This document shows positions 1 to 64,000 of a DNA stretch of 64,000 nucleotides, piece by piece. Origin of the DNA: Metarhizium brunneum. Taxonomy: Eukaryota; Ascomycota; Sordariomycetes; Hypocreales; Clavicipitaceae. The stretch covers positions 62,001 through 126,000 of the forward strand of contig NC_089424.1 in NCBI RefSeq assembly GCF_013426205.1, given 5' to 3'. A program made the translations under genes and the position numbers. Each line of letters starts with the position of its first letter. The first letter of the stretch is position 1. Below the pieces are notes generated by a model. The model made no database searches. It had not been told where the DNA came from and saw only the letters and a program-made list of their open reading frames with translations.

Positions 1-3000
1 CGAACTGTCCAGGTGCCATGCCATGCCTGAGCAAGTGACCAACAAACTGATTGGCATATGCGTCCAGCTCCGAGTATGTCATTACCCCGTCCCAAGAGCG
101 GACTGCCTCCTTGTCGGGACTCTTGATACAATTCTGTTCGATTACGCCTTGAATGCAGCTGGCGTTAGTTCCAGGATCTTTTGTCCACTGCTGCAGAAGT
201 TCGCAGTCGTGCTTACTCAGTCGATTCAACTCATTTAGCTTAGTCGATCCCTTTTGATGCAACTCCTGCAAGGTATGATCCAGCTGACTCAAAATGAGGG
301 TCACCTGTTGTTGCCCAATCATATTGTTATCAAAGTACGATTCGACCACAACCTGTTTGTTATTGATGATTTCGCACGAGAGATTGAGTCCATAGGAATA
401 GAAATCCGGTTGTCCTTGTTCGGTGGTGAACGGCTTGAGTCTGGGATCCATGTTTGGGGAATGCACAACGAGTAAGGTCTGGAACTCGCACGCCTTGTTA
501 CAACTCTGTGATAATCGAGAGATGTTTTGCAGACCCCTCTGCTCATGTGATAGCATTTCCACGGCCTGATTTTGCACCATCTCCAGGGCATCATCGACAC
601 TTGAGTTGGGGTCTATAGTTACCCGAAAGGGTGTCGTTGCAAGGGTTGCTCCAATTAACCAGTCGATGTCCTCGACGGGGGCACTGCGGCCATTTGACAC
701 AGTTCCAAACAAAACGTTAGAACTCCCCGTCAAGCGGTAAATCACAAGAGCCAAGGCGAGGCGAATCTTGGTTGCCAGTGTGTGTCGACTCGCCAGTTCT
801 CCCGGCAACAAAATGCGCTTGCGTATTGTCAAGTTTGCATATGGGAAGTAATTATCACTTGGCAGTCTGGGAAATACAGGATAATCTTGGTCGCCAATGT
901 AGTTCCTCCAATAGACATCGGCCTTTCCATCAGACTGAGAGAGACAGTGCTTGACAAATGGCTTGAAGTCCTGCTTGCTGAGCGACCTAAGCTGCCACGA
1001 TGCATCAAACACTCGAAGCAAGCATGCGGCAGACCAGCGGTCAAACAATGAGTGGTGAATCATTACAAGTAATCGTCGTTGTGTTGGTTGGTCCCCCAAG
1101 AGAACCACAAAGTGAACCAGCCGTGAACCCAGAGACATTTCCTTTCTAAGGCGTCCAGAAATTTCTCCAGGCTGGCCGGTAAAACTGATCCACGATATAG
1201 ACTCTTTCAATACAATTTGACATGTTCCGTGGTCCCCAAGATATGCAAACCGGGTTCGCAGGACGGGAATAGACTCTGTGACCCTTGACCACGCATCCTT
1301 GAATCTCTCTAGGTCGATTTCAGGCGATATATCGTATACCATCTCGCTCACATACGAGCCTGGCCGCCGGAGGCTCAGACTCATCAGACCCTGCTGCAGA
1401 GCGGTGCAGGGATACACGTCCTCAACATCGCCTGGTGACACATGGCATTGCCTAGCAGCTTCAAGTTTGCATTCATCCAGGAGGCTTATTCCGGATAGGT
1501 CTGCTCCGTCAGATTCGGGTTGGGCAATCCGATTTGTCTTCCCACCGCTATATTGGACCAAAGCCGACAAGTTTGGAAATTGGAAGATGTTCTGGACTTG
1601 TACGACGATGCCTTCACGTCGGGCCAGCGAGACCAATTGTATTGCCTTGGCCGAATCTCCACTCAGATGGAAGAAATTGTCGTCTAATCCGATGACAGTT
1701 GTGGGTAGGCCCAAGACGTTGGACCATAGCTGCTGCATGATTAAGATGTCCTCTGGTGCTGATGGGTTTGAATTGGAACATTGAGCGTCAATTCCCAACA
1801 GCTCATGTCGCGGCATCGAAGCCGCCTGCTCTCGAAGCTGGCGCCGATTGGTCTTGTTTGTTCTTGTAAGTGGCACAAAATGGAGGCAAAGGAACGCGCG
1901 TGGCACCATGTAGCTTGGAATAGAAGCAGAGAGCTTTTGCAAAGTGTCGGCTACCCGTTCCCGAAAGGCATCATCTGCAGAGGCAATCATATTCTGTGAT
2001 AATCCATTATTCAACCGTGGCGTATGTGGCAAGACGACAAAGGCCACGAGGATGGGTGACTGATGTGCATTATTTGGCCGAACAACCTCGACAATGACGT
2101 CGTCACATGTGCGAAACGCCTTCTTTGTATGATGTTCGATATACTCGAGGTCGACGCGTTGCCCACGGATCTTTTCGTGTGCCTGTTTTCTGCCAACGAA
2201 ACAAATGGCTCCGTCCGAGTTGTAGCGTACAAGATCATTCGTTTTGTACCAAGTTCCAGTATAAGACGAATTTAAACTCTCTTGCCATGTAGGCGACGGA
2301 ATGAAAGCCGCCTTCGTGTGTTCTTCATCCTTAAAATAGCCAAGAGAAAGGAATGGCCCGCCTATCACCAGCTCGCCAACAACGCCGACAGGGACTGGAC
2401 GGTCATGGTTGTCCTTGTCGCAGATGAAGGCACAGGGGAGAATAGGCTTTCCCAGAACGCGCACATTGCTCCTGGAGTTCAATCCGGGGTTCAATAAGCA
2501 CCAGCCAGTTGTCTCTGTGGTGCCGTAGGAGATGTTCAATCTGCGCGATTGCGACCACTGAACCAGCTTATCTGTAGATAGAGTCTCACCACCAACTGTA
2601 ACTGCGCTCAGGTCCGGGACATTTTCAGGAGATATTCCTGAAAGAGAGGTTGTCGTGAGCCAGGCGAAATTAGCACGAAAGAGTTTGATGGAGGCCTCCA
2701 ATTCGTCCAGCCTTTGAGATTCTGAAGGCAAACAAAGGCATGCCCCATTCGCGAATGTCCCAAAGATATCACATAAACTCGCGGTAAAGGTAAAAGAAGT
2801 GAATTGAAATGTACGTGTGGTGCTGGTGAAGCCATTTGCCGCTGCGTAAGCCTTGGTGCTGAGGGATAAGGCACTGTGGTTGAGCAGAACACCTTTCGGA
2901 TTTCCTGTGCTTCCAGACGTCCACATCAAAAACGCAACATCAGAAGATCGGACATGTATATTCTGAGCCTCTGTAGGGTTTTGAATAACATCCAAGGTGC

Positions 3001-4112
3001 CAATACTAACGATGATGGCTTTGGAAGAGGAAAATCGAGAGGCCTGAGTCGTTGATACTACCACAACGTTGGAGGCACACGATTTGACGGCAACATCCAA
3101 CATGTGTGATGGGTACGAAGGGTCCAAAGGAGAGCATGCCGCCCCAGCCTTCAAGATTCCCAGAATCCCAACAATTGCACACATGGACTTTTCCATGCAA
3201 AATGGAATGAAATCGCCAGACTGTACGCCTTCTGACCGCAGACGCCAGCAAAGTAAGTCTGAATACTGGTTCAACTCACTGTAAGTCAGACTCCCATCCC
3301 AGGACTCGATACAAATCCGGTCGCCATTTTCCTGGGCTTGAGCCTCCACTAGGCTATGAAGGCATTTAGCTTCTGACGGTGGAACCCATAGTTGAACATG
3401 TTGAACGAATCCCAGTTGCGGCTGCTTATCATTTCAATATCTCGAATGGTTTGAGATGGATCAGATTGGACAGTATTGAATATTTTTTGAAAGGTGCTTG
3501 AGACGTTTGCAGCTTGAGGAGGTGTCAACAATGAACATCGGTAGGCCAGGGATATTACATATGCATCCGGGAACAGTTCGACAATTAAAACAAGGTCAAT
3601 ATCCTGTGACTATTCTTAGCCCACCAAGTCCAGATGCTCAAACAGTTGACTGTACTTACCAACGGGGGACTGCCATGAAAAACCCATTCCAACGACGGAG
3701 CTTGCCTTTGTTCATTTTGAACAACCCACAAGCCAGTATTTGTTAACTTTTCTTTGACGGATGTCTCTTGGACTGATGTGAATTCGATCTCGTGCAGATA
3801 CGTGCTACTATCAGCAGTAGTACTGATTATTCGAAGATTTTTATTGATATTCTCCAAGGCGTCGGGTCTATCAGTGCTGCAAGTATCCGTCTCCGTCACG
3901 CCAAATGTGACAGTCTCGCTTCCGACAAATGCTTGCAGTAAAACAGCCCACGCGAGTTGGAGATGCTGCACCAGATTCTTCCTTTCCGTGACCCCGGGTG
4001 AGAGGGTTACATTACTAGTTTCTACCTCGATTACGCGGATAAAATCGGTCTTGTCTATCGGGCCTTCTTCTTCTGCCAAAGAAGGGAACAGACACGGTTC
4101 TTTGTGATGCAT
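1..4112 (-). CDS. Nonribosomal peptide synthetase, N-terminal part (runs off left edge)
   Basis: Multimodular NRPS; about 1,350 residues lie in the window and the gene continues past base 1. Exon 1 is 4112-3660, with an intron at 3659-3604 (GTAAGT...CACAG). Domains in order: an N-terminal half condensation domain (about 1-245), adenylation domain 1 (LTYSEL near 257, WTSGSTGNPKG near 379, YGTTE, NDLVRY, final NKTNRRQ lysine motif), a carrier domain (SGDSAK near 799), a condensation domain (HHSLFDR near 1007), and the start of a second adenylation domain (MTYSEL near 1327). Odd points: the frame slips by one base near 3404, between the half-C domain and A1; the A4 motif reads FTASLCDIF, so the usual Asp that binds the amino group is Thr; the C motif has Arg where HHxxxDG has Gly. 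From the slip to the left edge the frame was followed without a stop. The gene shares a 399-bp divergent promoter with a serine hydrolase. Product unknown. Confidence 0.9.
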
Positions 4113-4511
4113 CTTGATGTTCTTGTGTTGTAAAGTGGGATGGCGCTATGGAAACGCGTGGGAATAATAAAATAATGCCATCTTTCACCAAAATACATTC
4201 CAGCACCACCGATATTAACATGACCATGATGAACAAGTAATCTTCTGCTAATATTAGCAAACGCCGCGTTGATTCTGTTCCACGTCATACACGTCATAGC
4301 TACCATACACCGCATGGTTACACGTCATAGCAACCCATCCGACATACAAACAAATAGGGAGATTCGAGAACAGGCGCGTCTTCTGCCATACTTGGAGCCA
4401 TCTTTGCTCTTTTTTAATCATCAACCCCGCCTTTGTATGTAAAGGGAGCGCTGTCCCTCAGTAATTGAATATTTCCCTACCAAGAAGCTACGCGCAGAGC
4501 AGCAGCGCAAC
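4113..4511. promoter_or_regulatory. Divergent promoter between NRPS and FSH hydrolase
   Basis: This 399-bp space separates the NRPS start codon (minus strand, 4112) from the hydrolase start codon (plus strand, 4512), so both genes can be driven from it. I see no clear operator motif. The role is inferred from gene orientation only. Confidence 0.5.
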
Positions 4512-5310
4512 ATGAAAATACTGTGCTTACATGGCGGGGGATCAAATGCAAATATTTTCAGGTCTCAGTCAGGTATAGTTGATTTCAATATTCATCGACA
4601 TCAATAATTGACGACATGGCTGAAACGTCAAAGCAGAAAATTTAAGAGCCTCGCTCTCTAGTCAGGACGTCCACTTCGTTTTTGTAGACGGCCCGTTTCC
4701 TTGTTCCGCAGCCCATGGCCTAGATCTTTTCTATAACGGACCATTTTATTGCTATTGGGAGAGCAACGGCGCCGAGATTGTGCAAAAATCGCATGCATGG
4801 CTTCTCAACGTGTTTGCCGCCTATGGGCCGTTTGACGGAATCATGATGTTCTCTCAAGCCTGCGGCCTGGTCGCCAGTTTTCTCCTCAAAAAGGCTATAG
4901 AGCGAGAGACGTTATTTTCCTTGAAAATACTCATTTTCATAAGCGGCGTCCTACCAGCAGAAATTATAACAGTCTCGGATGCTTCTGTGATGCAAGAATC
5001 CTTGGTGCCCACGTTGACGGACTTGAAAGAGCAAGCGTCTGTTGCAGATCCTCCAAGTCAATTTGGTCCTCCAGGGGACATTTCAAGATTCTTTCCTGGA
5101 TTTGAGCCTCTGAAAATACCCACGGTTCATGTGTATGGCCTAGCAGACCCATACATGGCTTGGAGTAAGAGCCTTACAACTATATTCGACACCTCGCTTC
5201 GAGAAGAGTTCGTACATGCCTTCACGCGAGAAAAATCGACAAACCGGCATTTGGCCATGGCTATCGACAAAATGCTAAATATGACACGAAGCTGTCCGGG
5301 TATGCATTAA
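4512..5310 (+). CDS. FSH-family serine hydrolase (alpha/beta hydrolase)
   Basis: Two exons, 4512-4572 and 4637-5310, joined in phase, give 244 residues, the usual size of the FSH1 family. The N terminus KILCLHGGGSNANIF is the family's beta-strand/oxyanion signature. VDGPFPC follows, then MFSQACG carrying the nucleophilic Ser. GLADPYM probably holds the acid Asp, and RHLAM near the C terminus the His. The elbow is MFSQACG rather than the usual GFSQGG, so activity is not assured. Fungal FSH proteins next to PKS or NRPS genes often act as hydrolytic releasing or editing enzymes. Adjacency to the NRPS suggests such a trans-acting release or repair role here, which is inference. Confidence 0.82.
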
Positions 5311-6360
5311 TAATTTAGATTGCAATGACAATGGAGCTAGTGGGTTGATGACACGAGAGCACGAACACGGTCGAAACTATTGTCTTCAAGGACAGAAGAA
5401 GTTTCCAAGTGAAAGCTCTCCATTAAGCTACCTGTCTTGTAGAGTGGTGTTTCACTTGGTTACTTACTCATAGTTAATCTACTTCCATACAAATTGACTA
5501 AAGCAGTGGATAGAGCAAGCGTCAAATAATATTCTATGTCTTGCAGCCTACCACAACAGGGAAAAGTGAGCAAGGAAAACTGCAATGTTCTAAATTAAGG
5601 CTTAGGAGAATAAAGGATGCAGATTACTAATTACATGCTTACGCGGAAATGTTGGATTTGCAGCTATATCGATGAGCAAAGTGCACAGCGGAAGGTAAGC
5701 TCAATATGATGAGTTTTACAATGTTGATGATAGTGGTGATGTTAATGAAAGATCTCCATGAATGCCCTGTCAGTCTGACCAGACCCTTTCCATCCCTGTG
5801 ACAAGGGCTCAATTCACCTGATAACAGTCTTTGGTATCAAAGGTCCTTGGTTTTCTAACAGGAAGAAAGGGATCAGTGACCACTATATATACAAGAAGAA
5901 AAAGTCTGTACCTAGGGCTCCTGCCCGAGCACGTGTTCCTGTTGTGTAAATATCAAATCCCTGATCCGTGAGGCCCCTTTCTTGATCTCACGATCTTTTT
6001 TGGGCCTCTTCCGTGTAACAATCCCTGGCCAACGCTCAGCCTGTATAGTTTGAGCCTAAGAAAAAGCAAATATCATTACTAATAGCTTCACAAACATATC
6101 TTTAATGCAACAAAAGTGGATGAACGCCCCTCTCTCCTTCAAAATGTTTTACACGTCATGGACAACACAAACACGTCATCGAGATGGACTATGCATGCCT
6201 TGAGACCACATGATATAATCCAACTACATGAAGCTTGCACTCTACGCCCGTCTTGTGTTGCTTTAGTCAACGAATAATACCGTAACCCTTGGAACTTGGA
6301 TTTTGAATCTTGTTCAATTTGCTGCCAAGAGCACACGTTTGTTTCACTTGACCAGGAAAC
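5311..6360. other. Intergenic region with a degenerate dispersed repeat
   Basis: No gene is supported here. The right half (about 5820-6035) contains a degenerate dispersed repeat, listed separately. The rest is AT-rich and shows no coding signal. Confidence 0.6.
5820..6035 (+). repeat. Dispersed repeat, copy 1 (possible solo-LTR relic)
   Basis: The stretch around CCTTGGTTTTCT, GTGACCACTATATATAC and GTCTGTACCTAGGGCTCCTG aligns by eye, with many transitions, to 50865-51045. The 20-mer GTATCAAAGGTCCTTGGTTT at 5834-5853 recurs exactly at 54741-54760. A TATA-like CTATATATAC lies inside. A decayed LTR or MITE would explain this, but termini and target-site duplications were not identified. Confidence 0.5.
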
Positions 6361-8165
6361 ATGTTTTGGCAACTTGCACTATTGTTTTTCGCTACAACTC
6401 TTTGCAAGGCAGTTTACGAGCTGCATTTTTCTAGACTAAGCCATATTCCCGGACCAAAACTGGCAGCGTTTACTCGTCTTTATGAACTGTACTACGATGT
6501 GGTGCTACGGGGTAAATATACGCACAAGATAGCGGAGATGCACAGCCAGTACGGTAAGAAGGCCTTCTGCCAATGCATTACGCCCTAACCAACGTCTCAC
6601 TGTGAACAAGGCCCTATTATCCGAGTAGGCCCCCGGGAGGTACACATTAACAATCCCGACTTCTATGAAACCGTGTACGCACTGCGCGGGAAACGAAACA
6701 AGGACCCTTGGTTTACCTCGAATTTTGCTGTCCCTAAATCGTCTTTCGGCACTCTGAGCCACGACGTGCACAGATCGAGAAGGTCATTGATGGCACCATA
6801 CTTCTCCAAAGCTCGTGTTCAGCGCATTGGGTCTACGATCCTTGCCAAGGTAGACAAGCTGGTTCGACGACTGGAAGAGTTTGTCCACAGCCAACAGCCA
6901 CTGAAACTGGATCCAGTGTTTAGCTGCCTACTTGTTGACATTGTCTCGGAATATACAAACTACAAATGCTTCAACTACCTCGACTCTCCCGACTTCCAGC
7001 CCATCTGGGCAGACACCACGAAAGACCTGTCCGAGTGCGCAATGATGTCTCGGAATCTTCCAGGGGTCTTCGGAATTTTGGCATGCTTACCGAGGCGTCT
7101 TGTCAAGCAAATCTACCCAAAGCTCATTACTGTCATGAACTTTCGCGCTGACTGTATAAAGGAAGTTGCGCACATGTTTCACAATACATCGGATTCCAAG
7201 GAGATGGCCGAGGTCAAATTTTGCCAGGAGCCCACCTTGTTCCATGATCTCCTCAAGCTAGAGAGTTCCCCCGATGCCGAGGAGAGGGTGTTGCACGAGT
7301 TTATATCCATCATAACAGCGGGAACCGAGACCACGTCAAACACTCTGACGGCCATTACATTTCATGTCCTAAACAATATCAAAATAAAGCAAAAACTGCG
7401 TGACGAACTATATCAAGCCTTTGGGGACGGAAACGCAATGACTTGGACCGAGTTGGAGCAGCTGCCATACCTGGTAGGTGAGGAGGTGCCAAAGATTGTT
7501 GCTACAGCTACTAATCTCAGCTATGCGTTTCAGACCGGGGTGATATACGAGGGGCTAAGGTTCGGCAGAGCCCTTGACACCTATTACTAGATGAAAATAA
7601 TACACTCACACCCCTGCCAGGCTCAGTTACGGTCTCTCCACCCGGTCTCCGCGCGTTTCGCCCGACGAGGCGCTGCAGTTTGGAGACACAATCATACCAC
7701 CCAATGCAAGTTGACAAGTCACGATGAACTGCAGCTAGCAAAATATCTAACCATTGGGACGTATAGGTGGCCATTGGCATGGCATCTGTGATTATGCATC
7801 ATAACGAAACAAGCTTCCCCGACTCGCACAAGTTCATGCCAGAGAGATGGACTGACCCAGAAGAACGGCGGAGATTGAGCAAGTACCTCGTCGCCTTTAG
7901 CAAAGGGTCTCGACAGTGTATTGGAAGGCAGTAAGCATCTCTCTCGGTTGTGGATGAGAGTAGTTGAACAGAGATGCTAATAACAGCCCGAAGTTTGGCT
8001 TTGGCTAATCTGTACTTCACCGTGTCCACCATGTTCCGAAAGTTCGAAATGCAATTATTCGAAACGACTGAAGATGACATTAAGCTGGAGCATGATGTCA
8101 TGCTTCCGCGGCCAAAGCTTACTAGTAAAGGAGTTCGAGTTAAAATTAAGCGTCCCATTGTTTGA
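6361..8165 (+). CDS. Cytochrome P450 monooxygenase
   Basis: Six exons: 6361-6553, 6611-7473, 7534-7559, 7621-7705, 7767-7930 and 7994-8165. All junctions are in phase and give 500 residues, normal for a microsomal fungal P450. An N-terminal membrane anchor ([11 protein letters not shown]) precedes the proline-rich hinge (IPGPKL). The I-helix oxygen-binding motif AGTETT is near 301, the ExxR motif reads EGLR, and the haem loop [10 protein letters not shown] places the ligand Cys near 440. The fourth intron begins with GC (GCAAGT) and ends in TAG; a GT donor does not keep the frame. The last exon must use the acceptor after CCCGAAG to restore LALANLYF. It lies close to the NRPS and hydrolase on the plus strand and is probably a tailoring hydroxylase of that pathway; the substrate is unknown. 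Confidence 0.92.
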
Positions 8166-9760
8166 GATGTCTTTATCGAGTCTAGCTATGATTCTGGAAG
8201 TTTCTTGGAGATGGATGGATTTGAAGATGAGACTGCTATTCGCGGATGAATCACCAATTCGGCTAGCAATGATTTGGTGGTTTATTGCGTGGTTAGTAAC
8301 GGTTCCCTGACAAAAGTACGGGCAAAACGAGGTGTTACTGCATATCTTGCATCATCCAGTCCTTTTTCTGCTTCTTCAATTAACTGGATAAGCTTGCTAT
8401 AATACATTATGCGTACCCCTAGACGACGGATGTCTTAGTCCATATTTGCGATTGTCGTGACGGCACAAGGGCTCAACTGCCGAGGGGATTGGCTCGGCAA
8501 ACCATCTAACCTGACACGACGGCTATTAAACTCGCACTAAGCGCATGCACATGGCATGGAGCCGAGTCGATCAGAGCCACTCCCCTTGGGGGCAGATAGC
8601 ATTGTGGCAGACGATTGGGGGATCATAAGATCCGGGCATGACTATACCAACAGCGCCAAGTCCATTAAGCGGAAAGTTCCGAGAGGAAACAAAACGTCTT
8701 TTCCGTTGCGTTGGTGAAGCGAGAACAATCATCCACATCCAAAAGTCTCGAGACTAGGAGTCCAATGATAAATTGCCGCACCATGGTATTGTCAACACCA
8801 ACGACTTGCCCCATATTCTAGTCGTGATGGCTGACACATTGTTACTTCAGCAAAACACCATGGGACCGATTGCCTAGGGAATCCTGGTTCTTAGCCCCGA
8901 CAGCCACTTTTATCCGGCAGACCCTGACGCCCGCGGGCCGCCGGTGCCGATACATGTCAATATTGTCATGCAGGGAGATGGCCTCAAAAGAACCACCATC
9001 TCATTGGCTTTCTAGCGTACAGAACTCCGCTTGTGTCCGGGCTTGTTACCAGTCTATCCCTGCCAAGTAAATAAACATGCATGAGTGCCATGCTGCCCTG
9101 CCACTTGGTCGGTAGCAAGATGCCAAAATGTTATTACTGAAACCCTTACCAAGATGCAGGTCGACCGGATAGAGAAGCTCGGGCTTTTCTTGTGGACCTT
9201 ACGCGTGTCACGCTCCATCTTGTTGCTCGTATAATAATGCTCGCACCTTGGTGGCTACATATGCAGTGTATGCATGCATGGGCGGGCAGAGTTTCGATGC
9301 AACCTCTTTTCTCGCCGTCATTGGCCACCAAGACTCTATCAGTATATGTGATGCCAGGATTTCGATGGCTACATCTTGTATCGTCGGCTCCATTGCCTTC
9401 AAGTTGCGGTGAGTCACGCTGTGGCCAGCTCTGTCAAGGTGAACCATAAGTTGGACCGCAAACCTTGGCCACGTCGCAACTCGCGGCATTATAGCATGTT
9501 TCAACATGCCCAGATGTTGAAAATCCCACCAAGCTATTCTTTCTACCAGTGGACACCTGCGGAGTACAGTTCGAGAAAACGGCGATGGAATCTGTCATGC
9601 TATATATTGGAGGGACGACATAAAAAGGTCGGGATAGTTATTGCTTCTGTAGTAGTTGCGTGTAAAGAATTTAAACTTCCCTTGGATATTGGGGCAATTG
9701 GCGAAAGCTTCCGGTCAGACCATGTCTTGTTTAGTCGACAATAAAGGACTAACCTATTAA
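8166..9760. other. Intergenic, no gene recognised
   Basis: About 1.6 kb between the P450 and the bZIP gene. Open frames here are short, overlap on both strands, and have no recognisable motif or splice structure. Nothing else is supported. Confidence 0.55.
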
Positions 9761-10572
9761 CTATAGCTCCTGACTAAATGAGGTGACGGCTAGATATTTT
9801 GACAAACGAATATGAAGCCGTATCTCCTCTCGAAGCTTAGTCACTTCTGTCTTGAGGCTCGAAAGATCCGCCTCAATGACCCTTCGCCTTCTATCTTCGT
9901 CTCGTTTCTCTTCCTCTAGTAATTGAATGAGGTCCGCTTGCTTTTGGCGCGACCTGGCTGCCGCTAATCGGTTTCTCTCCCTGTACTTGGCCGGGGTTCT
10001 GTCACGAAACCGTTGTGTGTCACTGCTTGATTCATGTGCTAGAGCGCTGGACGTGTTACTAGTGCGGTCTCTCACCCTTGATGTAGAACCGTCTTGCTGA
10101 GACGCTAGTAGTTGCATCTGGTAGTGGTCTGAAGAGGGTGTTTGTTGGCACTTGGGGTCTACGTTTTGGGTGTGTCCAAACTCAGAACCCAACGCATTTG
10201 AAGACCACAGTGGCAGGCTCATCTCTGGTGTTGCTGATGATGGCGTCTCATCAAGTGATGGCAATGTAAACTGAAGAAAAGGTGTATCATTGATGTCTGT
10301 ATTTGTCGATTTAACAATCTCATCGTTGAGTTCGAATGTCTCGAGTAGCGTAAAATTATCAGATGAGAATGCATCCACCCTAATCTTTTTATTTTGGCTA
10401 AATGTAAACGTCGGACTTCTGCCACCATATAGATTAATCGTGAATTCTGAGTAATATGAGACTGGGTCTTGCCAGATATTTGTGAGACTAGGTACCTTGA
10501 GAGTTCTGGATCAACCAGATGTAGATAGGAGAAACTTTCCTCATTGTGTGATTCTGGCCGTGATACTTCCAT
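9761..10572 (-). CDS. bZIP transcription factor
   Basis: Two exons, 10572-10496 and 10379-9761, split by an in-phase intron (GTACCT...GATTAG), give 231 residues. I chose the ATG at 10572 because the upstream in-frame codon at 10578 is GTG. The C-terminal third has a basic region AKYRERNRLAAARSRQKQ, with the Asn-x-Ala-Ala-x-x-Ser-Arg signature of fungal bZIP proteins. It is followed by a charged coiled coil with leucines (LLEEEKR, LSSLKTEVTKLREEI). The N-terminal part is Ser/Thr/Gln-rich and acidic, like an activation region. Its position beside the NRPS-hydrolase-P450 group suggests a local regulator, though general stress bZIPs look alike. Confidence 0.85.
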
Positions 10573-10940
10573 GGTCACGTAGTGGTTTCAAGCGATGGGC
10601 GTATTTGTGTAATCAGACTTGGTTTTAGAGAAATATTAGAGAAATAATAGACTCCTAGCAGCAGTTTTGAACAGCCCTGGTCCTGATACTCCGTACTCCA
10701 TATATCGGTAACGCGTATCGTAGTTTGCAATTCTACCCCATATCTGGCCAGCGATCAAAAAGGCTCAAAGGTACATTCAAGATCGACGCCCCCAAGCCAC
10801 TGCCAAGAAATAGGGCCTAATCAGCTTTACCAATACCACCTTGTAAAACAAAGTATCGTACGATTATCCGCGATTGACTTCGTACAGCTAACCCCGCTGA
10901 ATAAGCGGGTCAAATCATGGGTTTATATTGTTTATGCCGA

Positions 10941-11090
10941 TAATTCCGAAAGATTTTCTATTTTTTAGCTGCGAAATAGCTTATAACGACTTCTTTGCTA
11001 TACAATTTTCCTAAGTAAGCAAGTCTCCGTAAGCTATTCCGCAACTAAAAAGATAAATACATGTAGTAAATTGGAAAACTTCGGAATTAC
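10941..11090. repeat. Imperfect fold-back (MITE-like) element
   Basis: The left arm 10941-10983 begins TAATTCCGAAAGATTTTC and ends GAAATAGCTTA. The right arm 11030-11090 is an approximate reverse complement, running from TAAGCTATTCCGCAACTAAA to CTTCGGAATTA. The arms flank about 45 bp. This fits a degenerate MITE or the remains of terminal inverted repeats; no transposase is visible. Confidence 0.55.
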
Positions 11091-11689
11091 TAGGGCCCAC
11101 TATCTAAACTCGCAAGAAATCTTCTACTTGCATGTATTAGACCGCATAAATGTATCCTCTCCTGATTAATGTAGTACTCACCTGGCGACGACTTTTTGTG
11201 TATTTATTGCCTGAACTATCCTTTTTCACTTCTAAGCGCCAGTAAAAAAATAAATAAAAAGGTTAAAATTTTACGCCGTATCTTTCACATATTAAATATG
11301 AACCAGAATTCTTGTTATTCTTCTCCTCTGAGAAGTGGGAAGGCGTCTTTTGCAATTCCCGGTGTCTCGGCAATACCTGGACGTCTCCATTATCGGCCGG
11401 GAGTCGGATTCGTCACATCGGCAGAATAGTATTCTAGAAGCCTATCTGGCGCAGGTGCAGCCTCACTCTCTCGTTTACAGTAAAATTGAACATGGTAACG
11501 GTTCTTATTTCGCGCATATAATCTCTTCACAGGCCAGCACAACGACAAGGAGCCGACTTGCTTGGAACCCCAGACGGGCAGGTACCGAGTCTAAAGAGTA
11601 AGCATAACTCGACCCTTGTACGACCTCAATTATGCGCTATTTTTTACCTACTATCATTGGCTATAGTAGGCTTTTAGTTTCTTAATAGG

Positions 11690-11835
11690 TACCTGTTCTT
11701 ACCCATCTATAAAATTAGGTATCCACGGGTTGCCTTCTTTACCCACTACCTGAAATAGTTCCCCCGTGAATACCTAAAAATTATAACGGATCAATTGATA
11801 CCCATGGACGCCCATGGGTACCTAATTTTACACCT
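11690..11835. repeat. Clustered inverted repeats
   Basis: TAAAATTAGGTATCCACGGG near 11710 is met by the inverse TGGGTACCTAATTTTA near 11816 and by a weaker inverse copy, CCCGTGAATACCTAAAAATT, near 11763. A small palindrome CCCATGGACGCCCATGGG lies between them. Possibly another MITE relic, just upstream of the amidase pseudogene. Confidence 0.45.
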
Positions 11836-11948
11836 TAATATAGACCAACCGACGACGACTGTTGGTTCGTTAGGTGATATAAAAGGGCCATGTCTCCCGT
11901 ATTTTTTCTCTATTTTGCCGAGAACTATAACCCTTTATCAGTTTCGCA

Positions 11949-14158
11949 ATGCTTATACTCTTTCTGGCCCAATTAGCCGCTCTCTTTGTCTCAATCGTGT
12001 CTGCGAAGGTGGTGTCCAGGCAGATTCAATTAGGTCAACATGAGTACTTTATGCCTCCATCTTCCTCTTGGAAAGTACCGTCGTGGGACTCCAACTTCTT
12101 GCAAAATGCGACCGTGGACGAGTTTGTGCCGATTACGGTTATGAACCTGAATGGAACTAAAAATGATGCCAATATTAGAGCTATGCTAGACAAGTTTAAT
12201 GCAACTGATGATGTGTGGACATCGTCATTTACTCAGAGTAAGCCAGCTACTGCCTCTGGCTTCAAATCTTCCAACTGACTTCGGTACAAGTTCTTTATAT
12301 TAAGTCTTCAACCGGATCTGCAAGCACTCTGTTGTAAAAGGAAAAGTCCGCTCAGTATACTATATCTAAACTCGTTTTTGGTAACACAGACAGAATTGTT
12401 CCCTCGGGGCCTTATTTCCTGCATACGAGCACAGGAAATGCATACCAGGCTTACCGACTCTTTGCCGACACAAACCAAGCATTTATTCAGGTTTGTCGCT
12501 CCAGCAAATGCTATTCAACCCTTTTGACAAAACTCAGTAGTCCTCGTATCAAGATCCACAAGATACGCATCACCCCTTGCGCGCGGCAATCTCCTCAGAC
12601 GCAAGCCTCACCGTGGCAGTCCCGTCCCGCTTATACTATGCTCCTACAAAGGACAAACCACTTGCCGGTGTGCGAATATCAGTAAAAGATCTCTTTGATC
12701 TCAAGGGTCTCAAAACAAGCGGAGGAAATCGAGCATTCTACGCAAGGAGTAACATCAAAAACTAAACTGCAATTGCTGTCCAAAAGCTTATTGATGCCGG
12801 TGCTGTGGTTGTTGGCAAGACAAAGTTGTCTGACTTTGCATTTGGAGGGTCATACTTTACCAGCCACATTGACTATTTACTGCCATTCAACCCTCGAGGT
12901 GATGGATACAACCTTCCAAGCGACAGTTCTGGCGGTTCTGGGGCCTCAGTTGCCTCGTATGACTGGCTTGATGCGAGCGTGGGCAGTGACACAGGTGGCT
13001 CTGTTCGAGGACCGGCGCAGCAGAATGGTGTGCATGGGAATCGACCGACTCATAGTGCAGTTGACCTTTATGGTGCCATTCCTTTGAGCCCTGCTATGGA
13101 CACCGTCGGTATGCTTGCGCGAGATCCCTTGCTCTGGTCCAAGATTAATAGGGTCTTGTACGCGGGCTCTGTTAAAGAGTTTGCAAAGTTTCCAAAGTCA
13201 ATACTTCTTGATCCATCCTCCGCCAAGAAACTCTCAGCAGCTGATCAAGAGTATCCGAAAATTGCAGCTGCGGCGAACAATTTCTTGAATCACTTGTCGA
13301 AGATCCTAGCCGCCAATGTTTCTACCTTCTCGATTGACGAAGCGTGGAATAAATCTACGCCTGTTGCATTCAACACTACACCCATTGTGAATGCTGTGGA
13401 TCGCATTTACAGCGACCTCACGCGCTACGAGCAATGGAACGATTTCGGTAAGGCCATTGTAAGTGAGTACATGGAGACTCATAACGGGGAATTCCCTCAC
13501 ATGGTGCCTGATGTTCGGGTAGGCTGGCTGCTCGCCAATGCCTCACTGACAGAGGACGATTACAAAGGCGATCTAAAGGACAAGTCGGGAGTTGCAGAAT
13601 GGGTTGCGAAGAAATTTCTCACACGAGATGAAGATACATGCTCAAACGCAATTTATGTCTACTTTAACATGCCGTACAAGTCCTATAAACCAGATATATC
13701 AGGAGAGTATGTTCTACGACACCACTACAATTAGATGGCGCTAACAAATTCCAGGCTGGTCAAATCCATATATTGCAGAGTTAATCAGTAGTATCTCTAA
13801 GCAGGAATTACATATCCTACAGCAGAACGTAACTATTAACTGCAACACGACTCTAGGTTCCAAGGAGACTCGCGAACATTCAAAAAAGGCACTTGAAGAG
13901 GCTGCTACACTGCGGCACTACCCAGTGTCTCCACGACGTCTTGCATCTGTTGCCGATTTGCCGGATTATGCCCTCACTCTTGGAAGCTTTAACCTAGGAG
14001 ATGTTAATTTCTCCGAATCAACGTTCAAGAATCAGAGTTTACCACTTGCAGTTGATATTATGGCGGCCAAGGGATGCGATGTTATGATTCTTAACCTGGT
14101 TGAAGAACTGTATCGTGTTGGGGCTATCAGAACAGCCAGGACAGGAGTAACTGTATAA
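11949..14158 (+). pseudogene. Secreted amidase-signature enzyme, disrupted
   Basis: Reads as a fungal amidase: signal-peptide-like start (MLILFLAQLAALFVSIVSA), spliced segments containing [20 protein letters not shown], then the catalytic region. [15 protein letters not shown] carries the catalytic Lys, SSGGSG holds the cis-Ser, and [12 protein letters not shown] the nucleophilic Ser. An in-frame TAA at 12763-12765 falls between SNIKN and [12 protein letters not shown], inside a well-conserved block, with no splice pair to remove it. The last junction (near 13715-13755) also fails to keep phase into WSNPYIAELI. With two independent breaks this is probably a pseudogene. The TAA could have arisen from CAA by C->T. 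The family includes the so-called Arp1-like amidases of insect-pathogenic fungi. Confidence 0.75.
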
Positions 14159-15481
14159 CCTAATAGCTAGTCTTGTTATTTATTATATAATTGACTAGTT
14201 CTTGCTCGTGTGTGTCTCTTTTAGATGTTCGCTTCGTCGTCCTTGTATGCGGAATCCCAGTGCCATTTTATTAAAACTTGAACGCGACTGCCCTGTATTA
14301 TCGTCCTTAACGGCCTTGGTACTGCCAGATATAGCTGGAGCCCGTGCAAGTCCCTAAATACCCTACTCCAAGACAACAAGTTGAATAGAGATGGCCGATT
14401 ACTGATATGGAATGGATTATAACGGCAGCTCAGGGGCTCTTGACACACACGAGTCTGGAGAAACTGCCAGTTTGATGAGACATGGCCATAGAGTCTGGTA
14501 GTCATGAAAATGAAAACGACGCATTACGAGAGTAAGGGGGGCGGCAAGACACCCATAAAGGGAGCGGATGGGGTGCGGAATATTCACGGCCGGCGACTTT
14601 GCAAGCGCCCACCAGGTTCTCACATTTTGTGAATATGATCGACGGCTGTTTTAACAGCTATTGGTTTACTTGAAGATGGTGTTAGGCAGGAGTAGCCAAC
14701 CACTGCACGAGATCCTGCAGCTTGTCCAAGAATGATATAATTGAGGAAGATTGACGTCAGGTGTGTGATGATTCTCAATGAGACCGTAACTTTTGCCGCA
14801 CAAAGCCGAGATAAGCTGTTATAACTATCCTTTAGGTCTGGTTAAGTAGGCAGCTGGGTAGCTAACCAAACTCTTATGGGATAGCCAACACAACAAACCC
14901 GTTGAGTAGTCGTAAACTGAAAGCCTAGTTTTTGGCCTGGGTATATATATACCCTGGTCATCTTGCTTCCAGCTCAAAAGTTCTTCGTATATTTTTCCAG
15001 TTATCGACTCTTCGGGACGATCGGGTGACTCGTGGAGCACTTTCTATCGTCCGATCCGGGAGATCATGGCGAACCGGCTGTTAGAGAAGGTGTGTGCGAA
15101 TTTGCTGAGCACTCCTATAACCTGCAGAATAGCATTGGCAAGTAAGCCTGGCTTTGTTCTGTTTTAGGGGGTGGTCGTCCGAGTTTTACTAACCGGGGGA
15201 AATATCTATCGTCCTTCGATCATTGTATAAAGTGATAGCACTTCTCAAGTTATCCTTCAACGGAAACATCGCTGGCAGCAACGACAACGCGTGGCGATAC
15301 CGAGTCCTCCCCTGGGGCGGCCAGGAACGGATGCAATGTTATCACGAGCCATACCAAGTACTTTCCTTTGCAGGAGGCGGCGTACAATCTGACTCATACT
15401 TGGGTCGGGATAATCTCGTCTTCAAAACAACACAGGACTCCTTTATAGCTCCGCATAATACTATGGTCTCCGAATTATCTA
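14159..15481. other. Intergenic, no gene recognised
   Basis: About 1.3 kb with only short overlapping open frames on both strands, no recognisable domains and no convincing splice structure. It lies among pseudogenes and is probably decayed. Confidence 0.5.
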
Positions 15482-15838
15482 TCAAACTGGGCCGTGCATC
15501 TCATCAACTTTGAACGATGTAGTGGTCCATCCTTTGACAGAGGGCTCGTAAATGTTAATATTTCCGCCTAGTTCAGTCTTTCTATGGAAGCCACCCATGC
15601 GGTAGAGCTCCGCTTGACAAAACGCAATGGATGTGGTTCGACGTGCAGTAGCAGGAGCAGGCGGGATCTCTATCCATACTAAAGTCTCAATGTTGAATGC
15701 CCAGAAGTCAGAAAGGCCACCCTGGGAAGGACATCGCGCGTGGAGATAGAGGGTTTTGTCGCCATCAAAGGTCATGGCGTGGTAACTGCGGGCCGCGAGA
15801 TGAGCAGACGTCGTAGAGTCAGGTGTTGCAAGCGACAA
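15482..15838 (-). pseudogene. Kelch-repeat protein fragment
   Basis: The 118-residue frame holds AARSYHAMTFDGDKTLYLHARC, then LSDFWAFNIETLVWIEIPPAP and ELYRMGGFHRKTELGG. These are consecutive kelch blades of the small fungal kelch proteins (galactose-oxidase-like central domain), but only about two of the expected five or six blades are present. A weak upstream match (LTLFVFSGR near 16060-16085) suggests that the start has decayed. No intact gene is visible. Confidence 0.6.
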
Positions 15839-16262
15839 CGATCGCGGTGCTGACTCGAGGATATAGTGCAGTGCTTAAGGTAAGCGTCACGTTCCGAGTG
15901 AGTAAAACGGGTTAAGGATGAGCATACTTCTGGCTTCTGCATGTATGCCCACGCAATCGACATGATTGTGAACGGCTGTCGGCGGAGCAGTTATTCACCA
16001 AATATGCAAGCGTTGAAGGCATATACAGTATCTGTGACGAGCGAAAAAGGCGGCAATTTGACACTATTTGTGTTCAGCGGCCGTTGAGGGAAGCTATAGG
16101 GCTAGTCATATTAATAACTTGCAACAATAAACGAGAATGAAATTTTTGAAAGTACCTTTTTTTTTGTGATATTAATATTTGTGACATTGACATATCAGGG
16201 TAGGAACTGGTAGTATTAATACGACCAAAACTAATAGGCCTTATTGGCATGCCAACGTCGAT

Positions 16263-17276
16263 GTGTTCTCGTTCCTAGGATTAGTCGTTCTAGGCACCAT
16301 CTTGTATATTTCCATGTCATCTTCTAAACCTGATCTGCCGCTGGTTAATGACCTTAAAAAGGGGGAATTCAGATCGCAGCATGCAAGACGTAGATTTGTT
16401 GCTCATGCGCAGAACTTGATCTGGGCTGGATTCGCCAAGGCCGGTAATTACCGCGTCTTATATCAATGTTATTATTAACCTTAACTGATGGGTTTTGATT
16501 GTGTTAAGTTAAGAAATGCATTTCGTATTATTAGCGATATTAGTTATAATATAATATTATCTTCTTGGTATACTAAGGAGCTGCGCGACCATCACGACTT
16601 GAGTTTTAGGAAAGCTATTGCCAAGGTATGCCAGTTTCTCTTTTATAATTTTTTTTTTATAAAAGTAAATTAGATTATGATATGCCAATAATTCAGCTAT
16701 ATCATCTAGGAATGTAATGCATATCTTAAAGGTTTTAAACCATTCAACGTGGTTGGTATTGACAATCAAATCTTTCAAGATGCTGTCAGGATGAAACTAA
16801 CGCAATCTTTGGGTATGTGTCTGTCCGGAGTCATCCCAGGAATAAAGACGAATATTTCAAAAGAGACCCCTAACCAGTAAGTTAAAGGAAGGATATGCCT
16901 CCGACTGTTTACAGAGACATCATTGGCCTTTCCAGCAAACTGGACAGATAAACGAGGTAAATACTCTGAACTCTTATTATCTATAGAAACTCATACTCAC
17001 CAGCGAGGAGAGTAGCATGAGATTGAACTTAAACCAAGCTTCATAAAGACAGTAGCTCGTCTATCATCCAGAGTTTTCTTGGGTGAAGAAATATGTCGGA
17101 ACCGAGACTGGTTGCGAATTACTGTGGAATATTGCGTGCACTCCTTCCTCGCCGCCGAGTCTCTGCGCATCTTTCCAAAGATACTTCGGCCTTTTGCCAG
17201 CCGGTTGCTTCCTGGATGCCGCCAGGTACGTGCCGAGATGGACGAGGCGCGTCGCATCATAACGCCAGTCCGGTAG
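16263..17276 (+). pseudogene. Truncated cytochrome P450 relic
   Basis: N-terminal half of a fungal P450: membrane anchor (FLGLVVLGTILYIS), AQNLIWAGFAK, then FRIISDISYNIIL, YTKELRDHHDLSF, FKPFNVVGIDNQIFQDAVRMKLTQSLG, HEIELKPSFIKTVARLSSRVFLGEE and SLRIFPKILRPFASRLLPGC. It stops before the I-helix, so the K-helix and haem-Cys half is missing. A TAG directly before HEIELKP stands where the family normally has Trp (TGG), as expected from a G->A change, and the first intron junction does not keep phase. The sequence is AT-biased compared with its neighbours. Confidence 0.8.
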
Positions 17277-17297
17277 CCAGACTACCCTAGGTATGTA

Positions 17298-17308
17298 TCG
17301 GACTCCGA
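17298..17308. promoter_or_regulatory. AflR-type palindrome TCGGACTCCGA
   Basis: An 11-bp palindrome fitting TCGN5CGA, the published AflR binding consensus, 411 bp upstream of the SnoaL-like gene. The same 11-mer (either strand) occurs at 19476, 32355 and 44303. Confidence 0.7.
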
Positions 17309-17718
17309 TACCCAAGTTGCATGTCATAGAACATGTCGGACAGCGAAATCGTTTTGTGTGGCATTGTATCTTGGTGTGACGAAATTAGACAGAACTTCGG
17401 TAATATAGAAAGTTTCCACAACCAGAAAGTACATTATCGAGCAACACTATCTGTCTACTTGGAAGCGGCGTAGTTTTCCACCACACGTATTGCGGGGCTC
17501 GCGGGAATAAAGCCACCAGGAAGAAATAGCCAATACCGCTAGTGCAGTACGAGAATGATTGGCATTAATACCCATATGTTCAAAGTAGAATAGAATGACG
17601 GTACCCCCCGTCGGAACGATAGCTCTTTAACGCTGCTTCGTCTCCAATCTCTCCCAATACTCTGGAGCTGACAGTTACAAACGAAGCCGAATCAAAGTAA
17701 AGCCCAACTCGTGTAACT

Positions 17719-18250
17719 ATGGGAACCGAATCTGAAGCTCAGCACGCCACGCTTGATAAATTCCTCGTCGCCTGGGGAAATTGGTCGGCTGCCGATATGA
17801 TTGCAAACTGGTCAGACGACTGTACGCAAGCGGCTCTACCGTTTTCCATGGGCCATCCAGCTCGGTCTCGAGCCCAAGTAGAGGCGACTCTTCCGCTCCT
17901 CCAACAAGTCGTCACCGACTACACAGTAAGTAAAACGCTCTCGCCGCGCACTTATATTTTGTACCACAAATATAGATATGAGCCATGGAAATACTAATAG
18001 TAGATAGCTTGTGATTCACCAAGTCGTGCACGATGTGCCTCAGCGCAAGGCCGTTGTATATGCACTGTCCTCGGGTAAAACGCCCTTTGGAGACTGGAAC
18101 AATGAATATGCCGTGTTTTTCAGCTTTAACGAAAACGGGCAAGAGATTACAAAAATCGAGGAGATGGTTGATACAGCGTTCATGAAGGACTTCTTCCCCA
18201 AGTTCCAGCAGTATATGCGCGACCAGGCATCAAATGAGAAGCCAGCTTAA
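17719..18250 (+). CDS. SnoaL-like (NTF2-fold) protein
   Basis: Exons 17719-17925 and 18008-18250 join in phase to give 149 residues. The pattern of an N-terminal helix (LDKFLVAWGNWSAADMIANWSDDC), central LVIHQVVHDVPQRKAVVYAL, then WNNEYAVFFSFNENGQEITKIEEMVD is typical of the NTF2/SnoaL fold used by polyketide cyclases and dehydratases. Emodin-type clusters commonly carry such a small dehydratase-like protein, so a dehydration or cyclisation step on the anthraquinone scaffold is plausible. Catalytic residues could not be assigned. An AflR-type site lies upstream, and the gene converges with the GST gene. Confidence 0.82.
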
Positions 18251-18514
18251 TTCACTAATAGCCTCATGTGTATATTGGCACCGCTTGTCTTGTTAAAGCC
18301 TTTAATGGATTAAAACAAAACTACGAGACTAGTTACTTAGCTGCGAGAATAGATCTGCACGGTATACTTCAAGTGGGCTGGGAACGACGTCTTGGGCCCA
18401 GGATTGAAAAATATACTACAGAAACCACGATTTCGCTATCCAGGGAAGACATCCAAGTACCATTGCTTCCACTTTCCACAGAGGAGAGAAGTCCCTTTAA
18501 AGCCAGCAACGACA

Positions 18515-19189
18515 CTACTGCAGCTTTTCTGATTTGCCCAGCCCAGCCTGAACGGCCGGCCGCGCAAACATGCGGTCCTGCCAGGCCTTGACGTGCGGAT
18601 AACCCTCGAGGTTGTAGTCTGTCTTGTCAAAGATGATGCCAATGACGTTTTGCCACGAGATGAAGGCGAGATCGGCAACCGAGCACTTCCCACCCACGAG
18701 CCACGGCCCATCCTGGCCCGGGGACACCTTCTTCTCCGACAGGACCTTTTCCAAGACGCCCGTGACACGCTGAACTTCCTTGACGTAGCGGTCGAGGGCG
18801 CTGGGCAGATTCTCGTGGTGGAACTTCTTGAACCAGGCGGCCTGGCCGTAGTAGGGGCCCTGGCCAGACGCCTGGAAGTAGAGGAACTGCCTGGCCTCGT
18901 ACGACTCGGGGCTGCCGGCCGGGAAGCTGATTTTGTGGCCGGCGTCGTACTTTTCGACGAGGTACTCGACGATGGCCCCGGACTCCCACAGGGTAATGTT
19001 GGTGTTGGGGTCGTGGATGGCCGGCAGGCGTCCGTTGGGGTTGACGGCCAAGTATTCGGGCTTCTTAACATCGGCCAGGGGCACGACGACGGCCTCGTAG
19101 GGAAGGCCAAGCTCCTCGAGGACGATGGCGACCTTGGGCGGGTTGGGGCCACCCTTGCCCCAGACTTTGATTGGCTTGATGCTGGACAT
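18515..19189 (-). CDS. Glutathione S-transferase
   Basis: Single exon, 224 residues, starting at MSSIKPIKVWGKGGPNPPKV. The N-terminal thioredoxin-like half includes VNPNGRLPAIHDP, with the cis-Pro, and WESGAIVEYL (glutathione-binding Glu-Ser). The C-terminal helical domain contains LVGGKCSVADLAFISWQN with the conserved Asp. It resembles the fungal Ure2p-like GSTs. A GST is a recurring member of monodictyphenone/emodin-type clusters, where it can help reduction or detoxification of quinones. A palindromic TCGGAGTCCGA lies 287 bp upstream, which ties it to the cluster regulon. The antisense frame that is also open here has no homology signal. Confidence 0.93.
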   Translation of the reverse strand: MSSIKPIKVWGKGGPNPPKVAIVLEELGLPYEAVVVPLADVKKPEYLAVNPNGRLPAIHDPNTNITLWESGAIVEYLVEKYDAGHKISFPAGSPESYEARQFLYFQASGQGPYYGQAAWFKKFHHENLPSALDRYVKEVQRVTGVLEKVLSEKKVSPGQDGPWLVGGKCSVADLAFISWQNVIGIIFDKTDYNLEGYPHVKAWQDRMFARPAVQAGLGKSEKLQ

Positions 19190-19475
19190 GGCGGTGGCGT
19201 CTGGACTCTGGTGTGGTGGTTGTGACAGGGTTGAAACTGGAGGCGGGAGAGTGAGATGTAGATGTGGCAAGTTGGCTACCAAGTCCGAAATGAGATGGCG
19301 TATATGTTGTTACTGGCTGTGATGGAGGAAGAGCCCGTAGGTTGTCTTTTAGAGCTACGGTTATATATGTTATTTGCTGGTTTTAATTTTTTAACATGCC
19401 ACCTGGTCCTATTGACACCACATAATGCTACAGCATCATTCTCGCATGGGCAGTGCGTCTGCATGCTGCGGGTTT

Positions 19476-19486
19476 TCGGAGTCCGA
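19476..19486. promoter_or_regulatory. AflR-type palindrome TCGGAGTCCGA
   Basis: Reverse-strand form of the palindrome seen at 17298, 32355 and 44303. It lies 287 bp upstream of the GST start codon. Confidence 0.7.
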
Positions 19487-19849
19487 TGATCCAATTAGAA
19501 CTAGTCATGGAGATTACCGCGCGGGACGATGACAAATGCAAAATTTGGCCCTGCTTTGTACCAGACGTGATGTAAGAACCATGAACAGCCACATGCACGG
19601 GCGGCTGACGGCCGCGTAGCTATGGTGGTGGGAAGATGTAATGGTGTGGCCGGTGTTGATGGGGGCCGATCTGGGTAAGCAAGATCTCGATTCTCTTGAC
19701 TGAACAAGAGATGCAAATGCGAGGGGCACGGGCCAACATGACGTGGGTGGTGAAATGCCATACCGATACTCCGTACGCGCTACAAAAACTAGCATCACGA
19801 CGTGGCCGGTTTTCATCATGGCACTCGCGTCGAATTGGTCTGTCGGGAT

Positions 19850-20190
19850 GCATTCCCCGCACTATCCGGCATGTGTGCTGATGTGCCGCAGCTGGTCGTA
19901 TCGGCTGTGTTGCTTTGCTCGTCCAAGACTTTGCGGAACTCGACGTGCATTTCCTTGTCTTGATCGAATCGTGCGCGACGATCCTTGATGGTGGCGCGAA
20001 CAACTGCCGCGGAACAGTGCCTGAAAATTCCCAGTCAATAATACCCTGAATATGTAGATTCCTATCCACAAGAATAATAGGGCACCGCAAGTCCAAGTGG
20101 TTTAGGATAGACGGTCCCCGGTCCAGGTTTGGATCGACGAAGATCGATGACTTGGTATATAATATCCTCCAGGTGGTGAAGCACAAACAC
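19850..20190 (-). pseudogene. APH-family phosphotransferase fragment
   Basis: The frame contains ILNHLDLRCPIILVDRNLHIQGIIDWEFSGTVPRQLF, the HxD...N catalytic loop and DFG-like block of fungal aminoglycoside-phosphotransferase-like kinases, with Asn of the loop replaced by Ile. After about 50 residues the homology moves to another frame (ARRVPQSLGRAKQHS), so there is a frameshift. No start or N-lobe is visible. A decayed kinase fragment. Confidence 0.6.
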
Positions 20191-20619
20191 ACACCTCATT
20201 TGGGCAGATGTTGGCAAAACCTGTTGGCAGTCATGGACAGAACAAGCCACACCATACATATGTGGGCTCCGGGCCGCCAACGGGATTTGGCATCAACGCC
20301 AGTCTTGTATTCATGGCAAGTCTCTATTCCTATATATACAAGCATCATGTCATGTCCCTGTTCCTCGCGCGGCTACAAGGGATTGGAGTCTGGGTTTGTT
20401 GTTTTCAGCCAATAAATTACGTGGTCGCGAGTAGTTGATATGCTCTATATTGGGACATGACTGTATCCTTGGCGCTACTATACATCTTGTCCAAGTTCCA
20501 GGACCCAGGCCCATTTCGAAGCGGTCCAGTGATGCCATCACCATCAAGACCACTCGTCTGCTAACCGACAGGAGGAGCATATTCGCAGTCTCTCAACTAC
20601 CATCCACCGAGTGACGGTG

Positions 20620-22914
20620 CTAAATTCCCGAATCATCCTGCTCTGCCTCATGCACCATATTATTGTTCTCGTACCACTCGGTCCATTCCTCGCAGCGCTG
20701 CGAAAACTCGGGCATCACGCCCGCCTTCTCCATCAGCCCCTTAATCTTGCCGGGCTGCTCGAGGAACTGGATCGACAAGCCATCGCTGGCATGCCACGCA
20801 ATATGGCAATGCATCAGCCAGGCGCCCGGGTTGTCGATGCGGAACGCAATCCACAGATACCCGTCTATCGGGCAATTGGCCACGTCCCGACGAGGCGGGT
20901 TGTCGAGCTTGGGCACAACGTCCTCGGTGAAGGGACCTTGTCCCTGGGCGAGCACCAATAAGTCATGTCCGTGTAGATGCATCGGATGCACCGACTGAGG
21001 AATCGTCCGTGGCGGGTCGACGCCCTCCAGGGTATAGTTGCTCGTGATGACAAAGTACACCCACTCGCCCGTCTCATAGTCGAGATAGATGGGCTCCGTC
21101 TCGGGTGTGAACAACGACGCGTTGCCGGTGTTCAGAGCCAGCTTCTTCAGACTCGGCTCCCGCCAGTCGAGATACATGGGCGTGTGGCGCAAAACCCATT
21201 TGTGAATCAGGGAGTTCGGGTCACTGGCGTTGGGCCAGCCCTGCAGCCCTATCTTGAGGTATTCGCTGGGCTCCATGTTGTTCACCCGTCGACCAACCTG
21301 CATTGGCACGACTGGTACCAGCTCGTTTGGTCCTGGATCAGCACATCCATACTTGAGGTGGGCTCGAGGGGGCGTGTAGGGATCGCTTTTGTTCTTGGCG
21401 TCGTACCGCACGATGCCTACGCGGTGGTCCAATATGTCGGGCTCGTTGCAGTACTGTGCGTGGATCCAGAAGTTGGGACCGTTCTCGAGGCTCGCATTGG
21501 CCTCGACAATGATTTCGTACCGTTGGCCTATGGCGGCATGAGAGACACGTACATACTCTCGGGGCTGTTTGCAAAGCCTGGGGGGGGAGAAACCATACCT
21601 ATACCAATGTTGATAACGTCAGTCACATATGGCTCAATGGCCACAAAGTCGTTGGAGATGACTGTAAAGTTGTGCCCGTCAATCCAGAACGTCTCTGTGA
21701 GCAGAGTACCCGTGTGAGTCAGGCCGATTTTGTACTTGGTGCCGCGTTCAAGCGTCACCTCGAAAAAATCCTTCTTGCCCGTGCATCTGGTGTCGTTCTT
21801 CGGGTCACAGTCGTACAGTCCTTTGCCATTTAGAACCATGGAATTCGGGATCGCGGCCCGGGGTGTAAAGATCTCGTAATAATAGAGCTTGAAGGCGTCG
21901 TCGTGATACCAGTCAGACAGCAGCCAGGGCCCAAGGTCGACATCCCAATTCGCGCTCGACGGGCCGTGGATTACAAGTGGCCCTGAAACATGTAGTTAGC
22001 CATGTGCTGCCCGTCATCTCAAACCATGTTCAAAATGGGGGGCGCCTCAACCATATAGTCCGTTGCTGTCTGAGTCGGTGTTAGCTCAATGTTGCCCCTT
22101 GCGGTCCCGAGGTAAACGTACACTGCAAACTAAAGTGCGAGTGATACCACGAGGTACCGTATTGCATGGCCCGAAACTCATACGTTTGCGAAGATCCGGG
22201 CTGGGGACTATTAGCTCCAGGAAGAGAATTGCAAATGGAATAGGAGGCCTACCTTTGAGGGGCATTGCGTCACACCAGGCACACCATCCAGCCAGACAGT
22301 CTCGGATTGTCGGATACCGTGCCAGTGAACCCCCGTTCCATTAAAGTTGGTCAAGTTATTGTGCACGGTAATGCCTATTTGGTCAACTTTGGATGCACTC
22401 AATCGAATCCATCAGCAGGGAGCCATACGAAGGGTATCGCCCCAGTCGGCCTCGATCAGTGGACCAGGGTATTGGCCTGTAGAGAAGTATTAATATGTGT
22501 CCTTCCTTATCTGGTCGGTTGGATTCGGCTCGACGTCATGTTGTAATACGAACCATTGAACACTGTCCCCTTGACCAAGTATCCGTCTGGGGCAATCAAC
22601 TCTTGGGTGACGGTAAGTTCGTACTGTATCTCCTTAGGACGGAATCACAAAATATCTTAAATGTGAAAATAGAACGGAAAAAACAACATGAAGCATCAAT
22701 GCTACATTGTAAAAAAGGAAACGACCGAAACACATACCTCCCTCAAGCGTCCTTTTGGTACGACCTTGTCAGGGTCCGAATGTATGTTGAAGCCCTGGCG
22801 CCAACAATCTCGGTGTTGGGGGCTGTTGGTGCAGGAACAATTGGCCTTGGGTTTCGATGCAAACCCACCGTGGCAAAGGGCCAGCAATTGGGTCAGACGA
22901 CGCAAGAGAGCCAT
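20620..22914 (-). CDS. Laccase / multicopper oxidase, secreted
   Basis: Eight exons in phase: 22914-22738, 22629-22554, 22476-22429, 22374-22253, 22200-22122, 22069-22052, 21982-21599 and 21527-20620, giving 544 residues. The ATG at 22914 starts a signal peptide (MALLRRLTQLLALCHGGFA). All four copper-ligand blocks are present: HWHGIR, WYHSHFS, HPMHLHGHD and HCHIAWHASDGL, the last with the T1 Cys. Such enzymes couple phenolic polyketides oxidatively and often sit in pigment clusters. In this setting it could dimerise or further oxidise an anthraquinone or anthrone outside the cell or in the secretory path. It is divergent from the GMC gene, with a shared 1.25-kb promoter. Product and substrate are not known. 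Confidence 0.92.
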
Positions 22915-24169
22915 GGCAGGCTTTGTGGAAGTTGAGCAACGCCTTGTGGTCAATCAATCCACAATAGGATGAGACGCATAGCCGTGGAGATATGTGGCAA
23001 GTATTAGCTAGAACGTATAATCCATTTATGTGTATAAACCATCAATAGATGAGACTTGGACCACATGTTGGACTCGGCCGCCATCATTTCAGGGTATCGG
23101 AGACCATCCCCTCAACCCCAGGCACCGGGTTCCGAGGCACCGGGCTCCGGGTATGGCTCGGCGTCGGCAACAGTCTGCCTCGAATGTTTGCATCAGAAGC
23201 CAAGTTATGCTGAGATTGAGGATCAGAATTCGCCAAGACTCTAGCTAGCGAAGCGGTTCTATCATGACTCGGGGTAGGAGGCTGTCATGTAAGACACTGG
23301 CAGGTAGTAGTATTACGGAAGCCAATCGGCATGAACCGTCAGACATACATTCTAGAACAACAGAGCTCATGTTTCGATGCATGAACGTGCGGTCATCTAT
23401 CTTTCTATTCAATAACGTTTCAGAATTGCCATATCGGGGTCTCACACACCGCTGCTACGCTGTGTCTAGGCAATAATCGTTTAATTTTAGTAGCGAAACC
23501 GGTCCTGTTAGAAATCTGGCTGGCGATGACATGTAAAGCCTTTGTATCCGTCATGCTGCCCCCATTCATATTTCAATTCAGTCCCAAATTTAATATGGAA
23601 AGCGAAAGCTTTTATTCCAAGATTCGTCCTTTAGATCTGTCCATTTTCACATAGTTCGTAATGTTAACCGTGTATGCGACAACTTGCCAGCGCAATATAG
23701 CATTGCGAGCATACAGCACTACAAGTGTTTAAGGCTCCGAGAGTCTAACTGTACGAGTTGATCGTCTCTCTGAAATTATTACAGTGCAAAGCGTGGATGG
23801 AATTTCCGAGTCACACGATATCCCTAGACCAGCTCCGTTGGGGGCCAGCAGCCAGGGCCATGGCCACAACCATGACCGGGACTAGTCGGGATCCGAAAAG
23901 CTTTCTTCCGAAATTGCCAAAACAATTAGCAAAGGAACGCGCTAGGGTACCAACGCCCGATTACTCTGCCCCTTTGCGAGACACTATACTCGTGGCTGAG
24001 CTAGAATATTAGGTCGACTGTCACCGGATTCGGCGTAGAAGGCCATGGACTATATAATCAAACAACACTGAAACCAAATATATGAGAATCTGCTCCACCA
24101 ACGAGTACCAAATCATCAACAAATATCACGCTATTGACGCAAAGAAATTGAGTTTCAGTGCTACACCTG
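22915..24169. promoter_or_regulatory. Divergent promoter between laccase and GMC oxidoreductase
   Basis: A 1,255-bp region with no supported gene, between two genes read outwards. TCGGGATCCGA at 23886-23896 fits TCGN5CGA and lies about 275 bp upstream of the GMC start. It is weaker evidence than the exact 11-mer, because a motif with six fixed bases is expected many times by chance in 64 kb. Confidence 0.5.
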
Positions 24170-25961
24170 ATGGGCCACTTCCCCTGGCTTCGTGCCGTGC
24201 TCGGCGCGGCGGTTGTGAGTTTGGCCGTGGCCTCGAACGATGGTATTGACGGCACCAGCGCCGACTATCTGATTATAGGCGGCGGTCCTGCAGGCCTGGT
24301 ACTCGCAGAAAAACTCTCTCGAAACCCCCGAAAGCACATTGTCCTCCTCGAAGCTGGGCCAGACAGCATAAACGATTCATTGGTCAATAGTAGGTGCTGC
24401 TACTTCCACCAGACACTGTTCGCCCACGCACTCCCTAACCGTCAATCTTCTAGCACCGGCTCACTATCCCCTCATCAAGGAGCAGCATTGGAACTTCACA
24501 ACTGAACCCGACTCTAATTTGGGAGGACATGCGCCTGGTATTGCACAAGGTCGAACACTCGGAGGTGGCTCCGCGGTGAACGGCATGGCCTACTGCAGAG
24601 GAGCGTCGTCAGTGTTCGATGAATGGGCACAGCTTTCTGGCAATCCGGGGCTGGCCTGGAAGTCAATGTTGCAGGAGTTCAGAGAGGTGAGCCACTACCA
24701 AGACCCTCCCCACGCCGAGTACGAACAATATGTGAACATCTCGGGGTACGGGAATGGCCCGCTGGAAGTGAGTCGTTCAAGCGGTTTGACCGGCTTCGAA
24801 TTCCCCTTTAAAGAAGCCATCCAGGGCCAACTCGGCCTTCACGAGGCCGACCTGACGGATGGGACTGGCATCGGCATTGACATGGGGGTTGCCACCATCT
24901 TTGCCAAGAACCGCACTAGATCATACCCTCGAAACACGTTTGGGCTCATTGCTGAGAGAAGGCAAAATGTGCGAATTATACATGACGCCTGGGTGTCCAA
25001 GGTCGACTTCAAGGGCCAAACTGCGGTTGGCGCAACATACCGTTTCAACGGAAAAGATGTCAAGATTAAAGCCAGGGAGGTTATAGTCAGCGGCGGGGCC
25101 ATCAACACTCCCAAACTCCTTATGCTTTCTGGAGTCGGACCAAAAGATGTGCTCTCAAAATGGGGCATTCCCGTTGTCGCCGAGAGCCCCGAGGTGGGCG
25201 CGAACCTCAGAGACCACCCGGTTTCTATTGTGGAACTTCGCGTCACGCCAGAAGTACTCACACTCTGGCAATGGGCGTTTAACGAGACCGAGGCAGATAT
25301 AGCAAAAAAACAGTATGCTGCCAACGCTTCGGGCCCATTGGGGTGGAACAACGGACTCGTTTTTGCCACATTTCGTGTTCCCGACTCAGTCTGGGATGGC
25401 ATGGACGGCTCGCATTTCCGCTCCTTGCCGCAGGATCGGCCACACGTCATGATAGAGTTCAGCACTGTGCCGTTTATACCTTCGCCAAATGCGAGCACAA
25501 TCACGGCCTGGGCGAGCCTCGTGCAGCCAGAGGCGTCTGGCCGGGTGAGCCTCAGGTCGGGAAACTACCAGGACGACCCGCTGATATACACCAACTACTA
25601 CGGCTCCGTCGCCGATAAAGCGGCCATCTTGTGGACATACAAGAAGCTTCGCGAGATATTGCATCGCCCGGAAGTAAGTCCGCTCATTGAATCGGAGCAT
25701 TACCCAGGACCGGGTGTGACTACAGACGAAGCTATATGGGCGGCAATGGGGAATCAGACATACTCGTTCCGCCATCCCGTGGGTACTGTTGCCATTGGAA
25801 AGGTGCTGGATAGAAACTGGAGAGTCAAGGGCCTGAAAGGTATCAGAGTCGTTGACTCGAGCACATTTCCCTATCCGACGACTTGCCACCCCCAAGCGGT
25901 GGTGTATGCACTGGCAAGCAGGGCGGCGAAAGATATCCTTGAGGCCGATTGCAAGAGGTAG
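24170..25961 (+). CDS. GMC (glucose-methanol-choline) oxidoreductase, secreted
   Basis: Exons 24170-24389 and 24454-25961 join in phase to give 575 residues, normal for the family. I took the ATG at 24170; the in-frame GTG at 24158 is less likely. A signal peptide ([16 protein letters not shown]) precedes the FAD-binding [17 protein letters not shown] and the adenine-contacting [19 protein letters not shown] and [18 protein letters not shown] match GMC signatures 1 and 2. C-terminal RHPVGT and CHPQ carry the usual catalytic His pair. It is a flavin-dependent alcohol or aryl-alcohol oxidase by family. Its place beside the laccase suggests paired extracellular oxidation (for instance peroxide or quinone chemistry). 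The link to the PKS pathway is inferred from position. Confidence 0.92.
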
Positions 25962-27811
25962 TGTCCATATTTTATGCTCGTGGTACCTCGGTGGAAAAAA
26001 TATGTGTGCCAACAAGTACATCATCTTACCAGCAATTCTCATGTGCAGCCGTAGTATACACAGACAGTACATACAACAAGATAAGCGTATCTCGATAATA
26101 CTGATTCCTTGAAACATCTGGGAACCCAGATTGACCCCCCTCCTCCCCCATGAGATTTTCAACGATAGTATCTTGTTCTCCTAAAGGCAATTTGGCGCCA
26201 AAGACGCCCCTTCCCGCCACAGACATTGTACTTTATAGCTGAAAGGCAAGGGTAGAGCGATACCTTTGCCTTGATTTAGTAGAGTCAAATCAATCTAATC
26301 CCCCTCCACCGTCGGACCGAACAAGCGCGACGCAGTGATTTACTCCGAATACCATGATGCAGTGCAAGACCAGAGAAACAGCCAGCCAATCAGGTACTTG
26401 CGGAATGATTGAAGACTCTACGAGGGTGGAATAAGCACGGCATAATATTCCTTAGCGTCCAAGCTGGGTATTTCACAGCCGCAATATAGTGGCAATGCTT
26501 ATCTATTGTCGTCTGTTGTCAATACTGGCCCAGAAACAAGAAAGCCGGCGCTGCGTATGACCAACATGTAAAGATTGTCGCTGAAGCGGTTTAAATCACT
26601 GCCACCGTTGTACAACACACAGGAGGCGGTAGGAAGCATATCGCGGAGTGTCACATGCATAAAATTATAAACCGAGACTGACGGCTGCGACTAGCAGCAC
26701 ATAGTCTTGCATGTGCCTGCAGAAACAGAACACTGGGTGTTTTTTTCTCTTCTTTCTTCTGCAGCGACGTTCCGAGTTATTACCTGGAGCAGGGGTTATT
26801 CCCTGTGCTCATGCTTGAACAGTCAGTACAAAGTATCAAGGTTATACTTTGAGCAAAATGACTCAAGTCCCACCATCCGACCCCAAGATTGGACGAGCCG
26901 CAAAGTTGCAACGATTCAAACCAGTTGCAACGAGAGCAAGACGTCTCGTTGGTGGAATGAACTCTGCTCAGAACTAGCCCTTCAACTTGCAACTCAGCCG
27001 CGGAGGTAAACTTCAGTCAGGCATGTCCGTGCAGTCAGCCCTTGCCTACATTCCCATCAAAATTGCCATGGACAACTGCGGGGGTTACATCGTGAAATGC
27101 CAAGAGTAAGCAAATTGTGGATCGCGAAAACGCACATAAGTAGTCCATCGGCTATCAAGTCGGCAAAACCTATTGATACAAAATAGCAAGATAAAGTTGG
27201 ACTTTAGCGTATATCCCTGAAACCAACTAACTCCTAGTCGAGATTGGGCGCCCGCTGCTATAGCTACATGTGCATGCTTCCGTACTTGGAGCATCTTCAA
27301 ATCTCGAAATGCGTCCATGGCGAAACCATCATCATGCATCAGCCGTGAGCACCCCAGCAACCATCTCGGGCGACACTAGGGAGGCACCCCTGCATTTTTC
27401 CAGCGATTCCACCAAGGCAACAAAGTTTACACGCACCGCAGGCAATGTTTTTGACTTGATCCGCGGTTCGGCCCAGTCGACTTCCGTGCCCAATTATATC
27501 AGAGAGATTACCAAATGTTTTCGCCCCCTACCGGGATCCTCCTACATGTTAAACCCGGTTATGCGGATTAGAGTTATCAACTTATTAGAAGGGTGTAAAG
27601 TAGCCGACGGATGATGAGTGCTATTGTAAACATGAATCGCGGGGCGATGGTTCATCTTTAGATGCGTCGAGTTTAATTGTATCCGAATCGTCTACCAGAC
27701 TACTTTGCTAGCCTGTTGCTCTTAACCCCTGTCTCGTTAGTCTTTCGCCTTGACCTTATACTTCAATTATGGTCAATAATCAGTCATTTGAGATGTACAT
27801 GATTGTGGGTA
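25962..27811. other. Intergenic, no gene recognised
   Basis: About 1.85 kb between the 3' end of the GMC gene and the 3' end of the AflR-like gene. Frames present are short or antisense to the GMC gene; no domain or splice structure was recognised. Confidence 0.5.
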
Positions 27812-29182
27812 CTATGAATGCCGTAAAATATCTACAACACAAGATGATACAGCCCGCACTCGTCTGCGAAGATCCACCTCTAGTTGATCAAGAAGAGCAG
27901 CAGAAAAGGGCAGTGTCGCACCGTCGCCACCTGGTGCCTCTCGCCTGTCCCTCGGAAGTGAATTGTTGGATGCCACGTCCAGTGCCCCGTGGTGATTCCG
28001 AGCCTTGAGCCGCTGCGATATGGTGTTGATGAGCCCCTGCACTCGATAGAGTTTGCCGAGAACAGACTGCGCCGCCAGCCTGCTCTGGTGGTTGCCGTCA
28101 TCGAGACCGCCCGCCTTGCTGATGCTGTCCGCCGGGTCGGCTCTCCCGGGTGGTTGTCGGGCCGCGTTCTCGTACCAGGCCAGCGCCTTGAACACAATAA
28201 GCGACATGAGGGCGAGTAGATAGCCGTCCTGGGCGCAGGAACATTGCAGCATGGTGTCGATGGACTCGATGGCATGCTCACTGTCCGCAAAGGAGCCGTT
28301 GAGGGGGCATGGCGAGGGTCGACCGCTGCTGGAAGCTCCTGCTTGGCCTTCGGTCGGAGAACTGGAGCCAGAAGCCGCAGTGGTAGAAGTCTGGAAAAGT
28401 TGGCTCAAGAGCGCGAGCGTTTGATTGAGGCAGTTGCACGAGGACCCTTCAAGCGTCGCCTTCAACTCTTGTTGTCCTTGTTGCTGCTGCCAACTTGCCG
28501 CTGACTGCGGCATAGAGAGCGAAGCCTGCGGCCCAAGGTGGTTGGGGGATACTTGTAATGCGTCATCAAGAAGCGAAGTCGACTTGTCGGGCACCTCGGT
28601 CCAGAGAGTTGTCGGATCGAGCGAGTAACTCAGGTCCCACGATCCGAGGTAGTCCTCTGGGTGACTGCAGGCGTCCGGCCCTCCAGAGACGCATATATCT
28701 ATAGGCGAAGCAAAGCAGTCGTCGAAATTCATGTCCGTGGCGGCGGGGGTTGGCGCGCTCAAGAGTGGCGTTTCGGCCGAGGCAATGGGACTTGGTATAG
28801 AATCAGCATAGTTGCCATGATACTGATCCAGGAATACTTGAATTGTGCCTGATGCCGGAGTGGTGCCTTTGGACGGCTGCATCAAGGTTGGCGACGGCGT
28901 GGGAAGAGACGGCACCGTGCTTGGCCGAGTTGTCGACTTTCTCGCATGTTTTCTCCCGGCCCGTCGTGTAGCAAAATACTCGCATACCTTGCCTCGCTTG
29001 GCGCACCGTGAACACGTCGGTTTCTCCTTGGAACATCGGAGCTTCGATGAGGCACAAGCGTGACAGCTATCTCTGAGTTTGACTGCCATTGCTATAGTCG
29101 TTGTCGTCATTGTCGACGTTGCCGCGGTGGAGGAAACGATATTGCTCGATCCTCCTGCTCGGGACGACTGCAACGTCGCCAT
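27812..29182 (-). CDS. AflR-like Zn2Cys6 transcription factor
   Basis: Single exon, 456 residues from the ATG at 29182 (the further upstream in-frame TTG is not needed). The zinc cluster has Cys at 40, 43, 50, 57, 60 and 67 (C-x2-C-x6-C-x6-C-x2-C-x6-C), followed by a basic linker (RRAGRKHARKS) and a Pro/Ser/Thr-rich region. The C-terminal half (LLALMSLIVFKALAWYENAA, LYRVQGLINTISQRL) matches the AflR regulatory domain. AflR-type factors bind TCGN5CGA, and exact copies of one such palindrome stand before several genes of this cluster. Divergent from the AflS-like gene at 30621, as in aflatoxin and monodictyphenone clusters. Predicted nuclear activator of the PKS cluster. Confidence 0.92.
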   Translation of the reverse strand: MATLQSSRAGGSSNIVSSTAATSTMTTTTIAMAVKLRDSCHACASSKLRCSKEKPTCSRCAKRGKVCEYFATRRAGRKHARKSTTRPSTVPSLPTPSPTLMQPSKGTTPASGTIQVFLDQYHGNYADSIPSPIASAETPLLSAPTPAATDMNFDDCFASPIDICVSGGPDACSHPEDYLGSWDLSYSLDPTTLWTEVPDKSTSLLDDALQVSPNHLGPQASLSMPQSAASWQQQQGQQELKATLEGSSCNCLNQTLALLSQLFQTSTTAASGSSSPTEGQAGASSSGRPSPCPLNGSFADSEHAIESIDTMLQCSCAQDGYLLALMSLIVFKALAWYENAARQPPGRADPADSISKAGGLDDGNHQSRLAAQSVLGKLYRVQGLINTISQRLKARNHHGALDVASNNSLPRDRREAPGGDGATLPFSAALLDQLEVDLRRRVRAVSSCVVDILRHS

Positions 29183-30620
29183 GTGGGAAGTATGCAGATT
29201 TGACAAGGATGGAGTAGAAAGTTAAAGAAGGTAGAAGAGCTGCACCGCGCGGTGTGACGTGAGCTTAGTCCTCCACGCTTGATAATAGTAGATATATTTG
29301 CATTGCACCTTGTTTGGCTGACACGAACTGACCCAACGACATGGCCATTCTTGTCACGCCTGCAGCGCCGCACACAGACTTGGAAGCCTGCATGCCCGGA
29401 TACGAATCCATCGGTATATCCCATCGCCTCCGTGTCATCAAGAGCGACAGCATGCACCCGTTCTCCCGTTCTCATTCGTCCCAACCGGCGAGACATTATG
29501 GCAGAGCGGGGAAACGGGGGCGCAACGGCGGACCAGGACATGTCCAGATACCCCAACCTTATCGCCCGGAAACGCAGGACGGCGCAATCCATATCCGTGC
29601 TGACCTTGCAGTTCCTGAATCTATTGTGGCGTCCGCCTGGTGTTGCTAGCGCAGCCTCGTTTCCCCGGCCCTTACGCACGTCGAGCCCGATAGGAACAAG
29701 ACCGGGCTCTTGAATGTTGGTTCGTCGACTCTGCGCCACACCCGCGTTGCCTTTGGAAAAGAACTATGTGGCAACATCATTGAATGTACCTCACTCACAA
29801 GCGACGGATACGACACAAGCGTGGGGCGCCGTACCAAAGTGAAGGCATCTGATCCGCCCGGTTGCTACCGAGTGTGGTGAGCGCCGTCGAGTCAAGCAAC
29901 AAGGGTTTGGAAATCGATCGAGCCCCGTCGGCCTGGGTGGAATGAATCTGACGGCTTGCGTCATTGTCGAGCCTTTTTGGCTCTGGATGGTGGTGATAGA
30001 TGTGATGATGCTCGCAGTTGCGGCGGAACCATATGTACGTGATGGTTGACTGAGCCTCACATGAAATGGGAATGCATATGAGAGCACAAGATCCATGACG
30101 GGGGGCTTTCAGGATGGCGCTTGCCGTTGTCAGCCGCTCAGGGATGTGGCCGGGATCTAGAAGCCTGCTCAACCCTCGATATCTCCTCCTGCCCTGTTTC
30201 TGGAAGCACATGCGCTGAAGGTCGGTTCAACGGAACATTGGAGCAAGACTGTCAGGGAAGCCTCTGAGAGTAATAGCCCGACTCTGCGGATTAGTCCACC
30301 AACGAGCATCAAGAGCGAATGCCTTGTGTCTGCGTAGTGAGGTTATACCATACCAGGATAGAAAGCCACACTCCGAGAATTATGTAAGTACGGCCCAAAT
30401 CTTAACGCCGTCGAACAAGGGGATGCTTTGTTGCCTTGATGCAAAACTTTACGACGGTGTCTTGTAGGATGGTGCGGGTTTCAGTGCCACGATCCCAACG
30501 AGCTTGAGCCATATTCACTTTCAAAGTTCGACACCGTCAAGCTGCGGGCAACTCCTGAGACTCACATGCTTTAGCTTAGGCTTCAACTGAATAGCAGTAT
30601 CGTCATGCTGCCTAGCTGCC
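29183..30620. promoter_or_regulatory. Divergent promoter between AflR-like and AflS-like genes
   Basis: A 1.4-kb region between two regulators read outwards. Several open frames overlap on both strands without recognisable motifs. I found no exact copy of the 11-bp palindrome here, so autoregulation is not supported by this motif. Confidence 0.5.
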
Positions 30621-32128
30621 ATGGACAGTATCGCCAACCTCGTTTCCTGCGCCGCTGCCACCACAGCCGATGTCGAAGCTCTTGTCGCCATGTGTCGAGT
30701 GCAGTGCCCAAGTGAGGCGGACGAGTCAATCAAGATCCATGCAATCCTTCAAGATGGGCCGGCCGAATTACAAAGGCTCAAAAAGTCCATGATGGCTAAT
30801 GTTACAAATCTTCAACAACTCATCATGGAGCCGTCGGAGCTGCTACAACAGCTCGCCTGTCAGGTATGCTTTGCCCCAGCCGCTCAATGCTAAACTCCTG
30901 CTCTCCCCCATTAGACTGCACAGGTGTTGAGAACGTCAACTAAAGAATGCCTCATCAAGTCCCAATTATTGGCTTGCCTGCACTGGCTGGGGGATTTTCA
31001 AGTCTTGGCTTGTATCCCCCTTCGTCACAGCGTGCCGATCAAAGATATCTCCGACTTGGCAGGCGTGCCGGAAGCTCAACTCTGTCGAATAGCGCGTATG
31101 ACAATGGCCTTTGGGTTTTTATGCGAGCCGCAACCAGGACGTCTATCGCATAATGCCTTGTCTGCCGCCTTTGTCACCAATCCTTCTCTGCTCGACGCCG
31201 TCATGTTTCTTGCTGGCACAGCGACTCCGTCCGCGTTGAAAATGGCTGTCAATACCCAGCGGCTCAACTACTCCAGCACTCCGCAGGCGACTGCGTATAA
31301 CCTTGCTAGCAATCACGCGAGCTCATTTAGCGCCGAGTGCGAACAACGACCGCAGCTGAGGCGACAATGGTCTGCTTTCCGGCGCTACGGAACCGGCGAT
31401 GTGGACGATGACCTGGTGGAAATTCTTCAGTCACTGCAATGTGCCAACCAATTTGTTGGTAAACCATGTACCGTTGTGGAGGTGAGCGTCCGCCTTTCAT
31501 CGGGCCATACAGCATATCTGTCCCTTGGCTGACGTCGAATACGCCTTCTCAGATTGGGGCCGAGTCAACGACGCAAGCAATGGCTCTGGCAAGTCATTAT
31601 CCTTGCCTGAAGATTATAGTGCAGATGGGCGATTTGGAAGCTCAATGGCAAAATTCCGGGGGGAAGAACATATCCTACGAGTCTATGCTAGACCAACCGG
31701 GGTGTATAGTAGACGGACGAGTGACTACTCAGCGTCGCCCTATGGGTACCACACAGACCATTCGTGATGCCAGAGTGTATATCCTTCATCTCACTTCATG
31801 CACAGGTGTTACAGAGGGTGTTCAGGCCGAGCTGAAACAACTGGTGGAAGTCTTGAAAAATAACAAGCCCGGGAGAATCGTTCTTACGTCGGGGTTACTC
31901 CCCGAACTTGGAACAATACGCCGTAGCGTAGAGGCCCTCGCTCGGCTAAGGGACTTGACAATGTTTCAACTCGCGAATCAAAGGGAGTTGGAGATGGCTG
32001 AGATGATGGGCATTCTGAATAGTATGGGGGATAACACCGGCCGTCTAATCGTGGAAAATAAGTACTGCTCGCCTACCAGTGGAGCCTCTGCTCTGGAGAT
32101 TCGGTATCATGAATATGTCACTGGATAG
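30621..32128 (+). CDS. AflS/AflJ-like cluster co-activator (methyltransferase-like fold)
   Basis: Exons 30621-30863, 30915-31481 and 31553-32128 are all in phase and give 461 residues. It resembles the AflS (AflJ) proteins, which have an O-methyltransferase-like fold with a winged-helix part (QLLACLHWLGDFQVLACIPL, KDISDLAGVPEAQLCRIARM) but assist AflR instead of methylating. The SAM-site region is weak (VVEIGAESTTQAMALASHYPCLKIIVQ has no classic DxGxGxG motif), which supports a non-catalytic role. It is the divergent partner of the AflR-like gene. A real O-methyltransferase activity cannot be fully excluded. Confidence 0.82.
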
Positions 32129-32354
32129 GTTGGTAGATTTGATGAAGAGTGAGCAATGGGTGAAGTCCCCCTTGGGCCATACAAGTAGCAAAGTAGCAGC
32201 TTAGGGACCCGGTTGTAGAAGTATTCTCTCCAATGTAATATTCACGCGCCTAACAATGGAATCATTTGACACATATATAGCAAGTGTGATTTACGCATCG
32301 AGCCAACAGCATGCAGCTTGACGGTTCTGGGGCTGTGGCCGTATAGCCCGAGAA

Positions 32355-32365
32355 TCGGACTCCGA
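32355..32365. promoter_or_regulatory. AflR-type palindrome TCGGACTCCGA
   Basis: Exact copy of the 11-mer also found at 17298 and 44303 (and inverted at 19476). It lies 210 bp upstream of the AMP-dependent ligase start. Confidence 0.7.
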
Positions 32366-32574
32366 TCAGCAGCCCTTGACCCGAAACAAGCAGACAAGGC
32401 GGCAAGATTCTTCAGAGGAAGCAAAACGGTCAGAACCCAAAAATATTATGTCAGTATTCATTAGTACGGCCTTGGAGATGTTCTTGTGTTCTGAGCTTAG
32501 CTCTGATAGTCTTGTTACAGTTTCGGCAAATCCAACACAAAGTAACTTCATACAACCGAAGCAGGTCAGAGAGC

Positions 32575-34453
32575 ATGGCCGAGATTGACGGCGGCCCCCT
32601 CATCAATACGACATCTTTGCTTGGGCATCTCGAACAAGGCCTGGGGAAAAGCTACAATAAACCAGGAATAATATCAACACACCAGCCTGCAAACCACCTG
32701 TCAGATCTCCTCGCCCTAGCCAAGAGTCACGACGACCAGGAGCGTGAGGATGCATATACCCATACAAAGACGAGTACTATCTATGACGGAGAAAATGGAT
32801 ACAACTACTTGACGCTCACCTATCACCAAATTCACTCCATTGCAAAATGTCTCGCGGCAGGGCTTCTTACCAACGGAGTGCAACCAAAATCCACTATTTT
32901 GATGCTTATACCGAATGGCGCAGAATTCGGCTTGCTTCTATGGACTTCGGTTATGGCAAGATTGACGATTTCATGCGCGGACCCGGACGTCCTTGCTGCC
33001 ACGGGGCCTGATGAGCTGCCACATTTGCTTTGGACCCTTGAACCATCTATAATTGTAGCACAAGACACACGAACCGTGCTCGAGATAGACCGGCTTGTTG
33101 ACGACTTTCCGACTGTGAGGCCTCTCTGCATTCACGTGGATCGTTTAGCCAAGAAGTCAGGCTGGATAACTCTGTCAGAAATCATGGAGCAAGGCAACGG
33201 GCCAGCGATAGATCGAGACGAAATAATCGAGGCTGCTCGTAGCGATGATCCAGAGCGCATTCATTCAGTTCTCTTCACGTCAGGGTCGTCTGGCCGTCCA
33301 AAAGGTTGTCCCATGCGGGTGGGAGGGCAAACTCACTACATGCTTTCGCAATCATGGCTTGTTGATGAAAGGGCCTGCCCACTGGCTCTACAGCAAGCTC
33401 ATCCGTCTCGCGCCATTGCTCATCTGCAGATCCTCCTGACCTGGAGAGCCGGTGGCACGGCCGTCTTGACGGGACGTGGCTTCTGTGTGAGCGACATTGT
33501 CGAAGCAATTCGACGGCTCCCAATCACTTTCGTCGTTCTCTCTCCGCCCATGGTACACGAGATTAGCAAAGAGGTTACGAATGCTTCGTTGAATACAGAC
33601 TCGGTTCAAACAGTGCAAGTTGGCGGTGATGCCGTAACCGCCGGCATCTTGGCCAAATGTGCAACTGCATTTCGAGGCGCAAAGGTTGTCGTAGCTCATG
33701 GCATGACAGAAGGAGGGGGATCATTTCGCTGGCCGTTTGAACATACGCCCATGAGCCAACTTCCACACTTCGGCGGTCTTTGTCCGGTAGGCTTAGTGTC
33801 TCCGGGGTCAGTAGTTCGCATATGGAATACTGCAGAAGCGAGTGTGTGCAAGCGCGGCGAGTCCGGGGCTCTGCACATACGGAGCGGGAGTCAAATACCA
33901 AATTACATGTCTGGCGCCTCTGAGACTTCTTTCTACGAAGATGGGCAAGGCCGCTGGTTTCGCACCGGTGATGTCGCCGTCATGGATCCCAAGGGACTCG
34001 TATATATCCTGGGCAGGGAGAAGGACATGATTAATCGCGACGGCGTGATGATAATGCCAGCGCCACTGCAGAACTGCATAGAAATACTTACCGGAGAGCA
34101 GGTGAGTGCAAATGTGTTCCCATTGACTTCTATTGACCCCTATAGTGAGCCAAGTCGGCTAATTCTTGCAGGCTGTCGCTGTCAGCGTAACGAGTAAATC
34201 CCAGGGCGAGCAACTATTTGCTGTCCTGCGTTCTTTGGCTTCCAATTCTCCGGGAGATATTAATCGACACATTGAAAAAATGCTCGGCAAGCAGTATGTA
34301 CTGGATGGCTTGCTGACTTTGGAACAGTTGGGACTAGCCGCGTTCCCGGTGAATGCTACACATAAGATAATGAAATCGGAGATAAAAACCGCACTGCTAA
34401 AATATCTTCAATCTCACAGGGACTCAAACATGACTGCAGGTACTGTGAACTAG
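32575..34453 (+). CDS. AMP-dependent acyl-CoA synthetase/ligase
   Basis: Exons 32575-34101 and 34172-34453 join in phase, giving 602 residues. Adenylating-enzyme motifs in order: LFTSGSSGRPKG (P-loop), GMTEGGG (A5), WFRTGDVAVMDPKG (A7), YILGREKDMINRDGVMIMP (A8 hinge) and the C-terminal lysine region THKIMKSEIK. It has no carrier domain, so it would make an acyl-AMP or acyl-CoA as a free-standing enzyme. Not a standard member of emodin clusters: it might supply an unusual starter for the PKS SAT domain or activate a carboxylated intermediate. A TCGGACTCCGA site 210 bp upstream supports co-regulation with the PKS. Substrate unknown. Confidence 0.88.
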
Positions 34454-35363
34454 GGGGGGAAGAATTTATTTTCATGGACCATGGACTCATTGAACAGCTG
34501 TGTCAGCAATGGAGTTTTAATATTTTCCCATCCCTGCATAGTCAACCAAGTGGCGTCCTTGGCGAGAGATGTGTTGGGCGTATTTCGCTGATAATGTACT
34601 TTGTAAAAGACCCGCATACTTTCAAGGTAGAGTGATTCATTACGCAGTCTGATTAAAGTACATTTGTCCGAAGTTAGATATTCGTCGTACTGTTTACCAT
34701 GAGACCGCTGAATACTGTGGCAGAGGCTTGTATGGGCTTGGAGCAAAGACGTTCAATTCATTCTAACAAATATCTTTGGCATTTATGGTTCTCGGTCTCT
34801 CCCAACGTCCTTCAACCAAAACAGCCTTCATTATGCAAAGCAAGGTAGGGACCATGTCACAAGCGCCCAATGCTTCAATTGGATCTTGTGCCCTCCATTA
34901 ACTATCACGAGCTTTGGGGACCGTTCGTTCCCTGGTGTTATGATGCCCGTGTAACAAATACCATAGATGTACAAATTTGCTTATGGTAATATATTTATCA
35001 CCACGTCTGAATCAAGTACCTCAGACATCGGCAGCACCAGCATGTGTGCTTCGTAGCTTGGTAGCTATGTCTCGACTCTTGATCACCAATGGAAATCCTT
35101 TTCCTTGTGTCTTGTTCCGACGCCCAATCAGTAGCCATGAAATGTCGGTTCGGGGTATTAAAGCCATGCCAGTCGGAACTTGACATTCCCGCTGCGCCAG
35201 GACCTCCGATAGGCACAGCTACAAGCCCGAGGGACCCTAGCTCACAAAGATGGTATTTATCCAAAAGTATCTTGCCCCGTCTCCCATAATCGCCTTGGGG
35301 TCAACTGTCAACCAAGTCACCATCTTCATTCTGGCGAACCTCGCTACATAGTCAGTCAACAGC
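34454..35363. other. Intergenic, no gene recognised
   Basis: About 0.9 kb upstream of the fusion gene. Only short open frames are present and no copy of the 11-bp palindrome was seen. It presumably holds the promoter of the gene at 35364. Confidence 0.5.
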
Positions 35364-37742
35364 ATGTCTCCAACCAAAGTGGAAACAATCGAAACGCCCT
35401 TCACATCCGGCGCCGTAAAAAGCGGCAGTAGTCTGGATTTCTGGAGGTCATATGTACAAGCCCGTCCAAGCCCGACTGAGGACTTCTTCCGTCTCATCAG
35501 CCAATACCACAAGACGCATGGCAACGGCAACACTGGCCTTGCTCACGACGTCGGGACGGGGCCAGGTAACATCGCGGCAAGACTGGCAACGTACTTTGAC
35601 CGTGTCGTCGGCTCAGATGTCAATGACAAAGCATTAACCGCCGCGCCGGCTCTGTTGCCGCAGGAACTTGGGGACAGAGTCACCTTCATCACCTCCCCAG
35701 CAGAGGCGCTGGCAGAGAAAACACCAGTTCAGGCTGGTGGCCAGGGCAACACGGACCTGATTACCGTGAGCGAGTGCATGCCTCTGCTAGATGCACCCAA
35801 GGCACTCGAGTCGTTTCACCAACTCCTTCGTCCCGGTGGCACTTTGGGCATTTACTTCTATGGTCCCTGCCTCTTCGCCGACGGAGATGTGGAAAGCTGC
35901 AACAAGGCCTATGACAAGGTCGCAACGCGTATATGCCGCTTCAACCAGCCAATGAAGGGCACGCCAGGGTTTCCTTTCCACCTGCGCGGTGCTGAGACTT
36001 TGATAAGCTACCTGGATAACATTGCCATACCGCAAGCGGAATGGGAGAGCGTTGAGCGCCATAAATGGAACTGCGATTTCCCCCTCATCTTCAATAGCAA
36101 GGCTGGATTCGATTTTGACTTCAACCCCGTGGATCGAAGACATGAGAACGAAATTACCAAGCAAACAATAGACCGCAATTTCTGGGGCGCAGACTGGTCT
36201 ATAGAGGACGTCCAAGCGTACTTGGAGTCGGTCTATCCCAACTACCGACAAAAGGCTGGCCATCAATATTCTAAAGTGGAGGTCTTGTTGGAAGAGCTGC
36301 GCGATGCCATGGGCGGCGAAAGGAGAAAGGTGACATTTCCCGTCGTGTTGATCCTGGCTACGAAGAAAGCGGCCCCTGATGCTCCCATCAAGCCTGTTGG
36401 TATCGTCCCAACGACAGCCAACAGGGTTCAACTCTCGGTAAACTCTTCGATCCTTGGTCGAGTCAATGAAATTCCAGCCGACGCTGTGCAGAAGGCCAAC
36501 GATTTGCTACAGAAGAATCATGATGAGTTGCACATCTTTTGGCGAGATGTCAATGGCCACAATCACATGGCACACTCTCTTCTGACGACGTTTGCCATGG
36601 GCGGCGATGGTCGCGAACTGCAGCGTGCATACGACGACGGCATCTCGGTCCAGCGGCCGGCGCCAGAGCTCGACAATGATGTAGTAAACGGCCTCGCCGA
36701 CGACGACAAGATGCTTGGGATACTGGGCCAAATTCCCCAATACACCAACGTCCTTGCGTTTTTCGAACGGCAGATAGACCAAAGCAACTGGAAGGAGGTC
36801 CTTCATAGGTACTGTTTCAGTCGGACAAGACTGGCAGATACTATTCTGGCCCGCATGTACGAGGGTGCGTATCATCCCATCATCCACCTGGGTCTCGGAG
36901 TCGAATTTGAACAGCCTAGCATCATTGCGGAAGCTCTCGCGCAGGCCGTGACACACCCGTGGTCCGGTATTCCCGAATGCCTCCTACGAAGTGACGAGCT
37001 CGCCAGCCAAATAGGCCATCATGTTCCCAGTCCCTCTCTTGTAGAGCTCTTCGAGCAGGCCCGAGCAAACGACGTCATTCTCCACGGCCCACGCTGGGAG
37101 GACATGGGGCTCAAAATGAGAGACGGCGTCCTTGGGAGATCAAAGGATGCCATCACCAACCTGGCGGCACAACTTCGCGTTGACCCGATGGACTTGGAGA
37201 GGCGAGCTGCCGAATCCATCAACTGCAGTGCGTTTCTCGCCGGGGCGTCACAGCGATCCGACAAGGCACCCAAGATTGACTTCTTCCATATGCATGCGGT
37301 AACGAGTTCCATCTTTGTGACAGTTTTGCTCCGGCAGACATGGATCAGCCACGAGAACAAGGTTCGAATCGTGGAATGGAAGGGCCGCACTGATCTTCTG
37401 TGGTATGCGGCCAGCAGGTGCGCTGCGCCTCGCATCGAGGAAATCGTCGAATACGAGGCCAAGGCGAGTTCATCGATGGGCTGGAGCGAGCTCTACCGCG
37501 CCATCAACAAGATGCACGATGACGGCCACGTGGCCAAGTTTGTGCGTGCGCTCAAGAGCGGCCAAGATGTCTCTCGGCCCTTTGAGAAACAAAACCCGGC
37601 CATGTTCCCTCTTCAGGGAGACGCGTGGCTGAATCTGGCACGGATGGCATATGATTCCACTGTCGGACTTGCAGACGAGGCAAAATGGGTTTGGGGCGCT
37701 GGATTCGAGCAAGCTTGGGCGAATGTCCCTGCCAGAATATGA
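35364..37742 (+). CDS. Methyltransferase fused to questin-oxidase-like (DUF4243) domain
   Basis: One uninterrupted frame of 792 residues. The N-terminal part (1-340) is a class I SAM methyltransferase: motif I HDVGTGPG at 61-68, VVGSDVND at 81-88, and LLRPGGTLGIYFYGP at 154-168. The C-terminal part (about 354-792) matches the questin-oxidase-like family (DUF4243): LLQKNHDELHIFW, HNHMAHSLLTTFAMGG, YHPIIHLGLGVEF, KIDFFHMHAVTSSIF and DAWLNLARMAYDS. Relatives such as GedK and MdpL open anthraquinone rings in a Baeyer-Villiger-like step. A methyltransferase and a ring-cleaving oxidase in one chain could couple methylation to ring opening, as emodin -> questin -> cleaved benzophenone would require. 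No stop, frame change or intron signal separates the halves, so the fusion looks genuine. Confidence 0.9.
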   Translation: MSPTKVETIETPFTSGAVKSGSSLDFWRSYVQARPSPTEDFFRLISQYHKTHGNGNTGLAHDVGTGPGNIAARLATYFDRVVGSDVNDKALTAAPALLPQELGDRVTFITSPAEALAEKTPVQAGGQGNTDLITVSECMPLLDAPKALESFHQLLRPGGTLGIYFYGPCLFADGDVESCNKAYDKVATRICRFNQPMKGTPGFPFHLRGAETLISYLDNIAIPQAEWESVERHKWNCDFPLIFNSKAGFDFDFNPVDRRHENEITKQTIDRNFWGADWSIEDVQAYLESVYPNYRQKAGHQYSKVEVLLEELRDAMGGERRKVTFPVVLILATKKAAPDAPIKPVGIVPTTANRVQLSVNSSILGRVNEIPADAVQKANDLLQKNHDELHIFWRDVNGHNHMAHSLLTTFAMGGDGRELQRAYDDGISVQRPAPELDNDVVNGLADDDKMLGILGQIPQYTNVLAFFERQIDQSNWKEVLHRYCFSRTRLADTILARMYEGAYHPIIHLGLGVEFEQPSIIAEALAQAVTHPWSGIPECLLRSDELASQIGHHVPSPSLVELFEQARANDVILHGPRWEDMGLKMRDGVLGRSKDAITNLAAQLRVDPMDLERRAAESINCSAFLAGASQRSDKAPKIDFFHMHAVTSSIFVTVLLRQTWISHENKVRIVEWKGRTDLLWYAASRCAAPRIEEIVEYEAKASSSMGWSELYRAINKMHDDGHVAKFVRALKSGQDVSRPFEKQNPAMFPLQGDAWLNLARMAYDSTVGLADEAKWVWGAGFEQAWANVPARI

Positions 37743-38160
37743 AGAAGCATCAGCGAAAAGGACTATGCCAGATGAGCGACCAGACTTGTTTAGCACGATT
37801 ACACCTGTCTTGGGTTCTTTAATTCGGAACAGCTGTCTATGTTTATTAGTCTGCTAGTGTCTCGACAATAAATTGTATGACAGGACTTGAGGACATCACT
37901 TCTTAATAAGAGGCAAACTTGGCCTTGTCCTTGCAGGTTGAGTGAATTCATTGCATGTATTGGCCCAATTTACCTTGCAAGTTACTTGCCACATATTTCC
38001 CATTCTCCACTATATCACCTACCAAGAGGTTTCCTATTTAATTGACCACTTCAAACCATTAGTTGGTGGAGGGTTTAGTTGGTAGTCGGGCCAAGCAAAG
38101 ACACAGGGTAGTCTGCAAAGTCAACAACCTAAAGTGTATATTATCACGATAAAAAAAAGC
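37743..38160. other. Convergent 3' intergenic region
   Basis: About 420 bp between the 3' ends of the fusion gene and the SDR gene; AT-rich, with nothing coding. It probably holds both polyadenylation regions. Confidence 0.5.
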
Positions 38161-39135
38161 TTAAAAATTACTCATGCAATCCGGCTTTATGGATTCCAGC
38201 TTTAAAACCAACTCGTCCCACACCCTTGCCTGTACCTCCTTTCCTTCCTCACTGGTAACAAATGCAGATGGTGCACCCGTGCCACAGTCCGTCATGTATT
38301 GGCCATGCGACGCAGCGTCCTGAGATGCTGCATGAACCAATGTTCTACTCCCAACTTCAGTCGACCGGGCCAAGACAAGTTTTATGAGCCAAAATGCCAA
38401 CGTGGGAAAGTCACGGCCGAGCTCAGAGTGGCACAGTCCGGGGTTCACGCAGTTGAATGTGACGGGCAACGTCGAGGCAGGATATTTCTCTGCAAGAGCG
38501 CGCACACAAAACACCCCTAGCAGCTTGGAAACCGGATACTGTTCATTCCAATGCTTCTCCGCAAAAACCCTGTCGTTGACAGTCGTCAAAATTTCGCCAT
38601 TCGGTGCTGATTTCTGCGGAAGTGTCGTGTGCGCGTGCACATCAGACGACACAATAGAAAACATGGGTCTCGTATTGTACAGCCGCGCCGTGCTCTTTAG
38701 CTTGGGCACCACGAGGGCGGCAAGTAGAAATGTGGAAATAAAGTTGACCGTGATGCTGGCTTCGTTGTCCTCGGCGATTGCGTATTTCGCGGGGGCGATG
38801 CCGGCGTTGGCGATGAAAATGTCGACGCGATCTAACTCGGCGTTGACACGGGCGGCAAAGCTTTCCACGCTGGCGTAGCTGGCCATGTCCACTTGCCAGA
38901 CTTGAATGACGTCGTTTGCGCAGCCTGTTGTAGTTTCGATGTCGACCTTGGCGTTGTTCCCTTTGTCCAGGTTGCGCACAGCAAGAATGATCTTGCCGGC
39001 CCCCATGCGCGCAAAGTGGCGGGCGGCTTCTTTACCAAGCCCTACATTGCTGCCGGTGATGACGATGGTTTTGCCATTGTACGAGCCGGTGGGGTATGGA
39101 AGTTGCTTGAACAGCTGGCTGTAGAGGAATCCCAT
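38161..39135 (-). CDS. Short-chain dehydrogenase/reductase
   Basis: Single exon, 324 residues from the ATG at 39135 (MGFLYSQLFKQLPYP). I prefer this start to the one at 39168 because family members begin MGFLYSQ-like. The cofactor loop is TGSNVGLG, followed by AVRNLDKG, then IANAGIAPA (NAG motif), the catalytic Ser in IVSSD, and YPVSK for the catalytic Tyr and Lys. It resembles the retinol-dehydrogenase/tropinone-reductase-like fungal SDRs found in PKS clusters and may reduce an anthraquinone or a ketone of the cleaved product. It shares a 514-bp divergent promoter with the NmrA-like gene. Confidence 0.93.
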   Translation of the reverse strand: MGFLYSQLFKQLPYPTGSYNGKTIVITGSNVGLGKEAARHFARMGAGKIILAVRNLDKGNNAKVDIETTTGCANDVIQVWQVDMASYASVESFAARVNAELDRVDIFIANAGIAPAKYAIAEDNEASITVNFISTFLLAALVVPKLKSTARLYNTRPMFSIVSSDVHAHTTLPQKSAPNGEILTTVNDRVFAEKHWNEQYPVSKLLGVFCVRALAEKYPASTLPVTFNCVNPGLCHSELGRDFPTLAFWLIKLVLARSTEVGSRTLVHAASQDAASHGQYMTDCGTGAPSAFVTSEEGKEVQARVWDELVLKLESIKPDCMSNF

Positions 39136-39649
39136 TGTGTGACAAGAATGTCTGGTGTTTGTTGGCACAAAGAGACAATGTCAGTTTTCCTCTAAATCAC
39201 GGACACGCATTAATCTACTCGGGCCATCGGACATGGCTGACTTGGTGACCAGGATACATACAGGTCGGCAACTAACCCAACTAACCAACCCCGAAGTTCA
39301 AATGCAGCACAGCCCAGACCTTCGCACACCACCCTGCCATGAAAGGGGAACGAGGCACAAGGGCCCACTTCGCTCTCCGAATGTCTCGGAACAACGGTAA
39401 GATGGAATAAAGGTGTTCGGTCATGGCACGCAGTTTCCATTGGACCAGCATTTCAATGTTGGAAACTACTCACTACGTTAGCCAGCATCATCCCGCAACC
39501 AGGCAGGCACCGTGAAATCCCCGCCCGCCATGGCAGGTTATACTTTATATCGGGAAAGCGCCGGTGTCGCATTCTGGGAGAGCGTTGTTGCTGGCCCGCC
39601 TCGGTTATACCCCTAGTTGCTGTACCATTTCCCAACCTCTTTCAACACC
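39136..39649. promoter_or_regulatory. Divergent promoter between SDR and NmrA-like genes
   Basis: TCGCTCTCCGA at 39370-39380 fits TCGN5CGA roughly midway between the two start codons, but differs from the repeated 11-mer in its centre. A candidate AflR-type site of lower confidence. Confidence 0.5.
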
Positions 39650-40444
39650 ATGGCGACGTATGCTGTGCTCGGCGGCACAGGGAACTGCGGCGCTGCTCTT
39701 ATCCAAAACTTTCTCCAGACTCCCGACACCAGAATCAACGTATACTGCAGAAACCAGCCGAAACTTCATGACCTGCTACCTGAAATTGTCGACAACAAAC
39801 GGGTGCAAGTTTTCCAAGGCAGCATACACGATGTGGACCTCATGACGAGCTGTATTCGAGGCACCAAGGCCGTCTTCATGGTCGTGACGACCAACGACAA
39901 CATTCCGGGCTGTTCTCTCAGCCAGGACAGCGCCACAAGCGTGATTCAAGCCCTGGAAAGAATCAAGGCTGATTCGCGCCCTGGTATCGAGCTGCCAAAA
40001 CTCGTCCTGTTGAGTTCTGCCACTATTGACGATCATCTCGCCCGCAACATGCCGGGTTGGTTCCGCCCCATCATGTTGACTGCGGCTTCGCATGTGTATC
40101 GAGATCTGCGTCTCGCCGAGGCGTATTTGCGGTCGCATCAAGACTGGGTTACTACCATTTTCATCAAGCCGGGAGGACTATCGCCAGATGTCTCACGTGG
40201 CCATCAGCTGAGCTTTGATGAAGAGGAGAGTTTTATCAGTTACTTGGATCTCTCTGCAGCCATGATCGAGGCAGCAGATGATAAAGAAGGAAAATACAAT
40301 GGCAAGAACGTGAGCGTGGTAAATAAGACGCGTGGCGTAGGGGCAAAGTTTCCGAGGGGAACCCCCTTTTGTATTTTGATGGGCTTGTTTCGGCATTTTT
40401 TCCCCTTTGCACACAACTATTTGCCCAAGACTGGACCTGCGTAA
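39650..40444 (+). CDS. NmrA-like NAD(P)-binding reductase
   Basis: Single exon, 264 residues; the ATG at 39650 was chosen over the in-frame TTG at 39617. [19 protein letters not shown] is the GGxGxxG Rossmann loop of NmrA-like/atypical SDR proteins. INVYCRN gives the Arg that favours NADP, and the rest ([40 protein letters not shown]) matches the family. Similar oxidoreductases occur in emodin and agnestin-like clusters. It may reduce a hydroquinone or ketone intermediate. There is no YxxxK-type catalytic motif in the usual SDR place. Confidence 0.88.
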
Positions 40445-40989
40445 CAATTCTTTTTTGGGATTATTCTGAAGAATAACGACATATAAAATACACTCAATCT
40501 GTATATGATTATAGCTACTACTGATGTTGTGAAATATGACCTGACCTGGAATGTATTTTCCGGGAGGCGGAAGGACATCATAATTACAACCGTCGCGACA
40601 ACAACCAGCCAAATTTGCTGTTATCTTGCTACGTGGCACGCAATCTTTGGACCTTCTGCTGTTTTATACATTTTACAGAGAGTCCTTGCTATTGTCCTTG
40701 TTCGATTGAACCCGGCGTATAGAGTGCCAAATCAACGTCCGTATATAGACGATAAAGCTTCGTCCGAGGCAATTTTCCGTGCGCAGCAGGTCGGAAGTCC
40801 GGACACCCCTACCTCTGGCTTTCGGATGCGAGTCGGAGATCAACCATGTGGCATAGCCGACGAGATAAAGTGGCTTGCTCCCATTGCGAGCGCTCTCTGC
40901 TGCCCTGAGCGTTCTTGTCATCTCATATTACAACCTACTATATTGGCCGTCAAGATCTCACATTGCGAACATTGTACGATCATAACGCC
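40445..40989. promoter_or_regulatory. Promoter region of anthrone oxygenase gene
   Basis: 545 bp without a supported gene. TCGGAAGTCCGG at 40791-40802 is the repeated palindrome with one extra central base, about 190 bp upstream of the start codon. TCGGATGCGAGTCGGAG near 40821 holds further half sites. Confidence 0.45.
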
Positions 40990-41536
40990 ATGTCGGGAAC
41001 TATTGCTCCAGTTGCTGCCGTAATTACGGGGTCATTCCTCTCCGGTTGGTAAACCAATCTCAGACGAAATGCATTCCATCAGGTACAGGGTGACTAACAT
41101 GATTTCCACAGGAGCAATGATGTCTCTCACTTTTATCACGGTTCCAGTCTTCTTTGACACGACTGTCGACGAGGTGCTTCTTGTTAACCAGTGGAGACGC
41201 ATGTATCATTACGGGCACCAGATTATGCCGGTCTTGGCAATAGGTACATTTGCGTTGTATGCCGTTACGTGCATCAAATACCATGCTGCTAAAAGGCCAT
41301 ACGGCATCTTCGCCCTTGCTGCCGCGGCAACAGTCATCATGATACCGTTTACATGGTTCATTATGGCAAGCACGAATAATAGACTTTTCCAGTTGGAGGC
41401 AGCGAGCAAGATGCTCTCCCCGACGGTGGAAGTTACGGGAGTCGCGGAGCTGTTGGAGACGTGGAACTGGTTGCACTTTACGAGATCGCTGCTACCATTA
41501 TTGGGAGCCATCTTGGGCACACTGGGGATATTTTGA
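40990..41536 (+). CDS. Anthrone oxygenase (DUF1772)
   Basis: Exons 40990-41044 and 41112-41536 join in phase, giving 159 residues. Four hydrophobic segments are visible: IAPVAAVITGSFLSGAMMSLTFI, IMPVLAIGTFALYAVTCI, IFALAAAATVIMIPFTWFIM and RSLLPLLGAILGTLGIF. The family features STNNRLFQ and WNWLHFTRSLLP are present. DUF1772 proteins such as HypC and the MdpH-type anthrone oxidase convert anthrones to anthraquinones. Next to the EthD gene this gives the decarboxylation-oxidation pair expected after an atrochrysone-type PKS. Predicted membrane protein. Confidence 0.9.
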
Positions 41537-41724
41537 TTCTTGGGCTATTATATCAATACCATTGGTCTATCGATCTCATCCCTTACTCAGAGGGTCCATA
41601 GTCAACAAGTTGACATGGTACCACGAGCGTCGGTCAAGGGAAATCCGTTTCAGCAAAGAACGCATGTCAGGGAGTACATTGCAATGTTTATTCTGTACGT
41701 AAATGTCTCAAAATAGAATGCTGT

Positions 41725-42306
41725 CTAATCGACTTTTGTACTATTGACCTCGACTCCATCCCTAATTATCTCTGTAACCCACCCAATCGTCATCATGCTC
41801 CTTTTGGTATCAGCAAACTTCTCGTGATCCCCAACCAAGTGTTCTTTATACCAAGGATCTTGTTTCATTCTCTTGTAGTCATCCACATTTTGAAACACAA
41901 CTTGGCTGAAACAGTCAAAGTCAGCCAAGTTTGTCATCTGATGGTCAAAGAGCCGAGCCATTAGGCCGCGCGTCTCAAGCGTGTTGTGAATCTTTCTGAT
42001 GTCAATTTTTATTCTCAAAACAATAAAAACGAAATTGTGGTGTCAAAACACGAAGACAAAAGGTGGAAATGCTGAGGAGCCACTCATGGCCAAGCATGAT
42101 GCCTCAAATCAACTTACCATGGTCCATCTTTTAACGCCATATTTCACCATCAATCCACTCGTCATTGGGGCAGAAACTTGAGTCATGTGCTCCCTGTAGT
42201 CTTGTTCGCTCATGCCTGGTCGGCGGTAGCCACAGATTGTCAAGCAAAGAAAGTGAGTGTTGGGTTCCCCCGACGGGGGAGCTGGAATTTCTGGGTGGTC
42301 AGACAT
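41725..42306 (-). CDS. EthD-domain protein (probable atrochrysone carboxylic acid decarboxylase)
   Basis: Exons 42306-42118 and 41991-41725 join in phase ([11 protein letters not shown]), giving 151 residues. The EthD-type ferredoxin-like core is seen in [22 protein letters not shown], the glycine-tyrosine start [28 protein letters not shown] and [12 protein letters not shown]. Close relatives in emodin, geodin and monodictyphenone pathways decarboxylate atrochrysone carboxylic acid. EthD proteins are also found in conidial-pigment clusters, but the rest of this cluster supports the anthraquinone role. ACGGACTCCGA, one mismatch from the cluster palindrome, lies 107 bp upstream. Confidence 0.88.
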
Positions 42307-42412
42307 GCTAGCGCTAGTCTGGGAAATATCCTGCTTCTAAAAACAGGATAAGTGGGATTGTAAGGAGGGTCAATTATAACGGCCAATTGTCTGGTTAAAT
42401 ACTGGGCACTCC

Positions 42413-42423
42413 ACGGACTCCGA
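42413..42423. promoter_or_regulatory. Near-match to AflR-type palindrome (ACGGACTCCGA)
   Basis: Ten of eleven bases match the repeated TCGGACTCCGA, 107 bp upstream of the EthD-type gene's start codon. Possibly a weak or mutated operator. Confidence 0.45.
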
Positions 42424-42639
42424 CGCCATCGGCAGCCAGGTAGCAATACATTTACCGGAAAATGTCAACCTATATTACTACTCTTACAAACCTGGGGGTA
42501 TTAATTTTATTCGACAGCACGTTTCTCTTAAATATGCTACCTTGCTGAAATTCATCAACTGAAATACCAAATGGTAATTGCCAGATGCACGGATTTCGTG
42601 GTGGACACATGACATCTACATCTAAGGGGACCTAAAGTC

Positions 42640-42870
42640 TAAAAATTTTTAAACCTCTTAATCAAGTACTATATTTTAAATTTATTAAAATAGCGTAGAT
42701 GCTTGAGGATATTAAATATGGTTAAACTTATTATTACTTAGTTCCAGGATAAAGTTGGTATTTTAATTTATCTAATTCAAAAAAAACTTTATATTTAATT
42801 GAAGACTCTAGTGCTAGCATAAAACGCAGAAACGCATTTAAATCATCACCATAACCCACTCATTTTCACC
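42640..42870. other. AT-rich island between EthD and thioesterase genes
   Basis: This stretch is strongly AT-rich (runs such as TATTTTAAATTTATTAAAATA and AAAAAAAACTTTATATTTAATT), unlike the genes on either side. It resembles sequence left by repeat-induced mutation of a small insertion. No terminal repeats could be defined. Confidence 0.45.
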
Positions 42871-43974
42871 CTACATCACTTGAACACGAGCATCGGCCCT
42901 CGAGGCAGTCATCGGGCCCGGCATCAGCCCTCCCGCATTTTGCGGCATTGCCTCTACAGAGTACCACTTCTTCTTGCCCCCGCGGATCTCAAAAGCAACA
43001 CGGCAGTCACCCGCCAACTTTCTTAGAACCTCGTCAATGAACGGTTCTAATGCAAGAGTTCGAGTGCTCTCCTCCAACGCCTCGCCGTAGATTTCGGTGA
43101 CAAGGCCCTGTACGGTGATGCTCCTCTCACCACGGGTACGAGCGCGACCAAGCGCCTGCATTACTTGTCTCTCGCGTCTCAGCTTGCCATCCAATTCCTT
43201 TTTCAGCTTCGCCGGCAAATCAGTGATGGTGACTCCATGTGCAGAGAAGCCAACGGGGCAATTCTGCATATACATCTTCTGTAGGCTGGCCATGAAGATG
43301 CCCAAGTCCTCTACGGCGCTTGTTCCGTGACCGAGGATGTTGTCACCGGTAAACATGGCCTGCTCCTCCTCCAGAACGAAGCACATGTGGTCTTCCGAGT
43401 GTCCGGGAACATGTACAGCACGGATAGTCGCTCCCTCGACTCTAAAAACCTGGCCATCGGTAATATTCTGCTGGCCCTTGTCTGGCTCATTCTTGTATAT
43501 CGACCCTTCCAAGTGCGGATACAATCTCAGAAGGTCAGGGACGCCGCCAGTGTGATCTCCGTGCCAGTGAGTCAGCAAGACATGAGACAAGCTGACACCC
43601 ATGGATTCGAGTGTGGACGAGACCAGTTCAGCCCACGCTGGTTCCCCCCCAGAAGTATCCACGATAAGTCGATGCGTGCCAGTGCCGATGACATAGGTGT
43701 TGGTACCTTGATATGTGAACTATGTGAAAGCGTTAATCACTGACATGTATTTACATTCTGGGATCAAAAATCATCCAAAGCGCACCTTTCCGGGATTCTG
43801 ACCCAGTATACGTAGAACTCGAGGCGTGAGCTGCTCGACATTCGGTAGTTTCGGCAGATTCGTTGTTTGTCCCTGTAGATAGTCTTCAAACGCACATATA
43901 TTCAACGACTTGTTGATCTGCCTGTATCCGCCTTTGTCTGCTTGCATGACCGCTGTGTTGATATCTTGAACCAT
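42871..43974 (-). CDS. Metallo-beta-lactamase-type thioesterase
   Basis: Exons 43974-43786 and 43719-42871 join in phase (NPGK|FTYQGTNTYVIG), giving 345 residues. The zinc motif THWHGDHTGG and the later HVPGHSEDHMCF and FTGDNILGHGTS histidine and aspartate blocks define the metallo-beta-lactamase fold; RERQVMQAL belongs to the C-terminal helical part. TE-less group V non-reducing PKSs (ACAS, MdpG, AptA) depend on such a partner to release atrochrysone carboxylic acid. It sits divergently from the PKS with an AflR-type site between them. The N terminus is about 40 residues longer than in most relatives. Confidence 0.92.
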
Positions 43975-44998
43975 TTCATCAAGCGTATCGGGAAGATTTC
44001 TCTAGACTCAATTTAGCCGTCGTAATGACTCTTTCGTTTCAAACTCGCTTACAGATAGTTGAGGCTCCAGGAAAGATTTGGTGATGCTTTTTGCAGAAAA
44101 AAACATCGTGGCAAGAGCCAGGCTCAGTGTATAGAATGCGACATCAACACCCTGTTTGCCGGCGTGCCAATTCGATGGAAGCCGAGTGGCGAAAATAATA
44201 AGCCTAAACAGGGTCTGCAGCGGCGTCGCCGAAATCCAGATGAAAAATGAGCCACCATGAATTCGCTAGGTATTTCGATTTATGCCGAAGGAAACCTGAC
44301 GCTCGGACTCCGACACTTGAACGAGTCTATCCGAGGAGGTTGCCGCCATGCAGTAGTCTTGTATCAGCTTTCCTATCGACAAAATTCTCCACTTTCTGAC
44401 AGTCCTAAACTGACTCAAGCGGACAAAGAGTTCCGAATCAAGCAAGAAGTTCCGGTGCAAGTCGAACGGCCTTCGGATGAATCCACTCGGGGCGAAGGAG
44501 CATGTGGTTCAGAAAGAACAGGCCCATGATCCACTGTGAGATTCTGACAGAAGGAGATTTACGTTGACTTTGATGTTGTGGGAGGCTACGGAGTGTCCAT
44601 CGTTTCGGAGCACAAAGCTCACCTCGGCATGCCACGACTGGGCAAATCCGGCTGCATTTACGTGGCAAATTGGGGACTATAGACGAGAAACGCCCTCCCA
44701 CAGGGCATAACGGTACAACCAAATTTGTAATTGTACAATTCTTACTTATATACCTAGCTGGAGACATTTTCTTCGTATGAAGCAAGTCCAACTGGCGAGT
44801 TCATGTCTCGCCGTCAGCAACCGATGAGCATATCTTGTTGGATACATGCCCCGTCCGTACCATCAGTTTGTTGAAGTCTGGGCTCGCTCTCCGCACTTCT
44901 GAACTTGAATTAAGTCTGGTGGCCCCAGCCGCAAAAAGCCCCTATCGGTGCTAAGCATTCCGTTGCCATCTCTGCTTCATCGATCCTCGCTCCCAACA
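43975..44998. promoter_or_regulatory. Divergent promoter between thioesterase and PKS
   Basis: About 1 kb with only short frames lacking recognisable motifs. It contains the exact palindrome at 44303 and feeds both the thioesterase (329 bp away) and the PKS (686 bp away). Confidence 0.6.
44303..44313. promoter_or_regulatory. AflR-type palindrome TCGGACTCCGA
   Basis: Exact copy of the 11-mer in the shared promoter of the PKS and its thioesterase. This is the location most expected for an AflR-type operator. Confidence 0.72.
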
Positions 44999-47900
44999 AT
45001 GGTTATACACACCCCCAATACAATTTCAGACAGCGATGGAGAACTATGCAAGATGAATTTCATATACTTCAGCAATGAGTTTCCGAAAGGCGATCTTCAA
45101 GATCTTCTACGTCTCCTGCATAGCCACAGCAAGGACAAACATCACCCAGTTCTAGCCCAATTCATAGATGAAGCTACGCGGGCCGTCAAGGACGAAGTTC
45201 GCGCTCTACCAAGCGAGTTGAAAGATTTGATTCCGTCATTTACTACCATTCTGAGTTGGGCTGAAGATGGCGGCCTTCGCGAGGGTCTCATCTGCGGCGC
45301 TGTGGATGGAGTTCTCCTCGTCGTCGTTCAGTTAGCGGCGTATATTGGGTGAGTAGCCGTTTTCCTCCATGCTGTCACCTAGGCTCGTTAACAGTTCACG
45401 GCGTAGATATACGGAAAGTCACCCTGAAGAGTCCGTCGACGTTTCAAATTCCGGCCTCCTTGGCTTGGGCATTGGGTTGCTAGCCTCGACAGCCATCTCG
45501 TTGTCATCGACCCTATCGGAGTTGCCGCTTGCAGGCGCAGATGCAGTTCGGTTGGCCTTCCGTTTGGGAATCCACGTTCTGAGCGTCTCGGAGAACCTGG
45601 AGGCCAGGGACGTGTCGCAAAAGGAGGACTCATGGGCGTACGTAGTTCATAATGTCGACCCAGTTGCAGCCCAGAACGAGCTCGACATATTTCATTCTCG
45701 ATTAAACACACCGAGTACGGCGAAAATCTTTGTGAGTGCTATCAGTCAGAATTCTGTCACAGTCAGCGGGCCACCTGGAAGATTAAAGGGTCTGTTCAAC
45801 AAGTCAGAGTTCTTCCGCGTGTCACGATGCATTCCTTTACAAGTCTACGGAGGCCTCTGCCACGCACCACACATCTACAACCAACAAGATATACACGCTG
45901 TAGTGTACGGTAGCTCCTTGAACACCATTGTGTCGAAAGCTCGGCCAGCTTTGTTGGTTTACTCAACCAGGACCGGACTGCCATACACGGCAAATAATGC
46001 GGCAGAACTGTTTGAGTGTGTCATATCAGAGCTGATGACAAAAGCAATCTGCTGGGATGAAGTTATTCGTGTCGTGGTGGACCAGGTTCAGTGTGCTGGA
46101 CCTCGCGGAGTGGTGTTGAATTGCTTTGGGAATTCAATTCCACTCAATGACCTCAATCTTGCCTTGACGAGTACGCTGCCGGACTGCAAGCTTTTAATAA
46201 AAGACTTCATTCCATGGCTCTCCCTTGCTGCGCCAAGAAGCAACACTCCCCGCGGTGCCGCGCAGTCCAAGCTCGCCATCGTTGGCATGTCTTGCAGACT
46301 CCCAGGGGGCGCAACAAGTACTGAAAAGTTTTGGGATATCCTGGAAAAGGGCCTGGATGTTTCGCGGCAGATACCTGCTGACCGCTTCGATATCAACACG
46401 CATTACGACCCAACCGGCAAAGAGCTTAACAAGACCATGACACAATACGGTTGTTTCATAGATGAGCCCGGCTTGTTCGACGCACCCTTCTTCAACATGT
46501 CACCCCGTGAGTCACTGGTAGTTGATCCACAGATGCGATTATCTCTAGTCACAGCTTATGAGGCACTGGAACAAGCCGGGTTTGTTGCAAACCGCACCGC
46601 CTCGACAGCATTGCCACGAATTGGGACGTACTATGGCCAAGCTGCCGACGACTATCGTGAGGTGAATCAGGGCCAGGAGGTTGGAACTTACTATATCCCC
46701 GGAGGTTGTCGTGCGTTTGGCCCGGGCCGTATCAATTACTTCTTCAAATTCGCTGGCCCCAGTTACAGTATTGATACCGCCTGCTCCTCCGGCCTGGCAG
46801 CGATTGAAGTGAGTGACGCAGCAGTATCTGACGGGGTTTCCTAAGCAAACGAAGCTAATATACGTGGATAGGTAGCTTGTCAGGCTCTGTGGGCTGGCGA
46901 TGTAGACATGGCAGTCGCTGGCGGCGTGAACGTGCTCACCAATCCCGATGGTTTCGCTGGATTATGCAACGGTCACTTCCTTACCAAAGGCCACAACGCA
47001 TGCAAGACCTGGGACGCCACTGCGGATGGTTACTGCAGAGCAGATGGCGTTGGATCTCTTGTAATTAAGAGGCTTGAAGATGCCGAGCTGGACAACGATA
47101 ACATCCTCGGCGTCATTCTCGGCGCCGGGACCAACCATTCCGCGGAAGCAGTATCTATTACACACCCTCATGCCGGTCACCAAGCTTATCTTTCTCGTCA
47201 AGTGCTTCGCCAGGCTTGTGTTAATCCTTTAGACGTGTCCTATGTCGAACTACATGGCACCGGCACTCAAGCCGGCGATTACGAAGAGATGCAGGGGATC
47301 ATGGACGTTTATGCTCCTCTAGCCAAGCGCCGTAGCAAAGATAAACCTCTACATATAGGCGCTGTCAAGGCAAATTTGGGTCACGGAGAATCCGTTGCTG
47401 GTACGACAGCTTTGATCAAGGTGCTTCTCATGCTCCAGAAGAATGCCATTCCACCGCATATTGGTATTAAGACGGAGATAAACCCAAAGTTTGGCCGCGA
47501 CATCGACAAACGTCATCTCAAAATTCCGCTCGAGATGACGCCATGGCCACATGTTCCCGGAAAAAAGCGAATTGCTGCAGTGAACAACTTTGGAGCCGCC
47601 GGTGGCAACACGACCATGGTCCTCGAAGAGGCACCAGTCCGCCCAGCGGATGAGACGGACCCGCGGCAGACTCATGTTATTTCTGTATCGGCCAAGACTA
47701 GATCATCGCTGGCTGGAAATATCGAGTCCTTACTCGGATTCCTGGATAAAAATCCAAACACCAACTTGGGCAATCTTGCGTACACGACGACAGCGCGACG
47801 CTATCAGCACACCCACCGCGTTGCCATCGCCGCATCCAACATTACACAGCTGAGGAAACAGTTGACTTCGCGCCTGGATCAGATCGATTCTATCAAGCCC

Positions 47901-50561
47901 GTCGCAAAATCTGGCCCGCCGCCAATTGCCTTCACCTTCACTGGTCAAGGAGCGTCTTACAAGTCGATGAGTCTAGAGCTGTATCGAGATGTTCCTACGT
48001 TCCAACATCACATTCGCCATCTTGACTCTCTCTCTCAGTCTCAGGGTTTCCCCTCTTTTATCCCTGCTCTTGACGGATCACATCCAAAGGAACACGAACA
48101 TTCCCCAGTTGTTACGCAGCTTGCGTTGGTTAGTACCGAGATAGCCTTGGCTAAATACTGGGCTTCTCTCGGAGTGAAACCCGACGTCGTCATGGGCCAT
48201 AGCCTTGGCGAGTATGCGGCGATGCACGTAGCCGGGGTGGTTACTGCCAGCGACACCTTATACATGGTCGGAAAACGGGCACAAATGCTGCAGGAAAAAT
48301 GTGAGAGCGGCAGTCACTGTATGATGGCCGTCCGGGCTTCTCTAGAAGAGATAAAGGCGAGGTCAGAAGGCAAGCCGTACACAATTGCGTGTATCAACGG
48401 CCCCTCGGATACGGTGCTCAGTGGCACCAAGCAACAAATAGACGAGGTTTCTATTCTCCTCGAGCAAGCCGGTTTCCGGTGTATCAAGCTGGATGTCGCC
48501 TTTGCCTTTCACTCGGAGCAGACGGATCCTATTTTGGATGACTTTGAGGCCATATGTAAGTCTGGAGTCACTTTTCAGGAACCCAAGTTGCCTGTCATCT
48601 CCCCGTTGCTTGGCAAGGTTATATTCGATGGCAAGACACTCGGCGCCAACTATGTCCGCCGCGCTACTAGGGAACCAGTTGACTTTCTGTCTGCTTTGGA
48701 GAACGCCCAGAGGGTTTCCACCATCAGTGATGAGACGGTTTGGGTCGAGGCTGGTCCGCATCCTGTATGCACTGGCTTTGTGAAGTCTATAATCCCCGCC
48801 ACACAGCTCGCCGTTCCATCTATCCGGCGTGGTGAAGACAACTGGAAGACCATGGCCGAGAGCCTGGCGGCTCTGCATCTCGCGGGTATCCCCGTCAGGT
48901 GGAATGAGTTTCACCGTCCCTTTGAGGTCCGGCTTCGTCTACTTCATCTTCCGGCCTACTCCTGGAATAACAAGACCTATTGGATGCAGTACAATGGCGA
49001 CTGGTGTTTGACAAAAGGCAACAACTTCTATGAGACTGGGAATGACGCAACTAAGGCCAAGGCAGCGCTGAAGTCGCCCCCGCCAAGCGAGCTTCAGACA
49101 TCAACAGTGCAGCAGATTATCGAAGAGAGCTTTAATGGCTCAGCTGGTTCAGTGGTTATGCAGTCTGATCTCATGCAACCTGATTTTCTTGCTGCCGCCT
49201 ACGGACACCGTATGAATGATTGCGGCGTTGTGACTTCTGTAAGCCTTGTAATCGCATGACTCTTTGCTACCACGTGCTCACAATTTTTATAGTCTATCCA
49301 CGCCGACATTGCCTACACCCTCGGTAGCTATCTGCACCGCAAGTTGCTTCCCAAAGCCAAACAAGCAAACATGAATATTAGCAACCTGGTCGTCACAAAA
49401 GGGCTCGTGGCTAATAGCGACACAAAGTCTCCTCAGTTGATCCGTGTGACAGCCTCGACTGTTGATGCCCACTCAGGTGTTGTTGACTTGACGTGGCAGA
49501 ATGTGGACAACAACGGCTACGTCCATGAGCCGTTCGCTACTGCCAACATCATTTATGGTGATGCAAATGAATGGATCTCCAGTTGGAATCCCATTGCTCA
49601 TCTCATACACAGCCGGATTGAAACTCTTGAGCGCCTGGCCGTAGAGGGCAGGGCTAGCAGATTCTCCGGCAACATGGCGTATACGCTGTTTGCAAGCAAC
49701 TTGGTAGACTACGCAGAAAAGTACCGGGGCATGCAGTCCGTCGTGATGCATCAACTGGAAGGCTTCGCCAACATAGAGCTCACCACCAAAGAGGGCGGAG
49801 TCTGGACAGTCCCGCCATATTTTATCGACAGCGTGGCACACCTGGCGGGCTTCATTATGAACTGTTCTGACGCCATCGACACGAAGAACAACTACTGTGT
49901 CACCCCTGGCTGGAATTCCATGAGGTTTGCGAAGCCACTGGTTCCAGGGGCGCAGTATCGCTCCTATGTCAAAATGATACCAACAGTCGAGGACCCAACG
50001 ATATATTTTGGTGATGTCTACATCATGCAAGACGACATGATTGTAGGCATGGTTGGCGGCATTCAGTTCCGTCGCTATCCACGCATTCTCTTGGGCCGAT
50101 TCTTCTCGCCTCCAGACAAGGCGGCAGCTATGGAAGGCAAGCAAGGTATTGTTGCGCCGCAGCCAAAGACGACACGGCCAGCCCTCAAGTCTGCTGGTCC
50201 TGAAAGGGATCACGGCAAAAATAATCTGCCACCAGTCAAGCCTGCTGCTGAAGTTGCTGATGAACCGAGCAAAGACAAGCTTCCACCTACCAGTGCTGGG
50301 GTACCAGCCGTGGAGTCCGCCACGGGGTCTAACAGCGTCGCATCCAAGGCACTGCAAGTCATTGCCAGAGAAGCCGCCTTGGAAGTTTCCGACCTGGAGG
50401 ATGATGCTAGTTTCGACAATCTGGGAATAGATAGCCTGATGTCGCTTGTGATTGTGGAGAAGTTCAGGATTGAGCTGGACATCAAAGTTGGCGGGAGTCT
50501 TTTCTTGGACTACCCGACGATTGGCGATTTCCGGAAGTGGCTTGAGGAATATTACGGCTAA
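44999..50561 (+). CDS. Non-reducing polyketide synthase, SAT-KS-AT-PT-ACP, TE-less
   Basis: Exons 44999-45348, 45407-46808, 46872-49238 and 49293-50561, all in phase, give 1,795 residues. The SAT domain (1 to about 380) starts [20 protein letters not shown]. The KS follows from about 404, with the active Cys in DTACSS near 574 and the His motifs HGTGT and ANLGHGES. The AT carries GHSLGEYAA near 1024. The PT begins around the His in [10 protein letters not shown] near 1362, and one ACP carries LGIDSLMS near 1753. There is no thioesterase or methyltransferase domain. This architecture and the SAT and PT signatures match group V PKSs that make atrochrysone carboxylic acid, the precursor of emodin, endocrocin and relatives. 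Release would be by the neighbouring metallo-beta-lactamase enzyme. Confidence 0.95.
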
Positions 50562-51428
50562 TTCAAGACCGTTTCAGGATGCCTTTACAACGATATGTAG
50601 CTATAGACGGAGGAAAGTGGAATTTCACTGAATAGCAATCTGACACTCATCTTATTTAGATGATGGCTTAAGCTTCGTAAAAATAAGTGATTTCTTATAG
50701 GAGTTACCATGGTCAATTTCCAGACGCCTTGATGCTTAGCCATACTTGGTTATTGTATGCGTTGACGACCTAGTAGGTTTGAGCAGGCCCGGCGCGGTGT
50801 GCCTCTCGGATTACACAAATGGGACTAAATATATGTGACAAGGGTTCGGAAGGCTTGAAGTGATAACGAAGGATGTCAAGATCCTTGGTTTCTCAAGATG
50901 GAGAGACGGACAAGTGACCGCTGTATATACTTTGAGGGAATGTCTGTGCCACGGGCTTCTGTCCGGTTATGTGTTCAGTCTGTGCAACCTTGAGGTCGCT
51001 TTGTCGGTGAAGCTCCTTTGTTGGGCTTCGTTGTTTAAAACGAGACAAGTGTCTAGAACATTATGGGGACATTTGTGCCGCCGCCCTAAGCAGAAGTTAA
51101 AAAAGGGGCTTGGGGGATCAAATTCATGTCAGTAAACCCTCGGCAAATGAGGTCCTCGAGAGAGCACTGACGAGAGGAAGTGATCAATGATCATTCAGGG
51201 CCGGGCCACTTAGTCATTCGCCCCAATCTAGATACCCTGACAACCCCGTCTCCTTTTCACAACAGAACTTTACCCCATCCATGGAGCCTGTATCGCAGTA
51301 GCTTTTCATTTTGTAGCCGCACGCACAACAACCCAATCGCCCGTGCTGTATACATAAGCCGCCTTAAAATCGTCCTTTGCGTCATATCTTGCCCCATCAG
51401 TGTTCCTGCGCGCCAGTCATCCGTTACC
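50562..51428. other. Intergenic region with dispersed repeat copy 2
   Basis: No gene is supported downstream of the PKS. The centre (50865-51045) matches the repeat at 5820-6035; the rest shows nothing recognisable. Confidence 0.5.
50865..51045 (+). repeat. Dispersed repeat, copy 2
   Basis: ATCCTTGGTTTCTCAAGATG, GTGACCGCTGTATATAC and GTCTGTGCCACGGGCTTCTG line up with the copy at 5820-6035, with differences largely of transition type. Possibly a solo-LTR relic at the right border of the PKS cluster. Confidence 0.5.
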
Positions 51429-52907
51429 ATGGGTCTCGTACCACAAGCCATTTACTTTGCTTTTTATCCACACCAACTGCGGATGATAATTCAGTGGTTG
51501 GCTTTAACCCTCCCTCAGAATTCTCGAGGTTCTGTCCCATCATCGATGCTGTCTATCCATATGCCGAGCCTGCTAACCTGTGATTAATTGCATGGACGTA
51601 GGAAACTTTGGCATAATCCCCTGCACAAGACAGACGAAGACAAAGAACTGACAACAGCCAAAATCTGCTAAAAGTTCCTAGACCAGACCAGTCGTAGCTT
51701 TAGCCCTGTCATCAAGGAACTACACCCCGAGCTACGATTACCTATATGATTGTTCTATCTGGTACTTCGTGGCCTAGACACCATCGAAGACGATACGTCC
51801 ATCTCTCTCAACACAAAAGAGCCCCTCCTGTGAGATTTCCACAACTTTCTCGATCAAGATGGTTGGACTTTTACGGGCAACAGGCCTGAAGAAAAGGATC
51901 GGGAACTGCTGGTGCAGTTCCACAACGTCATTACTGAATTTAAGAAGATAAAGCCCGCCTACCAAGCGATCATCAAGGACATCACCTCTCAAATGGGCAA
52001 TGGCACGGCCGATTTCGTGCGAAAAGCTGCTTCAGGGGACGTAAGCATCAAGACCCTCGAGGCGTACGACCTCTACTGCTGGTATGTTGCTGGTGTGGTT
52101 GGTGAGGGTCTGACCCGCCTCATTTGTCGAGGCCAATATGGGCGACGCAAGACTGGCAGAGAACGCGCAGCTCTACAAATCAATGGGTCTGCTGCTGCAG
52201 AAAAATAATATCACCCGGGATGTGCGTGAGGATTTCGACGATAACCGCTGCTTCTGGCCTGAGGAGATTTGGTCCAAGCATGTCGACAAGTTTGAAGACT
52301 TGTTCAAGCCAGAATATCTTGACGCTGCTCTAAACTGCAGTTCCGAGATGGTCCTTAATGCTTTGCTGCATACATGCTACTGCTTCTCCTATCTTAAGTG
52401 CCTGCACGACCAAAGCGTCTTCAACTTTTGTGCCATTCCTCAATCCATGGCCATGGCTACTTTTGAGCTATGCTTCCGCAATCCGGCCATGTTCCAGCGC
52501 AACATCAAAATCCCCAAGGGCGATGCTTTCCAGTTAATGATCGAGTCCAGCAGAGACATTATTGTTGTTTGTGCCATTTTCCGCCGTTACAGTATACGGA
52601 TCCAACAGAAGAACGACCCCGCGGACCCCAACTTCGCGGAGATTAACAAGGCGTGTGAAAAGGCTTGTACCCTAACTGTTCCCCCCAGTTTGCTCTGCTT
52701 CTTGACAGACTGCTAATGGTTCTACGGATTCAGAGCTATGCCGACACCATCGGGTCGCAACAAGCTGGCAAGATGTTGGTCGTTGGTACGCGACGCGCCC
52801 AAGGAAAGTGGTCCAACCCTCAGCTGGCATTCGCCAGTGTTGCAATCACATCGACCCTGATACTTGGAGCTGCCTTGGTTATGAAGGGCCAATTTGAGTT
52901 CGCCTGA
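51429..52907 (+). pseudogene. Squalene synthase (ERG9-like) paralogue, inactivated
   Basis: Starts like fungal squalene synthase (MGLVPQAIYFAFYPHQLRMIIQW, then an intron). It keeps KFLDQTSRSFSPVIKELHPELR, the first Asp motif [35 protein letters not shown], the second Asp motif [21 protein letters not shown] and a C-terminal membrane segment. The reading frame has at least three internal stops (a TAA before KFLDQ, TGA before LFYLVLRGLD, and TGA before DFHNFL), a one-base insertion near 52122, and another frame change near 52680. The two TGAs are explained by C->T in CGA. It is therefore a dead copy. Core ergosterol synthesis needs a functional ERG9, so an intact one must exist elsewhere. Confidence 0.87.
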
Positions 52908-53344
52908 CCTTGAGCCGGTACAGTGATGCGTTAGATGAGCGAATGCGCATACCCTACACTTTCTTTTTATGAACATTGAGGGCACTAGTGGAAAGCTGCT
53001 CCTTCTACAAAAGCGTCCCCATTGAGAAGGCTTGAATAATTTTATCTGCGAAGCTACGTAATATAATGTACACATTTTCGTTGGTATTGACCCCTATGCT
53101 ACAGCTGGGTTGGGGGTGTAGGTGTTCATACTGTTGGCGACACATGTGCAGTGTCAACGAAACACAAAATTGATTAGTGGTTGAATAAATTAATACATGA
53201 GGCACAGCGCTGGAAGATTCCAGATGTCCAACAAAATAAAACGCGTCCAGTTGCCACAGCATTAGTGGCCAGCGCGGCCTTGGCTCGATCGTCGACGTCT
53301 TCAATGGAAATGGCCAAACATAAGTAGACTAGCATTGTCGATAT

Positions 53345-54440
53345 TTACGCAGGTACATGTAACAATGACATCTCAAAGTCTAGCAGTCTCCATGTCTGGA
53401 GGGAATATGCCAATACTTACTCCCTCTTCCCTCAATACCATGTATAGGTCTCTGAAGCGGCTCCCTTGCTGCTGGGCCAAAACAGTCGGCACTCCCTGCT
53501 CAATCACAGACCGTTTGTCCAGGACAACGACTTGGTTGAGCGCATGGTCATCTCAAGTCGATGGCTTACCATTATTATCGTATACCCGCCAAACTCGTGC
53601 AGAACAATCTCCTGCATCAACTTGTCGGTATCAACATCCAAGCTACTGCTGAAGTCATCCAGGATGAGCACGCCGCCCTTTTCACGGTCGGCTGTGTTGC
53701 TGAGATGGTGTCAATCTCAGCCTCGGATGCTTCAGCGCACTGAGCCTGCAAAATAGGACTGGATCGAGTCCAGCAGGCCCAGGAGAAGCAGAGTGATGGA
53801 CGATTTCCCACTGCACAAAATTACTCTTAGTCTCTGTACAGGTTTTGAAAAAAGAAGATAGTGATGGTGAACTTGCCTTCCTGTTCGCCCACACAAGGTC
53901 ATCTTTTGCCCGGCTTCAATCTTCATTGTGAGACCCCGGAGGGCGAGGTTTCTGTCGCCCTCTTTTGTCACCACTTCAAGCGAAATGTCAGCGGCAACCC
54001 TAACCCTAACCCTTATCGGGCCGTCTGATCGAGAGTACTTACGCATAAGATGCGGAGACATCTTGTACTTACATGACACCCCTATCTGGCCAAGATGAGG
54101 GAGGCCCAGTGTGCTCACCTGAGGGATCTTCGATAGGCGTGGACTCGCTGAATGTCTTTAACCAGGTAACAGCGCCTATTGACGTCTCTAGTAGCGTGTA
54201 GTTCTGGATGATGACGGCTATGAACTTGCCAAATGTCATGATGGAGACCATGCTAGCACCAGTGAAGCACGACTGCGTACGCAATTGTGTGGCAAGCACC
54301 ACAATGAGAATTGCCAGCGCTGCAACAACCATGCCCAACACGAGGGTTAGCCAGCGCTGCACCATGTGCAGCAGAAAGGAAGGGAGCTGTGACGTGTTCA
54401 AAATCGTATCGTTTTTCGCTCTGGCGTCCAAAGCTGCGCC
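53345..54440 (-). pseudogene. ABC transporter (ABCC-type) relic
   Basis: Minus-strand remains of the last part of a full ABC transporter: membrane and linker segment RWLTLVLGMVVAALAILIVVL...LLETSIGAVTWLKTFSESTP. Then comes the start of NBD2 (LALRGLTMKIEAGQKMTLCGRTG, an intron-like break, GKSSITLLLLGLLDS) and later GGVLILDDFSSSLDVDTDKL (Walker B/D-loop) with YTIIMVSHRLE. The pieces are in different frames with stops between them. The stretch between Walker A and Walker B is largely deleted, and the N-terminal two thirds are missing. Probably the former exporter of a neighbouring pathway. Confidence 0.8.
53994..54013. repeat. Interstitial telomere-like repeat (CCCTAA)n
   Basis: About two and a half units (AACCCTAACCCTAACCCTT) lie inside the ABC transporter relic, at the point where the linker meets NBD2. 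TTAGGG is the usual telomere repeat of filamentous fungi. The minus-strand translation here is R-V-R-V-R, which does not fit the family. Confidence 0.65.
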
Positions 54441-54740
54441 AGGTCACCGAGGCTGAATTTGCGGCGACATTGCCTGGATGAGAAATACGTTCGGAAGTAG
54501 GCCCGGAAAATGTGGCCCGGCATCGTCATGATTGATGATCAAAAAGACGTCTTGAGACGGCTTCAAATCAACGGGCTTAACTAGTTGGGACGGCAGAATC
54601 ACGTTGACAGAACGAGCGGACACGAGAGCAGATTTGCATTCACCTGGAAGTCCTGAGCCGTTCTTAAGTATTTCAGGGGCTTCCTTTGGACTCTGGGATC
54701 AGAATCAGACACTTTTCTTTCATCTCTCAATTCAACCATT

Positions 54741-54760
54741 GTATCAAAGGTCCTTGGTTT
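54741..54760 (+). repeat. Exact 20-mer shared with 5834-5853
   Basis: GTATCAAAGGTCCTTGGTTT occurs here and at 5834-5853, about 49 kb apart, in both cases outside genes. A third, degenerate version is near 50878. Part of the dispersed repeat family. Confidence 0.55.
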
Positions 54761-55068
54761 CAATATCATCCTTGACCCAGCAAGCTTCACTGATCATGTT
54801 GTGTAACCAATATCGTGACCAACATCATACAGAGCCAACATAGATTAGTACCAACTGTCTTCCTAGACCTCTGTGCGGCCCGTGCCGTACAACGTGACAG
54901 GACACGGATAACTTCCGTGTGACACTTGGCGAGCAACTTGATCTTGACAGACAACTAGGGTCAGGAATAGATTCTTAAGGCAAACTCTGACATAACCTAT
55001 TCGCACGATATTTATAAAGTCAGACGATGAGGCTACTCATAAAATATAAAAGTCACCTGATTGTTCCT
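54761..55068. other. Intergenic, nothing recognised
   Basis: About 300 bp between the repeat remnant and the 3' end of the kinase gene. No coding or repeat signal was recognised. Confidence 0.45.
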
Positions 55069-56494
55069 TCACAGTACGCCATCAGAGGGTGCGCTCGTGC
55101 ATTCCAAGAACCTAACAATCAGGCTCTCCGTCTCATCCCGAGCCGCCTTGAGCTGCTCCGCAGTCTTGCGCATCCTCATGAATGGGCTATCTAATTCGAA
55201 GGGACTTACTTTATCCTGGAGCCAGTAAATATCTGCGATTTGCTCAAAGTGTGAGATAGTGTGAGGCCTTGCTGCACCTGCCCGGGCGAGCTCCTCGTCC
55301 CAAGCTTTTGCTACATCCCATTGGACCTCTGAGCAGTCCGCATTTAGGCAAGATTTTGAAAAGCCCCTGAGCATTGCATTGCGAAGGTTGAGATTAGATG
55401 GGCTTTCATATGGTCCTGGAAGTTTACCACCTGATATATTACCAAAAGAGAATCCCATGAATTCATCTGCGACTGTCCCAATATAAGAGAAGTCAAAATC
55501 CAGTAGCGCAGTCACCTGAAGAGTGGTGGCATCGAAGAGGAGATTATTTGTTGCTAGAAACGTCGATATTAGAGGCGTCTGAAGTAATTAAAGCTGTATA
55601 GAAGATGGTAACTTACTAAAATCAGAGTGAACGAGAACTCTCCGGACGTCCTTATAATCCTTTAAGGTCTCTTTAAGTCTATAAACGATAAAATTTTCAA
55701 GTTTCGCTCTTACACCATTCTCTCTCCAACCTCGGATCACAGGGTTCTCATCAGCTTCTTGAAACTTGACTTTGAATATAGCGCTTAAGAGGTCCTTGTA
55801 AGTTGTACAAGGCTCGCCCTTGAATAAAGTCATCTGCGCGCTGACAACCTTCCCATCTTCATCAAACTTCAGTCCTCCGAATCTATCCACTGTCGTTGGA
55901 ATCTTGAACTGCTGGAGTAGGGCTAGGATATCGGCCATTTGTCCGAGCACAACTGATTTATCCTGCAGAGTCAAATCCTCGAATCCTCTGTCAGGCATGG
56001 TCCCATGCATGTATTGCTGTATACTAAAACCCTGACCACTAGATGTGCCAGCCCAAGTGTATACGTCTGGAACAATATGACTGTATTTGGACTTCGCAAG
56101 CGCCTGTCGGACGAGGGTCATAAAGGCGACTTCATTTTCAATACGGTTGGTGTTATTTAATCCAGTTCCTGGATGGGAATTCGCGAGTCTGAAAATCAGG
56201 GACGTAGCATTCGCTGGGAATGGCACAGTGCCTGGTTGGAATTCAGCAAACTGGGAAGATTTGATCTTGATCGTTGTGGTTGTCGGCGATGGAAGAGTGA
56301 CAAGGTAGATGAAATTGTTGTAGGGAAACGGGGGGCCGTCCATGTCATATTCGACTGGCTCAATGCTCGTCGCCTGAATTGTCGTTAGTATATGCCGTTC
56401 CAGCACAGAAGAGATAAGACAGTACTTCTAGATGATTGAGCTGGAGAATTGATTTAACAAAGTCGATACGCGAATGGTAATGTTCATGATTCAT
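55069..56494 (-). CDS. APH-like phosphotransferase (aminoglycoside kinase family)
   Basis: Exons 56494-56426, 56373-55617 and 55553-55069 keep phase and give 436 residues. I placed the start at 56494 (MNHEHYHSRIDFVKSILQ) because the downstream in-frame GTG would lack the first helix. Kinase features: PFPYNNFIYLVTL (nucleotide-binding strand), NRIENEVAFMTLVRQAL, catalytic loop VLVHSDF...NNLLFD, and metal-binding ALLDFDFSYIG. Fungal members of this large family mostly have unknown substrates (small molecules or proteins). It lies at the edge of the RiPP locus, divergent from the HxxHC protein gene; membership in that pathway is only suggested by position. Confidence 0.87.
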
Positions 56495-57136
56495 CGTGTG
56501 CAAAGTGCGACTAGGAGATATCCCTAGACAGCTCTTCTGTAGTATGAGTGTCCAATGCAGAGGGAGAGAATGGTTGTCTGAAAATCTGATAGACTTATTC
56601 AGCTCGAGGGGCGTTTTATCTCTGTTGATGTGCTTGAGTTATGACAAATACTGCATGAAAGAACTACCAGACCCTTGTAAAACCTTCGGCCGATTGGAGA
56701 AGGTAGGACTGCAAACCCTGTCTTCGCAGGACATGTCGGCCTCGGCCTTGCTTACATATTTAGGCAGGCAGCAGCATTCGCAACCAACAACATAAATGAG
56801 AATTTATTTGGCAAGCCCCCTGTGGGCTGACTCCCATTCGCCAAATATGCAATGCCACACGACTCCGCATCAAGTTCATCACACATCCATGCGGGTCAAA
56901 CTCCGGGCCGCCGTGACATTCGTTGGCTTTGCGTCTATTCCCTCAGAGACCATTTCCATCTGACAAGTGGCTCTCAATTTGCATTATTGCGCAGCATAAA
57001 ATGGAAAAGGAATCTGCCACACGTCCGTCTTCGTATAATGCGAATTCGTCAACTTAGCTGCTTGATATATGTCTCTAGCTGAATCCGACATTCAAACCTC
57101 ATCTACATGTGACGAGGAAAGCCGCTCAAGATCCCA
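56495..57136. promoter_or_regulatory. Divergent promoter between kinase and HxxHC membrane protein
   Basis: 642 bp between two genes read outwards, with no convincing frame. No shared motif with the precursor promoter was recognised. Confidence 0.45.
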
Positions 57137-57763
57137 ATGCCACAATACTCACCTGTTGCTGCTGAAGGCAGCTCTAAGGATCACGAAGAGATGACTGTCG
57201 CCCGGAAATGCCCCAAAAGGTACACTGTTTTCACTATATCACTCGTGCTGATGGGTCTCACTATCACCACCTATATCTATGCCTCAATATCAGCCTCGCC
57301 ATCACCACGGATCAAATTTCCCAAAATAGAATCATGCGGCGTTACGCCCACTCAAGCACGCTCTAACGGCTGCCGCTTCGATGTTACATCATTCTCATGG
57401 TTACCACCAGCCTGCTACGATGATTTACTGGTTGCCAATTTTCTCGCCTTAGAATCCTGGGAATGGTTTTCCGACCCGTTAGGCACTCAGCCAGTTCCTC
57501 TGGAGGCGATTCAGGAAGGAGAAGTGGCGCTTGTGTATGTGTCTTGGAGATATCATATTGCTCATTGTGTTTTCATGTGGCAAAAAATGCATAGAGCTTT
57601 AGAGAATGGCGGAATGATTGATGGTTACATCGGAAATTATAATCATACGAGCCACTGTGGTCATATGTTGATGATGGTGGAGAATGAGGCGAGGGGTGCT
57701 CTGAACACCATTATTCGGAGGAAATTTGTTGGATGTGGCATTGATGAGGTTGTTATCATGTAA
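57137..57763 (+). CDS. Membrane protein with two HxxHC motifs, UstYa-related
   Basis: Single exon, 208 residues. One transmembrane segment (YTVFTISLVLMGLTITTYIYA, about 29-49) precedes a lumenal domain with CGVTPTQARSNGCRFDVTSFSWLPPACYDD. The C-terminal half carries YHIAHCVFMWQKMHRAL and YNHTSHCGHML, two HxxHC motifs spaced as in the UstYa/DUF3328 oxidases, although the rest differs from canonical UstYa. UstYa proteins put oxidative cross-links or other changes into ribosomal peptides such as ustiloxin. I infer a divergent copper- or iron-type oxidase of this locus; the exact family name could not be confirmed. Confidence 0.75.
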   Translation: MPQYSPVAAEGSSKDHEEMTVARKCPKRYTVFTISLVLMGLTITTYIYASISASPSPRIKFPKIESCGVTPTQARSNGCRFDVTSFSWLPPACYDDLLVANFLALESWEWFSDPLGTQPVPLEAIQEGEVALVYVSWRYHIAHCVFMWQKMHRALENGGMIDGYIGNYNHTSHCGHMLMMVENEARGALNTIIRRKFVGCGIDEVVIM

Positions 57764-57866
57764 CGATCGACGCGGCAGGATTTTGGGGAGGCATGGATTT
57801 ATGGTTAGGGACATTAAAGCTGAAGGATGATGTATTGATCAAAGTACCCTCTCAACTAAACAATCT

Positions 57867-58778
57867 CTAGGCGCTATCTTCAACATAAATAGTCCTGTCA
57901 AAATCTTTGACTTGATTCTCCTTTGCCCAAACTCTGATGTCCTCGAAGTTGCGACATGTGTGTGCGATTTCTGCCACTGCCTTAGCCTCGTGATCCTCTT
58001 CCCACCACTTCCAAGGAATAGGAGTAACATCAGCGGAACACATCAATGACTGTCGAAGAGCATCAATACAATGCTCAAGATGCTCAATTCCCATCAGCTC
58101 ATCATCAGGTTTGTAAGTCTCAGTCGACCAGATGCGTTTTCGTATCATGTTCTACAATTATGATTTAGTCAAAGTCGGTACGAACAGAACCTCCCAATGC
58201 TTACGACGCAATGTAACTGGTGGAATACATTCAAACTAACGACGTAATACCCCTCGTCATTGGGAATAGGAACGGTCTTGTTTAGCAGCTGCGAGGCTGA
58301 TGATCTTGGAATACGACTAACGCCGACTGTATTACATGTTAGTTGAAACACTTACCGAAAGACCCGGCTGGCATAAAAGACAATACAATTATATAGATCG
58401 TCCCACAAGGCGTTACGTTCTGGAGTAGGGGGGCCTTGATATTTCGTTCTTCCCGTACCAAATCCACCTGTGAATACGACATTCTTATAGCTGAGGAGAT
58501 GATTCACTGGGGCTAAAGAGAATTAGGTAAAGGTCATCTTCAGTCCGGCAGAATAAATACTTGCAGTATATTTCCTTTCCATTCTGCGGAATCCTTCGGC
58601 GTAGTTGAATAAATTCGTGAGCAGTTGCAGCACAGAGGGTAGCGATGATGATCCATTGGAAGAAAATAACAAACATCCAACGTCGGCTCAGTCGACTTGG
58701 AGTGAATTTATTCCCTGGAAGAAAGGGTTCTTCATCCGCGGCGCTTGTTTTTGGCGCATTTGCAAATTTTAGAATCAT
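57867..58778 (-). CDS. UstYa/DUF3328-family oxidase (copy 1)
   Basis: Four exons, 58778-58565, 58512-58387, 58326-58205 and 58151-57867, give 248 residues. The first intron keeps phase only with a GC donor (GCAAGT), yielding [15 protein letters not shown]. One membrane helix ([20 protein letters not shown]) is followed by the family blocks [32 protein letters not shown], and [21 protein letters not shown]. The two HxxHC motifs are the presumed metal sites. By family it should catalyse oxidative cyclisation or another oxidation on a RiPP core peptide in the secretory pathway. It is divergent from the second UstYa gene, with 622 bp between start codons. Confidence 0.9.
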
Positions 58779-59400
58779 TTCTGCTAGAAATAATTAACTG
58801 TTATAGAACTTCAAACGTTGTCGAGAGGTTGAAGTGTCTGAGGTGTCGATCGAATTGCAACGTCTAAAGTTTGGTTCAAAAAAAGAGCAGGAGCTAGCGC
58901 CTCTGTGACTTTGCATTATTGACTTGCCGCTGTCATGATGCTAAATTTGTTGAGCACAGATTGTTAGCTCTTAAAGAGGAAGGAGAATGGTTTCCTATGC
59001 GCCACGCTGATCCTTGCTCTGCTGAAGACCGTAACAATCTTGCTAGGTGCCTCGGCAAGCTCGGAATTCACGGCGGCTTACGGAAGTCGCTGACAGAACT
59101 CTTGAAATGTAACAACGGCGTTATGCAACACAGACGCCGGCTACTTTCCGCCTCTACGACCTTCCTATAGTAGCATTTACCTATTGCAAGGATTTGGGCC
59201 GCGACCACTGTACATTGTATCCGTATTAGACTCCTCGTTGGTGGGGTAAACTATGAGAACGATGCTCACTCTAAAATGTCCAAATTGCAAATGAAACTCC
59301 TGCAACATAGCTTTGTCCGGAAGTTGATTCTCCTGGAAGGAAAACTCTCCATTTTACCCACTTATTATCCACAATACTTAGAGCATTCTTCAGTCACAAA
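58779..59400. promoter_or_regulatory. Divergent promoter between two UstYa genes
   Basis: 622 bp. The part nearest copy 2 (59141-59270) is homologous to the region just upstream of the RiPP precursor. A short open frame at 58919-59170 has no recognisable motif. Confidence 0.55.
59141..59270 (+). promoter_or_regulatory. Shared promoter module, copy A
   Basis: It aligns by eye over about 130 bp to 61270-61400, with blocks ACTTTCC, CTTCC(T/C)ATAGT, CCTATTGCAAG, CGTATT.GAC.CCTC.TTGGTGGG, TAAACTAT and GATGCT. It ends about 130 bp before the UstYa copy 2 start. Confidence 0.7.
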
Positions 59401-60477
59401 ATGGACCTCATTAAGACTCAACAATATTCTCTGTTAGGCAAAGAACCGCACAGGGATTCGTTGTCTATCGAGGACATTAATCTCAAGGGCGAGACCGAGG
59501 AAACACTACCTCCTCGTCTATCTCGGAAAGCCGGATTGTGGCATGTCCCACTGTGTGGACTTTGGTATTACGGACTACTGGTTATAGTCTCTTTGCTTGC
59601 GTTCTACTCAGGATGGAAATTCTCTCCAACATCTCCACCTCATGCGCATATTGATACAGCATGGCGTAAGATCTCTGTGCTGTTACATTCTTCGAAACTT
59701 CAATAAGGTTTCTAATCAAATGACTTTGTCTTCATAGATGACTTGAAGAGTCAAATAAGATACGTTCCGTACACATTTGACCCGCATTTTGTAACTCCCC
59801 CTTCATCATATATGGGACAACCAACCCCAGAATTAGATAAGAAGTGGTACCATCTTGCGGAATGTACGATATACAGCCCCTAACATACGTCCGACACATG
59901 ACTGATCAAGAATATCCAGTACGCAACTTTGCCGTTAACCACGAAACCCTCGTTCGTGCAAACAAGTCCAAGGCTGCCGTACGATGGCCTGGCACTAAAA
60001 CCTATCAAGCTGGCTTAGAAGCTTTTCACCAGTTGCACTGTCTGGTGAGTCTCAGCTAAGCTTGATGAACCCGGCAAGTTTACAGAGAATTTAGAATTAA
60101 TGTCCTCAAGAACTACATCAGGATGTATACATACATGGACTACTACAGCAAAATAGACTTCGATATGCTCCAAGAGCCGCTCGAAGAACGAACCGAACAC
60201 AAAGTTAAGTTGTCCCTACCTTCAGACCTTTTAATAAATTTACTGAGGCTCGTTATCAGATCACTGCATTGATGTACTCCGCCAACACTTGATGTGTGCC
60301 CCCGACCTCAACATTTACACATTTCACTGGACCAAACACTCTTCTGTACCATTTTTCGATTTAACCACAAATCATAAATGTATTGATTGGAACCGATTTG
60401 ATTCTTGGACTGTTGGTCAGATGATACATGAAGGTCCACCACCAAAACCTTTCGATGACGACGATCTTCTGGACTAG
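59401..60477 (+). pseudogene. UstYa/DUF3328-family gene (copy 2), apparently frame-broken
   Basis: Family blocks in order: a membrane helix (LWYYGLLVIVSLLAFYSGW), MGQPTPELDKKWYHLAE, FHQLHCL, NVLKNYIRMYTYMDYYS, HCIDVLRQHLMCAPDLN, and HKCIDWNRFDSWT. Exons 59401-59665, 59738-59863 and 59920-60044 join in phase. After HQLHCL no AG acceptor brings in NVLKNYI in frame, and the next donor (AAAGTTAAG) is one base off the phase needed for HCIDVL. Two separate one-base conflicts suggest either an inactivated gene or indel errors in the sequence. If intact in reality, it would be a second oxidase for the RiPP, and its promoter is shared with the precursor. Confidence 0.7.
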
Positions 60478-61020
60478 CATTGTGGGAATATGTTATATTT
60501 GAGGAGAACAATGGAACTAAAGCATTTCATAGTTCTATTCGGTCAGGATTTGATTCCAGGAAGTTTTGAACCATCACTACGAAGGAGCAGGCTGCGGAGG
60601 TTTTATTCAAAACTGATGAGCTCAATCGCCACCGATTCTATTGAATTCGTAGTTTCAAAGGAACTAAGATACATGTCCTCCATCTATTTGAAAATCATAA
60701 TTCCTCGCGCAGTTGAATTCTCCGCTTTGGCCTCTTTAGGGGCACTGCTGCGCATTCGTTCCCGGCGGTGGCTTGACGCAGCAGTATGCTAATTGATACC
60801 GACGACACGAGGTCCAATAACACTACTAAGTTGGCATACATTACGTTGGTTTGGAATGCGCCAGGGTAGTGCAATGTCACCTCCGCGCTGGCTACCCGCA
60901 TGTCGGCTTACGAAGCTCGTATTACAGATGAGCTACTAAAGCTTGCCTTGGACATGCAAATATCCCCGAGCCATATAAAATTCTGGAGCTTACTGCAATA
61001 ATGAGGCATTTTGAAAGCAG
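60478..61020. other. Intergenic, nothing recognised
   Basis: About 540 bp downstream of UstYa copy 2. A 100-residue open frame (60490-60792) has no recognisable motif. Confidence 0.45.
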
Positions 61021-61196
61021 AGCCGACCTGCGAGGCCCTTTTGGTTTGTAGGAAGTCAAACCAACACGCATTGCTAGAGATAGCCAACGTGCAAGGTCCT
61101 TTTGGTGTTTAGGAAATCAAACCAACATGCATGGCTAGAAATAGCCAACCTGCAAGGCCCTTTTGGTTTTTATGAAGTTAAACCAACACGCATGGT
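61021..61196. repeat. 61-bp tandem repeat, three copies
   Basis: Units begin at about 61021, 61082 and 61143, each with CAAGG(C/T)CCTTTTGGT... and GAA(G/A)T(C/T)AAACCAACA(C/T)GCAT. CTTTTGGTTT and AAACCAA within one unit are partly complementary, so each unit could form a small hairpin. It lies about 350-525 bp upstream of the precursor start. Confidence 0.8.
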
Positions 61197-61269
61197 CACG
61201 TCATATAGACGAATCGCTAGTTCGACGCATTGAAATTCTAGGTAAAGTGTTTGTAATTGCATTGGTCTA

Positions 61270-61400
61270 AACTTTCCTCTTCTACGTACTATCTTCCCAT
61301 AGTCGTATTTGCCTATTGCAAGACATTTTTCCGTAGCCTCTACACATTCTTTTTCGTATTCGACCCCTCCTTGGTGGGATAAACTATAAAAAGGATGCTT
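61270..61400 (+). promoter_or_regulatory. Shared promoter module, copy B (precursor promoter)
   Basis: Homologous to 59141-59270. AAACTATAAAAAGG at 61381-61394 contains a good TATA box, replaced by AAACTATGAGAACG in copy A. It ends about 147 bp upstream of the precursor start codon. Confidence 0.7.
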
Positions 61401-61546
61401 GCTTAGGCTTTCAATAAACTTGTGCAGTAACCAGCAATAGTTCATCGAATTATTGTCACAGTCTAGCAGCGCAGGCCAAAGGCACTAAAACTTCAAATCC
61501 ATCTGTTAAATCAAATCTTTTCCTGATCTTAATCTCCGCTATCAAG

Positions 61547-61991
61547 ATGAGAATTTCATCCCCAATTGTTTGCTCGTTGCTAGCGGCGTCTGCGATTGCG
61601 GCTCCTGTGTTGAAGGGGAACGAAGTCAAGGTATGAAAGATTTTCTCGATATGGAAAGTCAAGGCTTATTACAAGATTAACTAAATAGGCACTTCGAAAG
61701 CCTTCTTTTGCCGCTGACTATGGAGAAATTATCCAGCGTGATGTTGACGTCGCCATTGACGGCAAACCCGTCCATATTGAGGGCGGATATATCAGAAATT
61801 CCGATCTTAAGCGTCTCGGCTGGGACATTAGAGACCGCGATGAGAAGCGCCAGGTAGACGTTGACGGCGTCGCTACAAGAAGTGGCTGGGGTTACATTAA
61901 AGCACGCGATGAGAAGCGCCAGGTAGACGTTGACGGCGTTGCTACACGAAGTGGCTGGAGTTACATCAAAGCACGCGATGAGAAGCGCTAG
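61547..61991 (+). CDS. Candidate RiPP precursor peptide with Kex2-processed repeats
   Basis: Exons 61547-61630 and 61689-61991 join in phase, giving 128 residues. A clear signal peptide (MRISSPIVCSLLAASAIAA) is followed by a pro-region and a diverged first repeat containing GGYIRNSDLKR. A short segment ending RDEKR comes next, then two 23-residue repeats (residues 83-105 and 106-128) whose centres read GVATRSGWGYIKA and GVATRSGWSYIKA, each ending in KR. Secreted proteins with tandem repeats cut by Kex2 at KR are the precursors of dikaritin RiPPs (ustiloxin, phomopsin, asperipin, epichloecyclins). The invariant Tyr-Ile beside Gly/Ser recalls the Tyr-Ile pair of the ustiloxin core. Surrounding UstYa-type genes would provide the oxidases. 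The exact core and product are unknown. Confidence 0.85.
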
Positions 61992-62027
61992 GAAGACGTT
62001 GACGGCGTCGCGACAAGTTCAAGGTAG
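61851..62027 (+). repeat. 69-bp coding repeats of the precursor plus a degenerate third copy
   Basis: Near-identical 69-bp units at 61851-61919 and 61920-61988. A third, partial unit follows from 61989, whose first codon is TAG where the other units have CAG, so translation stops there. It continues readably (GAA GAC GTT GAC GGC GTC) to about 62027. Confidence 0.85.
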
Positions 62028-63152
62028 AGTTATATTTGAGGGATCGAGTGTTGTTGATTCATTGCTACATGTGTTGGCAATATAGAACCCTCGTAATATT
62101 ATGGCTCTACTCGATATCTGAACAAGAATATTGATATATATCTTCCTGGCTCGGCTAAGATTGTTCATGAATGAATGATCTGTACCTAAGAGGGCTAAAA
62201 CGAGACAATTCGAAATAACTTACAAGCAGACCTTGAACTCTACATCATTGTTGATCTTGGACTAATGTAGTCTTGGGTGCAAACACTGTGAGAAGTGGCT
62301 TACAAGCGGGGATGCTGATGTAGCTGCTAAAGAGGCGGTAACGGACAGGGCCGAAGTGGATACGTTTGAGACGTTTTTCAATGTAAAAATTTGCAGTAGA
62401 GGTTAGATCTCGTCGTACAAGGAAGGGCAGATTCATGGAGTACTATGTGCCCCGTTTTTGGAGCTTCTAGAGCTTCTAAATGCACGTACCGTTCATAACG
62501 CTCTCGAAAATCTGTTCTCATTTGCCACATGACAGCCTATCCTTACAGTTCTCAGCATTACCCCGCGGTCGAGAGTCAGACAGGCGCGGATGTGTTCGTT
62601 GACTTTGCTTCTGAATCGGAGGTCGCCGACTGCCCGTAACCAACTCGCAATCTGGCGGGCCGTTTGTCTATTAAACTCTCCGAGCCTCTCCCATGCAGCT
62701 CTTTTGTTTCGGCAAATTAAAGACAGAGTGGTATCCTACCCGTCAGGTCTGCAATCGCTTACGCAGAATAGTACATACAGGCCGGGGCCAAGCTAGGCTT
62801 GACAGTTAGGCGGCTGGCCACCTGACTACGTTGTGTAACATTTGCGAAATATCCACAATCTAGGCGTAGCAGTACTACGTTCCAAAAGTTGTGTGGAGAC
62901 TCATGTAACTCGCAGAGCCGGGAATATGCCGCTTGGACGCCATAATAAGCAATCAGAGCGCTATGTAGAGGAGTGGCCAGGCAAAAGAGCTAGATATTAC
63001 CCATTCTTATGGGGGTTAATTCAGATAGAAGTCTTTCATAGACTCCGCCAGTAAGGAGATCCGGCCTATGCTCCCCAAGCGATCAGATCTTGGTCTTTAG
63101 TGGCTACAGCTTATCAAGGCTCTCAACTTTCACCCGCGCAGGTCATCTTGCC
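62028..63152. other. Intergenic, no gene recognised
   Basis: About 1.1 kb between the precursor and the third UstYa gene. Only short frames without recognisable motifs occur. Confidence 0.45.
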
Positions 63153-64000
63153 ATGGATCACTCTAGCAGCGAACATTTGCTCACAGATACGAACAAAGGT
63201 GGCATTAGTGAGAGTCAAAGCGTTACCATCAGTGACCATGGATGTCCAAGGAGCCGAAATATGAGTATTGTTCTTGTTTTGTCTTTGGTCTTAAACGTAC
63301 TGATGCTTTCCCTTTTGTCTCTCCTCTTACTTGGAGTTTCCAGTCAAGATTGCCCGTCCTCAATCATCAACGACCATGGGGGTGCTTCACTGAATAGCGG
63401 CCCAAGAGGAGCGGCCTCATTTTGTAAGCCTTCGTCATGAGAAAACATCGCACGGCTCTAATCATGGCTCCATAGCACCTTTTTTCGACCTTGTCAATCT
63501 TACGACACACTCCCAAAAGATCAATGGCAGGATACACGACAACACTACAATCTTCCGACACGACCCATCTCCCGCAGTTGATGAAGCATGGGACCATCTC
63601 TCTACCGAGGGATACGAGGTTATTCTCGTGGATGAGACGACGGTTATAAAATCAGGGAAGTCGCCACATCTGAGCGTTAAAGCACCTTTGAGTTGGGGCT
63701 TCGGCGATGGCAAGTATCTCGCACAGATCGACGTGTTCCATCAAATCCACTGTCTGAATGAACTCCGCAAGGAGATTCACTTCGACTATTACTATGGCGC
63801 GAATTGGGACAAGACATCGATACCGCCTGAGCATGCTGCGCATAAAAAGCACTGCATTCATATACTGTTGCAGAATATAATGTGCCACGCTGACGTGGAC
63901 ATCATTACGCACAACTGGGTGCATTATGAGAACATGGACAACCGCGACAGGCCTTACGCGGAGCCGTTGGCAGACTTCAACTTGATCAAAAGCTGCCGTG
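63153..64000 (+). CDS. UstYa/DUF3328-family oxidase (copy 3, runs off right edge)
   Basis: Exon 1 is 63153-63423; exon 2 starts at 63476 and is open to the window end, about 265 residues so far. A membrane helix (IVLVLSLVLNVLMLSLLSLLLLG) precedes a lumenal domain with DPSPAVDEAWDHLSTEGYEVILVDE, VFHQIHCLNELRKEIHFDYYY, and HKKHCIHILLQNIMCHADVDIITHNWV. Both HxxHC motifs are intact. The short Pro/Ser-rich linker after the helix differs from copies 1 and 2, so it is not a recent duplicate. The locus probably continues beyond base 64000. Confidence 0.9.

What the first reader, a model, noticed from the sequence alone, without database searches (positions are those of the whole stretch)
55069..64000. 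Candidate new dikaritin-type RiPP cluster with a Kex2-repeat precursor and UstYa-type oxidases
Seen: a 128-residue secreted protein with tandem repeats each ending in KR, three DUF3328 proteins with paired HxxHC motifs, a further membrane protein with two HxxHC motifs, and an APH-like kinase within 9 kb. Known: ustiloxin, phomopsin, asperipin and epichloecyclin clusters combine exactly such precursors with UstYa oxidases. The repeat centre GVATRSGW(G/S)YIKA is not a core I recognise from those families. Inference: the product is a cyclic peptide with an oxidised Tyr-Ile or Trp/Tyr link. The cluster lacks visible methyltransferase or tyrosinase genes in the window, so more genes may lie to the right.
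Basis: partly seen in the sequence, partly recalled or inferred. Interest (0 to 1): 0.92.

Follow-up and report, generated by a model that had tools for sequence, protein, structure and literature searches.

The report
Fungal repeat-precursor cyclic peptide gene cluster
A fungal chromosome, most likely of the insect pathogen Metarhizium brunneum, carries a small group of genes that look built to make a ring-shaped peptide from a repeated precursor; this is a known kind of system with an uncharacterised core, and part of the cluster appears to be decaying.

Summary
The observation largely holds. A 128-residue secreted-looking precursor (61547-61991, one intron) carries two near-identical 23-residue repeats, QVDVDGVATRSGW[G/S]YIKARDEKR, each ending in a Kex2-type KR, plus two degenerate upstream copies. 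Within 6.5 kb lie two intact UstYa (DUF3328) genes (C, F; Pfam E 1.7e-48 and 3.6e-51), a third UstYa gene (D) for which no splice model tried joins all its parts, an intact HxxHC membrane protein outside Pfam (B), and an APH-fold gene (A).

New evidence: the 129 bases upstream of the precursor are homologous to those upstream of UstYa gene D (74% identity, E 2.7e-15), which ties precursor and oxidase together and suggests shared regulation.

The genome matches M. brunneum in size and chromosome number. The regions scanned hold two more precursor-UstYa loci: a ustiloxin-type one (core YFIG, tyrosinase nearby) and one with core FIWDW about 53 kb away, beyond a helvolic-acid-like cluster. No tyrosinase match lies on this contig.

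Verdict: a genuine, tyrosinase-free dikaritin-type locus, possibly partly decayed; a new member of a known kind. Core chemistry and activity are inferred. No related genome could be compared.

The parts
55069..56494 (-). Gene A: APH-fold kinase-like protein, 436 aa, exons 56494-56426, 56373-55617, 55553-55069; membership in the cluster uncertain
   Evidence: Spliced model with HSDFTTNN and LLDFDF (motif meaning recalled); Pfam APH E 2.6e-15
57137..57763 (+). Gene B: 208-aa single-exon protein with an N-terminal hydrophobic stretch (by eye) and two HxxHC motifs; not UstYa by Pfam
   Evidence: No family of note in Pfam or NCBIfam; four other places in the genome match it, one at C5:227 kb about 3 kb from a UstYa match; hhalign to the UstYa set aligns the paired HxxHC, but at probability 2.5, P 0.019
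57867..58778 (-). Gene C: UstYa-family protein, 242 aa, exons 58778-58561, 58490-58387, 58326-58205, 58151-57867; HQLHC and HLEHC
   Evidence: Pfam UstYa E 1.7e-48; model
59143..59266 (+). Upstream element of gene D, homologous to 61271-61399
   Evidence: Self-blastn 73.6% over 129 columns, E 2.73e-15; local score of the two upstream regions 92 against at most 27 at 492 random places
59401..60477 (+). Gene D: UstYa-family gene, probably broken
   Evidence: Pieces match UstYa E 2.4e-06 and 9.3e-17; no model of 50,817 holds all five blocks
61021..61203 (+). Three tandem 61-nt direct repeats upstream of the precursor gene
61271..61399 (+). Upstream element of the precursor gene, ending 148 nt before its ATG, homologous to that of gene D
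61547..61991 (+). Gene E: precursor, 128 aa, exons 61547-61630 and 61689-61991
   Evidence: Splice model; hydrophobic N-terminus peaking at residues 7-17
61740..61814 (+). Degenerate upstream copy DVDVAIDGKPVHIEGGYIRNSDLKR
   Evidence: Score reached by 1 of 2000 shuffles; stretch picked by eye
61815..61850 (+). Degenerate partial copy LGWDIRDRDEKR
   Evidence: Whole pro-region against the unit: 3 of 2000 shuffles reach the score
61851..61919 (+). Repeat unit 1, QVDVDGVATRSGWGYIKARDEKR
61920..61988 (+). Repeat unit 2, QVDVDGVATRSGWSYIKARDEKR
61989..62031 (+). Stop codon and degenerate copy beyond it, not translated
63153..64000 (+). Gene F: UstYa-family protein, 305 aa, exons 63153-63423 and 63476-64122 (runs past the window end); HQIHC and HKKHC
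   Evidence: Pfam UstYa E 3.6e-51; two-exon model; genome match E 1.4e-45

Best explanation
This is a dikaritin-type (Kex2-processed repeat precursor plus UstYa) RiPP locus without tyrosinase. Proposed steps: the precursor enters the secretory pathway by its signal peptide (inferred from sequence); membrane-anchored UstYa oxidases C and F, perhaps helped by HxxHC protein B, oxidatively cross-link side chains in the aromatic stretch GW[G/S]YIK just before ARDEKR (inferred); Kex2 cuts after each KR (site shown, cutting inferred) and trimming frees two nearly identical cyclic peptides that differ by Gly or Ser before Tyr. Homologous upstream DNA suggests that the precursor and oxidase gene D were co-regulated. 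D is probably lost and one repeat lies outside the frame, so the pathway is either working in reduced form or in early decay.
For: Precursor model and repeats. Two intact UstYa genes within 3.7 kb of it. Homologous upstream DNA of precursor and gene D, with nothing of the kind at the other two precursor loci. The two other UstYa-linked precursors found share a two-exon layout, signal-peptide exon then repeat exon (introns of those two read by eye), and have cores followed by A...KR: YFIG-ADKR and FIWDW-AKSEAHKNEKR. Y, I and a following basic residue recur in the degenerate copy GGYIRN. Unit differences are mostly silent, 3 of 4, P 0.037, a weak test. Literature: UstYa (DUF3328) genes that accompany KEP genes lie on average 3.09 genes away, and 65.6% of the repeats of such KEPs hold Tyr (PMC7329392, abstract and passages).
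Against: Gene D has no intact model and a degenerate copy lies beyond the precursor's stop; only two good repeats remain. Decayed NRPS fragments sit in the same region. The clean shuffle control is offset by 15 hits in reversed sequence. Core boundaries are a guess. No expression or metabolite data; no relatives could be searched. UstYa proteins also act outside RiPP clusters (PMC12048977, passages).
Confidence: 0.7

Rival explanations
1. Relic: the locus was a working dikaritin cluster but is now a decaying remnant that makes no product; B, C and F survive by chance or serve elsewhere.
For: Gene D broken in every model tried; degenerate copy past the stop; neighbouring NRPS fragments interrupted by stops or frame changes; only two good repeats.
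Against: A, B, C, E and F are open over their full length; the repeats differ mainly silently.
Confidence: 0.22
2. The precursor yields linear secreted peptides (signal or effector type), and the UstYa genes belong to other chemistry, for example the neighbouring NRPS.
For: Only 22% of KEP genes have a UstYa neighbour (PMC7329392, abstract); UstYa proteins also act in cyclochlorotine clusters (PMC12048977, passages; non-ribosomal origin of that peptide recalled); NRPS fragments lie 5-9 kb right of the window end.
Against: Precursor and a UstYa gene share upstream DNA; the NRPS fragments are interrupted; the repeats hold Trp and Tyr.
Confidence: 0.06
3. A repeat-bearing cell-wall protein (PIR type) or a mating pheromone precursor, unrelated to RiPPs.
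For: Signal peptide, Kex2-like sites and tandem repeats are shared with both (recalled).
Against: No PIR or pheromone family among the Pfam matches at E up to 1; no cysteine in the repeats; KEPs annotated as pheromones are, with three exceptions, not beside UstYa genes (PMC7329392, abstract).
Confidence: 0.02

Closest known systems
Asperipin-2a cluster
   Same: KEP beside a UstYa-type oxidase, without tyrosinase; single UstY gene there (PMC12048977, passages). Here no tyrosinase or S41 peptidase match on the contig
   Different: Core FYYTGY (recalled) against GW[G/S]YIK; here two intact UstYa genes, one broken, plus gene B. Asperipin has a reductase and a transporter; a reductase was not looked for here, and only a transporter piece was seen at C3:129.6-130.1 kb
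Ustiloxin and phomopsin clusters (KEP type G-10, core YXIX)
   Same: Signal peptide, KR-ended tandem repeats, several UstYa genes
   Different: Here Y is followed directly by I (YIK), not YXI; no tyrosinase near. The genome has a separate locus of that type on C1, core YFIG, with tyrosinase matches
The FIWDW precursor locus of the same genome, C3:175-181 kb
   Same: KEP with UstYa matches on both sides; holds the closest paralogue of gene C among the regions fetched (36%); similar two-exon layout (by eye)
   Different: Unrelated repeat TPQGSFIWDWAKSEAHKNEKR; no shared upstream element
Epichloecyclins
   Same: DUF3328 protein in the cluster (PMC12048977, passage); repeat precursor (recalled)
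   Different: Core sequences unrelated (recalled; not compared by a tool)

Membership tests
Dikaritin (KEP plus UstYa RiPP) | Precursor with N-terminal signal peptide and repeated cores | tested here: met
   signal peptide judged by hydrophobicity only
Dikaritin (KEP plus UstYa RiPP) | Kex2 (KR) sites between repeats | tested here: met
   Both units end in EKR; cleavage itself not testable
Dikaritin (KEP plus UstYa RiPP) | UstYa/DUF3328 protein with two HxxHC motifs close to the precursor (class-defining enzyme) | tested here: met
   C and F by Pfam; both motifs invariant in an alignment of five UstYa sequences of this genome (with an earlier 240-aa model of C)
Dikaritin (KEP plus UstYa RiPP) | Oxidative side-chain cross-link in the product | not testable with these tools
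   Needs metabolite data
Ustiloxin/phomopsin type (G-10) | Core YXIX | tested here: not met
   Units read YIKA
Ustiloxin/phomopsin type (G-10) | Tyrosinase in the cluster | tested here: not met
   0 of 15 tyrosinase matches listed are on C3
UstYa family (for gene B) | Pfam PF11807 match | tested here: not met
   No UstYa match at E up to 1
UstYa family (for gene B) | Paired HxxHC in the same order and the same fold | tested here: inconclusive
   Motifs present and aligned, but probability 2.5; predicted models too poor to compare, mean pLDDT 34.6 and 39.7
PIR cell-wall protein | PIR repeat family match | tested here: not met
   No such match at E up to 1

The most novel reading that the evidence does not exclude
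The cluster makes a new cyclic peptide with a Trp-Tyr (or Trp/Tyr-Lys) cross-link set by UstYa oxidases together with gene B, a second and so far unnamed family of paired-HxxHC membrane oxidases found beside UstYa genes, with precursor and oxidase co-regulated through a duplicated promoter.
Probability: 0.15. Interest if true: 0.65.

Novelty: new member of a known kind. Interest (0 to 1): 0.45.

Why it matters
Some fungal cyclic RiPPs (ustiloxins, phomopsins) are strong tubulin inhibitors, and most predicted precursors have no known product. If real, this gives an uncharacterised core in an insect-pathogen genus used in pest control, a small tyrosinase-free gene set to test, a candidate second oxidase family (gene B), and a case in which shared promoter DNA links a precursor to an oxidase gene. 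A second locus (FIWDW) lies about 53 kb away for comparison.

Tried and rejected
A PDB sequence search with gene F gave only a heme oxygenase at E 0.2, no solved UstYa relative. Structure prediction of B and of the window part of F from single sequences gave mean pLDDT 34.6 and 39.7, so no fold search was run. Gene B as a UstYa member: Pfam negative, hhalign weak. The upstream element as a genome-wide module: each query found only itself in the genome search, a search that also missed the known partner copy, so nothing is concluded. Shared upstream DNA at other loci: only the repeat arrays themselves pair at the FIWDW and YFIG loci; C5 has one 62-nt pair away from its UstYa matches; the C4 region is full of diverged repeats. 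Tyrosinase or S41 peptidase on C3: none among 15 and 2 listed matches. PIR and pheromone readings: no Pfam support. The reversed-sequence control of the repeat scan was not clean, 15 hits.
Full report
WHERE IT IS. The window is C3:62001-126000 of a 37,771,916-base genome in 7 contigs. M. brunneum ARSEF 4556 is listed as 37.80 Mb in 7 chromosomes, and a helvolic-acid-like cluster is reported for M. brunneum (PMC13236867, passages). A squalene-cyclase-family gene with P450, short-chain dehydrogenase, FAD oxidoreductase and acyltransferase genes lies at C3:136-154 kb, as expected for the helvolic acid cluster that Metarhizium carries near a PKS cluster (PMC5088523, passages). The species is inferred from this; the helvolic label rests on gene content and recall.

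THE PRECURSOR. The best splice model, 61547-61630 plus 61689-61991, encodes 128 residues with a hydrophobic N-terminus. Two 69-nt units encode QVDVDGVATRSGWGYIKARDEKR and QVDVDGVATRSGWSYIKARDEKR; four codons differ, three silently (P 0.037 for so few changes of residue, a weak test). Two degenerate copies precede them (whole pro-region 3 of 2000 shuffles, a hand-picked stretch 1 of 2000); one keeps GYI plus a basic residue. The stop codon follows unit 2 at once, and a degenerate copy with stops of its own lies beyond.

THE OXIDASES. C (242 aa) and F (305 aa) are full-length UstYa proteins by Pfam, E 1.7e-48 and 3.6e-51. In an alignment of F, C (earlier 240-aa model) and three other UstYa sequences of the genome both HxxHC motifs are invariant. 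D matches UstYa in pieces, but the best of 158 models holds 3 of 5 conserved blocks, and none of 50,817 holds all five; the widest search stopped at its cap with 4 of 5. An assembly error cannot be excluded. B has two HxxHC motifs; no named family fits. The genome search lists five places for B, itself included: one other lies at C5:227 kb near a UstYa match at C5:230.6 kb; one, at C5:1709 kb, carries stops; the other two were not read. So 2 of 5 are known to lie beside UstYa genes. A is an APH-fold protein; nothing links it to the pathway beyond position.

SHARED UPSTREAM DNA. Self-comparison of 54-65 kb finds, apart from the tandem arrays, one pair at E 1e-3 or better: 59143-59266, ending 135 nt before the ATG of D, and 61271-61399, ending 148 nt before the ATG of the precursor; 73.6% identity, E 2.73e-15. 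The local score is 92 against at most 27 at 492 random places of the 124 kb. Upstream pieces of B, C, F and of the FIWDW precursor show no match of that kind in the 124 kb (one 21-nt match at E 0.032 for C), and the other two precursor loci show none of their own. The simplest reading is a duplicated promoter that put precursor and oxidase under one control (inference). This is the strongest new evidence that the precursor belongs with a UstYa gene, although that UstYa gene is the one that looks broken.

OTHER PRECURSORS IN THE GENOME. UstYa has 30 listed matches, 27 over the cut-off. A scan for KR-ended in-frame repeats over 328 kb, 14 regions around these matches including the window, found three precursor arrays: the focal one, YFIG on C1 (5228 kb) and FIWDW on C3 (177 kb). 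The other hits were an antisense reading of the FIWDW array, an out-of-frame reading of the YFIG array and a lysine-rich stretch at C5:694 kb. Twenty shuffled sets gave 0 hits; reversed sequence gave 15, from the focal and YFIG arrays, C5:685 kb and C5:694 kb. The rest of the genome was not scanned. The YFIG locus has tyrosinase matches at C1:5222 kb and fits KEP type G-10, whose YXIX core is reported for Metarhizium and other genera (PMC7329392: passages, first part of section 6, and section 9) and whose EDYXI motif is reported for M. robertsii (PMC6339444, section 10); the scan thus recovered a known case. The precursors share a signal-peptide exon, a short intron and a repeat exon (for the focal one; the other two read by eye).

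WHAT IT DOES. By analogy with characterised dikaritins, the oxidases would cross-link the aromatic stretch and Kex2 would free the peptides. In the three loci the presumed core is followed by Ala and a charged tail to KR, which points to GW[G/S]YIK here; this boundary is inference. Lack of tyrosinase (0 of 15 listed matches on C3) and of S41 peptidase (0 of 2) makes it closest in gene content to asperipin-2a, which has a single UstY (PMC12048977, passages).

NOVELTY. Ten paper searches were made (one search listed 25 of 55 papers). By titles and abstract starts none is about a RiPP of this core in Metarhizium; none of the searches used the core's letters, but the words YIKA and GWGY do not occur in the main text of PMC7329392. 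Subscription papers are mostly not in the library. Hence 'new member of a known kind'.

LIMITS. No related fungal genome, no expression and no metabolite data were available; structure models were too poor to use. My confidence that this is a true KEP-UstYa locus is about 0.9; that it now makes a product, about 0.6 to 0.7.

Noticed in passing
G000:C3:175-181 kb (L013/L014), about 50 kb right of the window end: A second precursor locus: signal peptide, probable intron, four repeats with core FIWDW (TPQGSFIWDWAKSEAHKNEKR), UstYa matches on both sides, some of them with stops inside the matched stretch.
   Followed up: partly
G000:C1:5222-5228 kb (L019/L020): Ustiloxin-type locus with six repeats of core YFIG, a UstYa match and tyrosinase matches.
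   Followed up: partly
window 61021-61203: Three 61-nt tandem direct repeats, 344 to 526 nt before the precursor ATG; possible regulatory array.
   Followed up: no
window 51834-52713: Squalene/phytoene synthase pieces (Pfam E 2e-11 and 8.1e-18) between the PKS region and the peptide locus, possibly serving the helvolic-acid-like cluster to the right.
   Followed up: no
window 35352-49256: Non-reducing-type PKS pieces (SAT, KS, AT), a metallo-beta-lactamase-type protein, questin oxidase and methyltransferase domains: looks like an anthraquinone-type cluster (recalled).
   Followed up: no
G000:C3:130.8-134.9 kb (L009): NRPS fragments (AMP-binding, condensation) interrupted by stops or frame changes, apparently a decayed synthetase.
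   Followed up: no
window 57137-57763 and G000:C5:227218-227868: Family of gene B: shared CG-x-T, AR, GC, WLP, HIAHC and a second HxxHC, without a Pfam UstYa match; two of its five places lie near UstYa genes.
   Followed up: partly
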